DNA of 64,000 nt, from positions 1-64,000 of the forward strand of contig JAAELR010000038.1 in NCBI GenBank assembly GCA_024226455.1. Reading direction: 5' to 3'. The notes beneath the pieces were generated by a model. The model was not told the DNA's origin. It saw only the letters and a program-made list of their open reading frames with translations, and made no database searches. This DNA comes from Paracoccaceae bacterium. GTDB lineage: Bacteria; Pseudomonadota; Alphaproteobacteria; Rhodobacterales; Rhodobacteraceae. The translations under genes and the position numbers were made by a program. Within the stretch, counting starts at the first letter, position 1; the number at the start of each line of letters is the position of its first letter. Of this stretch, positions 1-64,000 are shown one piece after another.

Positions 1-61
1 CGCGCTGTTCGTCGGTCAGGGAAACTGTTTTGTGTTGCTTGCTCATGCTCTGACGCTGCAT
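1..61 (-). mobile_element. N-terminus of a probable IS630-type transposase (cut by window edge)
   Basis: A frame on the minus strand enters from the left edge and reads MSKQHKTVSLTDEQR from position 46 (an in-frame ATG also lies at 61). The pattern of a short basic leader followed by 'LTDEQR' resembles the start of IS630-family transposases, whose first domain is a helix-turn-helix. Only 15 to 20 codons are visible, so the family call rests on a short motif and the gene may be intact or broken outside the window. A second IS630-like fragment at 54.4-54.7 kb and the IS1380-like remnant next door make a mobile-element reading more likely. Confidence 0.35.
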
Positions 62-147
62 GATAACCCGCGCTTGGCCATGCGGTGCATTGACTCAAGG
101 GGCCAGAAAATCTTCAGGTCAATTCAGGCGCAGGAGTATACGTCTTT

Positions 148-453
148 TCACCCAACATTCCCCATTTGGCGTGCCTTCATGAAGTTTACAGACAGTGGAT
201 CTGTCTTTTCAACCGGCAAATCAGCCAGTGCCGCAAGGTGTTCGGGCTGTGTCAGTATCTCGGTCTCGAACCGGCCCAGGGCGTTGGCCGAGGCTGCGCC
301 GTCCTTTATCGCCCGTCCGCCGACAAGCCTGCGCATCACCGCATCAGGGCGCAACAGGTCTGCCTCGTTGACATCCTCATATCCGGCCAGGCGCGAGAGG
401 ATCGAGTGGCGTAGGAATCCCGCAATCCGATGACGACCGTGACCGCCTCGCAA
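148..453 (-). pseudogene. IS1380-family transposase remnant
   Basis: The minus-strand reading contains RLAGYEDVNEADLL, MRRLVGGRAI, LGRFETEIL and LAALADLP in the order found in the N-terminal third of IS1380-family transposases. Full-length members are about 450 residues; here similarity stops after LAALADLP and the frame ends about 20 codons later, so the catalytic part is absent. The upstream part of the usual N-terminus is also not in the same frame, suggesting a frameshift near 420-450. This is a decayed insertion element at the left side of the quorum-sensing genes. Confidence 0.7.
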
Positions 454-827
454 CCCGCATCAGTTGCCTATCGGCGGCCCATCCATGCACAAGACCATCG
501 ACGCCCCCCCCCACCGCAGCCAAATCGGATGGCGGAGAAGCCGACACCTGACACTGAAATACCAGCGCTCTGCAGGGCTGAACAAGTCTTGCCCGCGCTG
601 CCCCCCGGGGTGCCGGTCCGCGTTTCATTGAAACGAGCGTCGGCGCGCCCAAGTATATGCAACCTGGATGCACCGAAGACCGGACCCTCTCAAATCAGGC
701 CATGCCAGTACTGCTGGCGCTGCGCCCGGGCGCTATGCCGGGCATCTTCATGCCCGCGCCTGAGTTTATGACACAGGCTCCGGCCGCCGGGCCGCATGAC
801 AGCAGTGGCGCGGTTTCCGTCCGACTC
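454..827. other. Intergenic stretch without a recognisable gene
   Basis: About 370 bases between the transposase remnant and luxI. Open frames on both strands give low-complexity translations with no family resemblance. The segment may contain further decayed IS sequence, but I cannot align it to a transposase with confidence. Confidence 0.4.
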
Positions 828-1439
828 CTATTCTGCCGCGATCAACCGTCGGCCCGGCAACAGCACCGGCATCCGCAACACCGCATAGCGGCGCTGATCC
901 GCGGGGTCGTAATAGGGCTCTCCCAGCCGTTCCAGCGGAAAGCCCAACTGACGCAGAACCCGGACCAACGCCACCGAACTGATCCCCATGTACTCTGCCA
1001 CATTCTCGCCGGCAGCGATGTCATAGAGCCCCTGGCCCATCAGCGACAGGCACTCACTGCGCTCGGCTGCGGTGCGCAACTCGGGCGCGACCACCAGCCG
1101 GGTCATTTCCCACACCAACGGAGAGACGATGTCGGCCTCCATCGCTGTCTGTGGGATAGAGCGCAGATTGCCGCGCCGGGCATCGCGCAACATATAGGTG
1201 TGCTCTCCCCAATGCGACGTGGTCGGCATCACCCTTGTGCCCCCGATCACCTCTCCGTCGCGTATCACCAATGAATACCACGCCGTAGGATTGTCGTATT
1301 GATCCATCTCGTATTTTTCGTTGTGCGGGATATCCCATTTCAGGATGTCGACGAAAAACCTCTTTCGCAACTTCAGGTAATCGAAAAAGGCGGTCCCGTG
1401 TTCGTGTAGCGTTGACAAGTCGAAAGTGATATTGTGCAT
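828..1439 (-). CDS. luxI: LuxI-family acyl-homoserine-lactone synthase
   Basis: Makes an N-acyl-homoserine lactone signal from S-adenosylmethionine and an acyl-carrier-protein-bound fatty acid. The 203-residue length is normal. Family residues are visible: R25/F28-F29 in the helix, W35 in LKWDIP, E44-D46-D49 in YEMDQYD, R69 in GGTRVMP, and E111-R114 in WEMTRL. The start is supported by a strong GGAGAG ribosome site 7 nt upstream. It lies directly downstream of luxR on the same strand with a 132-bp gap that carries a lux-box-like dyad and a hairpin covering the ribosome site, so it is probably autoinduced. The acyl chain made cannot be read from the sequence. Confidence 0.93.
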   Translation of the reverse strand: MHNITFDLSTLHEHGTAFFDYLKLRKRFFVDILKWDIPHNEKYEMDQYDNPTAWYSLVIRDGEVIGGTRVMPTTSHWGEHTYMLRDARRGNLRSIPQTAMEADIVSPLVWEMTRLVVAPELRTAAERSECLSLMGQGLYDIAAGENVAEYMGISSVALVRVLRQLGFPLERLGEPYYDPADQRRYAVLRMPVLLPGRRLIAAE

Positions 1440-1445
1440 GGCTTA

Positions 1446-1462
1446 CTCTCCTTCTTGGAGAG
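1446..1462 (-). promoter_or_regulatory. Hairpin enclosing the luxI ribosome binding site
   Basis: The minus-strand transcript reads CTCTCC-AAGAA-GGAGAG just before the luxI start. The second arm is the ribosome binding site itself, so the 6-bp stem would sequester it. Perfect arms with a 5-nt loop are seen directly; a role in translational control is inference. Confidence 0.45.
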
Positions 1463-1467
1463 CGATT

Positions 1468-1487
1468 AAACCCGCTACAGGCGGTTT
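1468..1487. promoter_or_regulatory. Candidate lux box upstream of luxI
   Basis: A 20-bp imperfect dyad, AAACCCGCTACAGGCGGTTT, with 7 of 10 symmetric positions, 29 to 48 bases upstream of luxI. Length, symmetry and the central CTACAG resemble LuxR-type operators (canonical half CTGTAGG-like). It is the only such dyad in the luxR-luxI gap. Confidence 0.5.
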
Positions 1488-1571
1488 TGTTAATCATGAT
1501 TCAACAAAACGTTGCGAAAATGCAGGGAATCTCTTGCACCGTTAACCTTTGGGGGGTCTTTGGGAAGTGCT

Positions 1572-2180
1572 TCAGATCAGTCCGAAACTGGTGGCCATGG
1601 TCGCAGCGTGGGTGCTGGTTTTGGCCTTGAGCTTGGATTTCGCGTTCTTCAGGCGCTGCTTCACCGCGCCTTCGGTTACCCCCAGAACGTCGGCGATTTC
1701 CTTCATCAGAAGGCCGTTCTTGACCATGCCCAGCGCCTCTAGTTCGGCCCGGGTCAAGTTGCTTGGCGGCACCATCGCTTCGTGTTGACGACGCAATTCT
1801 TCTGCTATTTCAGTGACTTCAACGTCGAGGAACTCTCTGTCCGAACGTGCGAAAGAACCAAAGCTGCGCTGGCCCGAAAGCCCCTTGTCGCAACAGCAGA
1901 TCGCCACGCCATAGTTGAGCCCGAACCGTCTTGCCTGCCCCATAACGTTGCGAGGGTCTTCAAGGGTGATCTCGCTCCAGCGTGTGGCGCCGGTGTTCTG
2001 GTATAGCCAGTTCATCACCGGATCGGCCAGAACCAGCCCGCGCGAAGAATATCGTGCGATCCAGTCCTTGGGCAGGGCATTCTGCTCGAAAAGCGGAAAG
2101 GCAAACCCGATTCGCAGCGCCAGAAAGTGCCCTGCCGGGGACCGGCTGGCAAAAATGTCTGTATCGAGTTCGATGCCCAT
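1572..2180 (-). CDS. luxR: LuxR-family quorum-sensing transcription regulator
   Basis: A 202-residue regulator with an N-terminal autoinducer-binding domain (about 20-140) and a C-terminal LuxR/GerE helix-turn-helix (about 140-195; MKEIADVLGVTEGAVKQRL). Ligand-pocket landmarks include WIARYSSRGLVLADP and the second tryptophan in TRWSEI. It is followed on the same strand by luxI, so it probably senses that product. The helix-turn-helix has the usual spacing. It is divergent from a paralogue of its ligand domain starting at 2312. Confidence 0.9.
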   Translation of the reverse strand: MGIELDTDIFASRSPAGHFLALRIGFAFPLFEQNALPKDWIARYSSRGLVLADPVMNWLYQNTGATRWSEITLEDPRNVMGQARRFGLNYGVAICCCDKGLSGQRSFGSFARSDREFLDVEVTEIAEELRRQHEAMVPPSNLTRAELEALGMVKNGLLMKEIADVLGVTEGAVKQRLKNAKSKLKAKTSTHAATMATSFGLI

Positions 2181-2236
2181 ATGCGTCGACCTTTTCGGTG
2201 TTGCCGTTCACGTGGTACTCTATGCTAAAGCACTCA

Positions 2237-2271
2237 CAGAATCATTCTGATTGGAACAATATGACATTCCA
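2237..2271. promoter_or_regulatory. Two dyads in the luxR / HTH-less LuxR divergent promoter region
   Basis: The 131-bp divergent gap carries a perfect 6-bp inverted repeat with one central base (CAGAATCATTCTG, 2237-2249), followed by a 20-bp imperfect dyad with TGGAA/TTCCA arms (2252-2271). Either could be an operator for LuxR or another regulator. Only the symmetry is seen; binding is inference. Confidence 0.35.
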
Positions 2272-2311
2272 GTCGGATATCGCAACTTTATAGAGAGTGG
2301 TGCGTTAATTC

Positions 2312-2797
2312 GTGGACAAAAGAGCGAGCATAGCAAACCTGCTGGCCGAGCTGAACGGCCTTTGCCCGTCGGGGTTCGCCATCGCGCTGCACATCAAGTA
2401 CAACGCGCCGACGTTTCTGTTTCAATGCTTCCCCGACAAGTGGCGGCAGCAGTATTCCCGCCAGGGGCTGGTGATTCGCGACCCGGCAGTGCACTGGGCC
2501 TTTGCCAATACCGGGTTCATCCGCTGGCGCGATCTGGCTGAAACCGATGCGACCGGGATCATGGAACAGGCCCGCTTTTACGGGCTGACCTACGGGTTCA
2601 CCGCCTCGATCCACAATGACCACTCGCGCACTCTGGCAGGCTTTGCCCGGGACGACCGGGATTATCTTGATGTCGAGATCGGAGAGATCCGCGATCTTCT
2701 GGACCATCTCAACCTGGTGACCGCAGGGATCGAGGTGCTGTCCGAAAAGGATACGCGCGCCCTGCAGGCCCTGTCGATCCAGATGACGCACAAATAA
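2312..2797 (+). CDS. LuxR-like autoinducer-binding protein lacking the DNA-binding domain
   Basis: The 161-residue product is colinear with the ligand-binding half of the adjacent LuxR: shared blocks include YSRQGLVIRDP, IRWRDL, QARFYGLTYGF and FARDDRDYLDVE. It ends with a stop just where the helix-turn-helix should begin, and no residual helix-turn-helix reading is visible downstream. The start is a GTG; an in-frame stop lies two codons upstream, so it cannot be longer. HTH-less LuxR relatives such as TrlR form inactive heterodimers with full-length partners, so a dampening role on the divergent luxR is plausible. A simple truncated duplicate that has lost function is the alternative, though the preserved frame argues against it. 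Confidence 0.8.
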   Translation: MDKRASIANLLAELNGLCPSGFAIALHIKYNAPTFLFQCFPDKWRQQYSRQGLVIRDPAVHWAFANTGFIRWRDLAETDATGIMEQARFYGLTYGFTASIHNDHSRTLAGFARDDRDYLDVEIGEIRDLLDHLNLVTAGIEVLSEKDTRALQALSIQMTHK

Positions 2798-2876
2798 CCC
2801 CCCGGCCAGGGTTTCTTTGCTGACGCGTCAGACCGGGCCGTTACCCGGTCTTTCCCCCCGCACGGCGCGGGGCTAT

Positions 2877-3329
2877 ATGGGTCTGATGTTCGCAGACCTG
2901 CTCCAACGGCTGACCCGGCCCAACCCCGACCCCCTGCCCGCCACCGATGCCCGGCTGGCGCTTGCCGCGCTGCTGGTACGCATAGCGAGGTCCGACGGCG
3001 ACTATGCCGCCGAGGAAACCGCCCGCATCGACCGGATCCTGGCGGCGCGCTACGCAATGACGCCTTTCGAGGCGCCCAAACTGCGCGCCGAGGCCGAAGC
3101 GCTGGAGGCAGAGGCGCCCGACACGGTGCGCTTCACCCGTGCGATCAAGGACGCGGTTCCCTATGAAGACCGTGAAAGCGTGGTCGAGGCGCTTTGGGAC
3201 GTGGTATTGGCCGACGGCGTGCGCGACCAAGAGGAAGACTCTCTGCTTCGTCTGGTGGCAAACCTTCTGGGCGTGAACGACCGCGACAGCGCCCTGGCGC
3301 GCCGCCGGGTCGAGGCCCGCCAGGGGTGA
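2877..3329 (+). CDS. TerB-family protein
   Basis: A helical acidic protein of about 150 residues with the TerB pattern: LAALLVRIARSDGDYAAEE near the start and a second DGVRDQEED block about 90 residues later, the acidic loops that bind metal in TerB homologues. Starts at 2877 or 2886 are both possible (MGLM or MFADLL); a longer frame to 2817 exists but lacks family resemblance. No other ter genes are nearby, so the tellurite role of classic TerB should not be assumed. It is followed by a separate ABC transporter operon. Confidence 0.75.
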   Translation: MGLMFADLLQRLTRPNPDPLPATDARLALAALLVRIARSDGDYAAEETARIDRILAARYAMTPFEAPKLRAEAEALEAEAPDTVRFTRAIKDAVPYEDRESVVEALWDVVLADGVRDQEEDSLLRLVANLLGVNDRDSALARRRVEARQG

Positions 3330-3438
3330 TTGCCGGGCTGGCGATGTACGACCGGCCGGAAACGGGCGCAGAATAGGCATTGCAATCACGGTCGTTCTCG
3401 GCCCTATTCGGTCAAGGGAACATAGGGGGAAACCGTCG

Positions 3439-4215
3439 GTGACAGACACCGCACCGGTCATAGAGATCCGCGACCTGCACAAAAGCTTTGGCTCGCTCGA
3501 GGTCCTCAAGGGCGTCGCCATGGTGGCGCCACGCGGTCATGTGATATCGCTGATCGGCTCCTCGGGGTCGGGCAAGTCGACACTGCTGCGCTGCGCCAAC
3601 CTGCTGGAAGACAGTCAGCAGGGCGAGATTCTGTTCGAGGGCGAGCCGATCAAATGGCGGGGCCGGGACCATGGCCGACACCCGGCCGACAAGGCCCAGG
3701 TGACCCGGATCCGCACCAATCTTTCGATGGTATTCCAGCAGTTCAACCTGTGGGCTCATATGACGATCCTGCAGAACGTGATGGAGGCGCCCGTCACCGT
3801 GCTGGGCCGGGCCCGGGACGAGGTCGAGCAGAAGGCGCGCGAATATCTTGGCAAGGTCGGCATCGGCGACAAATGCGAGGCCTTTCCGGCACAACTGTCG
3901 GGCGGCCAGCAGCAGCGCGCCGCCATCGCGCGGGCACTGGCCATGGAACCCAGGGCGCTGCTGTTCGACGAGCCGACCAGTGCGCTCGATCCCGAGCTGG
4001 AGCAAGAGGTCGTCAAGGTCATCAAGTCGCTGGCCGAAGAGGGCCGCACCATGCTGCTGGTGACCCATGACATGAAGCTGGCGGCGGATGTGTCGGACCA
4101 CGTGCTGTTCCTGCACCAGGGCCGGATCGAGGAAGAAGGCCCGCCGGCCGAGTTGTTCGGGCAGCCCAAGACAGACCGGCTGCGGCAATTCCTCAGCCAC
4201 GTGCAGGCGGCATGA
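3439..4215 (+). CDS. Amino acid/amine ABC transporter ATP-binding protein
   Basis: The 258-residue cytoplasmic ATPase of a polar amino acid importer (HisP/GlnQ type). Walker A GSSGSGKST at 40-48, signature LSGGQQQR, Walker B LLFDEPTSALDP and the switch histidine in LLVTHDMK are all present. The start is GTG. It heads the cluster with a binding protein and two permeases, followed by gamma-glutamyl amine catabolic genes, so the cargo is probably an amine or amino acid feeding that pathway. The exact substrate is not readable. Confidence 0.92.
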   Translation: MTDTAPVIEIRDLHKSFGSLEVLKGVAMVAPRGHVISLIGSSGSGKSTLLRCANLLEDSQQGEILFEGEPIKWRGRDHGRHPADKAQVTRIRTNLSMVFQQFNLWAHMTILQNVMEAPVTVLGRARDEVEQKAREYLGKVGIGDKCEAFPAQLSGGQQQRAAIARALAMEPRALLFDEPTSALDPELEQEVVKVIKSLAEEGRTMLLVTHDMKLAADVSDHVLFLHQGRIEEEGPPAELFGQPKTDRLRQFLSHVQAA

Positions 4216-4336
4216 TCGGGGCGATGTTATTGCCGATTGCGACGCAATGTTGCTTTCGGTCAATAGTGAGATCACATCGGGTGACAGCCGGGCCAAAAAC
4301 TGAAATCATCTTCAAAATGAAAAAAGGGAGAACATC

Positions 4337-5059
4337 ATGAACAAACTAATCCTGACCACGGCAGCTCTGGCGCTGAGCGCCGGTATGGCGCTTGCCGAAA
4401 GCCATTCGGTCGTACGCATGGGCACCGAGGGCGCCTATGCGCCGTGGAACTTCATCAACGACGCTGGCGAGGTCGACGGGTTCGAGCGCGAGCTGGGCGA
4501 CGAGCTGTGCGCGCGCGCCGAGCTGACCTGCGAATGGGTGACCAACGACTGGGCGTCGATCATCCCCAACCTGGTCAGCGGCAACTACGACACCATCATC
4601 GCCGGCATGTCGATCAACGACAAGCGCGACGAGGTGATCGATTTCACCCAGAACTACACCTTGCCCGACCCCTCTGCCTATCTGGCGCTGTCGGCTGACG
4701 TCGATCCCGCCAGCGGCGTGATCGCGGCGCAGTCGACAACGATCCAGTCCTCGTTCATCGCCGAGAAGGGCTGGACCCTGGTCGAATTCGCCACACCCGA
4801 AGAAACCGTCGCCGCGGTGAAGAACGGCGAGGCGGACGCGGTGCTGGCCGACAAGTCCTATCTGACCCCCTTCGCCGAGGATGATCCCGACCTGGTGCTG
4901 CTGGAGCAGGAAGAGCTGATCGGCGGCGGTGTCGGCATGGGGATCCGCGAGTCCGACGGCGAACTGCGCGAGAAGTTCAACGCGGCGATCCAGTCGATGA
5001 AGGATGACGGTTCGCTGAACGCGCTGATCGTCAAGTGGGAGATCGGCGCAACCTTCTAG
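4337..5059 (+). CDS. Periplasmic solute-binding protein of the amino acid/amine ABC transporter
   Basis: A family 3 extracellular binding protein, 240 residues, with a Sec signal peptide ending at MALA-ES (residue 20/21). The mature part begins with the typical RMGTEGAYAPWNF segment and has two cysteines (ELCARAELTC) as in His/Arg/Lys binding proteins. It lies between the ATPase and the permeases; GGGAG-type ribosome site precedes the ATG. A strong hairpin after it (5141-5165) may set its higher expression relative to the permeases. Confidence 0.92.
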   Translation: MNKLILTTAALALSAGMALAESHSVVRMGTEGAYAPWNFINDAGEVDGFERELGDELCARAELTCEWVTNDWASIIPNLVSGNYDTIIAGMSINDKRDEVIDFTQNYTLPDPSAYLALSADVDPASGVIAAQSTTIQSSFIAEKGWTLVEFATPEETVAAVKNGEADAVLADKSYLTPFAEDDPDLVLLEQEELIGGGVGMGIRESDGELREKFNAAIQSMKDDGSLNALIVKWEIGATF

Positions 5060-5089
5060 GGCCGCCACCGCTCATCGCACGCCGCGTAA

Positions 5090-5132
5090 CGCTCTTGGCA
5101 GGCGAGGAGGGACCGCAAGGGACCGATGAGCC
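5090..5132 (+). repeat. Intergenic element copy A, with GCAA-capped hairpin
   Basis: This 43-base stretch closely matches 14199-14242: CGCTCTT, GGCGAGGAG, CCGCAAGG and CCGATGAGCC are shared, with a few substitutions and one indel. In RNA form an outer GGC/GCC pair, a GA-rich internal loop and an inner CC-GCAA-GG stem-loop can be drawn in both copies. Each lies directly after the stop of a plus-strand gene. It could be a small structured RNA motif or a dispersed extragenic repeat. Confidence 0.5.
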
Positions 5133-5140
5133 AAACCACA

Positions 5141-5165
5141 CGCGCCCCGGCCTGATCGGGGCGCG
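5141..5165 (+). terminator. Strong intercistronic hairpin (attenuator or mRNA stabiliser)
   Basis: Perfect 9-bp arms CGCGCCCCG and CGGGGCGCG around a 7-nt loop, between the binding-protein gene and the first permease. There is no T tract behind it, so it is more likely partial attenuation or 3'-end protection of the binding-protein mRNA than full termination. Confidence 0.55.
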
Positions 5166-5185
5166 TATATCGGAGAACCGGACAG

Positions 5186-6052
5186 ATCTTCAGTTTTTGC
5201 TCTGACCCAGAGGCCATCTCAGGCCTGAAATGGCTGGCCTGTTACCTGACGACGGGCAAGCATCTGGGGCTCTATCAGTCCTTTGTCACGGTGTTGGTCC
5301 TGCTGGCCATCACGGCGCCGACGGCGCTGGTCTTTGGCTTTGGCGGCGCCAGCGCGGCACGCAGCAACTTCCCGCCACTGCGCTGGTTCGGCAAGGCCTA
5401 CGTCGCCGTGGTGCGCGGGGTGCCCGATATTGCGTTCTTCCTGTTCTTCGTCATCGCGCTGGACCAGGGTTTCGAACTGATACGCCACCAGGTGCTCTGC
5501 CCTGACTGGGCTGAACCGGTCCGGCAGGGCAACGATTTCCGCGTTTGCCCCGAGGCCAAGCTGCCGCTTGGCAACGCGCCGCAATGGGTGCACGAGGTCT
5601 ATGGCTTCATTCTTGCCGTGCTGACCTTTGCCATCGTGTTCGGCGCTTTCGCAGCCAACGTGCTATATGGGGCGATGATGGCGGTGCCGCGCGGCCAGAT
5701 GGAAACCGCCGAAGCCTATGGCATGACCCGCCGGCAGGCGTTCTGGCGGGTTCTGGTGCCGCAGATGTGGGTCTTTGCGCTGCCGGGGCTTTCCAATCTA
5801 TGGATGATCCTGATCAAGGCCACGCCTTTGCTGTTCCTGCTGGGGGTCGAGGATATCGTCTATTGGGCGCGTGAGCTCGGCGGCACCAAGCAGGCGCGGT
5901 TTACCAGCTATCCGCATGGCGACTGGCGACTTTGGTATTTTCTGGGGCTGTTGGTCTTCTATCTTGCCTTCACCAGGCTTTCCGAGGTGGTGTTGGAGCG
6001 GTTGATGAAACGGCTGAGCCATGGCCAGGCAACCATCGGGGCGTCGTCATGA
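5186..6052 (+). CDS. ABC transporter permease 1 (HisM/HisQ type), apparent AUC start
   Basis: An inner-membrane permease with the EAA loop (ETAEAYGMTRRQAFWRVLVPQ) and several membrane helices. The first ATG/GTG/TTG codons in frame, GTG 5291 and TTG 5294, would cut off a conserved segment before the first helix (WLACYLTTGKHLGLYQSF). Reading upstream, the frame is open to a stop at 5153 and contains no ATG, GTG or TTG. The codon ATC at 5186 aligns with where relatives start (pattern M-x-x-F-C-S-D-P) and sits 9 nt after GGAGA at 5172-5176. I therefore place the start at ATC, giving 288 residues; a point mutation, a sequencing error, or a GTG 5291 start remain possible. It overlaps the next gene by 4 bases (ATGA). 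Confidence 0.8.
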   Translation: MFSFCSDPEAISGLKWLACYLTTGKHLGLYQSFVTVLVLLAITAPTALVFGFGGASAARSNFPPLRWFGKAYVAVVRGVPDIAFFLFFVIALDQGFELIRHQVLCPDWAEPVRQGNDFRVCPEAKLPLGNAPQWVHEVYGFILAVLTFAIVFGAFAANVLYGAMMAVPRGQMETAEAYGMTRRQAFWRVLVPQMWVFALPGLSNLWMILIKATPLLFLLGVEDIVYWARELGGTKQARFTSYPHGDWRLWYFLGLLVFYLAFTRLSEVVLERLMKRLSHGQATIGASS

Positions 6053-6852
6053 GCTGCTGGGCCACAGTCCAGGCTTATGGGCTGCGGTCTGTGGGCATCG
6101 GCGACAGGCTGTTGCCGAAGGACGATTTCTCTTTGTGCCAGCAGTTCACTCTGATCGGATCGGGGCTGATCTGGAACATCTATTTCGGCGTGCTGGCGCT
6201 GGCGATCGGGTTTTTCATCGCCAACGCGGTGGCGCTGGCCAAGGCCAGCCCCAACCCCTGGGTCCGCAAACCGGCGGAATGGTTCGTGCTGGTGTTCCGC
6301 GGCTCGCCGCTCTTCATCCAGTTCTTTCTGGCCTATTTCATATTCCTGCGTATCAAGCAGGCCGGCGCCCTGCCCTGGCTGACCTCGGCGCAGGCGGGCG
6401 CGCTGATCGTGCTGGTGCTGAACACCGCCGCCTATTCCGGCGAGATCTTTTTCGGCGCCCTGCGCTCTGTGCCGCGCGGCGAGGTGGAGGCGGCGGATGC
6501 CTATGGCTTCACCGGCTGGAAGCGGTTTCGCAAGGTGATCTGGCCGACCACCATGCGGCTGGCCTGGCCGGCCTATACCAACGAGGCGATTTTCCTGTTT
6601 CACGCTACCACACTGGTGTTTTTCAGCGGCTTTCCGACCTGGAAACAGCAGGGCGACGCGCTTTACTATGCCAGATACTTTGCCGACAAGACCTTCAACC
6701 CCTTCGTCCCCTACCCCATCGTCGCCTTCTATTTCATCCTGGTGACGCTGACCCTGATCAGCGGTTTCGGGCTGGTGAACCGGCGGCTGAACCAGCATCT
6801 GCCGCAGGAACGGCGGAAAAAGATGCGGATCCGGCCCAATCTCATCCGATGA
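6049..6852 (+). CDS. ABC transporter permease 2 (HisM/HisQ type)
   Basis: The partner permease, 267 residues, starting at an ATG that overlaps the stop of permease 1. It has about five hydrophobic helices and the EAA loop (EVEAADAYGFTGWKRFRKVIWP) that contacts the ATPase. The N-terminal motif with CQQF before the first helix is shared by this permease subfamily in Rhodobacterales. The next gene begins 113 bases later. Confidence 0.9.
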   Translation: MSCWATVQAYGLRSVGIGDRLLPKDDFSLCQQFTLIGSGLIWNIYFGVLALAIGFFIANAVALAKASPNPWVRKPAEWFVLVFRGSPLFIQFFLAYFIFLRIKQAGALPWLTSAQAGALIVLVLNTAAYSGEIFFGALRSVPRGEVEAADAYGFTGWKRFRKVIWPTTMRLAWPAYTNEAIFLFHATTLVFFSGFPTWKQQGDALYYARYFADKTFNPFVPYPIVAFYFILVTLTLISGFGLVNRRLNQHLPQERRKKMRIRPNLIR

Positions 6853-6965
6853 CCCCCCCGCCCGCCTCCGGGTTTTTTCAGTCAGATGAGGCAGCGGGCG
6901 CCGCTTGCCCTTGTTGGCGGCGCGAGGCGGGACTAGGATCCGGCAAACTAGGAAAACAGGTCTTG

Positions 6966-7658
6966 ATGAATATCGGCATCCTGCAGACCGGCCATGTGGC
7001 CGATGCCCTGATCCCCGAACACGGCGACTATGACACGATGTTTCCGGGGTTTCTGGCGGACCGGGGGTTCAGCTTTGCCAACTACCCGGTGGTGGACATG
7101 GTGTTCCCCGACAACGCCCGCGCCGCAGACGGCTGGCTGATCACCGGCTCGAAACACGGGGCCTATGAGGACCATCCCTGGATCGCGCCGCTGGAGACGC
7201 TGATCCGCGAGGCCTATGGGCTGGCGATCCCCATGGTGGGTATCTGTTTCGGCCACCAGATCATCGCCCAGGCCCTGGGCGGGCGGGTCGAGAAATTCAC
7301 CGGCGGCTGGGCGGTGGGGCAAACGGTCTATGACTTTCAGGGGCTGGGCGAAGTGGCGATCAACGCCTGGCACCAGGATCAGGTGACCGATCTGCCCGGC
7401 GATGCCCGGGTCGTCGCCCGCAACGATTTCTGCGAGAACGCGGCGCTGATCTACCCGGGCCGGGCGCTTACCATCCAGCCGCATCCCGAATTCGAACGCC
7501 CTTATCTGGAGGGGTTGATAGAGCATCGTGGCCGCGGCGTTGTACCCGACACGCTGCTTGACGGCGCGCGCGGCAGGCTCGACCGGCCGGTCGCCAACGC
7601 CACCATGGCCGACCACATCGCCACGTTTTTCCACAACCCGGAGGCAGCCCATGTCTGA
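6966..7658 (+). CDS. Class I glutamine amidotransferase-like hydrolase (PuuD-like role likely)
   Basis: A 230-residue class I amidotransferase domain protein. The nucleophile C94 is in GICFGHQ and the H173/E175 pair is in HPEFE, completing the triad. Such proteins next to a glutamine-synthetase-like enzyme act as gamma-glutamyl hydrolases that release the glutamyl group after the amine has been oxidised (as PuuD does for gamma-glutamyl-GABA). No synthetase domain is fused. The stop overlaps the next gene by 8 bases, indicating translational coupling. Confidence 0.82.
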   Translation: MNIGILQTGHVADALIPEHGDYDTMFPGFLADRGFSFANYPVVDMVFPDNARAADGWLITGSKHGAYEDHPWIAPLETLIREAYGLAIPMVGICFGHQIIAQALGGRVEKFTGGWAVGQTVYDFQGLGEVAINAWHQDQVTDLPGDARVVARNDFCENAALIYPGRALTIQPHPEFERPYLEGLIEHRGRGVVPDTLLDGARGRLDRPVANATMADHIATFFHNPEAAHV

Positions 7659-9006
7659 TTTGCTGAACCGGCTGCCCGAACCGGCGCAGCGCTATCTGGA
7701 AGGCCGCCGCCTGGACGAGGTGGAATGCCTGGTCTCCGACCTCGCCGGAGTGGCGCGCGGCAAGGCGATGCCGGCCGGCAAATTCGCCCAGCAAAGCCAT
7801 TTCTACCTGCCAAACTCGATCTTCCTGCAGACCATCACCGGTGATTGGGTCGATAACGAGGGCGAAAGCTGGACCGAACCCGACATGATCCTGAAGCCGG
7901 ATATCTCGACCGCCACCGCCGCCCCCTGGACCGGCGACTGGACCCTGCAGGTGATCCACGATGTCGAGGATCAAAACGGCGACCCGGTGCAGGCCTCGCC
8001 GCGCAACGTGCTGAAACGCGTGGTGCAGCACTACAACGACAGGGGCTGGACCCCGATCGCGGCGCCAGAGATGGAGTTCTTTCTGGTCGCCCGCAATGTC
8101 GACCCGAACCAGCCGATCGAGCCTCCGGTGGGCCGGTCGGGCCGCCCCGCCGCCGCGCGGCAGGCCTATTCGATGAGCGCAGTGGATGAGTACGGCCCGG
8201 TGATCGACGACATCTACGATTTCGCCGAGGCGCAGGGCTTTGAGATCGACGGCATCCTGCAAGAGGGCGGCGCCGGTCAGGTCGAGATCAACCTGAACCA
8301 TGGCGACCCGGTGCTTCTGGCCGACCAGGTCTTTTTCTTCAAGCGGCTGATCCGCGAGGCGGCGATGCGGCACGACTGCTTTGCAACCTTCATGGCCAAG
8401 CCGATCCAGGACGAGCCCGGGTCAGCCATGCACATCCATCACTCTGTGGTGGACAGCAAGACCGGGCAGAACATCTTTTCGGCCCCCGATGGCAGCGAAA
8501 CCCCGGCATTCAGGCATTTCATCGCCGGGATGCAGACCCATCTGCCCTCGGTGATCGCGGTGCTGGCACCTTATGTGAACAGCTACCGCCGCTATGTGCG
8601 CGACCACGCGGCGCCGATCAATCTGGAATGGGGCATCGACAACCGCACCACGGGCATCCGCGTGCCGGTGAGCGGGCCCAATAGCCGCCGGGTGGAAAAC
8701 CGGCTGGCGGGCATGGACTGCAACCCCTATCTGGGCATCGCCGCATCGCTGGCCTGCGGATATCTGGGGATGACCCAAGAACATGAACCGGCGCCGCAAT
8801 TCACCGGCGACGCCTATGACGAGGAACCGGACATTCCGCAGCATCTAAGCGAGTCGCTCGATCTGTTCCGGGACAACCAGGAGATGTGGGGCATTCTGGG
8901 CCCCGATTTCTGCCGCACCTATGCGGCGGTGAAGGATGCCGAGTACCAAGCCTTTCTGCAGGTGATCAGCCCGTGGGAACGCGAGCATCTGCTGCTGAAC
9001 GTATAA
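7651..9006 (+). CDS. Glutamine synthetase family, gamma-glutamyl amine ligase (PuuA-like)
   Basis: A 451-residue type I glutamine synthetase-fold protein. Visible landmarks are PEMEFFLV (metal site), GAGQVEINLNHGDP, AMHIHHSV and the substrate loop WGIDNRTTGIRVP. The last differs from true GlnA and, with the PuuB-like and PuuD-like neighbours, points to gamma-glutamylation of an amine rather than ammonia assimilation. Its substrate could be putrescine or another primary amine. It overlaps the amidotransferase upstream and the next gene by one base (TAATG). Confidence 0.85.
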   Translation: MSDLLNRLPEPAQRYLEGRRLDEVECLVSDLAGVARGKAMPAGKFAQQSHFYLPNSIFLQTITGDWVDNEGESWTEPDMILKPDISTATAAPWTGDWTLQVIHDVEDQNGDPVQASPRNVLKRVVQHYNDRGWTPIAAPEMEFFLVARNVDPNQPIEPPVGRSGRPAAARQAYSMSAVDEYGPVIDDIYDFAEAQGFEIDGILQEGGAGQVEINLNHGDPVLLADQVFFFKRLIREAAMRHDCFATFMAKPIQDEPGSAMHIHHSVVDSKTGQNIFSAPDGSETPAFRHFIAGMQTHLPSVIAVLAPYVNSYRRYVRDHAAPINLEWGIDNRTTGIRVPVSGPNSRRVENRLAGMDCNPYLGIAASLACGYLGMTQEHEPAPQFTGDAYDEEPDIPQHLSESLDLFRDNQEMWGILGPDFCRTYAAVKDAEYQAFLQVISPWEREHLLLNV

Positions 9007-9794
9007 TGCTTCGGGCCGCCAGACACGTTTTGCTGTTTCTGGGCCTGACGCTTGCCACCCAGATCGGGGGCCTGGCCTATCTGATCTCGCTGGTCGCCCG
9101 CCCGGGGCCCGGTCGCCGTATTGGCTTGTTCGTGATGGTTTATGCTGCGGGCAGCCTCGGCGCATCGGTCGCGGCGCCACTCTTGGGGCGTGTCCCCCTC
9201 GATTGTTTCGGCGCGCTCCTAAGGCCGCAATCGCCTGTCTACTGCGCGCTTAATCGCCACTACGTGACCCCGGCCCTTGCCGGTTATGCCCAAGATCTGG
9301 CGGCATCCATGGACGCGCGATTTCCCGGCACCGTCACCCTGGCGTTGGATGCAAATTTCCCTTTCCTGGACGGCTTCCCTCTTTTGCCCCACCTGAGCCA
9401 TGACGATGGCGGCAAACTGGACCTTGCGTTCTACTACAGGTCCGCTGACGGCTATGCCCCGGGCCAGACGAGTTCGCCAATCGGCTATTGGGCCTTCGAA
9501 GAGCCGCATCAGGGGGCGGCACGACCCTGTGCCGGGCGCGACGACGCGCTTACCCTGCGCTGGGACATGGGCTGGCTTTGGTGGATGAATCGGCCGCTGA
9601 CGCTGGATCGCGAACGCCTGACGGCTGCGCTGAATTGGCTGACCAGCCACCCTCCGGCTGGGTACGGCGTGAAGATACTGCTGGAACCGCATCTTGCCGC
9701 GCGTTTGGGCGTGTCGCATCCTTGGGTCCGGTTTCAGGGCTGCCGCGCCGCACGCCATGACGACCACATCCACATTCAACTGACCGGGGTATGA
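9006..9794 (+). CDS. Membrane-anchored protein with LAS-type metallopeptidase signature
   Basis: 262 residues, no family recognised by overall sequence. Two hydrophobic segments occupy about residues 8-30 and 37-60. The soluble part has H132-x6-D139 (LSHDDGGKLDL) and H254-I-H256 (HDDHIHIQL) near the C-terminus. This spacing matches the zinc ligands of LAS peptidases (MepA, VanX/VanY, hedgehog fold): HxxxxxxD then HxH. It starts inside the stop of the glutamine-synthetase-like gene and ends 1 base before puuB, so it is co-translated with amine catabolism. A cell-wall or amide-bond hydrolase acting outside the membrane is possible; the actual substrate is unknown. Confidence 0.65.
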   Translation: MLRAARHVLLFLGLTLATQIGGLAYLISLVARPGPGRRIGLFVMVYAAGSLGASVAAPLLGRVPLDCFGALLRPQSPVYCALNRHYVTPALAGYAQDLAASMDARFPGTVTLALDANFPFLDGFPLLPHLSHDDGGKLDLAFYYRSADGYAPGQTSSPIGYWAFEEPHQGAARPCAGRDDALTLRWDMGWLWWMNRPLTLDRERLTAALNWLTSHPPAGYGVKILLEPHLAARLGVSHPWVRFQGCRAARHDDHIHIQLTGV

Positions 9795-9795
9795 C

Positions 9796-11091
9796 ATGAA
9801 CCTGCTCTACGCCAACGACCAGCCCGGGGAGTTTCCCGCCAGTTGGTATGCCGCCACCGCCACGCCACCCCGGCCCTTCCCGGAACTGAAAGGCGAGACG
9901 CGGGCCGATGTCTGTGTCGTGGGTGCCGGTTATACGGGGCTGTCTACCGCGCTGCATCTGGCACAAGCGGGCGTCGATGTGGCGCTGGTCGAGGCACACC
10001 GGGTGGGCTTTGGCGCCTCGGGGCGCAATGGCGGGCAGGTGGGCAGCGGCCAGCGCAAGGATCAAGGAGAACTGGAGCGCGCCTACGGGATCGACGACGC
10101 GCGCAAGCTCTGGGCCGTCAGCGAGGATGCCAAGGCGCTGGTGAAATCGCTGATCGCGGAACATGGCATCGACGCGGCCTGGCGCATCGGCATCGCCCAC
10201 GCCGACTGGACGGCGAAGGGCGCGCGCGAAAGCCGGGACTATGCCGAAAAACTACGCCAAGACTACGGCTATACCGCCGCCGAACCGCTGGATCGCGACG
10301 GCATCAGCGCGCTTGTGGGATCGGATGTCTATCACGGCGGCATGATGGACTGGGGCGCGGGCCACATCCACCCGCTGCGATTTGCCTTTGGCCTGGCGCA
10401 GGCGGCGGCGGACGCAGGGGTGCGGATATTCGAGCTGTCCGAAGTGCACGATCTGCGCGGCGGCGTGGTGCGCGCGGGTCAGGGCCGGGTGGCGGCGGAA
10501 CATGTGGTGATGGCCTGCAACGGCTATCACGGGCGGCTCGACCCCAAGGTCGCCGCCCGGGTGATGCCGATTAACAATTTCGTCGTCGCCACCGAACCGC
10601 TGGGCGACCGCACCGCAGAGGTGCTGGCCAAGGATATCGCCGTGGCAGACAGCAAGTTCGTGATCAACTACTGGCGGCTTTCCGAAGACAGGCGGCTACT
10701 CTTTGGCGGCGGCGAGAGCTATGGCGACCGCTTTCCGCGCGATATCGCCAAAACCGTGCGCAAGCCGATGCTGCAGGTCTATCCGCACCTCGCCGATGTG
10801 CGCATCGACTATGCCTGGGGCGGCACCCTTGGCATCACTCCCAGCCGGATGCCCGATTTTGCCCGCCCCGCCCCGGGGCTCTGGTCGGCTTCGGGCTATT
10901 CCGGTCACGGCGTGGCGCTGGCGACCTACGCGGGCAAGCTTATGTCCGACGCGATCCGCGGCGACGCCGCCGGGTTCGACCTGATGGCCCGCGTGCGCCC
11001 TGCGGCCTTCCCCGGCCTCGGCCTGATGCGTGCGCCGCTTCTGGCGCTGGCGATGAGCTGGTACGCCCTGCGCGACCGGCTTGGGGTATAG
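9796..11091 (+). CDS. puuB: FAD-dependent gamma-glutamylputrescine oxidase-like amine oxidase
   Basis: A 431-residue DAO-family flavoenzyme. The FAD-binding VVGAGYTGLSTALHLA sits at about 38-53, followed by the GFGASGRNGGQVG block typical of PuuB. The C-terminal GxxGYSGHGVA segment closes the flavin site. It would oxidise the gamma-glutamylated amine made by the upstream ligase, giving an aldehyde; no aldehyde dehydrogenase is in this cluster, so that step must be encoded elsewhere. It ends the operon; a 226-bp gap follows. Confidence 0.85.
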   Translation: MNLLYANDQPGEFPASWYAATATPPRPFPELKGETRADVCVVGAGYTGLSTALHLAQAGVDVALVEAHRVGFGASGRNGGQVGSGQRKDQGELERAYGIDDARKLWAVSEDAKALVKSLIAEHGIDAAWRIGIAHADWTAKGARESRDYAEKLRQDYGYTAAEPLDRDGISALVGSDVYHGGMMDWGAGHIHPLRFAFGLAQAAADAGVRIFELSEVHDLRGGVVRAGQGRVAAEHVVMACNGYHGRLDPKVAARVMPINNFVVATEPLGDRTAEVLAKDIAVADSKFVINYWRLSEDRRLLFGGGESYGDRFPRDIAKTVRKPMLQVYPHLADVRIDYAWGGTLGITPSRMPDFARPAPGLWSASGYSGHGVALATYAGKLMSDAIRGDAAGFDLMARVRPAAFPGLGLMRAPLLALAMSWYALRDRLGV

Positions 11092-11276
11092 GCACCCCCG
11101 ACAGACGGCTTTTCGACGAATAGACGTATCCGCGGTTTTGACCATGCGCCCGAAAGGCCCCAGACCGGCAGGGATTCACCTTGCCGCCAGCCACTGATTT
11201 CACACCAACCGCGGCCAATAGGCGCGAAATTTCGCCTACATGTTGAAAGAAACCCTATGAGAGTGGCCAGTTTCGG

Positions 11277-11317
11277 GTTACATGTTTTCCGAACTCTACT
11301 TTCGGAAAAGGTGTAAC
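11277..11317 (+). promoter_or_regulatory. Long two-part inverted repeat abutting the aminotransferase start
   Basis: Outer arms GTTACA/TGTAAC and inner arms TTTTCCGAA/TTCGGAAAA are both perfect, separated by 2-bp offsets, with a 7-nt loop. The 41-bp dyad ends at the base before the ATG at 11318, and the AAAAGG ribosome site lies inside the right arm. It could be a protein operator or an mRNA hairpin that blocks translation. A 12-bp palindrome (11224-11235) lies just upstream. Confidence 0.6.
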
Positions 11318-12508
11318 ATGATGCTTGCCCCCAACGTTTACGACGCCGAACCCATCCCCGAAGCCGCCCGGGCAGAGATCGACCGGATGTTCGCCAGCGG
11401 CGACCTGTTTCGCTATACCTGCGCCGGCGATAGCCCGGTGGCGCTGCTCGAAAGGGAATTCGCCGACCTGTTGGGCGCGAAATACGCGCTGGCCGTGGCG
11501 TCCTGTTCCGCCGCGCTCTTCCTGTCGCTCAAGGCGTTGGACCTGCCCCGCGGCGCCCGGGTACTGATCCCCGCCTTCACCTTCGCCGCCGTGCCCTCGG
11601 CCGTGGTGCATGCCGACTGCGTGCCGGTGCTGGTAGAGGTCGGCGACAACTACCGTATCGACATGGCCGATTTCGAGGCCAAGTTGGACGGCGTCGAGGC
11701 CATCCTGATCAGCCACATGCGCGGGCAGACCTCGGACATGGATACGATCATCGCACTTGCCGAGGCGCACGGCCTGCCGGTGATCGAGGACGCGGCGCAT
11801 TCGCTGGGCACACGCTGGCACGGGCGCAATATCGGCACAATCGGCAAGATCGGCTGTTTCAGTTTCCAGTCTTACAAGCTGCTGAATGCCGGCGAGGGCG
11901 GCATCCTGATCACCGACGACGCCGATCTCATTGCCCGAGCGGTGATCATGTCGGGCGCTTACGAGCATAACTGGAAAAAACACCCCGTCCTGCAGGACCG
12001 ATTCGCCAACTGGCAGAACAAACTGCCGCTCTACAACACGCGGATGGGCAATCTTTCCGCCGCGATCATCCGCCCGCAACTGGCCGAGATCCCGCGCCGG
12101 GTGCGCGACGGGCGGCGCAACCACGACCATGTGGCCGCGCAATTGAACGCCAGCCCCTGGCTGACCGTACCCGACGCGCTGGAACCCGAGCTTCGCGCGC
12201 CGGACTCGATCCAGTTCAGCCTGGTCGATTTCAGCGATGAGGAAACCGTCGCCTTTCAGGACGCCGCTGCCCTGCGCGGCATCAAGGTGCAGGTCTTCGG
12301 CATGTCCGAGGACAACGCGCGCGCTTTCTGGAACTGGCAGTTTTTGGGCAAGGTGCCTCGGCTTGCCAAAACCCGCGCCATGCTGTCGCGCGCCTGCGAT
12401 ACGCGCCTGCCCGCCCGCCTGACGGTGGCGGACTGCGACCAGATCGCCGCCGCGCTGGTGGAGGCCGCCGACGAGGTAAAGGCAGAGATGCTGGCCTACG
12501 GCACCTGA
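11318..12508 (+). CDS. DegT/DnrJ/EryC1/StrS-family PLP aminotransferase
   Basis: A 396-residue type I fold PLP enzyme. The DegT pattern is clear: IPAFTFAAVPSAV, HMRGQTSDMD, VIEDAAHSLG and the lysine K187 in SYKLLNAGEGG that would hold PLP. Members usually transfer an amino group to a keto sugar, but no sugar-nucleotide genes are near, so the acceptor is unknown. It appears monocistronic. An upstream in-frame ATG at 11282 would lie within the dyad; the start at 11318 has AAAAGG 6 to 7 nt upstream. Confidence 0.85.
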   Translation: MMLAPNVYDAEPIPEAARAEIDRMFASGDLFRYTCAGDSPVALLEREFADLLGAKYALAVASCSAALFLSLKALDLPRGARVLIPAFTFAAVPSAVVHADCVPVLVEVGDNYRIDMADFEAKLDGVEAILISHMRGQTSDMDTIIALAEAHGLPVIEDAAHSLGTRWHGRNIGTIGKIGCFSFQSYKLLNAGEGGILITDDADLIARAVIMSGAYEHNWKKHPVLQDRFANWQNKLPLYNTRMGNLSAAIIRPQLAEIPRRVRDGRRNHDHVAAQLNASPWLTVPDALEPELRAPDSIQFSLVDFSDEETVAFQDAAALRGIKVQVFGMSEDNARAFWNWQFLGKVPRLAKTRAMLSRACDTRLPARLTVADCDQIAAALVEAADEVKAEMLAYGT

Positions 12509-12673
12509 ACCCGGGCGGACGGGGTCAATACATCTTGCAGAGGACTTTCTCGGGCTGAAATATCACGGAAAATCCTGCCCGGTACCACACCTGCGGCACG
12601 ACCAGGCGATCTGTTAACACGTTGTTAATACAGCAAATGTTTCGAGCGCGAAACTTTCTTGGAGGCGCCTGGA

Positions 12674-13645
12674 TCAGCCGGTCGACACTTTCAGCGTCTC
12701 CGCCAGCCATGGCATGCGCTCGACGCTGGGCTCTACCACAAGCGCCTGCACCAGGGGCCGCAGGCGCCCGGCCATGCGCGCCGGGATGTCCTGCAGCACA
12801 TCACGCCGCGCGGTCAGAGAGATCGTTCTGGTCAGCGGCGCGAAGGGCAGCGGCAGCACATCCGCCTGTCCGCGGAACCTGCGCGCATGCATGAACCCTA
12901 GCGGCGTCAGTATGGTCCATCCGGCCCCCGCCGCCACCATCGCCATGATTGCGTGATAGCTGTCGAGCTCGAAGCGGGGGTTCAGTGTCAGATTCTGGCG
13001 CACCAGATGGGCGGCGATCATGCGGCCCATATGGTGGCGCTCTGTATAGAGGATCAGCGGCAACCGCCGTAGCACCGCCAGCGGATCGGCGTCCCGGGGC
13101 ACCACGCCCCGCGGCACCGCGGCCAGGAACGGTTCTTCGAGGATCGGGTGCACCTCCATCCAGTCCGCCTCGGCGCCCATGTCGGCGGCCACGATCACGT
13201 CGAGCGCCCGGGCGTCCAGCCGGTCTATCAGCCGGTGGCTGGCGCCGGTTTCCAGCAGGAACCGGCAATTGCTCAGTTCCCCGGCCATGCCCCGCAAGAG
13301 CTGCGGCGTGACGCCGGCATCGAAATCCTCGATCATGCCCAGCCGCAGCCGCATCAGCACAGAGATGTCATGCTGCGCCAGTTCCGCCCGTGCCGTCGCC
13401 GCCTCGTTCAGCATCGCCCGGGCCCGGTGCTGGAACAGCGCACCGGCCGGCGTCAGGCTCATCGGTCTTTCGTTGCGGTTCAGCAGGGCAGTGCCCAGTG
13501 CCGCCTCGAGATTGGTCAATTGCTGGCTGACGGCCGATGGGCTGGCATCGAGCCGCCGCGCCGCGGCAGAGATCGAGGCCTCCTCGGCGATCGCCACGAA
13601 GACTTCGATACCCCAAAGCGTGATCCGTCCTGATGGTTCCGCCAT
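12674..13645 (-). CDS. LysR-family transcription regulator
   Basis: A 323-residue regulator with an N-terminal winged helix (about 8-66; ISAAARRLDASPSAVSQQLTNLEAALG) and a periplasmic-binding-protein-like effector domain. I start it at MAEPSG because the 39 codons upstream in the same frame do not look like protein. It is convergent with the DegT gene and divergent from the GFA-family gene with a 91-bp gap, so the latter could be a target. Effector unknown. Confidence 0.88.
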   Translation of the reverse strand: MAEPSGRITLWGIEVFVAIAEEASISAAARRLDASPSAVSQQLTNLEAALGTALLNRNERPMSLTPAGALFQHRARAMLNEAATARAELAQHDISVLMRLRLGMIEDFDAGVTPQLLRGMAGELSNCRFLLETGASHRLIDRLDARALDVIVAADMGAEADWMEVHPILEEPFLAAVPRGVVPRDADPLAVLRRLPLILYTERHHMGRMIAAHLVRQNLTLNPRFELDSYHAIMAMVAAGAGWTILTPLGFMHARRFRGQADVLPLPFAPLTRTISLTARRDVLQDIPARMAGRLRPLVQALVVEPSVERMPWLAETLKVSTG

Positions 13646-13736
13646 GCCCCGCCCGCCGCCTTTTCGGGCGCAGGCTAGGCCTATTGCCCCGCGCACGCAA
13701 CGGGTCCATTCTGGGGCCGGGCAACGGAGGTATGAT

Positions 13737-14156
13737 ATGGACAAGGCATCCGGGCACTGCATGTGCGGCGCGGTACGTTACACATTCGACACCAAGGCGG
13801 TGCTGTGGCGGGGCCTGTGCCATTGCGACAGCTGCCGGCGGGCCTGTTCGGCGCCGGTGGTGGCATGGTTCGGGGTACAGAGAAGCGGCTGGCACTGGCA
13901 GGGCGCGGCGCCGAAACGACGCCAGAGCAGCGACTGGGCGACGCGGTATTTCTGCCCCGCGTGCGGCAGCCAGATGGCGTTTGAGACGACCAAGCTGCCC
14001 GATGAAATCCACGGGCTGGCCCCTAGCCTCGACGACCCTGCCCATTTCGCCCCCCAGGCGCATTTCTTTCACGCCGAGGCGATGCCCTGGCTGCATGTCA
14101 CCGACGACTTGCCGCGCTACCGCGACGGCGGCAAGACGCTGGAACAACAGACCTGA
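13737..14156 (+). CDS. GFA/CENP-V domain protein (zinc-binding, glutathione-dependent formaldehyde-activating family)
   Basis: 139 residues with the GFA zinc ligands: C8 and C10 in GHCMCGAVRY, C28/C30/C33 in LCHCDSC, and C73/C76 in FCPACGSQ. The family includes Gfa, which promotes condensation of formaldehyde with glutathione, but many members have unknown activity. The ATG is preceded by ACGGAGG. Start chosen at the codon directly before the conserved CxC block. Copy B of the intergenic element follows 42 bases after the stop. Confidence 0.8.
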   Translation: MDKASGHCMCGAVRYTFDTKAVLWRGLCHCDSCRRACSAPVVAWFGVQRSGWHWQGAAPKRRQSSDWATRYFCPACGSQMAFETTKLPDEIHGLAPSLDDPAHFAPQAHFFHAEAMPWLHVTDDLPRYRDGGKTLEQQT

Positions 14157-14198
14157 CCCGGCGCGCCAGGCGGGGCGCTTTATCGCGCGCTGGCGCTG

Positions 14199-14242
14199 CG
14201 CTCTTCGCTGGCGAGGAGGACCCCGCAAGGGGCCGATGAGCC
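14199..14242 (+). repeat. Intergenic element copy B, with GCAA-capped hairpin
   Basis: Second copy of the element at 5090-5132. Here the loop stem is CCCC-GCAA-GGGG, longer than in copy A, with the same flanking GGCGAGGAG and CCGATGAGCC. It lies after the GFA gene and ends at the base before putA's stop codon, so its transcription direction is unknown if it is an RNA; plus-strand orientation follows copy A. Confidence 0.5.
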
Positions 14243-17200
14243 CTACCCCGCCAGCAAGGCCGCATTGCCGCCTGCGGCGGTGGTGTCGATACAAAGATGG
14301 CGTTCGTGCGCTACGTGACCCGGGTCGGGCATGTCGGTGATCAGCGGCAGGATGGCCCCATCGCGCGCCGCAAGCGCCTGAGCCAGGGCACGCGCCTCGC
14401 CGCCCCACCAGATCGCGCCATGAAAACCCCGAAGCGTTCTTAGCGCTTGCGGCGCCAGCGCCCCGTCGACGGCCACCGGCACACCGCCCAGGGCGCGCAC
14501 CGCGTCTGACTGCCGCGCTACCGCCCCGGCACCGGGCCCCATGCACAGGATCGGGCCGCGGGCGACAAGGCGCAGGGTGTTGGCCTCGCCCGTGGGGCCC
14601 GGCAGCTCGATCTGCCGGATCGGCGTACTATGCTCTGCTGCATCGATCCGGCGCTGCAGGGCGGCGATATCGCAGGCGGTCCTCCAGGGATCCGCGGCCC
14701 CCGCCGCGGCGGGGGCCGCGAAACGTGCCAGATAGTTCGGCCCGCCCGCCTTCGGTCCGGTGCCCGACAACCCCTCGCCACCAAAGGGCTGACTGCCCAC
14801 GATAGCGCCGATCTGGTTGCGGTTGACATACATGTTGCCCGCCTGGATGCCGTCGGCGACCTGCTGCACGCGGGCGTCGATGCGGGTGTGCAGACCGAAG
14901 GTGAGGCCGAAACCGCTGGCGTTCACCCCGGCAATCACCTTGCCCACATCAGTGCCCCTGAAGGTCGCCACATGCAGAACCGGGCCGAACACCTCGCGGT
15001 CCAGATCGGCCATCCCCGTGACCGAGATCAGCGTCGGTGGAACGAAACGGCCCCCGGCAGGCGGCGTCAGCTTGTGCATGACCTTTGCCGCAGCCCCGGC
15101 GGCCTCGACATAGCCGTTGATCTCGTCGAACGCGGCGCGGTTGATCACCGGGCCGACATCGGTGCTCAGGTTCCAGGGGTCGCCGACGGTCAGTTCGTCC
15201 ATCGCGCCCTTCAGCATCTTCAGAAACTCCGGCGCGATATCCTCTTGCACATAAAGACAGCGCAGGGCCGAGCAGCGCTGACCTGCCGACTGAAAGGCCG
15301 AGGCGACGATGTCACGCACCGCCTGTTCCGGCAGCGCCGTGCTGTCAACGATCATCGCGTTGAGCCCACCGGTTTCCGCAATCAGCGGCGCGCCGGGCGC
15401 CAAGGCATCGGCCATTGCCCGGCGGATGGTCTGCGCCGTCGCGGTCGAGCCGGTGAAGACTACGCCCGAGATGCGCGGATCGGATGTGAGTGCGCGGCCT
15501 ACTGTGCCCCCCTGCCCCGGCAAAAGCTGCAGCGCGGCGGGCGGAACCCCGGCCTGATGCAGCAGCCTGACCGCGATGGCGGCGATCACCGGGGTCGGCT
15601 CGGCGGGTTTCGCCAATACCGCGTTGCCGGTGGCCAGTGCGGCGGCGATCTGGCCGGTGAAAATCGCCAGCGGGAAGTTCCACGGGCTGATTGCGGTGAA
15701 GACGCCGAGTGGCGCCGGGTCGGCGGCCTCGGCCCGCGCCGCGTAGTAGCGCAGGAAATCCACCGCCTCGCGCAGCTCGCCCACAGCATCGGGCAGCGAT
15801 TTGCCCGCCTCACGGGCAAGTGCGGCGAAGACAGCCCCGTGGTTCTCCTCGTAGAGATCGGCGGCGCGGCGCAATACCGCCGCGCGTTCGGCCACCGGGG
15901 CGTCCCAGGCACGGGCATCCTCGATGGCGCGGGCGGCCGTGTCGGCATCTGCCTCGGTCACCTGCGCCACCACCTCGCCGGTGGCCGGGTTGACCACCGC
16001 ATGCGTTGGCCCTGTCGCCGGACGCACGGTCAGCGGCGCGGCGTCGGGCAGGCCGCCGCTGCGGGCGGCGTCGATCTGGGCCAGCGTTTCGGCATCGGTC
16101 AGGTCGAAGCCTCGGGAATTGACCCGTTCGGCGCCATAGAGCGCCGCGGGCGCGGCCAGCCCGGCGGGCGGCCTTGCCCCGGCCAGCGCGGCGAAGGGGT
16201 CGGTTGCGATGTCTTCGGGGCGCACGGTTTCATCGACGATCTGATGTACGAAGGACGAGTTGGCGCCGTTCTCCAAAAGCCGCCGCACCAGATAGGCCAG
16301 AAGGTCGCGATGGGCGCCCACGGGGGCGTAAATGCGGCAGCGGGCGCTTGCATCCTTCAGCACGATATCGTGCAGCCGCTCTCCCATGCCGTGCAGGCGC
16401 TGGAACTCAAAGCGGCGGCCCTGCGCGATGTCCAGAATGGCGGCGACGGTATGGGCGTTGTGGGTGGCGAACTGGGGATAGATGCGGTCGGAATAATCCA
16501 GCAGTTTCCGCGCGTTGGCGATATAGCTGACGTCGGTGGCGGTCTTCGAGGTAAACAGGGTGAAATCCTGCAACCCCTCGACCTGGGCGTGCTTCATCTC
16601 TGTGTCCCAATAGGCGCCCTTGACCAGCCGCACCATGATACGGCGGTCCAGCCGTTCAGCCAGATCGTGCAGCCAGTCCAGCACCGCCCCGGCGCGCTTG
16701 CCATAGGCCTGCACCACCACGCCGAAGCCATCCCAACCGGCCAGCGAGGGATCGGACAGCACCGCCTCGATCACCTGCAGCGACAGCACCAGACGGTCCT
16801 GTTCCTCGGCGTCGATGTTCAGCCCCATGCCCCCCGCCCGAGCCTGTTGCGCAAGGTCCAGCACCACTGGCACAAGCTCGGCCAAAACGCGCGCCTCTTG
16901 CGCCGCCTCATAGCGGGGGTGCAAAGCGGAAAGCTTGATCGAAATGCCCGGGTTGTCCTCGACCGAGCCCGCGCCGCAGGCCCCGGCAATGGCGGCTATG
17001 GCGTCGCAATAGGCCTCCTCATAGCGTTTCGCGTCGGCTGCGGTCATCGCGGCTTCGCCCAGCATGTCGTAGGAATAGGTATAGCCCTGCGCCTCGCTGC
17101 CGCGCGCCCGCACCAAGGCCTTGGCGATGGTCTCGCCCAGCACGAACTGGCGGCCCATTTCTTTCATCGCGCGGCCCACCGCGTTGCGAATCACCGGCTC

Positions 17201-17650
17201 GCCAAGCCGTTTGACCGCTCCGCGCAGAACGCCTGCCAGCCCCGGCTTTTCATCGTCCAGCACCCGGCCCGTCAGCATCAGCGCCCAGGTCGAGGCGTTT
17301 ACCAGCGAAGACGACGCCTCGCCCAGGTGGCGGCCCCAGTCCGACGGCGCGATCTTGTCCTCGATCAGCGCGTCGATGGTGACGGCGTCCGGTACCCGCA
17401 GCATCGCCTCGGCCAGACACATCAGCGCCACGCCCTCGCGGGTGGAAAGCCCGTACTCGGCCAGGAAATGCTCCATCAGGCTGGGTTTGGCCTCGGCCCG
17501 GATGCGGCGCACAAGATCGGCAGCACTTGCCGAAATGCGTTGCCCGTCGGCATCCCTTAGCCCCGCCTGTGCCACCAGAAGGGCAAGTACCGCCGTCTGT
17601 GATGCGAATTTGCTGTCTTTGGTGAATTCCTGACAGGTGCCCGTGGTCAT
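14243..17650 (-). CDS. putA: Bifunctional proline dehydrogenase / glutamate-semialdehyde dehydrogenase
   Basis: A 1135-residue PutA that oxidises proline to glutamate in two steps, passing electrons to quinone and NAD+. The FAD proline dehydrogenase barrel covers about 60-490 (MVRLVKGAYWD, RIYAPVGAHRDLLAYLVRRLLENG are typical). The aldehyde dehydrogenase domain covers about 550-1010 with AETGGLNAM and the catalytic cysteine in AGQRCSALR. There is no N-terminal ribbon-helix-helix, so it is not self-regulating; the divergent Lrp-type gene fits as its regulator. Start at 17650 has GGAGGG upstream; the frame runs open to 17740 without homology. Confidence 0.95.
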   Translation of the reverse strand: MTTGTCQEFTKDSKFASQTAVLALLVAQAGLRDADGQRISASAADLVRRIRAEAKPSLMEHFLAEYGLSTREGVALMCLAEAMLRVPDAVTIDALIEDKIAPSDWGRHLGEASSSLVNASTWALMLTGRVLDDEKPGLAGVLRGAVKRLGEPVIRNAVGRAMKEMGRQFVLGETIAKALVRARGSEAQGYTYSYDMLGEAAMTAADAKRYEEAYCDAIAAIAGACGAGSVEDNPGISIKLSALHPRYEAAQEARVLAELVPVVLDLAQQARAGGMGLNIDAEEQDRLVLSLQVIEAVLSDPSLAGWDGFGVVVQAYGKRAGAVLDWLHDLAERLDRRIMVRLVKGAYWDTEMKHAQVEGLQDFTLFTSKTATDVSYIANARKLLDYSDRIYPQFATHNAHTVAAILDIAQGRRFEFQRLHGMGERLHDIVLKDASARCRIYAPVGAHRDLLAYLVRRLLENGANSSFVHQIVDETVRPEDIATDPFAALAGARPPAGLAAPAALYGAERVNSRGFDLTDAETLAQIDAARSGGLPDAAPLTVRPATGPTHAVVNPATGEVVAQVTEADADTAARAIEDARAWDAPVAERAAVLRRAADLYEENHGAVFAALAREAGKSLPDAVGELREAVDFLRYYAARAEAADPAPLGVFTAISPWNFPLAIFTGQIAAALATGNAVLAKPAEPTPVIAAIAVRLLHQAGVPPAALQLLPGQGGTVGRALTSDPRISGVVFTGSTATAQTIRRAMADALAPGAPLIAETGGLNAMIVDSTALPEQAVRDIVASAFQSAGQRCSALRCLYVQEDIAPEFLKMLKGAMDELTVGDPWNLSTDVGPVINRAAFDEINGYVEAAGAAAKVMHKLTPPAGGRFVPPTLISVTGMADLDREVFGPVLHVATFRGTDVGKVIAGVNASGFGLTFGLHTRIDARVQQVADGIQAGNMYVNRNQIGAIVGSQPFGGEGLSGTGPKAGGPNYLARFAAPAAAGAADPWRTACDIAALQRRIDAAEHSTPIRQIELPGPTGEANTLRLVARGPILCMGPGAGAVARQSDAVRALGGVPVAVDGALAPQALRTLRGFHGAIWWGGEARALAQALAARDGAILPLITDMPDPGHVAHERHLCIDTTAAGGNAALLAG

Positions 17651-17764
17651 AACGCCCTCCCATCTTGACGCCTGACGAATATCGTGAATGCTCTGGGCGA
17701 TGTGACCAAAAATGCCGGTATTCATGGTACAATTGCCCATAGAATTCGAAAACCAGAGGCGGAA

Positions 17765-18223
17765 ATGAAACTCGATACCACCGACAGGAAGATCCTAACA
17801 GAGTTGCAGGCGAACGCGCGGCTGCCGATGACCGAACTGGCAAAGCGCGTGGGCCTGTCGAAGACTCCGGTGTCGCTGCGGGTGCGGCAGATGGAAGAGG
17901 CCGGGCTGATCGTCGCCTACCGGGCGGTGCTGTCACCGCTGAAGCTGGGGCTGAGCCACGTTACATATGTGGAGGTGCGGCTTTCGGACACGCGGGAAAG
18001 CGCGCTGCGCAAGTTCAACGAGGCGGTGCGCCAGGTGCCAGAGATCGAGGAATGCTACATGATCGCCGGCGGTTTCGATTATCTTGTCAAGGTGCGGGCG
18101 CGCGACATTTCCGATTACCGGCGCATCATGGGCGACAAGATCTCGGCGCTGCCCTTCGTGCATTCGACGTCGAGCTACGTCGCCATGGAGGCGGTGGTGG
18201 AGAATTCTGAGATTGATCTGTGA
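17765..18223 (+). CDS. putR: Lrp/AsnC-family regulator, probably of putA
   Basis: 152 residues: an N-terminal helix-turn-helix (about 20-45; MTELAKRVGLSKTPVSLRVRQME) and a C-terminal RAM ligand-binding domain with GGFDYLVKV. It is divergent from putA across 114 bp, the arrangement of PutR/PutA in alphaproteobacteria, where PutR activates putA in the presence of proline. Start at 17765 is preceded by GAGGCGGAA. Confidence 0.88.
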   Translation: MKLDTTDRKILTELQANARLPMTELAKRVGLSKTPVSLRVRQMEEAGLIVAYRAVLSPLKLGLSHVTYVEVRLSDTRESALRKFNEAVRQVPEIEECYMIAGGFDYLVKVRARDISDYRRIMGDKISALPFVHSTSSYVAMEAVVENSEIDL

Positions 18224-18374
18224 CTGAACCGGGACCGAACTGCGACCTGGTGGCGCAAGTTGTCCGGGCCGGACCGGCGCGCAAAACCCCACGCCTGACG
18301 AAGCATCTTTGGGATGTTCGCGCGACAGACCGATGGCACCATTTGCTGCATATGCGAAATTTTCCCGGTTGCCT

Positions 18375-18388
18375 TTGACATTTGTCAA
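18375..18388 (+). promoter_or_regulatory. FNR/NnrR-type box before nirS
   Basis: TTGACATTTGTCAA, a perfect 5-bp dyad with 4-bp spacer, centred 68 bp before the nirS ATG. This is the form recognised by NO-responsive Dnr/NnrR and FNR proteins. It implies activation of nirS under low oxygen/NO. Confidence 0.85.
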
Positions 18389-18449
18389 GACGCGGCCCGG
18401 CGGACCGGCCCATTTTCCCGGTGCCTCACCAGCACAACGGAGAGTGATC

Positions 18450-20126
18450 ATGTCACTTGGAATCACCCAAACGAAAGTTCGCAGAACGCTCGGAATCGGT
18501 GTCGCCGTAATGTTGGGCAGTGTCGCTCTGCCCGCATTCGCCGACGAACCAACCCTGAGCGATGAAGCCTTTGAAACCTCGAAACAGATCTATTTTGAGC
18601 AATGCGCCGGTTGTCACGGCGTGCTGCGCAAAGGCGCCACCGGCAAGAGCCTGGAACCCTACTGGAAGAAGACCAAGCCGGATGGAACCGTACTTGAAGG
18701 CGGCACCCTGGCTCTGGGCCAGGAGCGTCTTGAAAAGCTCATCGCCTGGGGCACCGAAGGCGGTATGAACGACTTCTCGGAAATCATGACCGAGGACGAA
18801 ATTCGCGACATGGCGACCTACATCATGATGGAGGCCCCAAAACCGCCAGAGATGTCGCTGGCCATGATGAAAGAGACCCGCAAGGTCTATGTCGAGGAAG
18901 CCGACTATCCGACCGAGCCGCTGCACGGCCGGAACTGGGAAAACTTCTTTGTCGTCATCGAACGTGACGTCGGCAAGGTTGCCATCATCGACGGCGACAC
19001 CAAAGAGGTCCTGACCCATATCCCGACCGGATACGCGGTGCATGTGATCAAGGCGTCCGAGCACCACAACATCACCGAGCCGGAAACCCCGGGCCGGTTC
19101 TGGTACACCATGGGCCGCGACGGCAAGATGACCAAGATCGACCTCTGGCAGACGCCGGACAAGATGCTGGTTTCCGAAGTCAAGATTGCCTACGACGCCC
19201 GCGACGTGGCAGTGTCCGGCGACGGCAAATACGTCATCGGCGGGGGCTACTGGCCGCCTCATTTCGTGATCGCGGATGCCGTGACCATGGAACCGCTCAA
19301 GGTCGTCTCGACCCGCGGCGTCAACGTGGACGGGGAGTATGTGGAAGAGGCCCGCGTGGCCGCTATCTACACCACCCCGAACCAGCCCACCTGGCTGGTG
19401 TCGGTCAAGGAACTGGGCCAGATGTGGCAGGTCGACTATTCCGACCTGGACAACCTGCGTATCGACGTGATCGACAGCGCAAAGTTCCTGCATGACGGCT
19501 TCTTCGATCCGACCGGGCGGTACTTCCAGATCGCCGCGAACGCGTCGAACAAGATGGTCGTGGTCGACACCGACGAGCGCAAGCTCGAAGCGATGATCGA
19601 CACCGTGTCCAAGCCGCACCCGGGCCCGGGCGCCAACTGGAATGACCCGAAATGCGGCCCCGTGGCCGGATCGACTCACCTCGGTACCGGTGCTGTGACC
19701 GTTTGGGGCAACGACCCCGAAGGCCATCCCGACAACGCCTGGGAAATCTGCTATGTGACCGAAACCGACGGACCTGGCCTGTTCATCCGCACGCACCCGA
19801 ATTCGGACTACGTGTGGGCTGACCAGACCAAGCACCCCGATCCGGAGGTGCGCCAGGCGGTTCAGGTGATCTCGAAAGAAACCGGTGAGATCGTCAAGAC
19901 GATCACCATCACCGAACAGGACGGCCACGCGGCGGTTCACTTCGAGTTCAACGCAGATGGCAGCGAAGTGTGGGTCTCGAACTGGAACCTGGGCGACTCG
20001 AAAGAGCCGAACGGCGAGATCGTGATCTTCGACGCCAAGACGCTTGAAGAGATCGGCCGCATCAAAGGGCTCTACGCCCCGACCGGCAAGTTCAACGTCC
20101 ACAACAGATCGAACCACGTCACCTGA
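18450..20126 (+). CDS. nirS: Cytochrome cd1 nitrite reductase
   Basis: Periplasmic enzyme that reduces nitrite to nitric oxide. 558 residues: Sec signal peptide to about residue 31 (LPAFA-DE), a cytochrome c domain with heme motif C52-A-G-C55-H56, and the eight-bladed d1-heme propeller (RDVAVSGDGKYV, HHNITEPETPGRFWYTMGRDGKM). Length and domain order are normal. It stands alone behind an NnrR-type box and ends in a strong terminator, so it is its own unit separate from the heme d1 genes 2.7 kb downstream. Its electron donor could be the cupredoxin or cytochromes nearby. Confidence 0.98.
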   Translation: MSLGITQTKVRRTLGIGVAVMLGSVALPAFADEPTLSDEAFETSKQIYFEQCAGCHGVLRKGATGKSLEPYWKKTKPDGTVLEGGTLALGQERLEKLIAWGTEGGMNDFSEIMTEDEIRDMATYIMMEAPKPPEMSLAMMKETRKVYVEEADYPTEPLHGRNWENFFVVIERDVGKVAIIDGDTKEVLTHIPTGYAVHVIKASEHHNITEPETPGRFWYTMGRDGKMTKIDLWQTPDKMLVSEVKIAYDARDVAVSGDGKYVIGGGYWPPHFVIADAVTMEPLKVVSTRGVNVDGEYVEEARVAAIYTTPNQPTWLVSVKELGQMWQVDYSDLDNLRIDVIDSAKFLHDGFFDPTGRYFQIAANASNKMVVVDTDERKLEAMIDTVSKPHPGPGANWNDPKCGPVAGSTHLGTGAVTVWGNDPEGHPDNAWEICYVTETDGPGLFIRTHPNSDYVWADQTKHPDPEVRQAVQVISKETGEIVKTITITEQDGHAAVHFEFNADGSEVWVSNWNLGDSKEPNGEIVIFDAKTLEEIGRIKGLYAPTGKFNVHNRSNHVT

Positions 20127-20148
20127 CGCGGTCCGACATACCACCCCT

Positions 20149-20178
20149 GGGGGCGGGCCGCGCGCCCGCCCCCTTTTT
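20149..20178 (+). terminator. Rho-independent terminator of nirS
   Basis: Perfect 10-bp stem GGGGGCGGGC/GCCCGCCCCC with a 5-nt loop followed by five T residues, 22 bases after the nirS stop. A textbook intrinsic terminator. Confidence 0.92.
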
Positions 20179-20316
20179 CATCGGCGGAACCTGGATTGCA
20201 CCCATTGAGCGGGACCGACACGGGCCCGCCCGTTACCAGATGCGACATGCGACCCGGCACGAGGCGGCACGCGCAGCGACGCCGCCGGCGCGAATATCAA
20301 AGAACGGAGCCTGGAG

Positions 20317-22113
20317 ATGACCGACAGCAGCGGTCCCGAACCGAAAAAGCCAATCTGGCGGCGCTATTTCCTGTGGGGCATGCCGATGGCCGGCGTTGCC
20401 GGCGTATTCGCAGCCGGCGTCATCCTTTGGGGCGGATTCAACACCGCCATGGACGCCACCAACACGCTGGATTTCTGCGTCACGTGCCATGAGATGGAGG
20501 ATTATGTCTATGACGAGTACAAGGGCACGGTCCACGACGTGAACCGGTCCGGTGTGGGCGCGGTCTGTTCAGACTGTCACGTGCCCAAGGAATGGACCCA
20601 AAAGCTGATCCGCAAGATCTATGCCACCAAGGAACTTTGGGGCAAACTGACCGGCACCATCTCTACGCCCGAGCGCTTCGACGCCAAACGGCTGGAACTG
20701 GCCATGCATGAATGGGAGCGGATGAAGGCCAACGATTCGCTCGAATGCCGCAACTGCCACGATTTCGCGTCGATGATACCCGAGTTTCAGCGCCCGCGCG
20801 CGCGTCGACAGCACATGAACGCTATGGAAGCAGGCCAGACCTGCATCGACTGCCACAAGGGTATCGCTCACCATGACGTGCGCGACCGGGCTGACGAGGA
20901 ATACCTGGCCGAACTGGAAGCCCCGAACCCAGCCTTCGTGCGTGAAATCCCCGAAGCCTATATGGCCAGCCTGGCCAAGATCGAGACCCTTGAGGCCGAA
21001 GAGGCCGCCGCCAGGAAGGCTGTTCTAGAGGCCGAAAAGGCACGCCTTGCTGCTGCCATCGAGGCAGCTCGCGCCGATGAGCGTGCCCTGGTCGAGGCCG
21101 AAATGGCGGGTGCGGCGGCCGAGGTCGCAGAAGGCGGCAACGTAGCGCCCAATGTCGATTGGACCGCGATCGCGAGCAGCGATCTTACGCTGTTCTACCC
21201 CGGACAGGCGTCCTTCGAGTGGGTGCAGAACGGCAAGCAGCATGGCGGCGCGCGCCCGCTGACCAAGGGTGGCGATCTTTGCACCACCTGCCACGCCAAG
21301 GAACTGGAGATGATCGGCAACAAGATCGTCAGCGCCAATGACGAGGGCGGGCTGGAACCGACGCCGATCCCCGGCAAGCGCGGCACGATCGCGGCCACGC
21401 TGCAGGCGGCCCATGACGGCGAGTATGCCTATTTCCGCCTGCAATGGCCCGACGCCGGCCACAGCCCCGCCCCCTTTGTCGAGGGCGGCAAGATGGACCC
21501 CGACAACCAGGTCAAGGTTGCCATGATGGTCGCGGGAACGGGTATCGAGATGAGCCAGCAGGTCGGCTGCTGGGCGACCTGCCACGCCGACAACAGCTAT
21601 ATGCCCTTCGATCCAGGCGCCGAGGCCATCGAGGCGAACGCCGATGCGGTCGCGGCACTGCAGGCCGAGGGCACCATCACCAAGTACCTCAGCGAAAGCC
21701 GCACCAAGATTGAGGTCAAGGGCCGGCGCGGCAAGGCGCAAGGCGGGTGGGACCAGCTGCGTGATGCTGCCGAGATCGAGCAGTTCCTGGCCGACGGCAC
21801 CTATATGGATCTGCTGCGGGTCTATGCCGACGGGTCGTACTCGAACGGTTATCTGCTGGATCGCCGCATCGAGAACGACGGCGAGATGCAGGCCGAGGCA
21901 AGCCTCGGGGTGGACGGCACCTGGACGGTGGTGTTCTCGCGGCCGCTGGTTTCGGGGGCACCGGGCGACGTGGCGCTGGAAGCGGGCCAGATCTATACTG
22001 TTGGTTTCGCGATCCATGACGATTATGCCGCCGCGCGGTTCCACCACGTGACGCTGGACACCAGCCTGGCTTTGGACAACGCTGACGCCGTCATCAATGT
22101 TGTGGGTCAATAA
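20317..22113 (+). CDS. NapC/NirT-type multiheme cytochrome fused to an EB_dh-like heme-binding domain
   Basis: 598 residues in three parts. The first 200 are a NapC/NirT quinol dehydrogenase: membrane anchor at about 18-40 and four heme motifs, C54VTCH, C84SDCH, C144RNCH and C176IDCH. Then comes an Ala/Glu-rich probable coiled coil (about 215-265). The last 300 residues contain C322TTCH and the unusual C418WATCH (CX3CH) and resemble the heme-binding domain of the ethylbenzene dehydrogenase/cytochrome c-552 type. Classic NirT is only about 200 residues. It lies between nirS and a cupredoxin gene, suggesting electron flow from quinol across the membrane towards NirS. It has its own AAAGAACGGAG ribosome site and no evident NnrR box. 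Confidence 0.85.
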   Translation: MTDSSGPEPKKPIWRRYFLWGMPMAGVAGVFAAGVILWGGFNTAMDATNTLDFCVTCHEMEDYVYDEYKGTVHDVNRSGVGAVCSDCHVPKEWTQKLIRKIYATKELWGKLTGTISTPERFDAKRLELAMHEWERMKANDSLECRNCHDFASMIPEFQRPRARRQHMNAMEAGQTCIDCHKGIAHHDVRDRADEEYLAELEAPNPAFVREIPEAYMASLAKIETLEAEEAAARKAVLEAEKARLAAAIEAARADERALVEAEMAGAAAEVAEGGNVAPNVDWTAIASSDLTLFYPGQASFEWVQNGKQHGGARPLTKGGDLCTTCHAKELEMIGNKIVSANDEGGLEPTPIPGKRGTIAATLQAAHDGEYAYFRLQWPDAGHSPAPFVEGGKMDPDNQVKVAMMVAGTGIEMSQQVGCWATCHADNSYMPFDPGAEAIEANADAVAALQAEGTITKYLSESRTKIEVKGRRGKAQGGWDQLRDAAEIEQFLADGTYMDLLRVYADGSYSNGYLLDRRIENDGEMQAEASLGVDGTWTVVFSRPLVSGAPGDVALEAGQIYTVGFAIHDDYAAARFHHVTLDTSLALDNADAVINVVGQ

Positions 22114-22178
22114 AGCCCACGCCCGCGGTCGGAGCATCCCGGCCGCGGGCATTCAGGCAACCAGGAAAGGGAAGGCCC

Positions 22179-22595
22179 ATGCAGCCGTTTCTTTGCGCAG
22201 CCCTGCTTTCATCCGCCGCGGCACTCGTCGCGGCGTTTCCCGTTGCAGCCAGGGGGCTGGACGAGGCAGCGATCTGCGCCAGGGCCGAGCAGCGCTATGT
22301 CGAGCTTTATGGCCATGCCTCCGCCGACGCAGAGGGCGCCAAGGTCGTCTTGATGTACAAGTACCGGTTCTGCCCCGCCGAGATCACCGTGCCGGTCGGC
22401 ACCACCGTGCGCTGGGTCAATGTCGACAAGCGCACCAGCCACAGCGTGATCATCCCCGGCAAACCCGAAAGCGACCGCGCCTTCCCCGAGGAGATCATCG
22501 AGTTCACCTTCCTGACCGCCGGCGATCAGGACTATCTCTGCGGCCCCCACTGGGAGACCGAAAAAATGATCGGCATGGTCAGGGTCGAACCCTGA
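22179..22595 (+). CDS. Periplasmic cupredoxin (plastocyanin/pseudoazurin-like)
   Basis: 138 residues with a signal peptide (to about residue 25) and one type I copper domain. Likely ligands are H88 (RTSHSV), C121, H124 and M130 in the YLCGPHWETEKM segment. The H-to-M spacing is one longer than in pseudoazurin, so exact subtype is open. The N-terminal insertion with two extra cysteines (about 33 and 65) is unusual. It follows the multiheme gene by 65 bases and could carry electrons to NirS or NosZ. Confidence 0.8.
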   Translation: MQPFLCAALLSSAAALVAAFPVAARGLDEAAICARAEQRYVELYGHASADAEGAKVVLMYKYRFCPAEITVPVGTTVRWVNVDKRTSHSVIIPGKPESDRAFPEEIIEFTFLTAGDQDYLCGPHWETEKMIGMVRVEP

Positions 22596-22646
22596 CGGCC
22601 CCTGACGTCCCCGTGGCGATCCGCGCTGCACAAAGCCGCGGCAGGC

Positions 22647-22660
22647 TTAACGAAAGTCAA
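22647..22660 (+). promoter_or_regulatory. FNR/NnrR-type box before the nirE operon
   Basis: TTAACGAAAGTCAA, an NnrR-type dyad with one half-site variant (TTAAC), centred about 150 bp before nirE. It is the only such site in the gap and probably drives nirE to the chelatase gene. Confidence 0.7.
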
Positions 22661-22804
22661 GGAAAACCCGCCACATCTGAGCCACCATGTTTTTGAACAC
22701 GGACCGCGCCTCACCCGCCGGCAATGTCGCAGTCGGGCGCCAGCAGCGGCTGGCGTTTAGGGGAAGGTTCGGCCCGAGCCAGCCAAGGGGCGAGCTAGAC
22801 AGAG

Positions 22805-23566
22805 ATGACCGGTAAAGTATTCCTAATCGGGGCAGGCCCCGGCGATCCGGAGCTATTGACACTGAAGGCAGCGCGGCTGCTGGGAGAGGCAACTTGCGTG
22901 GTCTATGACCGGCTGGTCTCTGCCGAGATCGTCGCCATGGCGGCAAGTGACGCCCGAATGATCTTCGTGGGCAAGATGCCCAAGTGCCACCCCGTCACTC
23001 AGGACCGCATCAACGAGATACTGGCCGAACAGGCCGCCGCCGGTCACCGGGTGGTACGGCTGAAGGGCGGCGACCCGCTGATCTTCGGGCGCGGCTCGGA
23101 AGAGGCGGCCTATCTGGCGATGCGCGGCATTGAGGTCGAATACGTCCCCGGCATCACCTCGGCCCAGGGCGCCGCGTCGGTTTCGGGCGTGCCGCTGACC
23201 CATCGCGGGCTGGCGACGGCGGTGCAGTATGTCACCGGTCACCGGCAATCCGACAAGGTGCTGGATCTGGACTGGAAACGCCTCGCCGACCCGGACACCA
23301 CGCTGGTCGTCTATATGGGCGTCGCCAATATCGGCCAGATCGCCATGGGTCTGATGACCGAAGGCCTGCAGGGCTCGACCCCTGTGATGGCAATCTCGCG
23401 TGCCACCACGCCGCAAGAACGTCGCATGGTTTCCACCCTAGCCGGTATCGCCGCCGACACGCGCGATGCGGGTCTGGAACCGCCGACGCTGTTCGTCATC
23501 GGCCGGGTTGTTTCGCTTTATCCCGCGCAAGCCGCCGAGATGCAGGAGGTGGCGGCAAATGGCTAG
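22805..23566 (+). CDS. nirE: Uroporphyrinogen-III C-methyltransferase for heme d1
   Basis: Adds two methyl groups to uroporphyrinogen III to give precorrin-2, the entry to siroheme and heme d1. 253 residues. SAM-binding landmarks VFLIGAGPGDPELLTLKA, VRLKGGDPLIFGRG and YVPGITSA are all present. It is the single-domain form without the CysG dehydrogenase/chelatase half, so those steps need other proteins; a CbiX-type chelatase ends this cluster. Overlaps nirC by 8 bases. Confidence 0.95.
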   Translation: MTGKVFLIGAGPGDPELLTLKAARLLGEATCVVYDRLVSAEIVAMAASDARMIFVGKMPKCHPVTQDRINEILAEQAAAGHRVVRLKGGDPLIFGRGSEEAAYLAMRGIEVEYVPGITSAQGAASVSGVPLTHRGLATAVQYVTGHRQSDKVLDLDWKRLADPDTTLVVYMGVANIGQIAMGLMTEGLQGSTPVMAISRATTPQERRMVSTLAGIAADTRDAGLEPPTLFVIGRVVSLYPAQAAEMQEVAANG

Positions 23567-23864
23567 GTGGGGGCTGCTGGCGTTGGTACTGGCGACGCCG
23601 ACCCTGGCCGAAGAGACGCCCGACGCGACTGCGCTGGAACGGCTGGTGGTGCAGGATTGCGGCTCTTGCCACGGGCTGACGCTGAAGGGTGGGCTGGGGC
23701 CGGATATCCGCCCCGAAACGCTAGAGTTCTATGACCCCGAACTGCTGCTGGAGGTAATCCTCGACGGCATCCCCGACACGCCGATGCCGCCATGGCGCCC
23801 GCTGCTGACCGAGGCCGAAGCCGCCTGGATCGTGGATTTCCTGCTCACCGGAGAAGCGAGATGA
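23559..23864 (+). CDS. nirC: Small c-type cytochrome (cytochrome c55X)
   Basis: 101 residues with a Sec signal peptide (cleavage near TLA-EE, residue 17) and one heme motif, C34GSCH38. The methionine ligand is probably in TPMPPW. In other denitrifiers NirC donates electrons to NirS or takes part in final heme d1 maturation. Its ATG lies inside the end of nirE and its stop overlaps the nirF start, so it is translationally coupled on both sides. Confidence 0.9.
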   Translation: MARWGLLALVLATPTLAEETPDATALERLVVQDCGSCHGLTLKGGLGPDIRPETLEFYDPELLLEVILDGIPDTPMPPWRPLLTEAEAAWIVDFLLTGEAR

Positions 23865-25009
23865 AGCTTTTCACCTGTGCCTTCGTTCTGGCCCTGGCTT
23901 GTACCACCCCTGCCCTGCCCGAGACCGTGGCGACGGGCGATCTGGGGCTGGTCATCGAACGTGCCAAAGGGTCCGTCATTCTGGTCGACCAGTCCGAGCG
24001 CGCGGCACTGGCCCGGATCGAGGGGCTGGGCGATCTTAGCCATGCCTCGCTTGTCTACAGCGCCGACGAACGCTTTGCTTTCGTCTTTGGCCGCGACGGC
24101 GGGCTGACCAAGGTGGATATCGTCGAGCGCCGCATCGCCAGGCGCGTGGTGCAGGCGGGCAACTCTATCGGCGGGGCAATCTCGGATGACGGGACACTGG
24201 TCGCCGTGTCGAACTATGAGCCCGGCGGCGTGCGCATCTTCGACGCGGACACGCTGGAACTGGTGGCTGACATTCCCACCGGTTCGAAGACCATTGGGCT
24301 GGTCGACGCGCCCGGCCGCAAGTTCGTCTTCACCATGTGGGACACCGCAGAGACCTGGATCGCCGACATGTCCTCTGGTCAGGCACAGATCACCAGGATC
24401 GAGGATATGGGCGACCGGCCCTACGACGCGCTGATCACCGCCAACGGGCGCACCTATATCACCGGGCTATTTGGCGAGGACGGGCTGACGGCGCTTGATC
24501 TGTGGGACGAAAACCCGCAACCAATCCGGGTGCTGCCCAATTACGGCCGCGGGCAAGAGGAAATGCCGGTCTACAAGATGCCGCATCTGGAAGGCTGGGC
24601 CCATACCGGGGCCGAGTTCGTGCTGCCCGCCGTGGGCCATCACGAAGTTCTCTGGATTGACGCGAACACGCTGCAGGAGACCGGGCGCACGCAGACCCAC
24701 GGCCAGCCGGTCTTTGCCATGGCCCGGCCGGATGGGCGCCATGTCTGGGTGAATTTCGCGCATCCCCTGAACGACACAATCCAGGTGATCGACACTGTCA
24801 GCAAAGAGATCATCCACGAATTCAGGCCGGGCCCAGCGGTGCTGCACATGGAGTTCACCCCGCGCGGCCATGAGGTCTGGATGAGCGTCCGCGATGCCGG
24901 AAAGGTCATGATCTATGACACGCGAACATTCGAAAAGCTGGGCGAGATCGAGGCCGACAGCCCGTCGGGCATCTTTTTCACCGCGCGTGCGCACCGAACG
25001 GGGCTTTAG
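23861..25009 (+). CDS. nirF: Heme d1 biosynthesis propeller protein
   Basis: 382 residues resembling the d1-heme propeller of NirS without a cytochrome c domain. It acts in the periplasm in late heme d1 assembly, converting the side chains of didecarboxysiroheme. The N-terminal hydrophobic stretch with LALAC (C14) may be a lipobox, as NirF is a lipoprotein in Pseudomonas; Sec cleavage at about residue 20 is the alternative. Blades are seen in IGGAISDDGTLVAVSNYEP and HMEFTPRGHEVWMSVRD. Confidence 0.93.
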   Translation: MKLFTCAFVLALACTTPALPETVATGDLGLVIERAKGSVILVDQSERAALARIEGLGDLSHASLVYSADERFAFVFGRDGGLTKVDIVERRIARRVVQAGNSIGGAISDDGTLVAVSNYEPGGVRIFDADTLELVADIPTGSKTIGLVDAPGRKFVFTMWDTAETWIADMSSGQAQITRIEDMGDRPYDALITANGRTYITGLFGEDGLTALDLWDENPQPIRVLPNYGRGQEEMPVYKMPHLEGWAHTGAEFVLPAVGHHEVLWIDANTLQETGRTQTHGQPVFAMARPDGRHVWVNFAHPLNDTIQVIDTVSKEIIHEFRPGPAVLHMEFTPRGHEVWMSVRDAGKVMIYDTRTFEKLGEIEADSPSGIFFTARAHRTGL

Positions 25010-25012
25010 GAC

Positions 25013-26011
25013 ATGGAACTTGTAGCCGACCCCATCGACCGCCGCCTGCTGGACGACTGGCAGCGCGATTTTCCCGTCACCCCACGCCCCTTTGCGGTGC
25101 TGGCCGGGGCGACGGGCTGCGCCGAGGACGACGTGCTGGCCCGGCTTACCACCATGCAGCGGTCGGGGCGGGTGACCCGGGTGGGCGGTACCTGTGCGCC
25201 CAACACGCTGTCGGCCTCGACGCTTGCCGCCGTCGCGGCACCGGTCGACCAAGTCGACAGGACCGCGGCCATCATCAGCAGCGAACCGGGTGTGAACCAC
25301 TCCTATGAGCGCGAAAACGCCTGGAACCTGTGGTTCGTCGCCACCGGCCCGGATCGCCAACACGTCACCGAAACCCTGAACCGGATAGAGCGGCGCTCTG
25401 GCTTGCGCGTTCTGGATTTGCAGCTGGTGCGGCCCTTCAACGTCGATCTGGGGTTCCGCATGACCGGCACCATCGCGCCGGAAACGCCGCCGGCAGCCAA
25501 ACCGATAGACCTGCAGGCGATCAAGCCCGGCGACCATGCGGTGATGCAGGCGCTGACCCGGGGCCTGCATCTGGTGCGCGCGCCCTATGCCGCGCTGGCC
25601 ACCGATCTTGGCCGCAGCGAGACCGATATCCTCGACCGGATCGGGGCGCTGGGGGCTGCCGGCATCCTGACGCGGCTGGGTGTCATCGTGCGGCACCGGG
25701 CGCTGGGCTGGCGGTCGAACGCGATGGTGGTCTGGGATATCGACCACGACGCAATCACCGCCGCCGGCCCGGAACTGGCGGCACTGCCGGGGATCACCCT
25801 GTGCTATGAACGCCGCCCGGTCGAGCGGGTCTGGCCCTATCGGCTGTACTCGATGATCCACGCCAAGTCGCGCCAGGATGCGCTGTCGGTCATGGACCAG
25901 GCATCCGACCTTGCCAGCCTGCGCGGCATCGCGCACCAGGCGCTGTTTTCCACCCGCTGTTTCCGCCAGACCGGCGCGATGATCGCGGCCCCGCAGGCGG
26001 CGGCGGAATGA
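25013..26011 (+). CDS. nirDL: Fused siroheme decarboxylase subunits NirD-NirL
   Basis: 332 residues made of two AsnC/Lrp-like units. The first (about 1-155) has GVNHSYERENAWNLWF and the second (about 170-325) has GITLCYERR; both have a winged-helix start (VLAGATGCAEDDV; LATDLGRSETDI). Together with NirG and NirH it decarboxylates siroheme to 12,18-didecarboxysiroheme. Fusion of D and L is also known in Paracoccus-type clusters, while in Pseudomonas they are separate genes. It overlaps nirG by 4 bases. Confidence 0.92.
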   Translation: MELVADPIDRRLLDDWQRDFPVTPRPFAVLAGATGCAEDDVLARLTTMQRSGRVTRVGGTCAPNTLSASTLAAVAAPVDQVDRTAAIISSEPGVNHSYERENAWNLWFVATGPDRQHVTETLNRIERRSGLRVLDLQLVRPFNVDLGFRMTGTIAPETPPAAKPIDLQAIKPGDHAVMQALTRGLHLVRAPYAALATDLGRSETDILDRIGALGAAGILTRLGVIVRHRALGWRSNAMVVWDIDHDAITAAGPELAALPGITLCYERRPVERVWPYRLYSMIHAKSRQDALSVMDQASDLASLRGIAHQALFSTRCFRQTGAMIAAPQAAAE

Positions 26012-26460
26012 ACCCTCTGGACGCGACTGACCGGGCCCTGGTCAATGCCCTGCAAGACGACCTGCCTCTGACGCACCGCCCCTTTGCGGCGCTGGCAGAA
26101 CATCTGGGGCTGACCGAAAACGCCCTGCTGGACCGGGTGAAGGCGCTGCGCCAGGCCGGTGTGCTGACCCGGTTCGGCCCGTTTTTCGACGCGGCCGCCA
26201 TGGGCGGGGCGTTCTGTCTTTGCGCCATGTCTGTTCCACCTGAGGAATTCGAGACTGTCATGACCAGGGTCAATGCGCATCCCGAAGTGGCGCATAACTA
26301 TGAGCGCACGCACCGGCTGAACATGTGGTTCGTTCTGGCAACCGAGACGCCCGACGAGATCACCGACACCGCCGATGCGATAGAGCGGGAGACAGGGCTG
26401 AGCGTGCACCGGTTTCCTAAACTGCAAGAGTTCTTTGTCGGGTTCCGGGTGGCCGCATAA
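26008..26460 (+). CDS. nirG: Siroheme decarboxylase subunit NirG
   Basis: 150 residues, AsnC/Lrp fold without a regulatory role. The substrate-site signature VAHNYERTHRLNMWFVLATE is intact. It works with NirDL and NirH on siroheme. ATGA overlap with nirDL upstream and one-base overlap with nirH downstream. Confidence 0.92.
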   Translation: MNPLDATDRALVNALQDDLPLTHRPFAALAEHLGLTENALLDRVKALRQAGVLTRFGPFFDAAAMGGAFCLCAMSVPPEEFETVMTRVNAHPEVAHNYERTHRLNMWFVLATETPDEITDTADAIERETGLSVHRFPKLQEFFVGFRVAA

Positions 26461-26945
26461 TGAAACTGGACAGCACTGACCGCGCCATCATAGAGGCGCT
26501 GCAGACCGGTTTGCCGCTGGTTCCCGCGCCCTATGCGCAGGTGTCCGAGGCGCTGGGCCTGGACGAGGCCGATCTGACCGCTCGGCTGCAGGCGATGAAG
26601 CAAAGCGGTGTGATCCGCCGCATCGCCGCTGCACCCAATCACTATCGCCTGGGCATGACCGCCAACGGCATGACCGTGTGGGATGTCGACGACGCCGCAC
26701 TTGCCAAGCTGGGCCCGCGTGTGGGCGCACTCGATTTCGTCACCCATTGCTATGAGCGCCCGCGCGCGCTTCCGGACTGGCCTTACAACCTTTTCGCCAT
26801 GGTACACGGTGCCAGCCCCGGCGAGGTCGAAGCCAAGCAGCTTCGCATCGCCGATCTGCTGGGCGATGCGTTGCGCGGGTCGGACATCCTCTATTCCAGC
26901 CGCATCCTGAAGAAGACCGGATTGCGGCTTGCCAGGAAAAGGTAG
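26460..26945 (+). CDS. nirH: Siroheme decarboxylase subunit NirH
   Basis: 161 residues of the same fold. The equivalent site reads [20 protein letters not shown], closer to the NirL half than to NirG, as expected. The order DL-G-H matches other alphaproteobacterial nir clusters. nirJ starts 4 bases after its stop. Confidence 0.92.
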
Positions 26946-26949
26946 GCTG

Positions 26950-28161
26950 ATGTTCCGCCTGACCGAATACATGACCCAATTGGTCCACCCGACCCCGGTG
27001 CGCAAGCGCGGCACGGGCGCGGTGAAACCGGTGGTGATCTGGAACCTCACCAGGCGCTGCAACCTGCGTTGCCGGCATTGCTATACGGTGTCGGCAGACG
27101 TCGATTTCCCCGGCGAGTTGAGCCAGGCGCAGGCGATGCGGACGCTGGAGGATCTGGGGCGGTTGAAAGTGCCGGCGCTGATCCTGTCGGGCGGCGAGCC
27201 ACTGGACCGCGCCGACCTGTTCGCCCTCGCCGAACGCGCGCGCCATCTGGTGCGGGTGCTGGCGTTGTCTACCAACGGTACCAAAATATCTGGCGAGACC
27301 GCCGACCGGGTGGCCGGTATCGGGTTCGACTATGTGGGCATTTCGATCGACGGGATCGGCGCCACCAATGACTGGTTTCGCGGCGTCGACGGCGCCTTTG
27401 ACGCGGCCTTGCGCGGGGTGCGGGCGCTGAAGAAGCGCGACGTGAAGGTCGGTCTGCGGTTCTGCCTGACCGAGGGCACCCAGCACCACCTGCCCGACCT
27501 CTTGCAGCTTTGCGATGACGAAGGCGTCGACAAGTTCTATCTTTCCCACCTGGTCTATGCTGGGCGCGGCGACAAGAACCGCGGCGAGGATGCGCATCAC
27601 CAGATGACGCGGCAGGCCATGGATCTGCTGATCGACCGTGCCTGGGCCACGGCCTCCGGCGGCACGCCGCTGGATGTCGTCACCGGCAACAACGACGCCG
27701 ACGCGGGGTATTTCCTCGACTGGGCGGCGCGCAGGTTCGAGCCCGTTCAAGTGGCGCATCTGCGCGATCACCTGACGGCCTGGGGCGGCAATTCTTCTGG
27801 GCTGGGCGTGGCCAATATCGACTTTGTCGGCGATGTACATCCCGACACCTATTGGTCGGACTACACTGTCGGGAACGTGAAAGACACCGCGTTTTCAACG
27901 CTCTGGACCGGAGATGACCCGATGCTGGCCACCTTGCGCACCCGGCCGCGCCCACTTAAAGGGCGCTGCGGGGCCTGCGCGCTGCGGGAGGTTTGCGGCG
28001 GCAACACCCGGATCCGCGCCCTGCAGCTTACCGGCGATCCGTGGGCCGAGGATCCAGCCTGCTATCTGAGCAATTGCGAAATAGGTGTGGCCGACGCCGA
28101 CCGGCTGCAACTCACCCCCTTCAGAGGCAAGAAACATGACCCGCAACACCGGTTTTTCTAG
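26950..28161 (+). CDS. nirJ: Radical SAM enzyme of heme d1 synthesis
   Basis: 403 residues. It replaces propionate side chains of didecarboxysiroheme with oxo groups. The radical SAM cluster motif is C37NLRCRHC44 and an SPASM-like C-terminal region has [15 protein letters not shown] plus two further cysteines. I start at MFRLTEYM, which matches the family; an in-frame ATG 21 bases upstream lies within nirH. Its 3' end overlaps nirN by 26 bases. Confidence 0.94.
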
Positions 28162-29692
28162 AATAGCCCTGGTATTGTCGCTGACCCTGCCCGGCGCGGC
28201 GCTGGCCGATCCGGTGGCTGACTATCAGGAGTTTTGCGCCGAGTGCCACGAGGCCGACCGGCTGGGCGGCACCGGCCCGGCGCTGATCCCGCAGACCCTC
28301 AAGCGCATGCGCGGGCCCAAGGTAGAGGCGGTGATCCGCGACGGCCGCGTGGCCACCCAGATGCCCGACTTTGCCGAAGATCTCGACGAGACCCGCATCG
28401 CAGAGCTTGCCGCCTATCTGAAAACCCCGCTGGAAATCGTGCCCCCCTGGGGCGAGGCCGAGATCATGGCCAGCCGGGTGCTGGACGAGGATTACCAAGC
28501 CGCCGATGCCCCGGTCTGGGCGTCGGACCCGATGAACATCACGCTGGTGGTGGAAACCGGCGATCACCATGTTTCGGTTCTGGATGGCGACACGTTCGAA
28601 GTGCTCGACCGGTTTGCGACCCCGTTTGCGGTGCATGGCGGCCCCAAGTTCAGCCCGGACGGGCGATACGTGTTCATCATGTCGCGCGACGGCTGGGTGC
28701 AGAAATACGATATCTGGTCACTGCAACAAGTGGGCCGCATCCGCGCCGGCCTCAACAGCCGCAATATCGCCATGTCGGGCGACGGCAAGTGGATCGCGGT
28801 GGCCAACTATCTGCCCAACACGCTGACGCTATTGTCAACCGACGATCTGAGCGTTGCCGAGGTGCATGAGATCAAGGGCAAGGATGGCACCCCCAGCCGG
28901 GTCAGTGCCGTCTATCAGGCCCCGCCGCGCGAAAGCTTCGTTCTGGCGCTGAAGGACGTGCCTGAGATTTGGGAGGTTTCCTATGCCAAGCACCCCGACC
29001 CCGGGATCTTTGCCGGCGGTCTGGCGCATGACTGGAAGATCGAAGGACCGACACCGCAGGACACGCCCTTCCCGATCCGCAAGATCACCACGCCCGATTA
29101 TCTGGACGATTTCTTTTTCGACCAAAGCTATGAATACGTCATGGGTGCTTCGCGCAAGGGCGATGGCGGCCAGGTGATCGACCTTTTGATCGGGCAGAAG
29201 GTGGCCGATCTGGACCTGCCCGGCATGCCGCATCTGGGCTCTGGCATTACCTGGAAATGGGGCGACACGACGGTGATGGCAACGCCGCACCTGAAGGACG
29301 GCAACGTGTCGGTGATCGACATGACCAGCTGGCAGACGATCAAGCGCATTGCGACCGACGGTCCGGGGTTCTTCATGCGCAGCCATGAGAACTCTAAATA
29401 CGTCTGGGTCGACGTGTTCTTTGGCCCCAACAAGGACGCCATGCACGTGATCGACAAGGAAACGCTGGAGATAGTCAGGACGCTGCACCCGGTGCCCGGT
29501 GCCACGGTCGCGCATGTGGAGTTCACCCGCGACGGCAGCCATGCGCTGGTGTCGGTCTGGGAGGATGACGGCGCGGTGCTGGTCTATGACGCCGAAACTC
29601 TGGAACTGGTCAAGACCCTGCCGATGCGCAAGCCCTCGGGCAAGTACAACGTCTGGAACAAGATCACCTTCTCGGAAGGTACCAGCCACTGA
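28136..29692 (+). CDS. nirN: NirN, dihydro-heme d1 dehydrogenase
   Basis: A 518-residue paralogue of NirS: signal peptide (to LADP, about residue 22), cytochrome c domain with CAECH, and a d1-type propeller ([37 protein letters not shown]). NirN oxidises the last intermediate to heme d1 and can hand it to NirS. The start within nirJ is set by the signal peptide. It lacks the NirS catalytic loop context, and its position at the end of the nir genes is typical. Confidence 0.94.
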
Positions 29693-29721
29693 CCTGCGGT
29701 CCAAGCCAGGGGAGATTTGCC

Positions 29722-30438
29722 ATGCACGATACCGACGCCCTGATCGTGGCCCACGGCCAGCCTTCGGCAGCCGAAGAGGCCGAGGCGGCGCTGGCCGGCT
29801 TCGCGGCCAGGCTGCGGGCGCAGTTGCCCGGCATGCGGCTGGCATCGGCCAGCATGGCCGCACCAGGCCGGTTGGAGACCGAGCTGAACAGACTGACCCG
29901 CGGCGGGCTGGTCTATCCGCTGTTCATGGCCGATGGCTGGTTCGTGCGCACGGCGCTCATGGAACGCATCGGCACCGCACTCGTCGAGGTGATGCGCCCC
30001 TTCGGCATGGAGCAGGACCTGCCCGGCGTGGTCGCCAGAGCTCTGTCGCGCCATCTTGATGGTGGGCCGGGCAAGGTGCTGCTGGCCGCACATGGCTCTG
30101 CCAGCGGACGTCACGCACCCGGACAGGCGGCCCGTGATTTCGCCGAACGGCTGGAAGGCGCAATGCCGGGCACCGTGGTCGAGATCGGGTTTCTGGAACA
30201 GAAGCCCGGGATTGCCGATGCGATGGTCCGAACCGGCAGGGATGCGCTATGCCTGCCCTTCCTTGCGATGGACGGCAATCACATGCGCCGCGACGTGCGC
30301 CGCGCGCTCGAAGCGGGCGGTCACACCGGGCAGATCCTGCCAGTGATCAGCCAACTGGCTGATGCCGATGCGGTGATTGCCGATGCCATCCTGACCCGGT
30401 GGCAGGAAACCGGCGCACCCCAACGCGCCGCGTCATAG
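29722..30438 (+). CDS. cbiX: CbiX/SirB-type sirohydrochlorin chelatase
   Basis: 238 residues formed by two similar halves, each starting with a chelatase histidine motif: DALIVAHGQPS and KVLLAAHGSASG. Long-form CbiX/SirB proteins have this duplicated layout and insert Co2+ or Fe2+ into sirohydrochlorin. Because it follows nirN by 29 bases, iron insertion to form siroheme for heme d1 is the likely job. It is not a standard nir gene in Pseudomonas. The precorrin-2 dehydrogenase step still has no candidate here. Confidence 0.82.
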   Translation: MHDTDALIVAHGQPSAAEEAEAALAGFAARLRAQLPGMRLASASMAAPGRLETELNRLTRGGLVYPLFMADGWFVRTALMERIGTALVEVMRPFGMEQDLPGVVARALSRHLDGGPGKVLLAAHGSASGRHAPGQAARDFAERLEGAMPGTVVEIGFLEQKPGIADAMVRTGRDALCLPFLAMDGNHMRRDVRRALEAGGHTGQILPVISQLADADAVIADAILTRWQETGAPQRAAS

Positions 30439-30526
30439 CAAATCCGACTGGGCTGGCATCGCCGCCGGGCAACCGCAGGCGCCCACCCTCGGGGGCACAT
30501 GTCTATGCACTGATATGCACTGAAAT

Positions 30527-30558
30527 ACCGCCCGCCCGGCGAGGCCGGGCGGTGCGGT
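30527..30558 (-). terminator. Hairpin terminator between cbiX and hemA
   Basis: In the minus direction, ACCGCaCCGCCCGGC pairs across a 3-nt loop with GCCGGGCGG-GCGGT (one bulge), 10 bases after the hemA stop. Only a short T-rich tail follows. It may serve the convergent transcripts in both directions. Confidence 0.55.
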
Positions 30559-30568
30559 TTGGCGTGGA

Positions 30569-31792
30569 TTATTGCGCTGCCATCGGTCGGCGCGCGATCT
30601 GGCACTCGGTCCAGAGCGCCTCCAGCGCGCCCAGCAGATGCTCGATTTCCTCGTCCGAATGCACTGGCGACGGCGTGATGCGCAGACGTTCGGTGCCCTT
30701 GGGCACGGTCGGATAGTTGATCGGCTGGATATAGACGCCGTAGTCGCGCATCAGAATATCCGAGATGAACTTGCACTTCACCGGGTCGCCGACCATCACC
30801 GGGATGATGTGGCTGGGATTCGGGATATGCGGGATGCCCATGGCATCAAGCCCCTTGCGCACCCGAGCGACGCGTTCCTTCTGGCTGTCGCGTTCCTTGC
30901 AGGAGCGTTTCAGGTGCTGCACCGAGGCGCGGGCGCCCGCGGCCACGGCGGGCGGCAGCGCGGTGGTGAAGATGAAGCCGCTGGCGAAGCTGCGCACGAA
31001 GTCGCACAGTTCTGCCGAGGCGGCGATATAGCCACCCACCACGCCAAAGGCCTTGCCCAGCGTGCCCTCGATCACTGTCAGCCGGTGCATCAACCCCTCG
31101 CGTTCGGCGATACCGCCGCCCCGCGGGCCATAGAGCCCGACCGCGTGCACCTCGTCGAGATAGGTCATCGCGCCGTATTTGTCGGCCAGATCGCAAATGG
31201 CTTCGATGGGGCCGATATCGCCATCCATCGAATAGACACTTTCAAAGGCGATAAGCTTGGGCGCATCGGGGTCGGCGGCGGCCAGTTTCGTCTCCAGATC
31301 GTCCAGATCGTTGTGTTTCCAGATCACTTTGCTGGCGCGCGAATGGCGGATACCCTCGATCATCGAGGCGTGGTTCAGACTGTCAGAAAACACGATGCAG
31401 CCGGGGATCTGCGAGGCCAGCGTACCAATGGCGGCCCAGTTCGACACGTATCCGGAGGTGAAGAGCAGCGCCGCCTGCTTGCCGTGCAGATCGGCCAGTT
31501 CGGCCTCCAGCAGCACGTGTTCGTGGGTCGTGCCCGAGATGTTCCTGGTGCCGCCCGCGCCAGCGCCCGAATGGTCGATGGCCGTATGCATGGCAGCCAG
31601 CACATCGGGGTTCTGGCCCATGCCCAGATAATCGTTCGAACACCAGATCGTCACCTCTCCGGTCCCGTCCTCGGCAGTGTGGCGGGCCCGCGGAAAGGCG
31701 CCACGCCTGCGCTGCAGATCGGCAAAAACACGGTAGTTGCCCTCATCACGCAGCCCGTCAAGACGCGATTTGAAAAAGGCCTGATAGTCCAT
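30569..31792 (-). CDS. hemA: 5-aminolevulinate synthase
   Basis: Condenses glycine and succinyl-CoA to 5-aminolevulinate, the first step of heme synthesis. 407 residues, PLP enzyme: [18 protein letters not shown] binds PLP and the Schiff-base lysine is in [14 protein letters not shown]. Start at MDYQAFF follows an AGGATG ribosome site; the frame extends 21 codons further without homology. It sits between nir and nor genes behind an FNR/NnrR box, so it is probably a second, anaerobically induced isozyme supplying heme for the cytochromes. Whether another hemA exists cannot be seen. Confidence 0.96.
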
Positions 31793-31853
31793 GTGACATC
31801 CTCCGGTGCATGTCTGCTCGGGTGGATAAAACCCATTCGCAAGACTGCGAGTC

Positions 31854-31867
31854 ATGATTTAAGTCAA
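31854..31867 (-). promoter_or_regulatory. FNR/NnrR-type box before hemA
   Basis: Minus-strand TTGACTTAAATCAT, 9 of 10 dyad positions fitting, centred 68 bp before the hemA ATG, the same distance as the nirS box from its gene. Confidence 0.75.
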
Positions 31868-32133
31868 GTCCGCCAAAAAAGACCGAACGAAAGACCAGTC
31901 GCCAGCCACCCCGAAAGGGGCAACCCGGCCCCGGCGCATGCGGAAAGCTCCCCAAGCGCAGGCGACTGGCCTTTGGGTCAGAAGACCCGGATGCGATCCT
32001 GCCAGCCATCGGCCTCACCCAAGAACGCAGGCAGCAGAAACGCGAGAGGCCGTGATGAAAGAAGACAAATGGGCGCTGGGCGCCCCTGGCCGGGTGGGCA
32101 CGCAAAGGTTGTCACAGGAGCATCGGGCGAGTC

Positions 32134-32147
32134 TTAACCAAGGTCAA
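32134..32147 (+). promoter_or_regulatory. Upstream FNR/NnrR-type box in the norC region
   Basis: TTAACCAAGGTCAA, about 203 bp before norC. Same TTAAC half-site variant as the nirE box. May be a second activator site or a binding site acting on a distal promoter. Confidence 0.55.
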
Positions 32148-32270
32148 GGATCCCGGGATTTCGGGTCGAATACCCGCCCGCCCGACACCGGGCGCCCTGC
32201 GCAGACGAGGCATATCGGCGGATAGTGCGGCCAGAGGCCGCGATATGTGGTCCGTGAAAGCCCCCGCTAC

Positions 32271-32284
32271 TTGACTATTGTTAA
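32271..32284 (+). promoter_or_regulatory. Proximal FNR/NnrR-type box before norC
   Basis: TTGACTATTGTTAA, centred 66 bp before the norC ATG, matching the nirS and hemA distance. Probably the main activator site for norCBQDEF. Confidence 0.78.
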
Positions 32285-32343
32285 GAATCGCGCGCAAGGG
32301 CCTACCTAGTGTGCAAAAAGGACAACTGTAACTGGAGGCCGAA

Positions 32344-32796
32344 ATGGCTGAAGTCATGACCAAGACCATGGCGCGCAACGTCTTCTACGGCGGCTCGCTA
32401 TTCTTCATCGTGATCTTCCTGATTATGTCGTTCCAGTCGGTTCGCTACATCGTGAACGAATCGACTGACGCCGCGACGCTGACCGACAGCGTGGCTCGCG
32501 GCAAACGCGTGTGGGAAGAGAACGCCTGCATCAACTGCCACACATTGATGGGGGAAGGCGCGTATTTCGCTCCGGAACTGGTCAACGTGATGACACGCTG
32601 GGGGGTCCAGGACGACCCCGAAGGCGCCTTCGAAACGCTTGACGGCTGGATTAAGGATCAGCCCTCGGGCGATGAGGGACGGCGGCAGATGCCTTATTTT
32701 GAACTGACCGAGGAGCAAACCCGCGACCTGGCGAATTTCTTCCTGTGGATCAACACGATCGACACACAGGGCTGGCCCCCGAATGATGCGGGCTAA
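32344..32796 (+). CDS. norC: Nitric oxide reductase cytochrome c subunit
   Basis: 150 residues: one N-terminal membrane anchor (about 14-35) and a periplasmic cytochrome c domain with C62INCH66. The axial methionine is probably M113 region (QMPYFEL). It passes electrons to NorB. A TGGAGG ribosome site precedes the ATG. First gene of norCBQDEF. Confidence 0.97.
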   Translation: MAEVMTKTMARNVFYGGSLFFIVIFLIMSFQSVRYIVNESTDAATLTDSVARGKRVWEENACINCHTLMGEGAYFAPELVNVMTRWGVQDDPEGAFETLDGWIKDQPSGDEGRRQMPYFELTEEQTRDLANFFLWINTIDTQGWPPNDAG

Positions 32797-32817
32797 GGCA
32801 GGAAAGGGAGACATGAG

Positions 32818-34179
32818 ATGAAATATCAGACTCAGAAAATCGCCCTGGTCTATTTCCTGGCAGCTATGGCGGTCTTCGCCGTGCAGGTGCTGGGCGGACT
32901 TTGGGCCGGGTGGATCTACGTCAACCCGAACTTCATGTCGGAGGTGTTGCCGTTCAACATCGTCCGGATGCTACACACCAACTCGCTGATCGTCTGGCTG
33001 CTGCTGGGCTTCTTCGGCGCCGCCTATTTCCTGATCCCGGAAGAGGCGGAACGCGAGATCCACTCGCCAATGCTGGCCTACGTGCAGCTTGCTATCCTGC
33101 TGCTGGGCACTGCAGGCGTGGTGGTCACCTACGTGTTCGACCTGTTCCACGGCAACTGGCTGCTGGGCATGGAGGGCCGCGAGTTCATCGAACAGCCCGT
33201 GTGGGTCAAGCTGGGCATTGCCGTTGCGGCGGTGATCTTCCTGTTCAACGTCAGCATGACGGTTCTGAAGGGCCGCAAGACGGCGATCACGAACGTGCTG
33301 CTGCTGGGTCTCTGGGGCCTGGTGCTGCTGTTCCTGTTTGCCTTCTACAACCCGGCCAACCTGTCGCTCGACAAGATGTTCTGGTGGTACATCGTGCACC
33401 TGTGGGTTGAGGGCACCTGGGAACTGGTGATGGCATCGATCCTCGCCTTCCTGATGCTGAAACTGACCGGCGTCGACCGCGAGGTCATCGAAAAGTGGCT
33501 CTATATCATCGTTGCCACGGCGCTGTTTTCTGGCATTCTGGGCACCGGGCACCACTACTACTGGATCGGCACCCCCGGTTACTGGCAGTGGATCGGCTCG
33601 ATCTTCAGCTCACTTGAGGTCATCCCGTTCTTCGCCATGATGAGCTTTGCTTTCGTCATGGTCTGGAAGGGCAAGCGTGATCATCCCAACAAGGCGGCCC
33701 TGCTTTGGGCCTTGGGAGCGGCCACCGTTGCCTTCTTCGGCGCCGGTGTCTGGGGCTTCCTGCACACGCTGCACGGAGTGAACTACTACACCCACGGCAC
33801 GCAGATCACCGCAGCCCACGGCCACCTGGCCTTCTTCGGGGCCTACGTCAGCGTCAACCTGGCGATCATCAGCTATGCCATGCCGATCCTGACCGGGCGC
33901 GACCCGTACAATCAGGTGCTTAACATGGCGAGCTTCTGGCTGATGACCGGCGGCATGGCCTTCATGACCTTCGTGCTGACCTTCGCCGGCACCATCCAGA
34001 CGCATCTGCAACGGGTGATGGGCGAGAACTTCATGTACGTCCAGGAAGGCATGAACCTGTTCTTCATCATGCGCTGGGGCGCCGGCTTGGTCGTCGTGCT
34101 GGGGGCTGTGCTGTTCATCTACGCACAGATCGCTCCGCGGCGCGAGGTCATCGAACCGGGCGTGACCGAGAAAGCCTGA
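32818..34179 (+). CDS. norB: Nitric oxide reductase catalytic subunit
   Basis: 453 residues, about 12 membrane helices, heme-copper-oxidase superfamily. It couples two NO to N2O at a heme b3/FeB centre. Landmarks: RMLHTNSLIVWLLLG, EGTWELVMAS with the conserved glutamates, GTGHHYYWIGTP with two FeB histidines, and HGVNYYTHGTQITAAHGHLAFFGAY near the heme ligands. This is the cNor type because NorC is present and there is no quinol-oxidase N-terminal extension. Confidence 0.98.
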   Translation: MKYQTQKIALVYFLAAMAVFAVQVLGGLWAGWIYVNPNFMSEVLPFNIVRMLHTNSLIVWLLLGFFGAAYFLIPEEAEREIHSPMLAYVQLAILLLGTAGVVVTYVFDLFHGNWLLGMEGREFIEQPVWVKLGIAVAAVIFLFNVSMTVLKGRKTAITNVLLLGLWGLVLLFLFAFYNPANLSLDKMFWWYIVHLWVEGTWELVMASILAFLMLKLTGVDREVIEKWLYIIVATALFSGILGTGHHYYWIGTPGYWQWIGSIFSSLEVIPFFAMMSFAFVMVWKGKRDHPNKAALLWALGAATVAFFGAGVWGFLHTLHGVNYYTHGTQITAAHGHLAFFGAYVSVNLAIISYAMPILTGRDPYNQVLNMASFWLMTGGMAFMTFVLTFAGTIQTHLQRVMGENFMYVQEGMNLFFIMRWGAGLVVVLGAVLFIYAQIAPRREVIEPGVTEKA

Positions 34180-34182
34180 TAG

Positions 34183-34989
34183 ATGGCCGCATCCCAAGAA
34201 CTGCAGGAGGGGGCTTCGGCCCCCTTCTACGCCCCTGTCGCCGACGAATGTGCGGTGTTCGAGGCGGCTTTCCGGCACGAACTGCCGATTCTTCTGAAAG
34301 GACCGACGGGCTGCGGCAAGACCCGCTTCGTCGCTCATATGGCCGCCCGTCTGGGCCGCCCGCTTTTTACTGTTGCCTGCCATGACGACCTCTCGGCGGC
34401 CGACCTGGTCGGTCGTTTCCTGCTGAAGGGCGGTGAAACGATCTGGGTTGACGGCCCGCTGACCCGCGCGGTGCGCGAGGGCGCGATCTGCTATCTCGAC
34501 GAGGTGGTCGAGGCGCGCAAGGACGTCACGGTCGTGGTGCACCCGCTGACCGACGACCGCCGCATCCTGCCGCTGGAAAAGACCGGCGAAGAGATATCGG
34601 CGTCCCCCGGCTTCATGCTGGTGGCCTCTTACAACCCCGGCTACCAGAACATCCTTAAAACCCTGAAACCTTCGACCCGCCAAAGGTTTCTGTCGATAGA
34701 TTTCGATTTCCCCTCCCAGGATCGGGAGATCGAGATCGTGACGACCGAAAGCGGGTTGGACGCCAGCCGGGCGACGTCCCTTGTCCGGCTGGCGCAAAAG
34801 CTGCGCGGCCTGAAGGGTCACGACCTGGAAGAAGGCGTCTCGACGCGCCTGGTGATCTATTGCGCCATGCTGATCAGAGAGGGCATGGCCGTGGAACGCG
34901 CCATCATGGCGGCGATGATAGAGCCGCTGACCGATGACGAGGACGTCAAGCGCGGCCTGATGGATCTGGTCACGGCGATCTACGGCTGA
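34183..34989 (+). CDS. norQ: MoxR-type AAA+ ATPase for NO reductase assembly
   Basis: 268 residues with Walker A G40PTGCGKT47, a Walker B-like CYLDEVVEA and sensor SYNPGYQN. NorQ and NorD together activate NorCB, probably by inserting FeB. Starts 3 bases after norB. Confidence 0.95.
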   Translation: MAASQELQEGASAPFYAPVADECAVFEAAFRHELPILLKGPTGCGKTRFVAHMAARLGRPLFTVACHDDLSAADLVGRFLLKGGETIWVDGPLTRAVREGAICYLDEVVEARKDVTVVVHPLTDDRRILPLEKTGEEISASPGFMLVASYNPGYQNILKTLKPSTRQRFLSIDFDFPSQDREIEIVTTESGLDASRATSLVRLAQKLRGLKGHDLEEGVSTRLVIYCAMLIREGMAVERAIMAAMIEPLTDDEDVKRGLMDLVTAIYG

Positions 34990-34999
34990 GGCCAGGGCG

Positions 35000-36949
35000 A
35001 TGTCGGAACGCGTTTTCGATCCCTTCGAGCCCGAAGAAACCGTCGGCAAGCTCTGGCATGCCTATGCCAGTCGGCTTGATGCGCCCGAGGCGCATGAGGC
35101 GGCGGGCGTGCGTCTTGATGAGATCGAGGGCCGGCTCGGCGTGTTCTTTCGCGGCCTCGGCGGTGCGCCGGGGGCCGAGATCAAGCCTGCCCCGGTGGAA
35201 AGCCGGCATCACCGCCTGTCGCTGCGCCGGGCGCTCGGCACCTGGCGCGAGCGCGAAGCCCGGCCCAGCTTTGACGGCGAGGCGCTGCGTCTGCCCGAGA
35301 TCATCGCCCAGTTCCCCGAGCGAGAGGCCAACGCCGCGCTCTATTTCTGGCTTGCCGCCGCAGTGGCCCACGCGCCCGAGCCGGTGGCAGAGCGCGACCC
35401 GCTGCGCGCCGATATCCGCGCCTTGCAGAGTGCGGTTCAGATGACGCGCTCTACCCTGGTCGCCTGCCCCGGATTGCGCGGCTTTCACGAGGTGCTGGTC
35501 GCCGCCAGCCGCAGTGCGCGCGCCGAAACCCATCTGCCGCGCGTCGAGGCGGCGGTCGAAGCGGCCATCGACCATCTGTTGGGCGGGCCCGAGCCCGGCA
35601 ACGCGCTGGCGCGCGACTATCTGATGATGATCCGCAGCCCCGATGCAGACCTGTCCGGGCTGAGGGGGCCCGCCAAGTACCGCCCGTTCCGCGCCGTGCC
35701 GCTCTGGCCCGATCTGCGGCCCATGCCGGTGCGGGTATCCGCGGATCGTATGGACGAAGGGCACGAACAGGGCAGTGGCGCCGATGAGCAGGAGGGCCGC
35801 AAACGCGCCCGGCGCAGCCAGTCGGACCTTGCCGAACGCCGCGACAGCCTGATCCTGCACCGTTTCGAGGCGATCTTCAGCTGGGTCGAAAGCCTGAACA
35901 TGAACCGCCGGGTCGAGGATGACGACGAGGACACCGCCCGCCGTGCCGCCGACGACCAGGACGAACTGGCGCTGGGGCAGGTGTCGAAAAAGACCGCGAC
36001 ACGGCTGAAATTCCACCTCGATCTCAGCCCCGAGGACGCCGACCGCGAGAAGTTGTCGGGAGAGCATCTCTATCCCGAATGGGACCACCGCAAGGCGGCC
36101 TATATCCCCGATCATGCCCGGGTACTGTCGAGCATGGCCGACATCTCTGAGGACCTGCCCGATTTCCAAAAGGACCCGGCGGCGCGGCGGCGCATCCGGG
36201 CGGTAAAACGCCAGTTCGAGGCGCTGCGCCCGGCCCGGGTGATCCTGCCGCGGCAGTTGGATGGCGACGAGCTGGATATCGAGGCCGCGATTGCTGCGCA
36301 GGTCGAGCTGCGCGCCACCGGCGAGGCGAACGACCGGGTCTACCGCGCCCAGCGCCGGCAGGAACGCGACCTGGCGGTGTCGGTGCTGATGGACACCTCA
36401 CGCTCGACCGAAAGCGATATCGGCAACCGCATGGTGATCGATGTCGAGAAAGAGGCGCTGACCGCACTGGCCTGGGGGCTCGACGCCTGCGGCGACGATT
36501 TCGCCATCCACACGTTCAGTTCGTTGAAACGCGACCGGGTGTTTATGCTGGGCTGCAAGGAATTCGACGAGAAGATGGGCAGCACCGTCGAGGCGCGCAT
36601 CGCCGGGCTGACGCCGTCGTTCTACACACGTCTGGGTGCCGCGATCCGGCACAGCTCTGCCGAGTTGGCCGACCGGCCGCACCGGCGCCGGCTGCTGCTG
36701 GTGATCACCGACGGCAAACCCAACGATCTGGACCATTACGAGGGCCGCCACGGTATCGAGGACAGCCGCATGGCGGTGCGCGAGGCGCGTCGCCGCGGAC
36801 AGGCGGTGCAAGGGGTGGTGGTCGACGCCAAGGGGCAGGCCTGGTTTTCGCGCATATTCGGGGCTGACGGCTTTTCGATGGTGCCCGACCCGGGCAAACT
36901 GACCGCGGCCCTGCCCCAGATCTACCGCCAGATCACGGGGGGCGCATGA
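35000..36949 (+). CDS. norD: vWA-domain protein for NO reductase activation
   Basis: 649 residues. The C-terminal von Willebrand A domain (about 445-645) has the metal-ion motif MDTSRST and the later TDGKPND aspartates. The N-terminal part is helical and charged. It pairs with the NorQ ATPase. Overlaps norE by 4 bases (ATGA). Confidence 0.95.
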   Translation: MSERVFDPFEPEETVGKLWHAYASRLDAPEAHEAAGVRLDEIEGRLGVFFRGLGGAPGAEIKPAPVESRHHRLSLRRALGTWREREARPSFDGEALRLPEIIAQFPEREANAALYFWLAAAVAHAPEPVAERDPLRADIRALQSAVQMTRSTLVACPGLRGFHEVLVAASRSARAETHLPRVEAAVEAAIDHLLGGPEPGNALARDYLMMIRSPDADLSGLRGPAKYRPFRAVPLWPDLRPMPVRVSADRMDEGHEQGSGADEQEGRKRARRSQSDLAERRDSLILHRFEAIFSWVESLNMNRRVEDDDEDTARRAADDQDELALGQVSKKTATRLKFHLDLSPEDADREKLSGEHLYPEWDHRKAAYIPDHARVLSSMADISEDLPDFQKDPAARRRIRAVKRQFEALRPARVILPRQLDGDELDIEAAIAAQVELRATGEANDRVYRAQRRQERDLAVSVLMDTSRSTESDIGNRMVIDVEKEALTALAWGLDACGDDFAIHTFSSLKRDRVFMLGCKEFDEKMGSTVEARIAGLTPSFYTRLGAAIRHSSAELADRPHRRRLLLVITDGKPNDLDHYEGRHGIEDSRMAVREARRRGQAVQGVVVDAKGQAWFSRIFGADGFSMVPDPGKLTAALPQIYRQITGGA

Positions 36950-37497
36950 GCCAGTCAGGGGCAAACGCGCTGGAAGAACTGCCGGGCGAGTTGATGATCT
37001 GGGTGCTGATCGTCAGCGAGCTTTTGGTGTTCGGCGCCGGGCTTTTGGCCTATCTGGCGGTGCGCGCCACCGATCCGGCGGGCTTTGCCGCCGATCAGGA
37101 CAGCCTGAACCGGGTGGCCGGCGCGGTCAACACGGTGGTGCTGGTCACTTCGGGCTTTTGCGCGGCTCGCGCAGCACAGGCCGCCGGCAACAACCTGCGC
37201 GCTACCCGCGCGTGGCTGGCCGGAGCCTTTGCGCTGGGCGTGGTGTTCCTGGTGGTGAAATGGACGGAATACGCCGAAAAGGCGCAACACGGGATCGGCA
37301 TCGAAAGCGGCGATTTCTTCACCTTCTACTACCTTCTGACCGGGTTTCACGCCATGCACGTCGCCGCCGGGCTGGTGATCTTCGTGCTGCTGGCCTGGCG
37401 CCCGACCCGAGGCAATACCGAGACCGGCGCCGCGTTCTGGCACATGGTCGATCTGGTCTGGGTGCTGCTGTTCCCGATCATCTATCTGGTGAGGTGA
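36946..37497 (+). CDS. norE: NorE, cytochrome c oxidase subunit III-like membrane protein
   Basis: 183 residues and about five membrane helices, resembling oxidase subunit III (FHAMHVAAGLVIF, FWHMVDLVWVLLFPIIYLV). NorE and NorF promote full NO reductase activity in Paracoccus by an unclear mechanism. Follows norD by overlap. Confidence 0.92.
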   Translation: MSQSGANALEELPGELMIWVLIVSELLVFGAGLLAYLAVRATDPAGFAADQDSLNRVAGAVNTVVLVTSGFCAARAAQAAGNNLRATRAWLAGAFALGVVFLVVKWTEYAEKAQHGIGIESGDFFTFYYLLTGFHAMHVAAGLVIFVLLAWRPTRGNTETGAAFWHMVDLVWVLLFPIIYLVR

Positions 37498-37501
37498 GCG
37501 C

Positions 37502-37759
37502 ATGGCACCCCTGACACGCGCATTCGTGATGCTCGTCGGCCTCAGCCTGGGCACGACCTTGCTGGCCCGGCTGGCGCCCGGCACCGGACCGGCACTGGTG
37601 GCGGCGTTTCTGGTGCTGGCGGGATGGAAGGCGCGGGTGATCCTGAACGACTATCTGGGGCTGCGCCCGTCGCGGGTCTGGCGGCGCGGCTTCAACGCCA
37701 TCGTCACCGGATTTCTGATGCTGGGGTTCGGGATCTACCTGCTACCGCTGCTGACGTGA
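37502..37759 (+). CDS. norF: NorF, small membrane protein
   Basis: 85 residues with three predicted membrane helices and a central WKARVILNDYLGLR motif shared with oxidase subunit IV-like/NorF proteins. Four-base gap after norE. Last gene of the nor operon, convergent with nnrR. Confidence 0.82.
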   Translation: MAPLTRAFVMLVGLSLGTTLLARLAPGTGPALVAAFLVLAGWKARVILNDYLGLRPSRVWRRGFNAIVTGFLMLGFGIYLLPLLT

Positions 37760-37828
37760 ACCGCAGGCCTGAGAGTGGCGACGGGGCGGTCAGCGCATGG
37801 CAGAGGGGCACTGCGCGCCAAGGCCGCA

Positions 37829-38569
37829 TCAGTGCCGCACATGCCCGTGATGCTGGCTCTCTTCGTCGGACACGAAATCCTTGAGCCGACCGATATCGCT
37901 TACCGCAACGCTGTGGCGCGATACGGTGACACCCTGCTGGCGCAGGCTGGCGAAGGACCGGGACAGGCTCTCGGGTTTCATCCCCAGCCGCTTGGCGATC
38001 AGCACCTTGTCATAAGGCAGAACCAGCGTACAGGCGCCCTCATCCACCGGCGCCAGTGAAATCAGGAAGGTTGCCAGCCGCTGCACGCCCGACAGAGCCT
38101 TGAGGTTTTCGATCTCCAACACCAGTTCGTGCAGGTGGTTGAAGGTCGATCCCAGCATCGCCAGGGCAAGTTCGGGGTCGCCGCGCAGGGCCTCGGACAC
38201 AACCCGCGCATCGACCTGGATCAGGACACTGTCCTGCACCGCCTCTACCGTCACCGGGTATAGCCCTTCCTTCAGCGCCACCGCTTCGCCAAAGGAATTG
38301 CCCTCGGAAAACACCGCCACCACGATCTCGTCGCCGCCGGGGGTCAACCGCACCAGTTTCACACACCCGACCAGAATCACATACATGTGGCTTGCCGGGT
38401 CGCCTTGCAGAAACAGGGTCTCGCCGCGGCGGACATTGCGCTTGTGGCTGTCGGACAGGATCCGGGAGAGCATCGCGGACGGTACATTCTTGAAAAGAAC
38501 CGATCCGCGGGCCTTTTCCATTTCCGCTTGTGTCAACACTGCAAATGCGCCCCCGGTTGTTCCCGACAC
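37829..38569 (-). CDS. nnrR: Crp/Fnr-family regulator, NnrR/Dnr type
   Basis: 246 residues: cyclic-nucleotide-binding-like barrel (about 25-140) and a winged helix-turn-helix (IAKRLGMKPESLSRSFASLRQQG). There is no N-terminal four-cysteine cluster, so it is not an oxygen-sensing FNR with an iron-sulphur centre; Dnr/NnrR proteins of this class sense NO, probably through heme. Location between nor and nos and the dyads before all cluster genes make it the likely activator. The C-terminal tail is histidine-rich (SQHHGHVRH), unusual for the family. An NnrR box lies 70-83 bp upstream of its own start, allowing autoregulation. Confidence 0.88.
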   Translation of the reverse strand: MSGTTGGAFAVLTQAEMEKARGSVLFKNVPSAMLSRILSDSHKRNVRRGETLFLQGDPASHMYVILVGCVKLVRLTPGGDEIVVAVFSEGNSFGEAVALKEGLYPVTVEAVQDSVLIQVDARVVSEALRGDPELALAMLGSTFNHLHELVLEIENLKALSGVQRLATFLISLAPVDEGACTLVLPYDKVLIAKRLGMKPESLSRSFASLRQQGVTVSRHSVAVSDIGRLKDFVSDEESQHHGHVRH

Positions 38570-38638
38570 GCGCAGTTACAGCGGTATCCTGACCAGATAC
38601 AAGGCCAACCCTGCGCCGGGGAAATCATCGCTCTGAGT

Positions 38639-38652
38639 TTGACGAAAATCAA
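38639..38652. promoter_or_regulatory. FNR/NnrR-type box between nnrR and the UbiE/MenA operon
   Basis: TTGACGAAAATCAA, full 5-4-5 match, in the 140-bp divergent gap. It is centred 76 bp from the nnrR start and 64 bp from the start at 38710, so it can serve either or both. Confidence 0.8.
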
Positions 38653-38709
38653 GCAAGCCGATACTGCATTGTTTTAGAGTCGCTGCAACGGGACGAAGGA
38701 GATAACTCT

Positions 38710-38916
38710 ATGCGTATGGTGGCGATAGCGGCGGCGTGGTTTTTTTCGCAGACGAGCCTTGCATTGGCACATCACGACAAGACGCCCCTGCGCGAAGCCG
38801 TGCTGCAGGGGCATTCGCATGACGTCGGCGGTGCGACAATATGGTTGCTGGTGGCAGCCATCGCGCTGGTTCTGGCCCTGGTTGCGGTGCAGAAATCAGT
38901 GTTTCGCAAGCGATGA
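38710..38916 (+). CDS. Small membrane protein with histidine-rich periplasmic segment
   Basis: 68 residues. A signal-like hydrophobic N-terminus ends near LALA-HH (residue 20), a short segment has five histidines (AHHDK, QGHSHD), and one membrane helix (about 43-62) ends with basic FRKR. Clear ACGAAGGAG ribosome site. No family recognised. First gene of a four-gene overlapping operon behind an NnrR-type box. The histidines might bind metal; this is inference. Confidence 0.72.
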   Translation: MRMVAIAAAWFFSQTSLALAHHDKTPLREAVLQGHSHDVGGATIWLLVAAIALVLALVAVQKSVFRKR

Positions 38917-39170
38917 CCGCAAGGTCCGGGTATGACGGGGACAGCGGTCGTTGGCCGGTGTGGAAGATCGGCGTGGTGATTTATCCTCTGGCGGTGGGGG
39001 CCGCTGCAGTGAACGTCTTTTTTGCCGGGCTGATGGGGCAGGCGGTGGGGCTGCAGGCCTTGTCGCCGGTGGCTGCCTGTCTGGCCGGTGTCGTGGTGGG
39101 AGCGCCCTTTGCCTGGATCGTGGCGCGCTGGCTGCGCGGGCTGATCGACAAAGCCGAGGACGAGGCGTGA
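38913..39170 (+). CDS. Small two-helix membrane protein of unknown function
   Basis: 85 residues with two membrane helices (about 16-38 and 42-65). The start ATG overlaps the stop of the gene before it (ATGA) and its stop shares a base with the ubiE-like ATG, so it is translationally coupled both ways. I do not recognise the family. The compact size suggests an accessory or assembly role for a membrane complex. Confidence 0.7.
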   Translation: MTARSGYDGDSGRWPVWKIGVVIYPLAVGAAAVNVFFAGLMGQAVGLQALSPVAACLAGVVVGAPFAWIVARWLRGLIDKAEDEA

Positions 39171-39934
39171 TGCGCGCGAAACCGGCGCGGGCAGAAGCCC
39201 TGGATGAACTGCGCCAAACCTTCGGCGACCGACCGGTTACACAAGCCGAGCGGCGAGACGAGGTCACCGCGCTTTTCGACCGGATCGCACCGCGCTACGA
39301 CCTGATGAACGATCTGATGAGTTTCGGCCTGCACCGGCTGTGGAAACGGGCGATGGTGCGGCTGGCGGTCAAGCAGATTCGTGGCCGCGAGGGCTCGCTG
39401 ATCGACCTGGCCGGCGGCACCGGCGACATCGCGCTGGCGGTCAGGGCCGCCGTCCCGGCGCGCGAGGTGATCGTCGCCGACGCCAGCGCCGGCATGCTGG
39501 CCGAGGCGCGGCGCCGCGGCGGCGATACGCTGGGATACCTGCAGGCCGAGGGCGAGGCGCTACCTGTGGAAAGCGCCAGCGCCGCCGGGGTGACGCTGAG
39601 CTTCGGTTTGCGCAACATGACCGACCCGGCCCTGGCGCTGCAGGAATGCGCCCGGGTGCTGGCACCTGGCAGCAGCCTGATCTTGCTGGAATTTTCCCGC
39701 CCCGCCACGTGGTTTTCGCCGTTCTACACACTGCATTCGCGCTATGTGATCCCCGCGCTCGGGGCGCTGGTGGCGCGTGATCGCAGCGCCTATGGCTATC
39801 TGGTCCAGTCGATCCGCCGCTTTCCCGCCGCCGGAGACATCGCGCGCGAGCTGGAGCACGCCGGTTTCCGGGTTGCCCTCACCAGGCGCCTGATGTTCGG
39901 CGTCGCGGTTCTGCATGTGGCCGAGGTGATATGA
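39170..39934 (+). CDS. ubiE: UbiE/MenG-family quinone C-methyltransferase
   Basis: 254 residues with the UbiE layout: FDRIAPRYDLMNDLMSFGLH, SAM-binding LIDLAGGTGDIAL, LSFGLRNMTDP and a conserved C-terminal region. The family methylates demethylmenaquinone and the benzoquinol ring of ubiquinone precursors. The position inside a denitrification island, coupled by overlap to a MenA-like gene, is unexpected for a housekeeping enzyme, so it may be a specialised paralogue. Whether the chromosome carries another ubiE cannot be seen. Confidence 0.88.
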   Translation: MRAKPARAEALDELRQTFGDRPVTQAERRDEVTALFDRIAPRYDLMNDLMSFGLHRLWKRAMVRLAVKQIRGREGSLIDLAGGTGDIALAVRAAVPAREVIVADASAGMLAEARRRGGDTLGYLQAEGEALPVESASAAGVTLSFGLRNMTDPALALQECARVLAPGSSLILLEFSRPATWFSPFYTLHSRYVIPALGALVARDRSAYGYLVQSIRRFPAAGDIARELEHAGFRVALTRRLMFGVAVLHVAEVI

Positions 39935-40866
39935 CCGTTTCGGCCCCTACCGCCGCCCAGACCCTGCTGGCCGACCGTCTGGCCCGGCTGCCGCGCCCGG
40001 TACTCTGGGTGATCGCGGCGCGGGTCAAGACGCTGGGCCTGTCGCTGGCGCCGGTGGCGGCGGGCAGTTGGCTGGCAGCGCAATCGGGCGGCTGGCGCGC
40101 CGAGGTCATGGCTGCGGCGATGGCGGCGGCTGCGGCTATCCAGATTGGCACCAACCTGTGGAATGACGCGGCGGATGCGGGCAGCGGGGTCGACGGACCG
40201 GGCCGGCTGGGGCCGCCACGGCTGACATCGCTGGGGCTGCTGCAGCCAGGCCAGGTGCGCAAGGCGGCGGCAGGGATCTTTGCGCTGGCAGCACTGCTGG
40301 GCTTGTGGCTGGCCCTGATCGGCGGCTGGCCGATCGTGGCCATAGGGCTGGTGTCGCTGGCCCTGGGATACCTCTATTCGATGGGGCCGCGCCCGCTGTC
40401 CGGCACTCCGCTCGGAGAGCTTCTGGTGATCGGGTTTTTCGGCGTGGTCGCGGTGGCCGGCACCGTACATCTGCACGGGCTGCCGGTGACGGGCCGGGCG
40501 CTGGCGCTGGGTCTGATCACGGGGTTTCCGGCGGCGGCGGTGCTGCTGATCAACAACCACCGAGACCGGGTCGGCGACGCCCGGGCTGGGCGCCGTACGC
40601 TGGCGATTGTCACCGGCGAACGGGTGTCGCGCGGGCTTTACGCGGCCCTGATATCGGCGGCTCTGGCCGGGGCAATCCTGTTCGGCGGCTCCTGCGGCGC
40701 AAGCCTGCTGGCGCTGGCGCCCGCCATGTTGCTGGGCGCCGGTCTGGTGCTGGCAATGGCGCGACTGCCGGTCTCGGCGGCGCTGAACCGGCTGATCCCC
40801 GGCACGGCAGTGTTTCAGCTGATGCTGCTTGCGGGCATCGTGGCCGGTCCGGCGCTTTGCACCTGA
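39931..40866 (+). CDS. menA: MenA-like UbiA-superfamily prenyltransferase
   Basis: 311 residues and about eight membrane helices. The first prenyl-diphosphate motif reads NLWNDAADAGSGVD and the second NNHRDRVGDARAGRRTL, both in the MenA (1,4-dihydroxy-2-naphthoate prenyltransferase) form rather than the UbiA or CtaB form. LGELLVIGFFGVVAVAGT also matches MenA. Alphaproteobacteria of this type normally use ubiquinone, so a MenA homologue with a UbiE partner is noteworthy. It could prenylate a naphthoate or another aromatic acid. Overlaps ubiE by 4 bases; ends 18 bases before the convergent PCuAC gene. Confidence 0.82.
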   Translation: MTVSAPTAAQTLLADRLARLPRPVLWVIAARVKTLGLSLAPVAAGSWLAAQSGGWRAEVMAAAMAAAAAIQIGTNLWNDAADAGSGVDGPGRLGPPRLTSLGLLQPGQVRKAAAGIFALAALLGLWLALIGGWPIVAIGLVSLALGYLYSMGPRPLSGTPLGELLVIGFFGVVAVAGTVHLHGLPVTGRALALGLITGFPAAAVLLINNHRDRVGDARAGRRTLAIVTGERVSRGLYAALISAALAGAILFGGSCGASLLALAPAMLLGAGLVLAMARLPVSAALNRLIPGTAVFQLMLLAGIVAGPALCT

Positions 40867-40884
40867 CCGGCCGGGGTCGATTTC

Positions 40885-41340
40885 CTATTCGGTTGCGCCG
40901 GGGCCCTTGACCGGCAGCGATATCTGCACTTCGCCGGCCTGCTCGAAGATCAGCGTCGCCTCTACCGTCTCGCCCTCGACAAGCTGCCCGGTGAGACCGA
41001 TAAACATCAGATGCAGCCCGCCGGGCTTCAACACGGCCTCTCCGCCCGCGGGAATGTCAATTGCCTCGACCTTGCGCATCCGCATGACACCGTCATCGTG
41101 GATATGGGTGTGCAACTCGGACCGCTCGCAGGCCTCTGATGCGAAGCCGAGCAGCCGGTCGGCCGGCCCGGTAGAGCGAATCGTCATGAACCCGGCCCCC
41201 GCGCGCGCCATCTTCGGAGAGGCGCGGGTGAAACCGCCGGTGATTTCCAGCGATTCGGTGATGGTTTCCTGTCCCAGCACCGGGGCCCCGGCAAAGGCGA
41301 GGGCTGCGGTTGTGGATGCAATGAATGAACGGCGGTGCAT
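40885..41340 (-). CDS. PCu(A)C-type periplasmic copper chaperone
   Basis: About 151 residues with a signal peptide starting MHRRSF (an in-frame ATG at 41358 adds six residues; AGGAAA precedes 41340 better). The Cu(I) motif H-x-M and M...H-x-M is spread over LHTHIHDDGVMRMRKV and GGLHLMF, as in PCuAC proteins. These deliver copper to CuA or CuB sites. It is divergent from nosZ with a shared FNR box, so a role in loading the NosZ copper centres is likely. Confidence 0.88.
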   Translation of the reverse strand: MHRRSFIASTTAALAFAGAPVLGQETITESLEITGGFTRASPKMARAGAGFMTIRSTGPADRLLGFASEACERSELHTHIHDDGVMRMRKVEAIDIPAGGEAVLKPGGLHLMFIGLTGQLVEGETVEATLIFEQAGEVQISLPVKGPGATE

Positions 41341-41415
41341 GGCGGCTGATTTCCTCATTCTTCTGGGCGCCGGGGCGGGATATTTCTGCTTTAGGGCGGG
41401 GCAGATCGACCCTCT

Positions 41416-41429
41416 TTGATATCGATCAA
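41416..41429. promoter_or_regulatory. Perfect FNR-type box between PCuAC and nosZ
   Basis: TTGATATCGATCAA, the exact FNR consensus TTGAT-N4-ATCAA, centred 113 bp before nosZ and 82 bp before the PCuAC start. The half-sites differ from the GTCAA type seen before nir and nor genes, hinting at control by FNR as well as NnrR. Confidence 0.85.
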
Positions 41430-41535
41430 GTTACTCGGCGCAAAAAAATGTTTCCAAGGGGCGACACCGGTCCCGGGCACCGGTGGCGGCCTGTCTGTGA
41501 CATGCCTGTAAACGCCCGGAAAACGAGGACGCACA

Positions 41536-43833
41536 ATGACCAACAACATTCGCAAACGCCTTGCGGCGACAGCGGGCGTTGTCACCTTGGGCCTTGGCCT
41601 TACCGTGAATGCGGTATCGGCCGAGAACCTGGACGAGGTGATGGCGCGCCGCGGATTGTCCCAACAGGACCTCCTTGCCGCGGCCAAGACTTATACGCCC
41701 TCGGGGGGCCGGGACGAGTTCATCGTCTTCTCCTCCGGTGGCCAATCAGGACAAGTCATCGTTTACGGCGTGCCGTCGATGCGGATCCTGAAATACGTCT
41801 CGGCTTTCACACCCGAACCCTGGCAGGGCTTTGGGTTCGATGAGGAATCCAAGGCGATTTTAGAAAGCGCCAAGGTGGACGGCCGCGAGATTCAATGGGG
41901 CGACACCCACCATCCCGCCATTACCGAGACCGATGGCGACCTGGACGGTGAGTGGCTGTTCATTAACGACAAATCCGCACCCCGGATTGCCGTGATCTCG
42001 CTGCACGACTTCGAAACCCAGCAGATCGTGGTCAACCCGATCATGCAATCCGAGCACGGCGGCGCCTTCGTCACGCCGAACTCGGAATACGTGATCGAGG
42101 CCGCCCAGTATCCGGGTGTTCTTGGCCGCGGCTTTGCGCCGCTGTCGGAATTCAACGAAAAGTTCCGCGGCGCCGTGACCTACTGGAAGTTCGACCGCGA
42201 AGCCGGCCGGATCCAGCCGGGGCAAAGCTTCTCGCTGGAACTGCCACCTTACAGCCAGGACCTTTCGGATGCCGGTAAGGGCGTATCCGAGGGCTGGTCG
42301 TTCACCAACTCGTTCTGTGCCGAGCGTTACGTAGGCGGCATCGAACTGGGCCGCCCGCCGTTCGAGGCAGGCTGCTCGCAGGCCGACACCGACTTCTTGC
42401 ATGTAATCAACTGGAGGAAGGCGGAAGAGGTTTATAAGGCCGGCAAGGTCACCATGATCAACGATCACCCGGTGATCATGATGGATACCGCCATCGCCGA
42501 AGGCCTTGTCTACCTGATCGCAGAGCCCAAGTCGCCGCATGGCGTCGACGTTTCGCCGAACGGTGAATACATCATCGTCGGCGGCAAGCTCGACACCCAT
42601 GGCAGCGTTTACTCCTTCTCGAAGATCCAGGCCGCGATCGAGGCCGGCAAGTTCGCCGGAACCGACCCCTACGGTCTGCCGATCATCGCCATGGAAGACG
42701 CGATCCACGTTCAGGTGCCGCTGGGCCTTGGCCCGCTGCACACGCAGTATGACAGCCGCGAATGCAACGTGTTCACTTCGCTTTACGTGGACAGCCAAGT
42801 TGTGCGCTGGGACTATTGCGAAGGCAAGGTGCTCGACAAGATCTCGATCCACTACAACATCGGCCACCTGGTCGCGATGGAAGGCGAAGGCGTCAACCCG
42901 AAGGGCAAGTACCTGATTTCGCTCAACAAGTTGGCGATTGACCGGTTCAACCCCGTGGGTCCGCTGCACCCGCAGAACCACCAGTTGATCGACATCTCCG
43001 GCGACAAGATGGAGCTGCTCTACGACATGCCGATCCCGCTGGGCGAGCCGCACTACGCGACCGCTATCGCGGCAGAAAAGCTCAAGCCGCTTGTTCGTTA
43101 CCGTTACGGCACCAACAGCCGGACCGGTGGCAAGCACGAGGGCGCAGTGCGTCCCGGGCAAGAGCGCATCGAGCGTGACGGCACCCACGTCAAGGTCTAC
43201 ATGACCGCGATCCGGTCGCACTTTACGCCCGAGATCGTGGAAGTGAACGAAGGCGACACCGTCGAGTTCATCGTCACCAACTCGGAACGTGCCGAGGACG
43301 AAACCCATGGTTTCGCCGTGTCGACCTACAACGTCAACCTGTCACTGGAGCCGGGCAAGACCGCGACCGCCAAGATCGTCGCCGACCAGGCAGGCGTCTT
43401 CTCGTTCTACTGCACCGAGTTCTGCTCGGCGCTGCACCTCGAGATGACCGGCTTCCTGGTGGTCAAGCCTGAAGGGTATCAAGAGGCCTCGGCCGAGATC
43501 TCGGAAGGTACCTCCTATACCCAGGCTGACTATGACAAGCAGTACCAGACCAACCTGGACACCCAGGCCGTCATCGACAGCGTCGTCGCCTACATCACCG
43601 GGCGCAACTTCAAGGACTTCCCCGAAGTTGTCTCGTTGGTTGAAGACGCGGTTGACCAACTGAACTTTGCCGCCGAAGCACGTGCGAAGGCAGAGGAAAC
43701 AGCCCAGGCAGGAGACTGGCAGAACGCCACGCTCTGGGCCGGTCAATGGTGGCAGTATCAGGTCAAGGCCGCCGATATCGGCCTGCGCGCCAAGACCTTC
43801 CTGGACGAACACGGGGCGGTAGTAGTCGAATAG
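41536..43833 (+). CDS. nosZ: Nitrous oxide reductase, clade II (Sec-exported), with C-terminal extension
   Basis: 765 residues. Reduces N2O to N2 in the periplasm. The N-terminus MTNNIRKRLAATAG is a Sec-type signal, not the twin-arginine leader of clade I. CuZ histidines lie in WGDTHHP, SEHGGAF, SPHGVDV, LDTHGSV, PLHTQYD and YNIGH; the CuA site is C626TEFC630SALH634LEM637. About 128 residues follow M637, roughly 110 more than usual; this tail is helical, acidic and has no CxxCH. Genes nosB, nosG, nosH and two cytochromes downstream support clade II. An FNR box precedes it. Confidence 0.95.
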   Translation: MTNNIRKRLAATAGVVTLGLGLTVNAVSAENLDEVMARRGLSQQDLLAAAKTYTPSGGRDEFIVFSSGGQSGQVIVYGVPSMRILKYVSAFTPEPWQGFGFDEESKAILESAKVDGREIQWGDTHHPAITETDGDLDGEWLFINDKSAPRIAVISLHDFETQQIVVNPIMQSEHGGAFVTPNSEYVIEAAQYPGVLGRGFAPLSEFNEKFRGAVTYWKFDREAGRIQPGQSFSLELPPYSQDLSDAGKGVSEGWSFTNSFCAERYVGGIELGRPPFEAGCSQADTDFLHVINWRKAEEVYKAGKVTMINDHPVIMMDTAIAEGLVYLIAEPKSPHGVDVSPNGEYIIVGGKLDTHGSVYSFSKIQAAIEAGKFAGTDPYGLPIIAMEDAIHVQVPLGLGPLHTQYDSRECNVFTSLYVDSQVVRWDYCEGKVLDKISIHYNIGHLVAMEGEGVNPKGKYLISLNKLAIDRFNPVGPLHPQNHQLIDISGDKMELLYDMPIPLGEPHYATAIAAEKLKPLVRYRYGTNSRTGGKHEGAVRPGQERIERDGTHVKVYMTAIRSHFTPEIVEVNEGDTVEFIVTNSERAEDETHGFAVSTYNVNLSLEPGKTATAKIVADQAGVFSFYCTEFCSALHLEMTGFLVVKPEGYQEASAEISEGTSYTQADYDKQYQTNLDTQAVIDSVVAYITGRNFKDFPEVVSLVEDAVDQLNFAAEARAKAEETAQAGDWQNATLWAGQWWQYQVKAADIGLRAKTFLDEHGAVVVE

Positions 43834-43856
43834 CGGCTACCCCGGAACAAAGAAAG

Positions 43857-43884
43857 GCGGGCGGCGGCACATGCCGCCGCCCGC
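43857..43884 (+). terminator. Intercistronic hairpin after nosZ
   Basis: Perfect 12-bp arms GCGGGCGGCGGC/GCCGCCGCCCGC around ACAT, 23 bases after the nosZ stop, with no T tract. Probably protects the nosZ mRNA 3' end and lowers expression of the genes behind it. Confidence 0.7.
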
Positions 43885-43917
43885 GCCTAACATCCACAGA
43901 ATTCAGGACATGACGAC

Positions 43918-44574
43918 ATGCGCGCTTTACTCTCTGCCCTCATCCTCGGCGCCGCCGGCGTTCTGGCGCCCCCCGCGATCGCTGCCGATGAAGACGTGCT
44001 GCGGGCCGGCAAACGGGTCTACATGACCAAGACCTGCCTGGCCTGCCACGGACGCAACGGGGCCAAGCCGATCATGTCCTACCCCGCACTGGCGGGGCAA
44101 AACGCGAAATACCTGGTGCAGCAGCTTGAACTGATCAAGTCCGGCGAGCGCACAGGCAGCGTCGATCCGGCGACAGGGCATCCTTTTGTTCAGGGCATGG
44201 CCGACATCATGCACCTGCTGACCGAGGAAGACATGGAAAACGTCTCTGCCTGGCTGACCGAGCAGAAACCCGCCGCGCCAGAGGTGCTGGACCCCGCCCC
44301 GACCGAGGCCGAACTGAAGGCCGGCGCCAAGATCTACAAGCGGCTGGGCTGCCGGACGTGCCACGGCAAGACCGGCGACAAGACGCAAAAAGACCTCTAC
44401 CCGTTCATCGCCGGTCTGGACCGTGACTATCTTGTCCGCCAGATGACCGACATGCGTGAAAAGATACGCACCGGCGGCAAGGTGAAACTGATGTTCGGCG
44501 TGATCAAGCGAGCCGATGACGAAGATATCGCTGCGATTGCAACCTGGCTGAGCCAGCTTGACCGCAACGAGTAG
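43918..44574 (+). CDS. nosC1: Diheme periplasmic cytochrome c (NosC1-like)
   Basis: 218 residues, signal peptide ending AIA-AD (about 22), and two class I cytochrome domains with C40LACH44 and C145RTCH149, of the cytochrome c553/c4 type. It probably donates electrons to the CuA site of NosZ, as the c-type cytochromes in clade II nos clusters are thought to do. Follows nosZ by 84 bases including the hairpin. Confidence 0.85.
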   Translation: MRALLSALILGAAGVLAPPAIAADEDVLRAGKRVYMTKTCLACHGRNGAKPIMSYPALAGQNAKYLVQQLELIKSGERTGSVDPATGHPFVQGMADIMHLLTEEDMENVSAWLTEQKPAAPEVLDPAPTEAELKAGAKIYKRLGCRTCHGKTGDKTQKDLYPFIAGLDRDYLVRQMTDMREKIRTGGKVKLMFGVIKRADDEDIAAIATWLSQLDRNE

Positions 44575-44601
44575 CAATACCGCAAGAAAGGGACGCACAA
44601 C

Positions 44602-45327
44602 ATGAAGACCATGACAAAGACGCTATTGGCCGTACTTCTGGCCACAGCCTCGCCGGCGCTGGCCGCCGGCACCGGAGACGACAACAACGCAGCCGGCTGG
44701 AACGAGGGCGGCGGCGAGCAAGACGAGGCCCTGACCCTGGTACCTGACCACGAGAACGGCATCTACACCTACGAGGTTTGCTCTGCCTGCCACCAGATGA
44801 ACGGCTGGGGCCTGACCGACGGAACCTTCCCGCAGATCTCGGGCCAGCATGTGAACGTGATCATCAAGCAGCTGGCCGATATCCGGGCGCTGAACCGCGA
44901 CAACCCGACCATGTATCCCTTTGCCCTACCACAGGAAATCGGCGGAAGCCAGGCGATCATGGATGTCGCCACCTATATCCAGAAACTGCCGATGAACCCG
45001 AACCCGGGCGTCGGTGCCGGCGACGATCTGGAGCACGGCGCCAAGCTTTACGCCGATAACTGCGTGCGCTGCCACGGCGAGACCGGCGAAGGCTCGAACG
45101 AGAAGTTCTATCCCCGCATCCATGGCCAGCACTACAGCTATCTGGTGCGCCAGTACGAATGGATCAGGGACGGCAAGCGCCGCAACGCCAACCCCGACAT
45201 GGTCAAACAGATCGAAACCTTCACCGAGCGTGACACCAAGGCGGTGCTGGACTATGTCAGCCGCATGAAACCGCCAGCGGATATGATCGGTGACCCCGAC
45301 TGGGTCAATCCGGACTACGACTGGTAA
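44602..45327 (+). CDS. nosC2: Diheme periplasmic cytochrome c (NosC2-like)
   Basis: 241 residues, signal peptide ending LAA (about 22), hemes at C60SACH64 and C154VRCH158. Similar in plan to the cytochrome just upstream and probably a partner in the same electron path. An AAGAAAGGGA ribosome site precedes the ATG. Confidence 0.85.
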   Translation: MKTMTKTLLAVLLATASPALAAGTGDDNNAAGWNEGGGEQDEALTLVPDHENGIYTYEVCSACHQMNGWGLTDGTFPQISGQHVNVIIKQLADIRALNRDNPTMYPFALPQEIGGSQAIMDVATYIQKLPMNPNPGVGAGDDLEHGAKLYADNCVRCHGETGEGSNEKFYPRIHGQHYSYLVRQYEWIRDGKRRNANPDMVKQIETFTERDTKAVLDYVSRMKPPADMIGDPDWVNPDYDW

Positions 45328-45393
45328 TTGCGATAGAGTGCCGGGCGGTGGTACTGCTGCCGCCCGAACCGGATCGCTCCGAGGCAGGACGCC

Positions 45394-46575
45394 ATGACAA
45401 AATCTGAAGACACGCGCCGCGGTATTGTTTACCGCGTGCTGACGCTCGTTTCGGTCGCGCTGATCGCGGCCGCCTTCTTCTCGCCCGGCTGGTGGGTGTC
45501 GCTGACCGCGCCCAACTACCCCGAGCAGAGCTTTCCGCAAGGTGTGCGGATCGTGTTTCACATGGACAGCGTGCGCAACGGCTGTGACATCCGCGTCAGC
45601 GAAGAGGTCGAGGTTACCGAGGCGCTGGACTGCGTGCACGAGATGGACACGATCAACCACTTCGTCGGCATGTTCCCCATCGCATCCGGCGGGCCGGTGG
45701 AAAAGGCGTTCTCGCCCTTCCTGTTTGCCATGCTGGGTGTGATGCTGCTGGCCTTTGCCGCCCCTGGTCGCTGGCCGCGAATGACGGTCTCGGTGGTGGG
45801 CTATGGTGCGGTGGCAACGTGGATGACCATGGCCATGTATGGCGACAACGGGGTGCGGCTGCACACCAAGGGCTATGTCGAGGGGATGGTGGTGTCGCTG
45901 GGGCAGGATGCCAGCGAGTCGGCGCGCAACGCCAGCCTGGCCCCGGTTGTGCAGATGCTGCAGCAGTCGCTGGCCGACAGCGAGGCCGAAGAGGTCGGCG
46001 CCGCCGCCGACAGCGACAACAAGGACGCCATGATCAAGACCCTGCGCAGCGCCTACCGGATCGACGACCTGAAGCGGCCGATAGATGAACAGGAAGACTG
46101 GAACGGGTCTCTCATGCAGGTCTTCACGTGGCACTACGGCAAATCGCTGGCCCGCTGGTTCAACAACCCCGAACGCAACGACCCACTGGTGGCGATGATG
46201 GATAACATCGCACAGCTGCTATATGCCGCGATCATCGCGCTGATGGCGCTGATGGTGTTTGCCGCCTGGTCGGCGCGCTCTGCGTTTTACTGGATCCTGG
46301 TGCTGGCGCCGATGGCGCTGCCGGTCGGGTTCCTGGCAGAGTATGCCGCCTGGCTATGGTGGTACGGCCACTCGTTGAACGAGATGGGGGCGTTCACTCT
46401 GAAACCCTTCATGCCCACGGTCTTTGGCGACGGCAAGGTGGCGCAATTTGCCACGCATTCCTACCCGGCCATCGGTTTCGGCTTCATGGTGGCCTCGTCG
46501 CTCATGCTGCTTCTGGCCGGGCTAATTCGGTTCAAACAGCTGCGCCTGGCAGGAGACGCGGCAGCGCGGATGTAG
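45394..46575 (+). CDS. nosB: NosB-like polytopic membrane protein
   Basis: 393 residues with about five membrane helices and a large periplasmic loop between the first and second. The C-terminal YAAWLWWYGHSLNEMGAFTLKP-type region (written in part) with GDGKVAQF resembles NosB of clade II clusters. NosB function is unproven; it is thought to help electron transfer or NosZ maturation. The large loop has two cysteines (GCDI, DCVH). Confidence 0.75.
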   Translation: MTKSEDTRRGIVYRVLTLVSVALIAAAFFSPGWWVSLTAPNYPEQSFPQGVRIVFHMDSVRNGCDIRVSEEVEVTEALDCVHEMDTINHFVGMFPIASGGPVEKAFSPFLFAMLGVMLLAFAAPGRWPRMTVSVVGYGAVATWMTMAMYGDNGVRLHTKGYVEGMVVSLGQDASESARNASLAPVVQMLQQSLADSEAEEVGAAADSDNKDAMIKTLRSAYRIDDLKRPIDEQEDWNGSLMQVFTWHYGKSLARWFNNPERNDPLVAMMDNIAQLLYAAIIALMALMVFAAWSARSAFYWILVLAPMALPVGFLAEYAAWLWWYGHSLNEMGAFTLKPFMPTVFGDGKVAQFATHSYPAIGFGFMVASSLMLLLAGLIRFKQLRLAGDAAARM

Positions 46576-46580
46576 GAACG

Positions 46581-47855
46581 ATGCGAAAGACCCTGTGGTT
46601 CTTCGTGGTCTTCGCCGTGGTGGCGGCCTTTTCGGCCGCCGCCGCCGGGGCGGGGACGTTGCAGGATCTCATTGATGCCGCCCCGGACGGCGCCGAACTG
46701 GTGCCGCCCGCCGGGATCTATTCCGAGCAGATCGTGATCGACCGCCACATCGTGCTGGACGGGCGCAACGGCGTGGTGATCGACGCGGCTGGCAAGGGCA
46801 CCGTGGTGACGCTGAACGCGACCGGCGCCACGCTGAAGAACCTTTCCCTGCGCAACTCGGGCCGGCTGCACAACAAAGTCGATGCGGGGCTTAGGATCAC
46901 AGGCGATTTCAACGTCATACGCGACGTGACCATCGAAAACAGCCTGTTCGGCATCGACATGACGCAGGCCAGCAACAACGTGCTGCGCCGCATCCACATC
47001 TCGTCAAAGGACATGCCGCTGGAAATGCGCGGCGACAGCGTGCGCATCTGGTACTCCAACGACAACAAGTTCGAGGACAATACCGTCGAAGACGCCCGCG
47101 ATATCGTTATCTGGTACAGTTCCGGCAATATTCTGCGCGACAACAAGATCCGCCGCGGGCGCTATGGCATCCATTTCATGTACGCCCATGACAATACGGT
47201 AGAGCGCAACGATATTTCCGACTGCGTCGTCGGCATCTTCCTGATGTACGCCAACGATACTTTCGTACGCGACAACAAGGTCCTGCGGTCCTGGGGGGCG
47301 TCGGGCACCGGTATCGGGTTCAAGGAAAGTTCCGGCGTGGTGGTCGCGGGCAACGACATCATCGGCAACGCCACCGGCATATACCTCGACCCCTCGCCAT
47401 GGGACCCCGACAAGACCAACACGTTCGAAAACAACGTGATCGCTTATAACGGTATCGGGATCGAGTTTCACAACGACTGGACCGGCAACAACTTTGCCGG
47501 CAATGCGTTCATGTCCAATTTCACCCAGATCAGCGTGCGCGGCGGCGGCACCGCCCTGCGCGAGGGCTGGAACGGGAATTATTGGGACGATTACGCCGGT
47601 TTCGACCGTGACGGAGACGGTCAGGGCGACGTTCCTTATGAGATCTACAACTACGCCGACCGGATCTGGATGGAAGTGCCCAGCGCCAGCTTTTTCCGCG
47701 GCGGCCTGGCGCTGGCGGCGTTGGACTTCGTCGAACGCCTGGCGCCATTTTCCGAGCCCCGCCTCTTGATTCGAGAGCGTGCATCGCTGATAGCACCACC
47801 CGAACGCGCCGGGCCCGAAAAGGCCTCGTTATCGGCGCTGGAGTCACTGAAATGA
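46581..47855 (+). CDS. nosD: NosD, periplasmic copper-site maturation protein
   Basis: 424 residues: signal peptide (to about 26) and a right-handed beta-helix built from CASH repeats (NNVLRRIHI, NKFEDNTVEDA, NTVERNDISD, DTFVRDNKVL). It works with NosF and NosY to build the CuZ centre. A C-terminal tail of about 50 residues is variable. Starts 5 bases after nosB, overlaps nosG by 4 bases. Confidence 0.94.
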   Translation: MRKTLWFFVVFAVVAAFSAAAAGAGTLQDLIDAAPDGAELVPPAGIYSEQIVIDRHIVLDGRNGVVIDAAGKGTVVTLNATGATLKNLSLRNSGRLHNKVDAGLRITGDFNVIRDVTIENSLFGIDMTQASNNVLRRIHISSKDMPLEMRGDSVRIWYSNDNKFEDNTVEDARDIVIWYSSGNILRDNKIRRGRYGIHFMYAHDNTVERNDISDCVVGIFLMYANDTFVRDNKVLRSWGASGTGIGFKESSGVVVAGNDIIGNATGIYLDPSPWDPDKTNTFENNVIAYNGIGIEFHNDWTGNNFAGNAFMSNFTQISVRGGGTALREGWNGNYWDDYAGFDRDGDGQGDVPYEIYNYADRIWMEVPSASFFRGGLALAALDFVERLAPFSEPRLLIRERASLIAPPERAGPEKASLSALESLK

Positions 47856-48619
47856 GCGACGCGCCGGAAAAACCCAAGAGAAAACGCCTGACCCGGCGCG
47901 AGCTGGAGCGGCGGCGGGTGATCATGCGCTCGCTGAGCGCCGGGATAGCGGTGGTGACCGCCGGGCTGGTCGGCTGGTACCCGGTGCGGGCCGGAATTTT
48001 CGACCGCTTGCGTCCGCCCGGGGCGATCCCCGAGGATGATTTCCTGGCCGCCTGCATAAAGTGCGGCCAATGCGTTCAGGTCTGCCCGGTCGAGGCCATC
48101 GTGCTGGGCGACGGTAACGAGGGTTACGGCCTTGGCGTACCGCACATCAATGCCCGCAAGCAGGCATGCGACTTTTCCTGCGACGCCACGCAATGCGTGC
48201 TGGCCTGCCCCACCGGAGCGCTGAGTCACGAGATCTCCAGGAAAGAAGAAGTCAGCATCGGTTTCGCCCGTTTCGCCCGGCCCGATGCCTGCCTGGCGAT
48301 GCACGGTGAGGGCTTCACCGGGGTTGTGCAGGGGCCGGATTTCGAGGGATTGCTGCGCTATGAAGAGATCGACCGCTGGACCCCGATCAAGGTGGCCGAT
48401 CACCCCTACGATCTGGAGCTTTGCGATCTTTGCGTGCGCGAATGCCCGATCGAGGACGCGATCCATCTGGAACCCTTGTCGGGCGACCCCGACGAAAATC
48501 GCCACCGCCCGGTTATCACCGACAAATGCGTCGGCTGCGGAACCTGCGAAATGATGTGCCCGACCGAACCGGCAGCCATCATCATCGACACAGAGCTTGG
48601 GCTGGAGCGCCGGTCATGA
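47852..48619 (+). CDS. nosG: NosG, NapG-like periplasmic ferredoxin
   Basis: 255 residues with four [4Fe-4S] cysteine groups: CIKCGQCVQVCP, CDATQCVLACP, CDLCVRECP and CVGCGTCEMMCP. The N-terminal ERRRVIMRSL followed by a hydrophobic segment is a possible twin-arginine leader. In clade II systems NosG and NosH form a quinol-oxidising path to NosZ, like NapG/NapH. Overlaps nosH by 4 bases. Confidence 0.88.
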   Translation: MSDAPEKPKRKRLTRRELERRRVIMRSLSAGIAVVTAGLVGWYPVRAGIFDRLRPPGAIPEDDFLAACIKCGQCVQVCPVEAIVLGDGNEGYGLGVPHINARKQACDFSCDATQCVLACPTGALSHEISRKEEVSIGFARFARPDACLAMHGEGFTGVVQGPDFEGLLRYEEIDRWTPIKVADHPYDLELCDLCVRECPIEDAIHLEPLSGDPDENRHRPVITDKCVGCGTCEMMCPTEPAAIIIDTELGLERRS

Positions 48620-49593
48620 GATGGTATTTTCACAAGCTGGCGATGATGTTCGGCGCTGCACCGCGCAAGCCCGGGCCCAGGGAAGAGACCGACGCCGCCC
48701 GCGATATGAAGCGGTTGCAGAAAACCCCCGACGAGGCAAAAAAACGCAAGGCGCTGATCCTGCACGAGATGGAATACCCACTGGTCAGCAACAAGTGGAA
48801 ATACGCCCGCTGGATCTCGATCATCGTCATCAACCTGATGTTCGTAGTCTCGTTCTCGTGGGACGTGCAGTTGGTCGAGGGCGCCATGACCGCGTCTCGT
48901 TTTCTTGGCTTCCACATGGCCGACCCGACCGGCGCGCTGCAGGTGATGCTGGCCTTCAAGCAGGTCATGCTGAACCTGGTGATCGGCACGGTGACGGTAA
49001 TCCTGATCTGGTGGTTCTTCGGCGGACGGGCGTTCTGTTCCTGGGCCTGCCCCTATCACCTGCTGGCCGAATGGGCCGAAGCGATCCACCTGTTTCTGGC
49101 CCGGCGCGGCTGGGTCAGGGATCAGGTGTTTCACCGCAGTCTGCGGGTGGTGTTGTGGTTTATCTTCATGGGGTTGGCACTGGCCAGCGGCTATACGGTT
49201 TTCGAGTATATCAACCCGGTCGGCATCGTCAGCCGGGCGCTGATCTACGGGCCGACACTGGCACTGCTCTGGGTGCTGTTCCTGCTCTCGATCGAGGTGT
49301 TCTTTTCGCGTCGCTTCTGGTGCCGTTACATCTGCCCGATGGGCCTGACCTATGGCGTGATCGGCACCGCGGCACCGGTGCAGATCAGGTACGACCTGTC
49401 CAAATGCGTGCACGAGGGTGAATGCCGCGAGGTTTGCCTGGTGCCGCATGTTCTGGAAGTTACCAAGATGGGGTATGCATCCGACACCGAGGAATTCATC
49501 GCCTCCGACTGTACCCGCTGCGGACTTTGCGTCGATGCTTGCCCGCAGGGCGCGCTCAGCTATACCATCCGCGGGCTGGACAAGGTGATCTGA
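48616..49593 (+). CDS. nosH: NosH, NapH-like membrane iron-sulphur protein
   Basis: 325 residues with four to five membrane helices, the periplasm/cytoplasm motifs CSWACPYH and CRYICPMG typical of NapH/NosR C-termini, and two cytoplasmic-type clusters (CVHEGECREVCLVP, CTRCGLCVDACP). It would oxidise quinol and reduce NosG. No NosR is present, so this is the membrane entry point for electrons. Coupled to nosF by TGATG. Confidence 0.88.
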   Translation: MRWYFHKLAMMFGAAPRKPGPREETDAARDMKRLQKTPDEAKKRKALILHEMEYPLVSNKWKYARWISIIVINLMFVVSFSWDVQLVEGAMTASRFLGFHMADPTGALQVMLAFKQVMLNLVIGTVTVILIWWFFGGRAFCSWACPYHLLAEWAEAIHLFLARRGWVRDQVFHRSLRVVLWFIFMGLALASGYTVFEYINPVGIVSRALIYGPTLALLWVLFLLSIEVFFSRRFWCRYICPMGLTYGVIGTAAPVQIRYDLSKCVHEGECREVCLVPHVLEVTKMGYASDTEEFIASDCTRCGLCVDACPQGALSYTIRGLDKVI

Positions 49594-50453
49594 TGGGCAT
49601 GATCGCAATCGACGGGCTGACCAAGCGGTTCGAGCGCCGGGCGGTGCTGGACGAGTTGACGCTGTCGCTCGCCGCCGGCGACCGTGTGGCGTTGATCGGG
49701 TCGAACGGGGCTGGCAAGACCACACTGTTTCGCTGCCTGTTGGGGCAGTACCGCTTTCAGGGAACGGTTGGTTTCGACGGCCCGGGCAACGGGCGGCGAC
49801 GCGACACGGCAACGCTGGCGCGCATCGCCTTCGTGCCGCAACTGCCGCCTCCGCTGCGCATGCCGGTTGGCGAATTACTGAAATTCGCCGTCAACGGCAC
49901 CGGCGCGGACCGTGCGTGCATGGATGACATCGCGGCCAAGATGGGCATCGATCTGGCAGAGATCCGGCGGCGGCCGTTTTACCGGCTGTCGGGCGGGCAA
50001 AAGCAGAAAATCCTGGTGACTATCGCGCTGGCGCGTCAGGCCGAACTGATGATCTTCGACGAACCGGCCGCCAATCTCGACCCCGCGGCGCGGGCGGTGT
50101 TCATCGATCTCCTGGCCGAGCGCAAGGATGCCTCGATGCTGATCGCCTCGCACCGGCTGGAAGAGGTCGCCTCGCTGGTCAACCGGGTGATCGAGCTGGA
50201 CCGCGGCAAGGTGGTGCTGGACGACAGCGTCGTCGACCGGCTGAAGGCGGGCGTGTTCCGCAACTGCCGCATCGGCCTGGCAGAGCCGCACCCGACCTTC
50301 ATCACCGCGCTGACCGATTGGGGGTTCGCCAGCGACAACGGCACCATGTATGCCGGACGCATCCCAGCTGGTGACACATTGCGCTTTCTGGGCCTTCTCA
50401 GCCGCTATGCCAGCCTTGTCGAGCATCTGTCGCTCGATACCGGTGAGGTCTGA
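49593..50453 (+). CDS. nosF: NosF, ABC ATPase for NosZ copper-centre assembly
   Basis: 286 residues with Walker A GSNGAGKTT, signature LSGGQKQ and Walker B LMIFDEPAANLDP. Energises NosY in delivery of sulphur/copper for CuZ. The C-terminal 60 residues form an extra domain usual for NosF. Confidence 0.93.
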   Translation: MGMIAIDGLTKRFERRAVLDELTLSLAAGDRVALIGSNGAGKTTLFRCLLGQYRFQGTVGFDGPGNGRRRDTATLARIAFVPQLPPPLRMPVGELLKFAVNGTGADRACMDDIAAKMGIDLAEIRRRPFYRLSGGQKQKILVTIALARQAELMIFDEPAANLDPAARAVFIDLLAERKDASMLIASHRLEEVASLVNRVIELDRGKVVLDDSVVDRLKAGVFRNCRIGLAEPHPTFITALTDWGFASDNGTMYAGRIPAGDTLRFLGLLSRYASLVEHLSLDTGEV

Positions 50454-50456
50454 GCC

Positions 50457-50945
50457 ATGTGCCGCTGCGCCCAACGCCATTCACGCCGCACGGTCCTGAC
50501 CCTGCTCGCCGCCACTGCGACGCTGGCGGGCTGCAAACCGCAGACAGAGGGGCCAGAGCCGATCCGCTGGGGCCGCGAGACCTGCGAGATCTGCGGCATG
50601 ATCATCTCGGACGCGCGCTATGCCGCCGAGGTGCGTGGCGGACCGGAAAAGCGCCTGGCCAAGTTCGACGATATCGGCGACGCGGTGCACTGGCTGAACC
50701 ATCAAAGCTGGAAGTCGGAACCTGATGTTGAATTCTGGGTGATGGACAGCAATACCGGCAAGGACTGGCTTGACGCGCGCCGGTCCTTCTATCATCCCGA
50801 CACGTTAAGCCCGATGGATTACGGCTATGCCGCGGTTGCCACCCGCGAACCTGGCACCGTGACCTTCGAGGTGATGAAGGCGGCGGTGATGCTGAAGGGG
50901 CTTTCCAGCCGCTGCCTGCCGGTCGAGGAGTGGAAAACCGAATGA
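50457..50945 (+). CDS. nosL: NosL, copper-binding lipoprotein
   Basis: 162 residues. Lipobox LAGC26 gives an outer-membrane or periplasm-facing lipoprotein; Cu(I) ligands are in C43EICGM48. It supplies copper to the NosD/F/Y machinery. Here it lies between nosF and nosY, whereas it is most often after nosY. Confidence 0.93.
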   Translation: MCRCAQRHSRRTVLTLLAATATLAGCKPQTEGPEPIRWGRETCEICGMIISDARYAAEVRGGPEKRLAKFDDIGDAVHWLNHQSWKSEPDVEFWVMDSNTGKDWLDARRSFYHPDTLSPMDYGYAAVATREPGTVTFEVMKAAVMLKGLSSRCLPVEEWKTE

Positions 50946-51784
50946 GTTCAAACGCGCGCGCGTCCTTCGGCCTGATCGCAAGGCTGGAGGTACACGAGAG
51001 TCTGCGCTCTCGCTGGTTCCACTTTTACGCCCTGGTCCTGGTAGGGCTGATGCTGCTGCTGATTCTGACCGGCGTGTCGGAAAGCCGGGTGATGGGGTTC
51101 ACCGGGCTGTCGCGCCTGCTGGTGACCTATATCCAGATCACCATGGCGGTGCTGCCGCTGTTTATCATCGTCGCCACGGCACGGTCGATGGTGGGCGACC
51201 GCGAGGCGGGAAACCTGGAATACATGCTGGCCTTTCCGGTGTCGCTTGCCACCTGGTTCTGGGGCCGTTTTCTGGCCCGCCTGATGCTGATCCTGGCGCC
51301 CGTGCTGCTGGCGCTGGGAATTGCGGCGGTGTTCGGGCTGATGAAGGGGCACGAGATACCATGGCGCCATGTGGGGCTCTATTCCGGCCTGACGGCGGCA
51401 CTCGCCACCTGTTTTCTGGGGCTTGGTTTTCTGCTGTCGTCGGTGTCGCGCTCGACCGAGGTTGCCCTGGGCGCCAGCCTGATGATCTGGCTGGTGCTGG
51501 TGGCTCTGCTGGACCTGCTGCTGTTGTCGGTGCTGATCAAGGCGCAGTTCGTGCCCGAATTCGTCATCGGCATCGCGCTGGCCAACCCGCTGCAAAGCTT
51601 CCGCACCGCGTCGATGATCCTGTTCGACCCGCAGTTGATCCTGCTGGGCCCGGCCTCTTATGTCATTCTCGATCTCTTTGGCGTTACCGGTTATGTGGTC
51701 TGGGCGCTGATCTACCCCACCGCGCTGGGGCTTGTCTTTGCCGCCCTGGGATACTGGCGGTTTTCCCGGTCCGATCTGGTCTGA
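50942..51784 (+). CDS. nosY: NosY, ABC permease for NosZ maturation
   Basis: 280 residues and six membrane helices (ABC-2 type). Typical motifs ATARSMVGDREAGNLEYMLAF-like coupling region and LGFLLSSVSRSTEVAL. Partner of NosF. Starts within the nosL stop by overlap. Ends the nos operon, convergent with the tlpA/sco unit. Confidence 0.93.
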   Translation: MSSNARASFGLIARLEVHESLRSRWFHFYALVLVGLMLLLILTGVSESRVMGFTGLSRLLVTYIQITMAVLPLFIIVATARSMVGDREAGNLEYMLAFPVSLATWFWGRFLARLMLILAPVLLALGIAAVFGLMKGHEIPWRHVGLYSGLTAALATCFLGLGFLLSSVSRSTEVALGASLMIWLVLVALLDLLLLSVLIKAQFVPEFVIGIALANPLQSFRTASMILFDPQLILLGPASYVILDLFGVTGYVVWALIYPTALGLVFAALGYWRFSRSDLV

Positions 51785-51855
51785 GGCGCTCTTCGGTCGC
51801 AGCCGGTCCCAATTCGCGTGAAGCAACCGCAAGGCAGCGCCGAGCGCCCCTGCCC

Positions 51856-52389
51856 TTACCCGGCGAGACCGCGCAACCAGACAATCGTGGCCGCATCGTC
51901 CCATTGCGCCTCGCCGCTGACCGTATAGGCATGCCGTCCTTGCCGGTCCACGACGGCCGTGCTCGGCAGATCCTCCAGCCCCATGGTCGCCACAAGGTTC
52001 CCGCCCTCGCCCATCAGAACCGGCAGATTGGCTATCTCTGTCTCGCGGTAAAACCGCTGCACCCAGACCGGGCCGCGCCAGTCGAAAGCCAGTGGAAGCA
52101 CCGCGATGCGCCCCGGATCGACCGATGCGGCCAGGCGCGACAGCGACGGCATTTCCCGGCGGCAAGGCAGGCACCAGGGCCCCCAGAAGTTCAGCACCAC
52201 CACTCTGCCCGCCCAAGCCGCCAGCGGCCGGGCCGCGCCCGTCTCGTCCAGCATCTTCAGCCCCGAAGGGTCTCCCACCGGGATCGCCGCGCGGGCAAGC
52301 GTGGCCGCCGGGGGGGCATAACTCTCGGCATGCGCGCCACGCGTCGCCAGCGTCGCCCCCGCACCAGCAAGAAAACCGCGCCGTCGCAT
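51856..52389 (-). CDS. TlpA-like thiol-disulphide protein
   Basis: 177 residues with a twin-arginine-like leader (MRRRGFLAG), a thioredoxin fold and the redox pair C73LPC76 in FWGPWCLPCRREMP. Proteins of this type reduce cysteines of CuA sites or cytochrome c so that copper or heme can be inserted. It is 3 bases after the Sco1 gene, an operon typical of CuA assembly, so NosZ or an oxidase is the likely client. Confidence 0.85.
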   Translation of the reverse strand: MRRRGFLAGAGATLATRGAHAESYAPPAATLARAAIPVGDPSGLKMLDETGAARPLAAWAGRVVVLNFWGPWCLPCRREMPSLSRLAASVDPGRIAVLPLAFDWRGPVWVQRFYRETEIANLPVLMGEGGNLVATMGLEDLPSTAVVDRQGRHAYTVSGEAQWDDAATIVWLRGLAG

Positions 52390-52392
52390 CGC

Positions 52393-53007
52393 CTAGTTCG
52401 CCGGCACCGCCGCCATGCTGGCGCGGATATCGGTGGTGATGTCATCGGCGGCCAGCCCGTGCGGAAAGCGACGGATCAGTGCCCCGTCGGGTCCGACAAA
52501 GGCGATCGAGGCGGTGTGATCGACGGCGTAATCGTCGGGCCTGTCGGGATCGGGGATGTGAATCTCATACCGGGCGTTGAACGCCTTGACCATATGGTCG
52601 GTATAGGCCTTGGGTCCGCGCAGCGCGATGATGCGGTCATCGAAAAAACCCACGTATTCGCGCAGCACCTTGGCGGTGTCCCGGTCGGGATCGACGGTGA
52701 CGAACAGAACCGTCAGCCGCTCCATCCCGTCACCAAGCTGCTCCATCACGTCGGTGATCGTCGACAGCGAGGTCGGGCACACGTCCGGGCAACCGGTATA
52801 GCCGAAATATATCAGCACAAACTGCCCGAAGAGGTCGGCGTCGGTCACCACGTTGCCATAGACGTCCTCCATCAGATAACGTCGCCGGACCGGCTGCGCA
52901 TCATCGGAATTGTCGGCCCCAAGATCGGCATTCTGGGCCCGCAGCGGCATCGCAGCGCCCAGGGCAAGGGCGGCGGCAGTGGCCACAAAGACGCGTCTGT
53001 CTTGCAT
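52393..53007 (-). CDS. Sco1/SenC/PrrC-family copper chaperone
   Basis: 204 residues, leader with MQDRRVFVAT (possible twin-arginine), thioredoxin fold, copper ligands C73PDVC77P and the histidine in VDHTAS. Loads copper into CuA centres of cytochrome oxidase and probably NosZ. AAGGAG ribosome site. An FNR-like dyad lies 53-66 bp upstream of its start. Confidence 0.92.
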   Translation of the reverse strand: MQDRRVFVATAAALALGAAMPLRAQNADLGADNSDDAQPVRRRYLMEDVYGNVVTDADLFGQFVLIYFGYTGCPDVCPTSLSTITDVMEQLGDGMERLTVLFVTVDPDRDTAKVLREYVGFFDDRIIALRGPKAYTDHMVKAFNARYEIHIPDPDRPDDYAVDHTASIAFVGPDGALIRRFPHGLAADDITTDIRASMAAVPAN

Positions 53008-53059
53008 CGGAAACTCCTTGGTGTTGCCGCAGCCCTACGCTGCACCCGTCACCAGTGCC

Positions 53060-53073
53060 TTGACTTATGTCAC
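53060..53073. promoter_or_regulatory. FNR/NnrR-like box between sco and the BASS transporter
   Basis: TTGACTTATGTCAC, 9 of 10 dyad positions, centred about 59 bp from the sco start and 54 bp from the transporter start. It suggests that copper delivery is co-regulated with denitrification, and perhaps the transporter as well. Confidence 0.6.
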
Positions 53074-53120
53074 GTCCCGCCGCAGGCAAGCCTGCGGCGG
53101 CGGCACGAAGGACCAGCGAG

Positions 53121-54002
53121 ATGACCGAGATACTGGCGAAACTTCTGCCCCTGGGGCTGATGCTGCTGATGTTCGTCGTCGGGCTTCGCCTGAGCCCGGC
53201 AAGCCTGGTGACAGTGATACGCCAGCCAGTGGCGCTGGCGACCGGGCTGGCCGTGCAGATGGTTGCACTGCCGGCGGTGGCCTTTACGCTGGGCTGGGTT
53301 TTCGCGCTGCCCGGCCCTGTTCTGGCCGGACTGGTGCTGGTGGCAGCGGCACCGGGCGGGGTGACCTCGAACTACATCGCCTATCTGGCCCGCGCCGACC
53401 TGGCGCTGTCGGCGGCGATGACACTGGTGACCACGGCACTGGCCAGCCTGACGGTGCCCTTGCTGATGTCGCTGACGGGCGAGGCCACTTTGCCGGAAGG
53501 CGGCGGCTTGCTGGGCATGAGCGGGGTGATGGCGGCGGTTGCGGTTGGGCCGATGGTTGCTGGCATGGCAGTACTGGGCTGGCGCCCAGATATTGCGGTC
53601 GGCATCCTGACCCTGCTCGACCCGGGCTCAAAGCTGATCTTCATCGCCATGGTGCTGGCGACCTTCGTCCAGAACCGGGACGCGATGACCGCAAACCTGT
53701 GGACCGTCGGCCCCGCCGCCCTGGCGCTGAACCTGTCGGCATTGGCGCTTGCCTTCACGGCCAGCACGCTGATCGGCCTTGCCGCCACCCAGCGCCGCGC
53801 AGTGATGGTCGAGGCCTCGCTGCAAAACGTCGCGGTGGCACTCTTCGTCGCGGCCCCCCTGCTGGGCGCACCGGCGCTGTCGGTTCCGGCGCTGGTCTAT
53901 GCGGTGGTGATGAACGTCTCTGCCCTGCTGCAGATCGCAGCCGCGCGCGGCTGGAGCTTTCGGGCAAGGACCGACGAGAGTACCCCAGGACCTCAGACCT
54001 AG
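53121..54002 (+). CDS. Bile acid:sodium symporter (BASS) family transporter
   Basis: 293 residues and about nine or ten membrane helices. The family pattern is seen in VLVAAAPGGVTSNYIAYLARADLALSAAMT (part), with the sodium-site region GGVTSN and a later VEASLQNVAVALFVA. BASS proteins carry organic anions such as bile acids, pantoate or pyruvate; the cargo here is unknown. Start placed at MTEILAKLL; 18 codons upstream in frame look non-coding and contain part of the FNR-like box. Confidence 0.85.
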   Translation: MTEILAKLLPLGLMLLMFVVGLRLSPASLVTVIRQPVALATGLAVQMVALPAVAFTLGWVFALPGPVLAGLVLVAAAPGGVTSNYIAYLARADLALSAAMTLVTTALASLTVPLLMSLTGEATLPEGGGLLGMSGVMAAVAVGPMVAGMAVLGWRPDIAVGILTLLDPGSKLIFIAMVLATFVQNRDAMTANLWTVGPAALALNLSALALAFTASTLIGLAATQRRAVMVEASLQNVAVALFVAAPLLGAPALSVPALVYAVVMNVSALLQIAAARGWSFRARTDESTPGPQT

Positions 54003-54371
54003 CCCTGAGCGGCGTCCCTGCAGCAGCACGCCCGCCCGCCTGCCAAAACCGATCCGTTCGGGGGTTGCGCAGCCCCGCGATCGCCTTCTGCATCGCCACG
54101 ATGAGCCTGGCCGAGGAGCTGGGCAATGTGGCGAAGGCCTGCCAGATCATGCACTGCCCGGCAGGCGATTGCAAAGCAATCTGCCGGGCGGTGGATGTGC
54201 AGAATGTCTGGCGTTTCCCCGCGGGCACAAAAGATCGATCTCGCCGGGCGCAAGTCCCGGTGCCAGAGCAACTACCCTGTTTGCCGAATCTGACATTGCC
54301 ACGAGCCTGGTCATGGGCCTGATCACGGGGGCCGCCAGCACAAGCGCCGCCGACATATTGAGTTTCTTGAT
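54003..54371 (+). other. Intergenic stretch with a possible transposase N-terminal remnant
   Basis: A plus-strand reading at 54101-54180 gives LAEELGNVAKACQIM, which resembles the helix-turn-helix start of some IS transposases (normally 'ELGNVSKACKVMGYSRDTFYRY'), but similarity ends after that. The rest has no recognisable gene. Likely decayed insertion sequence at the island edge. Confidence 0.4.
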
Positions 54372-54713
54372 TTCAGGAACCGCATCGTCAAGGCCAATCA
54401 GGGCCGCGAAATCCACGTCGTTTCAGACAACCTCGACACCCACAAGCCGAAATGAGACCATTGGCTGACCAGGCACAAGAACGCGCATTTCCACTTTGCC
54501 CCAACCAGCGCTTCCTGGCTCAACCAAGTCCAAATACTGTTCTCAATAATGACGGGAAAGGCGTTGCAACTTGCTTGCTTCAATTCGCTTGATGCACTCA
54601 GGGACCACATCGACCACTTACTCGAAAGCTACAACAAAACGGCCCGCCCTTTCGCCTGGACAAAACCCGAGGCCCACCAAAAACGCCCTAGACCACGGGT
54701 CTCGGATCAGTGA
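54372..54713 (+). pseudogene. IS630-family transposase C-terminal remnant
   Basis: Plus-strand reading with VVSDNLDTHKPK, then an in-frame TGA at 54453, then HFHFAPTSASWLNQV, FSIMTGKAL, LRDHIDHLLESYN and ARPFAWTKPEA. This is the DDE C-terminal part of IS630 transposases. The N-terminal two thirds are missing and the internal stop confirms a pseudogene. It separates the denitrification island from bioY. Confidence 0.85.
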
Positions 54714-54802
54714 TTGCGGGTGCTGGGCTCAAGCTTCCCGCGCCGAAGCTCTGGGCTGGCGATGCCAACGGAAAACCGCCCCCCCCCGGGGGGCGGCGGG
54801 CA

Positions 54803-55393
54803 TCAGCCGCGGCGGGCCTTCATCGCCGCCCAGCCGCCGGTGACCAGCAGGGCCGCCAGAACCGACTTGACCGCGTCGCCGATCACGAACGGCGCCATGA
54901 ACCAGGCCCAGATCTTGTCGGCGCCGATATTCACCCAGCCGGCTTCAAGGCCCAAGGCACCGGCAAGACCCATGGGCCAGGCGACACCGGGGATATAGAG
55001 CAGCGCCGAGGCGACGGCACAAACCATGGCGGTCGAAACCAAACCTAGCGCCCAGCCCTTTTCGGCGGCATAGCCAACCAGCCAGGCCAGCCCGACGAAA
55101 CCGATCAGGAAGCCGGCGGTCGGCCCGGCGAAGGCCACGAAATTCAGCCCCTTGGCAAAGACCGGCAGGCCCATGGCGCCCTCGGCCAGGTAGACCAGCA
55201 GCGTCGCGGCACCCAGACGCGAGCCAAAGCTCAGCCCGACCACCAGAACCGCCAGCGTCTGCAGCGTCATCGGCACCGGGAACATCGGCACGTTGATCTG
55301 CGCCGCAACCGCGATCAGGGCAGAGCCGCCCAGCACCATCAAAAGCTGCGTCAGCCGCGATTGCGCGGGCAATAGGGCGTGGGTTAGGGTCAT
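54803..55393 (-). CDS. bioY: BioY biotin transporter substrate-binding membrane protein
   Basis: 196 residues and about six membrane helices. Family motifs INVPMFPVPMTLQTLAVL and the GPTAGFLIGF segment are clear. BioY binds biotin and can work with ECF energy-coupling proteins or alone; no bioM/bioN genes follow here. No BioR-type operator was seen in the 106-bp divergent gap to the SDR gene. Confidence 0.92.
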   Translation of the reverse strand: MTLTHALLPAQSRLTQLLMVLGGSALIAVAAQINVPMFPVPMTLQTLAVLVVGLSFGSRLGAATLLVYLAEGAMGLPVFAKGLNFVAFAGPTAGFLIGFVGLAWLVGYAAEKGWALGLVSTAMVCAVASALLYIPGVAWPMGLAGALGLEAGWVNIGADKIWAWFMAPFVIGDAVKSVLAALLVTGGWAAMKARRG

Positions 55394-55499
55394 TATCCTG
55401 TCCTTGCGTCACTTTGCGTTGCCCGGCGGTATCCCGAATGGACCCGGACAAGTCAACAACCCCTTGCGCCCGTTAGCGCCAAATGAGACATGACCGCGC

Positions 55500-56168
55500 A
55501 TGTCTGACCAAAAACCCGCCCTGATCACCGGCGCCTCGCGCGGTCTGGGTGCCGCTCTGGCAGAGGCGCTGGCGCCTTGCCGCCACATCATCGCCGTGGC
55601 CCGTACCACCGGCGGTCTGGAAGAGCTTGACGACCGAATCCAGGCGGCGGGCGGCAGCGCCACGCTGGCACCGATGGATATCACCCAGACCGACGCCATG
55701 GCGCATCTGTGCCGCTCGGTCTACGACCGCTGGGGTGGGCTCGACCTGTGGCTGCACCCGGCGGTGCATGCCCCGCCGCTGGCTCCGGCCGATCATATCG
55801 ACACCAGGCACTGGCAGAAGACCAACGCCATCGTCGCCACCGCCACCGCCGGGCTGATCCCGATGGTGGCGCCGCTCTTGCGGGGTCCGGGCGCGGCGGC
55901 GGTGTTCTTCGACGATCCTCATACGGGTGACAAGTTCTTTGGCGCCTATGCCGCGGCGAAATCCGCGCAGATCGCACTGGCCCGCGCCTGGGCCGCCGAG
56001 ACCGCGCGCACCGGCCCAAAGGTTCACATCATGACGCCGGGGCGCATGCCCACAGCCACCCGGGCGCGGTTCTTTCCCGGCGAGGACCGGTCGCTGCTGG
56101 CCGACCCGATGGATGAGGCCCGCCGGTTGCTGGCAGAGATCGGCCTGCCGCGCGATGGTATAGGTTAG
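55500..56168 (+). CDS. Short-chain dehydrogenase/reductase
   Basis: 222 residues with the nucleotide-binding TGASRGLGAAL at 10-20 and the catalytic YAAAK pair. The usual NNAG motif is replaced by LHPAVHAPP, and the catalytic serine region reads VFFDDPHTG, so the active site departs from classical SDRs. Similar divergent SDR proteins are common next to bioY or housekeeping genes in this group. Substrate unknown. Confidence 0.8.
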   Translation: MSDQKPALITGASRGLGAALAEALAPCRHIIAVARTTGGLEELDDRIQAAGGSATLAPMDITQTDAMAHLCRSVYDRWGGLDLWLHPAVHAPPLAPADHIDTRHWQKTNAIVATATAGLIPMVAPLLRGPGAAAVFFDDPHTGDKFFGAYAAAKSAQIALARAWAAETARTGPKVHIMTPGRMPTATRARFFPGEDRSLLADPMDEARRLLAEIGLPRDGIG

Positions 56169-56260
56169 ACGCCACTGGTACTCTGCAGAGTGTTCGGGCG
56201 GCGCGCCAAGCAGGAAATGAGGCCGGGCCGCGTGCGCCGGTCCGGCAACGGGGTAAGCAC

Positions 56261-57916
56261 ATGAATATCCTTTTCGTCATGTATGATCAGCTGCGGTTCG
56301 ACTATCTCGGCTGCACCGGGCACCCGCATCTGCGGACCCCGAATTTCGACCGGGTCGCGGCCCGTGGGGTGAGCTTTACCAACGCCTATGTGCAGTCGCC
56401 GATCTGCGGCGCCTCGCGGATGTCCTTTTATACCGGCCGCTACGTGTCGAGCCACGGCGCCCAGTGGAACGGCCATCCGCTGCGGGTGGGAGAGCTTACC
56501 ATGGGCGATCACCTGCGCGCCGCGGGGATGGACTGCTGGCTGATCGGCAAGACCCACATGAAGGCCGACGCCGCCGGCATGGCGCGGCTGGGGCTGGAAC
56601 CCGACAGCGTGATCGGGGCGCGGCAGGCCGAATGCGGCTTCGACGCATGGATCCGCGATGACGGGCTCTGGGCCGAAGGTCCGGACGGGTTTTATGACGA
56701 ACGGCGTTCTCCCTATAACGAATATCTCAAGGCCAAAGGCTATCCATCGCAAAACCCTTGGGCAGATTTCGCCAATGCCGGCATCGACGACGACGGCGAC
56801 ATCGCATCGGGCTGGATGTTCGCCAATGCCGACAAACCCGCCAATATCCGCCAGGAGGACAGCGAAACCCCCTGGCTGACCTCCAGGACCATAGAGTTCA
56901 TCGATCAGGCCAAGGCGAAAGGCGCCGGGCCGTGGTGCGCCCATGTCAGCTATATCAAGCCGCATTGGCCCTATATCGTGCCCGCACCCTATCACGACAT
57001 GTACGGGCCCAACCAGGTGCCGCAGGCGCTGCGCGCCGAGGCAGAACTGGACGACCCGCACCCGGTGCTGGGCGGCTACCACAAAAGCCCCATCGCCCGG
57101 GCTTTCCAGCGCGAAGAGGTGCGCCAAAAGGTGATCCCGGCCTATATGGGGCTGATCAAGCAATGCGACGACCAACTCGGGCGGCTGTTGGATCATCTCG
57201 AATCCACCGGGCAGATGGACGACACCATGATTGTGCTGACCTCGGACCATGGCGACTATTTGGGCGACCATTGGCTGGGCGAGAAGGACTTCTTTCACCA
57301 GGCGTCGGTCAAGATCCCGATGATTGTCTGCGATCCGCGCGCCGGGGCGGATGCCACCCGTGGCACCACCTGCGACGCACTGGTGGAATCGCTCGACCTT
57401 GCCGCCACCTTTATCGAGACGGCAGGCGGCACCGTGCCTGACCATATCGTAGAGGGCCGCTCGTTGTTGCCCTGGCTACGCGGCGAGACGCCCGAGTGGC
57501 GCGACTATGTGATCAGCGAATACGACTATTCGGCGCGACCGATTTGTACCGAGCTGGGGCTGGAACCGCGCGACGCGCGGCTATTCATGCTGTTCGACGG
57601 GCGCTGGAAGCTGATCCATGCCGAGGGCGGTTTGCGCCCGATGCTGTTCGATCTGGAAACCGACCCCGAAGAGTTTCACGACCTTGCAAAGACCGGCGCG
57701 CATCAGGCCGAGATCGACCGGCTTTACGGGCATCTGGCCCAATGGGGCCGGCGTCTGGCGCAGCGGGTGACCATGTCGGACGATGCCATCAAGGCCGGAC
57801 GCGGAGGCTCGTCGCGCCGCGGTATCCTGCCTTTCCTGGTCGACGGCTCTGAGGTGCCCGGGGAACTGACCGCGAAATTCCGCGGACCCGCCGGCGAAAG
57901 ATACACGGACGGTTGA
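56261..57916 (+). CDS. Sulfatase-family hydrolase, phosphonate-monoester-hydrolase-like
   Basis: 551 residues of the alkaline phosphatase/arylsulfatase superfamily. The formylglycine site is C49GASR53 (in SPICGASRMSFYTGRY), matching PehA-type phosphonate monoester hydrolases more than arylsulfatases, apart from A for P. Metal ligands include MYDQLRFD near the N-terminus and SDHGDYLGDH. No signal peptide, so cytoplasmic. It needs a formylglycine-generating enzyme not seen here. It could act on phosphonate or phosphate esters or sulphate esters. Confidence 0.82.
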   Translation: MNILFVMYDQLRFDYLGCTGHPHLRTPNFDRVAARGVSFTNAYVQSPICGASRMSFYTGRYVSSHGAQWNGHPLRVGELTMGDHLRAAGMDCWLIGKTHMKADAAGMARLGLEPDSVIGARQAECGFDAWIRDDGLWAEGPDGFYDERRSPYNEYLKAKGYPSQNPWADFANAGIDDDGDIASGWMFANADKPANIRQEDSETPWLTSRTIEFIDQAKAKGAGPWCAHVSYIKPHWPYIVPAPYHDMYGPNQVPQALRAEAELDDPHPVLGGYHKSPIARAFQREEVRQKVIPAYMGLIKQCDDQLGRLLDHLESTGQMDDTMIVLTSDHGDYLGDHWLGEKDFFHQASVKIPMIVCDPRAGADATRGTTCDALVESLDLAATFIETAGGTVPDHIVEGRSLLPWLRGETPEWRDYVISEYDYSARPICTELGLEPRDARLFMLFDGRWKLIHAEGGLRPMLFDLETDPEEFHDLAKTGAHQAEIDRLYGHLAQWGRRLAQRVTMSDDAIKAGRGGSSRRGILPFLVDGSEVPGELTAKFRGPAGERYTDG

Positions 57917-58086
57917 GGCCGCGCCGGGCTTTGTGGCACTTTGTGATCGGCTCTGCCGCGGTAGGCAACCGGTGCACAGGGTCCGCAAGGCACCGGCACG
58001 GCACAGGCGCGACCTCGCGCGAGTTGCCTTGAAGTACCGGGTATTGCGCGGAATAGTACCGAGACGGCAAAAGGGGGCCGCTGACC

Positions 58087-61000
58087 ATGGGCATTCGCTT
58101 TTTTTCCGACCGCAAACGCCCGGTGCATCTGGGCCCCTACCCGCTTGAACGGCTCAAGCGCGCCGCCGCCCTGCCGGCGGGATCAGTGCCGCCGATGCCG
58201 GCGCTGGACTTTCGCCGCCCCGAACGGCCCGAAAGCATCGTCAACGCCATGGGCGAGTTTCAGGCGATGATGGACGCGATCCGCGACGGGTTCGTCAACC
58301 CGGCCCGTGCCGGCATCCCCGACGACCCGCTTGAACGGGCCAACCACCTGAAAGCTTTCGGCTATTTCTCTGACGCTTCGATGATCGGCTGCGGCCCGGT
58401 ACCACCAGAGGCACTGTTGGCCGAACCGCTGCGCAACCCCGATATCGACCGGCTGGCAGGGGCGCTGCGCACCCGCCAGACCAAGACGCTGGCATCCGGC
58501 ATCGACGTGATCATGGCCGATCTGAAGGAAAGCATGGAGGCCCCGCCGCGCGGCATCGACGGGCAGGACCACACAATCGTGTTTCTCTACGAGCACATGC
58601 GCGACCCCGACCCGGACGAACCCGGCAGCGACTGGATTGCGGATGCTCAAGACCACCGCGCCTGCCTGCGCGCCACCGAGACCGCCGTGGTGATCGCCAA
58701 TTACATCCGCCTGCTGGGCTTTGCCGCCAAAGCCCATACCGCAACCTCTTCGGATGTCGATCTGGGGCAACTTGCGCTGGCTTCAGGGCTGGTCAGCCTG
58801 GAAAACGGCCAGCTGATCGCCCCCTGGCTTGGCACCCGCTATGGCGTCGCGGCGGTAACCACCTCGATGCCGATAGCGCATGACCGCCCGCTGGCGCCCA
58901 TGGCGCGGCAAAAGCTGGGCGGGCTCGGCTGGCGGCTGGGGCTGGGCCACGCCAAGTCGGCGCTGAACCGCGACCCCTTTGCCAAGCGCCGCTATGTGGA
59001 CGGGGCGCACCCGTTCGAGAGGCTGAAACGGGTCGAGACCCCCACCACCTATATCGACGAGGCCAATGTCGCCCGCGTCCCGAAACGCGCCGACATGTTC
59101 GCCCGGGCCCAGTTCGGTGACCTGGGCAAGACCGTGCAGGACAACGCGAAGGGCGGCTACTACGCCCGCAAATCCGCCCCGAGCTTTGCGCAAAGGCGCA
59201 TGCTGGGTGCGTTCGTGTTGCTTCAGGACGGCGAAAGCGCAAAGGTTGACCGACCTGCGGATGCCTCCCGCAACGCCGCAAACCTGAAGGCGGCGACCTA
59301 TTTTCTTGGCATAGACGCCGTGGGGCTCAGCCGCTGCCCGGACTGGACATGGTACAGCCACGACGCCACCGGCGATGCCATCGATCCGCCGCACGACCAG
59401 GCGGTCAGCATGATCATCGACCAGGGCTATGAAACCATGGAGGGCGCCTCGGGCGACGACTGGATATCCGTCGCCCAGTCGATGCGGGCCTATCTGCGGT
59501 TCTCGCTGTTGGGCGGCGTCATCGCCCAGCAGATCCGCAACCTCGGCTACAAGGCCAAGGCGCATTCGGTGATGGACGGCGAGGTGCTGCAGCCGCCGCT
59601 GCTGCTGCTTTCCGGCCTCGGAGAGGTCAGTCGCATCGGCGAGGTGATCCTGAACCCCTATCTGGGGCCGCGGCTGAAATCGGGCGTGGTGACCACCGAC
59701 ATGCCGATGGACCACGACAAGCCGATCGATTTTGGCCTGCAGGCGTTCTGCGAAGCCTGCAGCAAATGCGCCCGCGAATGCCCGTCGGGCGCCATCACCA
59801 CCGGGCCAAAGCTGATGTTCAACGGCTATGAGATCTGGAAATCCGACAGCCAGAAATGCGCCACCTACCGGGTCACCACCAAGGGCGGCGCCATGTGCGG
59901 GCGCTGCATGAAGACCTGCCCGTGGAACCTGGAAGGTCTCTTTGCCGAGGCGCCCTTGCGATGGGTCGCCAGCCATGTGCCGGCGCTGGCAAGGCCGCTG
60001 GCAAAGCTTGACGACATTGTCGGCAATGGCGGGCTGAACGACACCAAGAAATGGTGGTGGGATATCGAGCTGCAGCCGGATGGTTCTTATGGGCCCTCGG
60101 AACACGAACTGAACCGGCGCGGTCTGCAACGCGATCTGGACCTGAAATACGAGGACCAGACGCTGGCGGTCTACCCCGCCCCGCTGGCGCCGCATCCCTG
60201 GCCCTATCCGTTCGCCATGGACCGCGAGGCGGGGATCAGGGCTTATGAGGCGATGGTCTCGGCCCGCGAATACCGCTCCCGTCTGGCGGGTGGCGACATG
60301 ACCGTGGTGCACCGCTACACAGTGCCCGACGAGGCGGATGCCCCGGTGGTGCGGGTGGAACTGACCAGGGTCGAGATGATGACCCCGGATGTGGCGAAAT
60401 ACGAGTTTTCCGCGCTGGGTGGTGGCGACCTGCCGCAATGGAGCGCGGGCGCCCATCTCGACGTGCTGGTAGCGCCAGAGTTTCTGCGGCAGTATTCCTT
60501 GTCCGGCGATCCGGCGGATCGCGGCCGCTATCAGATCGGGGTCTTGCGAGAGGACGAGGGGCGCGGCGGATCGAAGCTGATGCACCGGATCTTCCATCAG
60601 GGGCGCAAGGTGTTTGTCTCCAGGCCGATCAACCATTTCGAACTGGACGAGAGCGCGACCAGGACCTTGCTGATGGGCGGCGGCATCGGCGTCACGCCGA
60701 TGATCGCCTTCGGCCACCGGCTGCATGGGCTGGGGGCCGAGTTCGAGCTGCACTATTCCGCCAGCCGCAAGACGGATGCCGGCTATCTGGCGGATCTGGC
60801 CGGGGTTCCATGGGCAGACAGGGTGCATCTGCATTTCTCCGACCAGGGCACCCGGGCCGATCTGGACAAGGTGCTCGGCGGCTACCAGCCCGGCTGGCAC
60901 ATCTATGCCTGCGGGCCCGACCGCTACATGACTGGCGTGATCGATGCCGCCGGGCGGCAGGGTTTTCCGCAAGAGGCGCGGCATCTGGAGTATTTCTCGG

Positions 61001-61293
61001 TACCCGAGGAACCGGAGTATGAAAACCACCCTTTCACCGTAAAGCTGCGGAGCTCGGGCAAAGAGCTGCACGTGCCCGCCGACAAGCACCTGTCGGACGT
61101 GCTGATCGAGGCCGGGGTGCATGTGGATGTGAAATGCTCCGATGGCATTTGCGGGGTGTGCAAATGCGGGCTGGCAGCGGGCGACGTGGAACACCGCGAT
61201 TTCGTACTGTCGATGAAGCAGCGCCAGAGCACGATCATCACCTGCCGCAGCCGGGCGGCACAACCGGACGGGGTGATCGAACTGGATCTGTAA
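58087..61293 (+). CDS. Self-sufficient reductive dehalogenase fused to an FMN/2Fe-2S reductase
   Basis: 1068 residues. The first two thirds match cobalamin-dependent reductive dehalogenases: duplicated B12-fold halves (about 10-280 and 300-550), then [4Fe-4S] motifs C555EACSKCAREC565P and C591...C604GRCMKTC611P. No Tat signal, so cytoplasmic. The last third is a phthalate-dioxygenase-reductase module: RQYSLSGDP for FMN, GGGIGVTPM for NAD(P)H and a plant-type [2Fe-2S] site at C1017, C1022, C1025, C1053. This is the plan of the catabolic enzymes BhbA (Comamonas) and RdhA of Nitratireductor pacificus, which remove halogen from phenols using NAD(P)H. The true halogenated substrate is unknown. Confidence 0.88.
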   Translation: MGIRFFSDRKRPVHLGPYPLERLKRAAALPAGSVPPMPALDFRRPERPESIVNAMGEFQAMMDAIRDGFVNPARAGIPDDPLERANHLKAFGYFSDASMIGCGPVPPEALLAEPLRNPDIDRLAGALRTRQTKTLASGIDVIMADLKESMEAPPRGIDGQDHTIVFLYEHMRDPDPDEPGSDWIADAQDHRACLRATETAVVIANYIRLLGFAAKAHTATSSDVDLGQLALASGLVSLENGQLIAPWLGTRYGVAAVTTSMPIAHDRPLAPMARQKLGGLGWRLGLGHAKSALNRDPFAKRRYVDGAHPFERLKRVETPTTYIDEANVARVPKRADMFARAQFGDLGKTVQDNAKGGYYARKSAPSFAQRRMLGAFVLLQDGESAKVDRPADASRNAANLKAATYFLGIDAVGLSRCPDWTWYSHDATGDAIDPPHDQAVSMIIDQGYETMEGASGDDWISVAQSMRAYLRFSLLGGVIAQQIRNLGYKAKAHSVMDGEVLQPPLLLLSGLGEVSRIGEVILNPYLGPRLKSGVVTTDMPMDHDKPIDFGLQAFCEACSKCARECPSGAITTGPKLMFNGYEIWKSDSQKCATYRVTTKGGAMCGRCMKTCPWNLEGLFAEAPLRWVASHVPALARPLAKLDDIVGNGGLNDTKKWWWDIELQPDGSYGPSEHELNRRGLQRDLDLKYEDQTLAVYPAPLAPHPWPYPFAMDREAGIRAYEAMVSAREYRSRLAGGDMTVVHRYTVPDEADAPVVRVELTRVEMMTPDVAKYEFSALGGGDLPQWSAGAHLDVLVAPEFLRQYSLSGDPADRGRYQIGVLREDEGRGGSKLMHRIFHQGRKVFVSRPINHFELDESATRTLLMGGGIGVTPMIAFGHRLHGLGAEFELHYSASRKTDAGYLADLAGVPWADRVHLHFSDQGTRADLDKVLGGYQPGWHIYACGPDRYMTGVIDAAGRQGFPQEARHLEYFSVPEEPEYENHPFTVKLRSSGKELHVPADKHLSDVLIEAGVHVDVKCSDGICGVCKCGLAAGDVEHRDFVLSMKQRQSTIITCRSRAAQPDGVIELDL

Positions 61294-61414
61294 CGCGCGG
61301 GCCGACAAACCCCGGCCAGCCCTGCCACAAACCAAAAACAGCCTGCGGCGGCTTGGAGTTCTCTCACCCGGCGGCTATGGTCATCAGGTTCCTGTCCCGC
61401 AAAGAAACGACGCC

Positions 61415-62101
61415 ATGAAACGCTCGCGTATCAACCAGATCATGACCGAGGCCGACGAGATGATCCGCGGCCACGGCTTCACCCTGCCCCCCTTCGCTTA
61501 TTGGAGCCCGGACGAGTTTCGTGCCAACAGGGACGTCGCCCGCAACGTCATCGAGGCGCGCTGCGGCTGGGATATCACCGATTATGGCGCGGGACGGTTC
61601 GATCAGATGGGGCTGTTCCTATTCACCTTGCGCAACGGGCGGTTGGCCGACCTGCAGCGCGGCGGCGGCATGTGCTATGCCGAAAAGCTGCTGATCTCGC
61701 GGTCCGACCAGCTTTCGCCCATGCACCGGCACGTGATCAAGGCCGAGGACATCATCAACCGCGGCGGCGCCACGCTGGTGGTCGAACTTTTTGGCTCCGA
61801 TGACGAGGGCAATTTCGCCGACGATCGCGGCGGCACCGTCTGGTGCGACGGCATCCGCCGCGGCTTTGCCCCCGGCGATTGCCTGCGCTTTGCCCCGGGG
61901 CAAAGCGTGACGCTGATGCCCGGTGACTGGCATGCCTTCTGGGGCGAAGGCGGCGACGTGCTGATCGGCGAGGTTTCTACGGTCAACGACGATGAGACCG
62001 ACAATGTCTTCCGCGAGCCCATCGGCCGCTTTGCCGAGATCAAGGAAGACGAGGCGCCGACGCATCTGCTGGTCAGCGATTACCGGCGCCAACTGGCCTG
62101 A
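61415..62101 (+). CDS. D-lyxose isomerase-family cupin
   Basis: 228 residues. A cupin metal site is visible with H104, H106 and E111 in MHRHVIKAED and H173 in GDWHAFWG, as in D-lyxose/D-mannose ketol-isomerases. The family converts D-lyxose to D-xylulose; close relatives act on D-mannose/D-fructose. No sugar transporter or kinase is adjacent, so the physiological substrate is open. Start preceded by GCAAAGAAACGACGCC. Confidence 0.78.
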   Translation: MKRSRINQIMTEADEMIRGHGFTLPPFAYWSPDEFRANRDVARNVIEARCGWDITDYGAGRFDQMGLFLFTLRNGRLADLQRGGGMCYAEKLLISRSDQLSPMHRHVIKAEDIINRGGATLVVELFGSDDEGNFADDRGGTVWCDGIRRGFAPGDCLRFAPGQSVTLMPGDWHAFWGEGGDVLIGEVSTVNDDETDNVFREPIGRFAEIKEDEAPTHLLVSDYRRQLA

Positions 62102-62131
62102 CCGGCAGCCCCGCGCCTTCGCTTGCCCCCG

Positions 62132-62515
62132 TCAGGGGTTGGCTCTGGTTCCCGGCGATGGAACCGGCGCGGGCAGGCTGTCAGGAAGATCCAGCGGAAC
62201 CAGTTTGCATGGCCGATAGATCACCGTGCAGTGCCACCAATCCAGATTGTTTTTCGAGATATTCTCGCAATGGACCGGAGCGCCGCGGTCGATCTTCGCC
62301 CAGATGGGACCGTCATGCGCAACCACGATATCCTTCCAGTTTTGCAGGGCTCCTGCGAAGGCCCGATCATAAATCCGGTTTTCGCCGCTCGCCTCATGGG
62401 TGTGATGCTTGCAAACTTTCGTAACATTCGATTTCGCCACGGCGACATCCAGGCCAACGACCCCGGAAAACCCGAGGCCAAGCGCCGCGACTATCGCGAT
62501 ACCCGCGTTATTCAT
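62132..62515 (-). CDS. Small secreted protein of unknown function
   Basis: 127 residues with a signal peptide (hydrophobic to about residue 28, VAVAK) and four cysteines (CKHH, HCEN, HCTV, PCKL) plus tryptophan-rich NNLDWWHC. The C-terminus is proline-rich. I do not recognise the family. The start is the ATG just before the signal sequence; 37 codons upstream in frame look non-coding. Confidence 0.6.
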   Translation of the reverse strand: MNNAGIAIVAALGLGFSGVVGLDVAVAKSNVTKVCKHHTHEASGENRIYDRAFAGALQNWKDIVVAHDGPIWAKIDRGAPVHCENISKNNLDWWHCTVIYRPCKLVPLDLPDSLPAPVPSPGTRANP

Positions 62516-62746
62516 GTCACAATCCCTTTCCGCTTCGACCGGTTTCTCCAAGGCGCCACCAAGGATCTTGGGCCATGCAACGACCGATTGGCGAGCACGC
62601 ACCGCGCTCCGCCCCCCCCGTGCCACCGGGATAGCCCGCTCGCCCGAACCTCCTCAGGTCTGGCCTCACCCAAGGATACCAGCCCGCCGGCTGCGTGTCC
62701 TTGACCGGGCGCATGGCTGCCCGATGTTGCACAGTCCCCGCGCCCG

Positions 62747-64000
62747 TCAAATCCCGTGATCGGCGCGGATCATGTCGGCGGCTTTCTCGGCGATCATCAT
62801 CGTCGGCGCGTTGGTGTTGGACGAGTTGACGAAGGGCATCACCGAACTGTCGCAGACGCGCAGCCCCTCGATGCCCTTCAGTCGCAACTGCGGGTCAACC
62901 ACCGCTCGCGGGTCTTCTGCCGCGCCCATCCGGCAGGTGCCGACCGGGTGATAGTCGGTCTTGGCGTGGCGATAGGCATAGTCCTTGATGTCATCGTCGC
63001 TCATCGCCGCCGCCCCCGGATGCGCCTCTGCCTTCATCCAGTCCCTGAACACAGGCTGCGCCATGATCCGCCGGGCCAGCCGGAAGCCTTGCAGCGACAT
63101 CCCCACATCATGCGGATCGCCCCAGTAATTCGGGTCAATAAACACCTTGGCGCGCGGGTCATTGGATTTCAGCCGCACCTGCCCGCGCGACCTGGGCCGC
63201 AGATAGGCTGAGTTCAGCGTCACCCCGTTCTTCACCGGGCTCAGCCCGTGTTCCAGACCCGAGCCGGGCAGAAAGTGGAACTGGATATCGGGCGCCGGGG
63301 CCGCGTCGCTTTTGTCGGCATACCAGAACCCGCCGCCGTCGCAGATGTTGGAGGCCACGATGCCGGTGCCGAAGGCCAGGTATTGCAAGCCGGCCACCGC
63401 CGACATGTACCAGGGTTTGTAGCGGTCGAAACTGTGCGGGCCAGCGCATTCGGTGACCACGAAAACATCCATGTGATCTTGCAGGTTCTCGCCCACCGCC
63501 GGCGCGTCCATCACCAGATCGACACCGACCTCGGCCAGATGCTGCGCCGGGCCGATGCCGGAATGCAGCAGCACCCGCGGGCTGCCGATGGCGCCGGCGG
63601 TCAGCAAAACCTCGCGCCCCGCCTCGATGCGCTGCCCACCGACCCAGACCGCCACGGCGCGTCCCCCGGCGATCTCTATGCGTTGCACATGCGCCTTACA
63701 GCGCATCGTCAGCAGCTCGTTGCCAATGACGGGCCGCAGGTAACAGACCGAGGCTGAACTGCGCCGCCCGTCGCGGTTGGTGACCTGGTAATAACCCAGG
63801 CCCGCCTGCTCGGCGCCGTTGAAATCGGGGTTGAAGCGCATGCCTGCCTGCTGCGCGGCGCGGGCAAACACGGTTGTCAGCTTGTGCGGCACCACGTCAG
63901 AAACCCGCAATGGGCCGCCCTGCCCGTGCCAGGCGTCGGCATAGCGGTTGTTGTCTTCGCAGCGGATGAAATAGGGCAGCACCTCGTCATAGCCCCAGCC
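62747..64000 (-). CDS. GMC-family oxidoreductase, choline dehydrogenase-like (5' end outside window)
   Basis: The C-terminal 417 residues of a flavin GMC oxidoreductase. The frame stays open to the right edge (GWGYDEVLPYF at the edge). Seen are LTAGAIGSPRVLLHSGIGP (second GMC signature), the catalytic histidine region DYHPVGTCRMG and the NTNAPT segment. The FAD-binding N-terminus lies beyond the window. Substrate would be an alcohol such as choline or a polyol. Confidence 0.9.
   Translation of the reverse strand, partial: GWGYDEVLPYFIRCEDNNRYADAWHGQGGPLRVSDVVPHKLTTVFARAAQQAGMRFNPDFNGAEQAGLGYYQVTNRDGRRSSASVCYLRPVIGNELLTMRCKAHVQRIEIAGGRAVAVWVGGQRIEAGREVLLTAGAIGSPRVLLHSGIGPAQHLAEVGVDLVMDAPAVGENLQDHMDVFVVTECAGPHSFDRYKPWYMSAVAGLQYLAFGTGIVASNICDGGGFWYADKSDAAPAPDIQFHFLPGSGLEHGLSPVKNGVTLNSAYLRPRSRGQVRLKSNDPRAKVFIDPNYWGDPHDVGMSLQGFRLARRIMAQPVFRDWMKAEAHPGAAAMSDDDIKDYAYRHAKTDYHPVGTCRMGAAEDPRAVVDPQLRLKGIEGLRVCDSSVMPFVNSSNTNAPTMMIAEKAADMIRADHGI

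Follow-up and report, generated by a model that had tools for sequence, protein, structure and literature searches.

Proposed menaquinone salvage by a menA-ubiE2 operon and a BASS-family carrier at a clade II nos cluster in Rhodobacterales

An operon encoding a MenA-type prenyltransferase and a MenG/UbiE-type methyltransferase stands before a clade II nos cluster in a Paracoccaceae bacterium, and a gene for a BASS-family carrier closes that cluster. The best explanation, which we hold with a little more confidence than doubt, is that these genes form a menaquinone salvage module in an otherwise ubiquinone-based cell. Described Rhodobacteraceae contain only Q-10 as a norm, established mostly from aerobic cultures. 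The window, that is, the whole stretch of DNA analyzed here, comprises 64,000 nucleotides (contig JAAELR010000038.1), and the features considered are as follows.

37829-38569, minus strand: divergent Crp/Fnr-family regulator, NnrR-like by position
38639-38652, no strand assigned: FNR/NnrR-type box TTGACGAAAATCAA, ahead of the operon and flanked by the divergent regulator and sm1
38710-38916, plus strand: sm1, 68 aa, signal-like N-terminus and one membrane helix (by eye), no family
38913-39170, plus strand: sm2, 85 aa, two membrane helices (by eye), no family
39170-39934, plus strand: UbiE2, MenG/UbiE-type methyltransferase, 254 aa, in a clade apart from the housekeeping UbiE
39931-40866, plus strand: MenA, 1,4-dihydroxy-2-naphthoate (DHNA) prenyltransferase type, 311 aa, by family score, tree and residues
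40885-41358, minus strand: PCu(A)C copper chaperone, by family match
41416-41429, no strand assigned: perfect FNR box TTGATATCGATCAA, preceding nosZ
41536-43833, plus strand: nosZ, clade II (Sec-dependent), TIGR04246, 857.8 against a cut-off of 625
43918-45327, plus strand: two c-type cytochromes (43918-44574 and 44602-45327), which we take to be NosC1/C2-like
45394-47855, plus strand: nosB and nosD, assigned from position and sequence
47852-48619, plus strand: nosG-like 4Fe-4S protein, by family search
48604-49593, plus strand: NosH, NapH-type membrane quinol dehydrogenase subunit, TIGR02163, 228.5 against 213.05 (ORF listed as 48421-49593)
49596-51784, plus strand: nosF, nosL and nosY, by conserved order
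51856-53007, minus strand: TlpA-like thioredoxin-fold protein and SCO1/SenC protein, by family searches
53121-54002, plus strand: BASS/SBF-family (bile acid:Na+ symporter) protein, proposed DHNA importer, by family, linkage and Na+ site

In the proposed mechanism, the Na+-coupled BASS carrier would import DHNA released by other microbes. MenA would prenylate this DHNA, presumably with the prenyl diphosphate that is also used for ubiquinone, and UbiE2 would methylate the resulting demethylmenaquinone to menaquinone. FNR/NnrR-type boxes may switch the module on together with the nos cluster. Menaquinone could then act as a low-potential pool for low-oxygen respiration, most directly for the NosG/NosH quinol dehydrogenase that serves clade II N2O reduction.

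The initial annotation had located the operon inside a denitrification island, and a clade II nos cluster does accompany it. A multiheme cytochrome was suggested there as a quinone user; the two cytochromes next to nosZ are small proteins of the c type and not large multiheme ones. The names nosB, nosD, nosF, nosL and nosY are those we presume for these genes; nosB had no family match in the family searches made, and nosL had no Pfam match. Clade II NosZ also occurs in bacteria that have only ubiquinol, and thus menaquinone is not strictly needed for this type of N2O reduction.

The four ORFs of the operon (38710-40866) overlap end to start by 1-4 bases, just as first described for the genes at 38710, 38913, 39170 and 39931. 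For sm2, the in-frame ATG at 38913 was taken as the start, the mechanical ORF beginning at 38841. The two small proteins had been reported without a recognised family, and neither gave an NCBIfam match (E up to 0.001) or a Pfam match (E up to 1). Among the relatives, sm1 and sm2 were found together only in L024, L025, L026, L028 and L034, while L035 carries an sm2-like ORF and L036 and L045 give weak sm2 matches. Such local conservation indicates that sm1 and sm2 are no core part of the module.

MenA exceeds the menA equivalog cut-off (TIGR00751, 117.4 vs 102.15 bits) and lies below the cut-offs of the finer PRK06080 models. In a tree of 51 rows, of which seven, E. coli MenA included, were flagged as long-branch and from which homogentisate prenyltransferases were absent, it groups with E. 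coli MenA and the MenAs of MenD-bearing genomes (98/96), apart from UbiA and CtaB. Moreover, of the 42 residues that do not vary among five MenAs from genomes with MenD, it retains 41, compared with 12-15 of the same 42 positions in four UbiA/CtaB rows. The initial annotation, which had described the protein as MenA-like, had proposed such a phylogeny, with a place beside UbiA or CtaB as the contrary outcome, and this outcome did not occur. The UbiA (C352) and CtaB (C373) of the same genome are separate proteins, and on the tree placement a reading of MenA as a paralog of either was rejected. Three rows that we take to be bacteriochlorophyll-synthase-like (L138, L139, L142) fall away from MenA. 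Its own clade of 29 rows (87/98, a fork not fully supported) includes the MenA of Rhodobium orientis. From its sequence, MenA is predicted to prenylate DHNA.

The only PDB sequence relative of MenA at E<=0.01 is UBIAD1 (8djk, E 3.2e-16). Animal UBIAD1 performs side-chain exchange on ready-made quinones, and MenA might in the same way recycle environmental menaquinone, phylloquinone or menadione. This would make a methyltransferase needless, yet a ubiE2 match adjoins menA in 21 of the 28 loci (L024-L051); menadione, besides, as a neutral compound, would be unusual as a cargo for BASS. Side-chain exchange is the most improbable of the readings weighed here.

UbiE2 exceeds the MenG/UbiE subfamily cut-off (TIGR01934, 221 vs 158.35 bits), which bears out its first description as UbiE/MenG-like, and falls under every listed UbiE/MenG equivalog cut-off (NF001242, 207.7 vs 351; NF001244, 192.6 vs 216; others lower). 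A second ubiE, which had been suggested as worth seeking, is present: the housekeeping UbiE of the genome (C43, 298.7 bits) is separate from UbiE2. The second UbiE of Rhodobium orientis lies inside the UbiE2 clade (100/100). Only a single UbiE was found in 5 of 12 genomes checked, these genomes having been picked partly because the ubiE2 match was missing.

The search for early menaquinone steps in the genome of the window covered MenD and MqnA/MqnD. No MenD was found over the cut-off (best 81.3 vs 244.2 bits), nor any MqnA/MqnD (PF02621, futalosine route), and de novo synthesis via the known men or futalosine route was rejected for this genome. These absences argue against de novo synthesis by known pathways, not against salvage. 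PF02621 exceeded its cut-off in none of the 31 genomes that carry this MenA or a relative (one reached 24.4 of 26 bits), and MenD exceeded its own in four, namely Rhodobium and three outside Proteobacteria; three MenA-bearing genomes among the 31 are 99-100% complete, in 2-30 contigs. As for the 27 related genomes (L024-L051), 26 are without MenD and MqnA/MqnD over the cut-offs, the exception being Rhodobium orientis, where men genes are present. A MenD-like match in the genome of L036 (161.8 bits, L061) was not accepted as MenD; it is below the cut-off and adjoins apparent sugar-nucleotide genes. Given that the earlier pathway genes looked for are absent, neighbours are the probable source of the missing building block. 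The initial annotation had envisaged a self-made low-potential quinone: the MenA/MenG-like nature of the genes and their place beside a clade II nos cluster, behind an FNR-type box, hold, but neither known precursor route was found, and the lack of any such route was an outcome that the annotation had itself named as contrary.

The same absences, in this genome and in most of its relatives, could also mean that MenA and UbiE2 act on a self-made aromatic acid, for example gentisate or homogentisate, and yield a new methyl-plastoquinone-like benzoquinone for low-oxygen respiration. The failure of UbiE2 to reach the equivalog cut-offs is in line with this, as is its match, again below the cut-off, to MpqE of methyl-plastoquinone synthesis (NF052510, 159.3 vs 335 bits). 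However, the conserved MenA residues and the clade shared with the MenA of Rhodobium, where men genes are present, speak against this reading, and a linked carrier would be needless for a self-made acid. We regard such a benzoquinone as unlikely. Linkage of the BASS gene to menA makes salvage a better reading than a self-made quinone.

The BASS gene, which the initial annotation did not list, lies 13 kb downstream of the operon. Its product exceeds the Pfam cut-off (PF01758, 79.1 vs 24.3 bits), and a score of 121.1 vs 326.3 bits against NCBIfam TIGR00841 places it outside that narrower subfamily. All seven Na+-ligand side chains of ASBT_NM (3zux), on the site list as we presume it, are kept in the window protein, and so they are in 25 of 26 linked BASS rows (the copy of L025 was left out of the alignment). 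Paralogous BASS proteins retain nearly all the same residues, and thus these are no mark of DHNA as the cargo. Four BASS matches with an in-frame stop were not taken as pseudogenes, as the stops fall at the C-terminal ends or no more than 7 residues from them. The literature searches made found no carrier tied to DHNA and no nos-linked menA.

A BASS match at E<=1e-25 was obtained in 26 of 29 genomes, that of the window included. Thirteen genomes, again with the window, have the gene at the end of this nos cluster; in 12 loci menA and BASS share a contig, with BASS 13.2-13.3 kb downstream, and the order nosY-tlpA-sco-BASS is found in 15 of 17 BASS stretches. In five other loci (L024, L031, L033, L050, L051) BASS adjoins menA itself, and in L044 it adjoins ubiE2-menA; no nos gene was found in the stretches read of these six. 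In L033 the module has narHJI nearby, and in L044 an FnrL-like gene and ccoNO. In Tropicimonas (L029) and the genome of L039, MenA is present but MenD and this BASS are not over the limits used.

These gene orders bear on a further possibility, in which the cell makes DHNA by a third, as yet unknown pathway and the cargo of BASS is something else, such as a keto acid or a pantoate-like compound, for low-oxygen growth. BASS proteins transport varied organic anions, the window protein matches PanS, though below the cut-off (55.5 vs 400 bits), and at nos-linked loci the gene lies beyond sco/tlpA, outside the ubiE2-menA operon. Rhodobium has a BASS relative in spite of its men genes, so that BASS need not mean auxotrophy. 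Against this stand the six loci where BASS adjoins menA or ubiE2-menA without a nos gene in the stretch, and no unknown gene is constantly linked in the loci read. We judge a third route to be quite unlikely.

Among 390 genomes of the order, that of the window included, NosZ clade II occurs in four and MenA in the same four and one more. BASS at 48-100% identity is present in the same four, the other 26 BASS matches being paralogs at 29-34%. Across 25 genomes, BASS and MenA identities correlate with r 0.87, a value reached in none of 5000 permutations. Linkage and co-inheritance of this kind could also arise from transfer as one island. A plasmid origin received no support, with only four distant plasmid matches, none covering 80%.

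With MenA so sporadic (5 of 390 genomes) and ubiE2 of L024 shrunk to a C-terminal remnant, the genes might have travelled along on a horizontally transferred nos island and have no present function. Yet MenA keeps its conserved residues and BASS those of the Na+ site, the four stops in BASS matches are at or near the C-terminal end, and MenA and BASS occur together in stretches without nos genes (L024, L031, L033, L050 and L051). The passenger reading thus appears very unlikely.

The box TTGACGAAAATCAA differs from TTGATN4ATCAA at one position and is therefore a near-perfect palindrome, so that the box reported before the operon is confirmed, though not as a full one. At no more than one mismatch, three such sequences were observed in the window against 0.82 expected, and 6 of 100 shuffles reach three; this count is not beyond chance. 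All five other loci with coding-strand sm1 and sm2 (L024, L025, L026, L028, L034) have the same box upstream of the operon, and the expected position is empty in 9 of 21 ubiE2 loci. The divergent regulator scores under the cut-offs of all 12 NCBIfam models listed.

Several known systems may be compared with the module. Wolinella succinogenes performs menaquinol-dependent clade II N2O respiration with NosG, C1, C2 and H, and the same nosZ type, c-type cytochromes, a nosG-like gene and a NapH-type nosH are present here; it presumably makes its own menaquinone, and its nos cluster is, we assume, without such a module. Rhodobium orientis, which contains MK, has a MenA and a UbiE2 of the same clades, with a BASS relative about 6.5 kb from menA. 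It differs in having menF, D, B and C together with a menE-like gene in convergent orientation; photosynthesis genes lie near its menA, and no nos gene occurs in the stretch read. A literature look-up gave no measured quinones for Aliiroseovarius or Rhodobium orientis, and the plastoquinone paper PMC12324825 had no occurrence of the terms sought.

Some bacteria are already known to keep just the final genes of menaquinone synthesis. According to the accessible part of one report, Porphyromonas strains with only the two last menaquinone genes require DHNA (PMC9704088); in the menA/menG-only salvage of Porphyromonas pasteri these are the last two genes, as here, where MenD is absent. Lactobacillus genomes with incomplete Men pathways also keep the last two genes, as far as the available text of PMC4746308 describes them, and Lactiplantibacillus plantarum uses outside quinones, as stated in the available portion of PMC10746273. 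In contrast to the menA/menG-only salvagers, the present case concerns a ubiquinone-type alphaproteobacterium with a clade II nos cluster, an FNR-type box and a linked candidate importer. Mesorhizobium huakuii, likewise an alphaproteobacterium, is reported to form MK-7 microaerobically with nitrate by way of an extra methyltransferase, DmtH (PMC3237581). In the accessible sections of that source DmtH is presented without homology to men genes, and no MenA or carrier is named.

Transporters for the shared menaquinone precursor are still to be annotated, in the words available from PMC4746308, and BASS, tied to menA in two gene orders, offers a concrete and testable candidate importer. If the salvage reading is true, ubiquinone-based Alphaproteobacteria could turn on a second pool of quinone when oxygen is low, with no need to make its head group, and quinone typing of aerobic pure cultures without DHNA would overlook this pool. 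N2O reduction may then hinge on precursor cross-feeding. Tentatively, and with somewhat more doubt than confidence, we suggest that a dedicated BASS-family DHNA importer is hard-wired with MenA and MenG into the N2O-reducing cluster of ubiquinone-making Rhodobacterales, and that part of environmental N2O removal may depend on the vitamin-K precursor of neighbours.

The four open reading frames of the operon described in the initial annotation were found at their positions, with overlaps of 1-4 bases. The fourth protein (MenA) scores above the menA equivalog cut-off, and the third (UbiE2) lies above the MenG/UbiE subfamily cut-off and below every listed equivalog cut-off. A maximum-likelihood tree was built from 51 proteins, of which 7 rows including E. 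coli MenA were flagged as long-branch and none is a homogentisate prenyltransferase; in it the window MenA groups with that of E. coli and with those from genomes that have MenD (98/96). Five rows (truncated L028 and L052 from related loci, L053, for which no frame was recovered, and two duplicates) and 4 more PF01040 matches (three duplicates, one weak) were left out. The tree sets the window MenA apart from the UbiA (C352) and CtaB (C373) of its own genome, and these two identities are ruled out. Five MenAs from genomes that have MenD share 42 invariant residues; 41 of these are kept in the window MenA, 37-42 in 26 other MenAs, and 12-15 in four rows of UbiA and CtaB. The UbiE2 clade is distinct from housekeeping UbiE (100/100), and the genome has both types.

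Judged from these sequences, 1,4-dihydroxy-2-naphthoate (DHNA) is the likeliest substrate of both enzymes, because Rhodobium orientis, a species with men genes, has its MenA in one 29-row clade with the window MenA (support 87/98) and its second UbiE inside the UbiE2 clade. Its menF, menD, menB and menC stand in line, and a convergent menE-like gene scores below its cut-off (259.4 of 330.15).

Early enzymes of the two known menaquinone routes were sought in the window's own genome (98% complete, 487 contigs), which contained no PF02621 protein and no MenD over cut-off, the best of 8 weaker matches reaching 81.3 of 244.2 bits. Two peptide patterns drawn from the MenA alignment were then run against the GTDB species genomes, a scan that relatives lacking an exact pattern escape; 32 loci in 31 genomes were obtained. 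MqnA/MqnD was over cut-off in 0/31 (one at 24.4 of 26 bits), and MenD in four, Rhodobium orientis and three outside Proteobacteria, with one further match below cut-off (161.8 bits). Loci L024-L051 represent 27 genomes; their titles name alphaproteobacteria, save for L041, where the title gives Pseudomonadota only. MenD occurs in one of the 27. Many are metagenome-assembled. Assembly gaps are an unlikely cause of the absent early genes in Aliiroseovarius lamellibrachiae, Maritimibacter sp. HL-12 and Pseudothioclava arenosa, since these genomes are 99-100% complete.

A candidate for precursor uptake is a BASS/SBF-family symporter, which directly adjoins menA in five loci (L024, L031, L033, L050, L051; in line after ubiE2-menA in L050 and L051) and overlaps ubiE2 of ubiE2-menA in L044, Pfam having been run on five of these six. 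The window has a homolog that follows nosF-nosL-nosY and a divergent sco-tlpA pair:

53121-54002, forward strand: BASS homolog, 57% identity to the L033 BASS

At E<=1e-25, BASS was found in 26 of 29 genomes searched and not in Tropicimonas or the genomes of L039 and L052. In 12 loci it lies 13.2-13.3 kb 3' of menA, with both genes on the same contig, and the order nosY-tlpA-sco-BASS was seen in 15/17 stretches fetched around it. The SCO1/SenC and TlpA-like pair itself (51856-53007, reverse strand), kept in the same number of stretches, probably delivers copper for NosZ.

In 390 genomes of the order (Rhodobacterales, judged by named members; best few candidates per genome scored), the window's own included, NosZ clade II was present in 4, and MenA in those 4 and Tropicimonas. 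Those 4 genomes also have a BASS with 48-100% identity, and the remaining 26 matches stand at 29-34%. When ten BASS paralogs were added to a tree, they fell into a clade of their own (100/100). BASS and MenA identities correlate across 25 genomes (r 0.87; 0/5000 permutations as high), which shows co-inheritance; function is not shown by the correlation alone. The seven side chains that serve as Na+ ligands in ASBT_NM are all kept in the window BASS and 25/26 linked rows; the paralogs also retain nearly all.

A clade II-like nosZ occurs in the menA stretch of 16/32 loci (70-87% identity to the window nosZ). Elsewhere menA is close to narHJI (L033), to an FnrL-like gene and ccoNO (L044), or 3' of an Rrf2-type regulator (L039). 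L024 (9560-12100) retains nor, sm1, sm2, menA and BASS; its ubiE2 is reduced to a C-terminal remnant, and the interval from menA to BASS is free of nos genes. In Tropicimonas (L029, 10001-10891) and Rhodobium orientis (L048, 10001-10837), a MenA of the same clade is encoded close to genes for photosynthesis (bchE, bchJ) and possibly supplies menaquinone for the reaction-centre QA site. A Rhodobiaceae metagenome-assembled genome (G413) has two MenA genes (L047, L049), one nos-linked and the other resembling the photosynthesis-linked MenA of Rhodobium, and no MenD over cut-off.

The FNR-type box reported as full is present at 38639, but as TTGACGAAAATCAA, which differs from TTGATN4ATCAA at one position. 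At <=1 mismatch the window has 3 matches vs 0.82 expected, and 6/100 shuffles gave >=3, so this count by itself may be due to chance; one match, ahead of nosZ at 41416, is perfect. Position supports the box, because the same near-palindrome precedes the operon in 5/5 other loci with sm1 and sm2 together. TTGA(G/T)N4GTCAA (1-2 mismatches) lies 58-66 bases 5' of the homology-set ubiE2 start in 8 further loci. Either box type thus occurs in 12/21 ubiE2 loci and none at such a position in 9/21, the fifth sm1/sm2 locus, L024, falling outside the 21 with its ubiE2 remnant; in 650-base background tiles, <=1 mismatch was met in 27/556 and <=2 in 186/556. The two small proteins of the operon, sm1 and sm2, occur in only a few related loci. 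Since L035 (~8900-9170) has an sm2-like two-helix ORF that lies between ubiE2 and a gene which by eye looks like a nirF/nirN-type propeller, sm2 may be a general small protein of denitrification clusters.

Further along the window (58087-61293, forward strand), a 1068-aa protein has a reductive dehalogenase domain (TIGR02486, 194.7 vs 160.35 bits) and a C-terminal part matching 2Fe-2S ferredoxin and oxidoreductase. The fusion presumably resembles self-sufficient catabolic dehalogenases.

According to Ravcheev and Thiele, the importers are still to be annotated (PMC4746308). Other papers predict that Wolinella NosC cytochromes help electron transfer from menaquinol to NosZ (PMC11102522), describe the clade II route as NosGH/NosBC2/NosC1 (PMC11539149), report use of outside quinones by L. 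plantarum (PMC10746273), claim microaerobic MK-7 in a rhizobium (PMC3237581) and, in a 2026 quinone-pathway survey, give four species with menaquinone measured and the pathway absent (PMC13386864). P. pasteri, reported to depend on DHNA while having only the last two genes, is a precedent (PMC9704088). No nos-linked menA or DHNA transporter in print was found in the one open-access library searched.

Salvage of DHNA is the best-supported reading, in which we infer substrate, cargo, transport direction and product. Tropicimonas and L039, which have MenA and lack both MenD and BASS at the limits applied, fit poorly, as does Rhodobium, which has BASS together with men genes. DHNA would be taken up through BASS, driven by Na+, and prenylated by MenA. 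Methylation would follow by UbiE2, or by housekeeping UbiE where UbiE2 has been lost (5/12 genomes checked have a single UbiE only). The resulting menaquinol would be used by NosGH, and perhaps by further low-oxygen enzymes.
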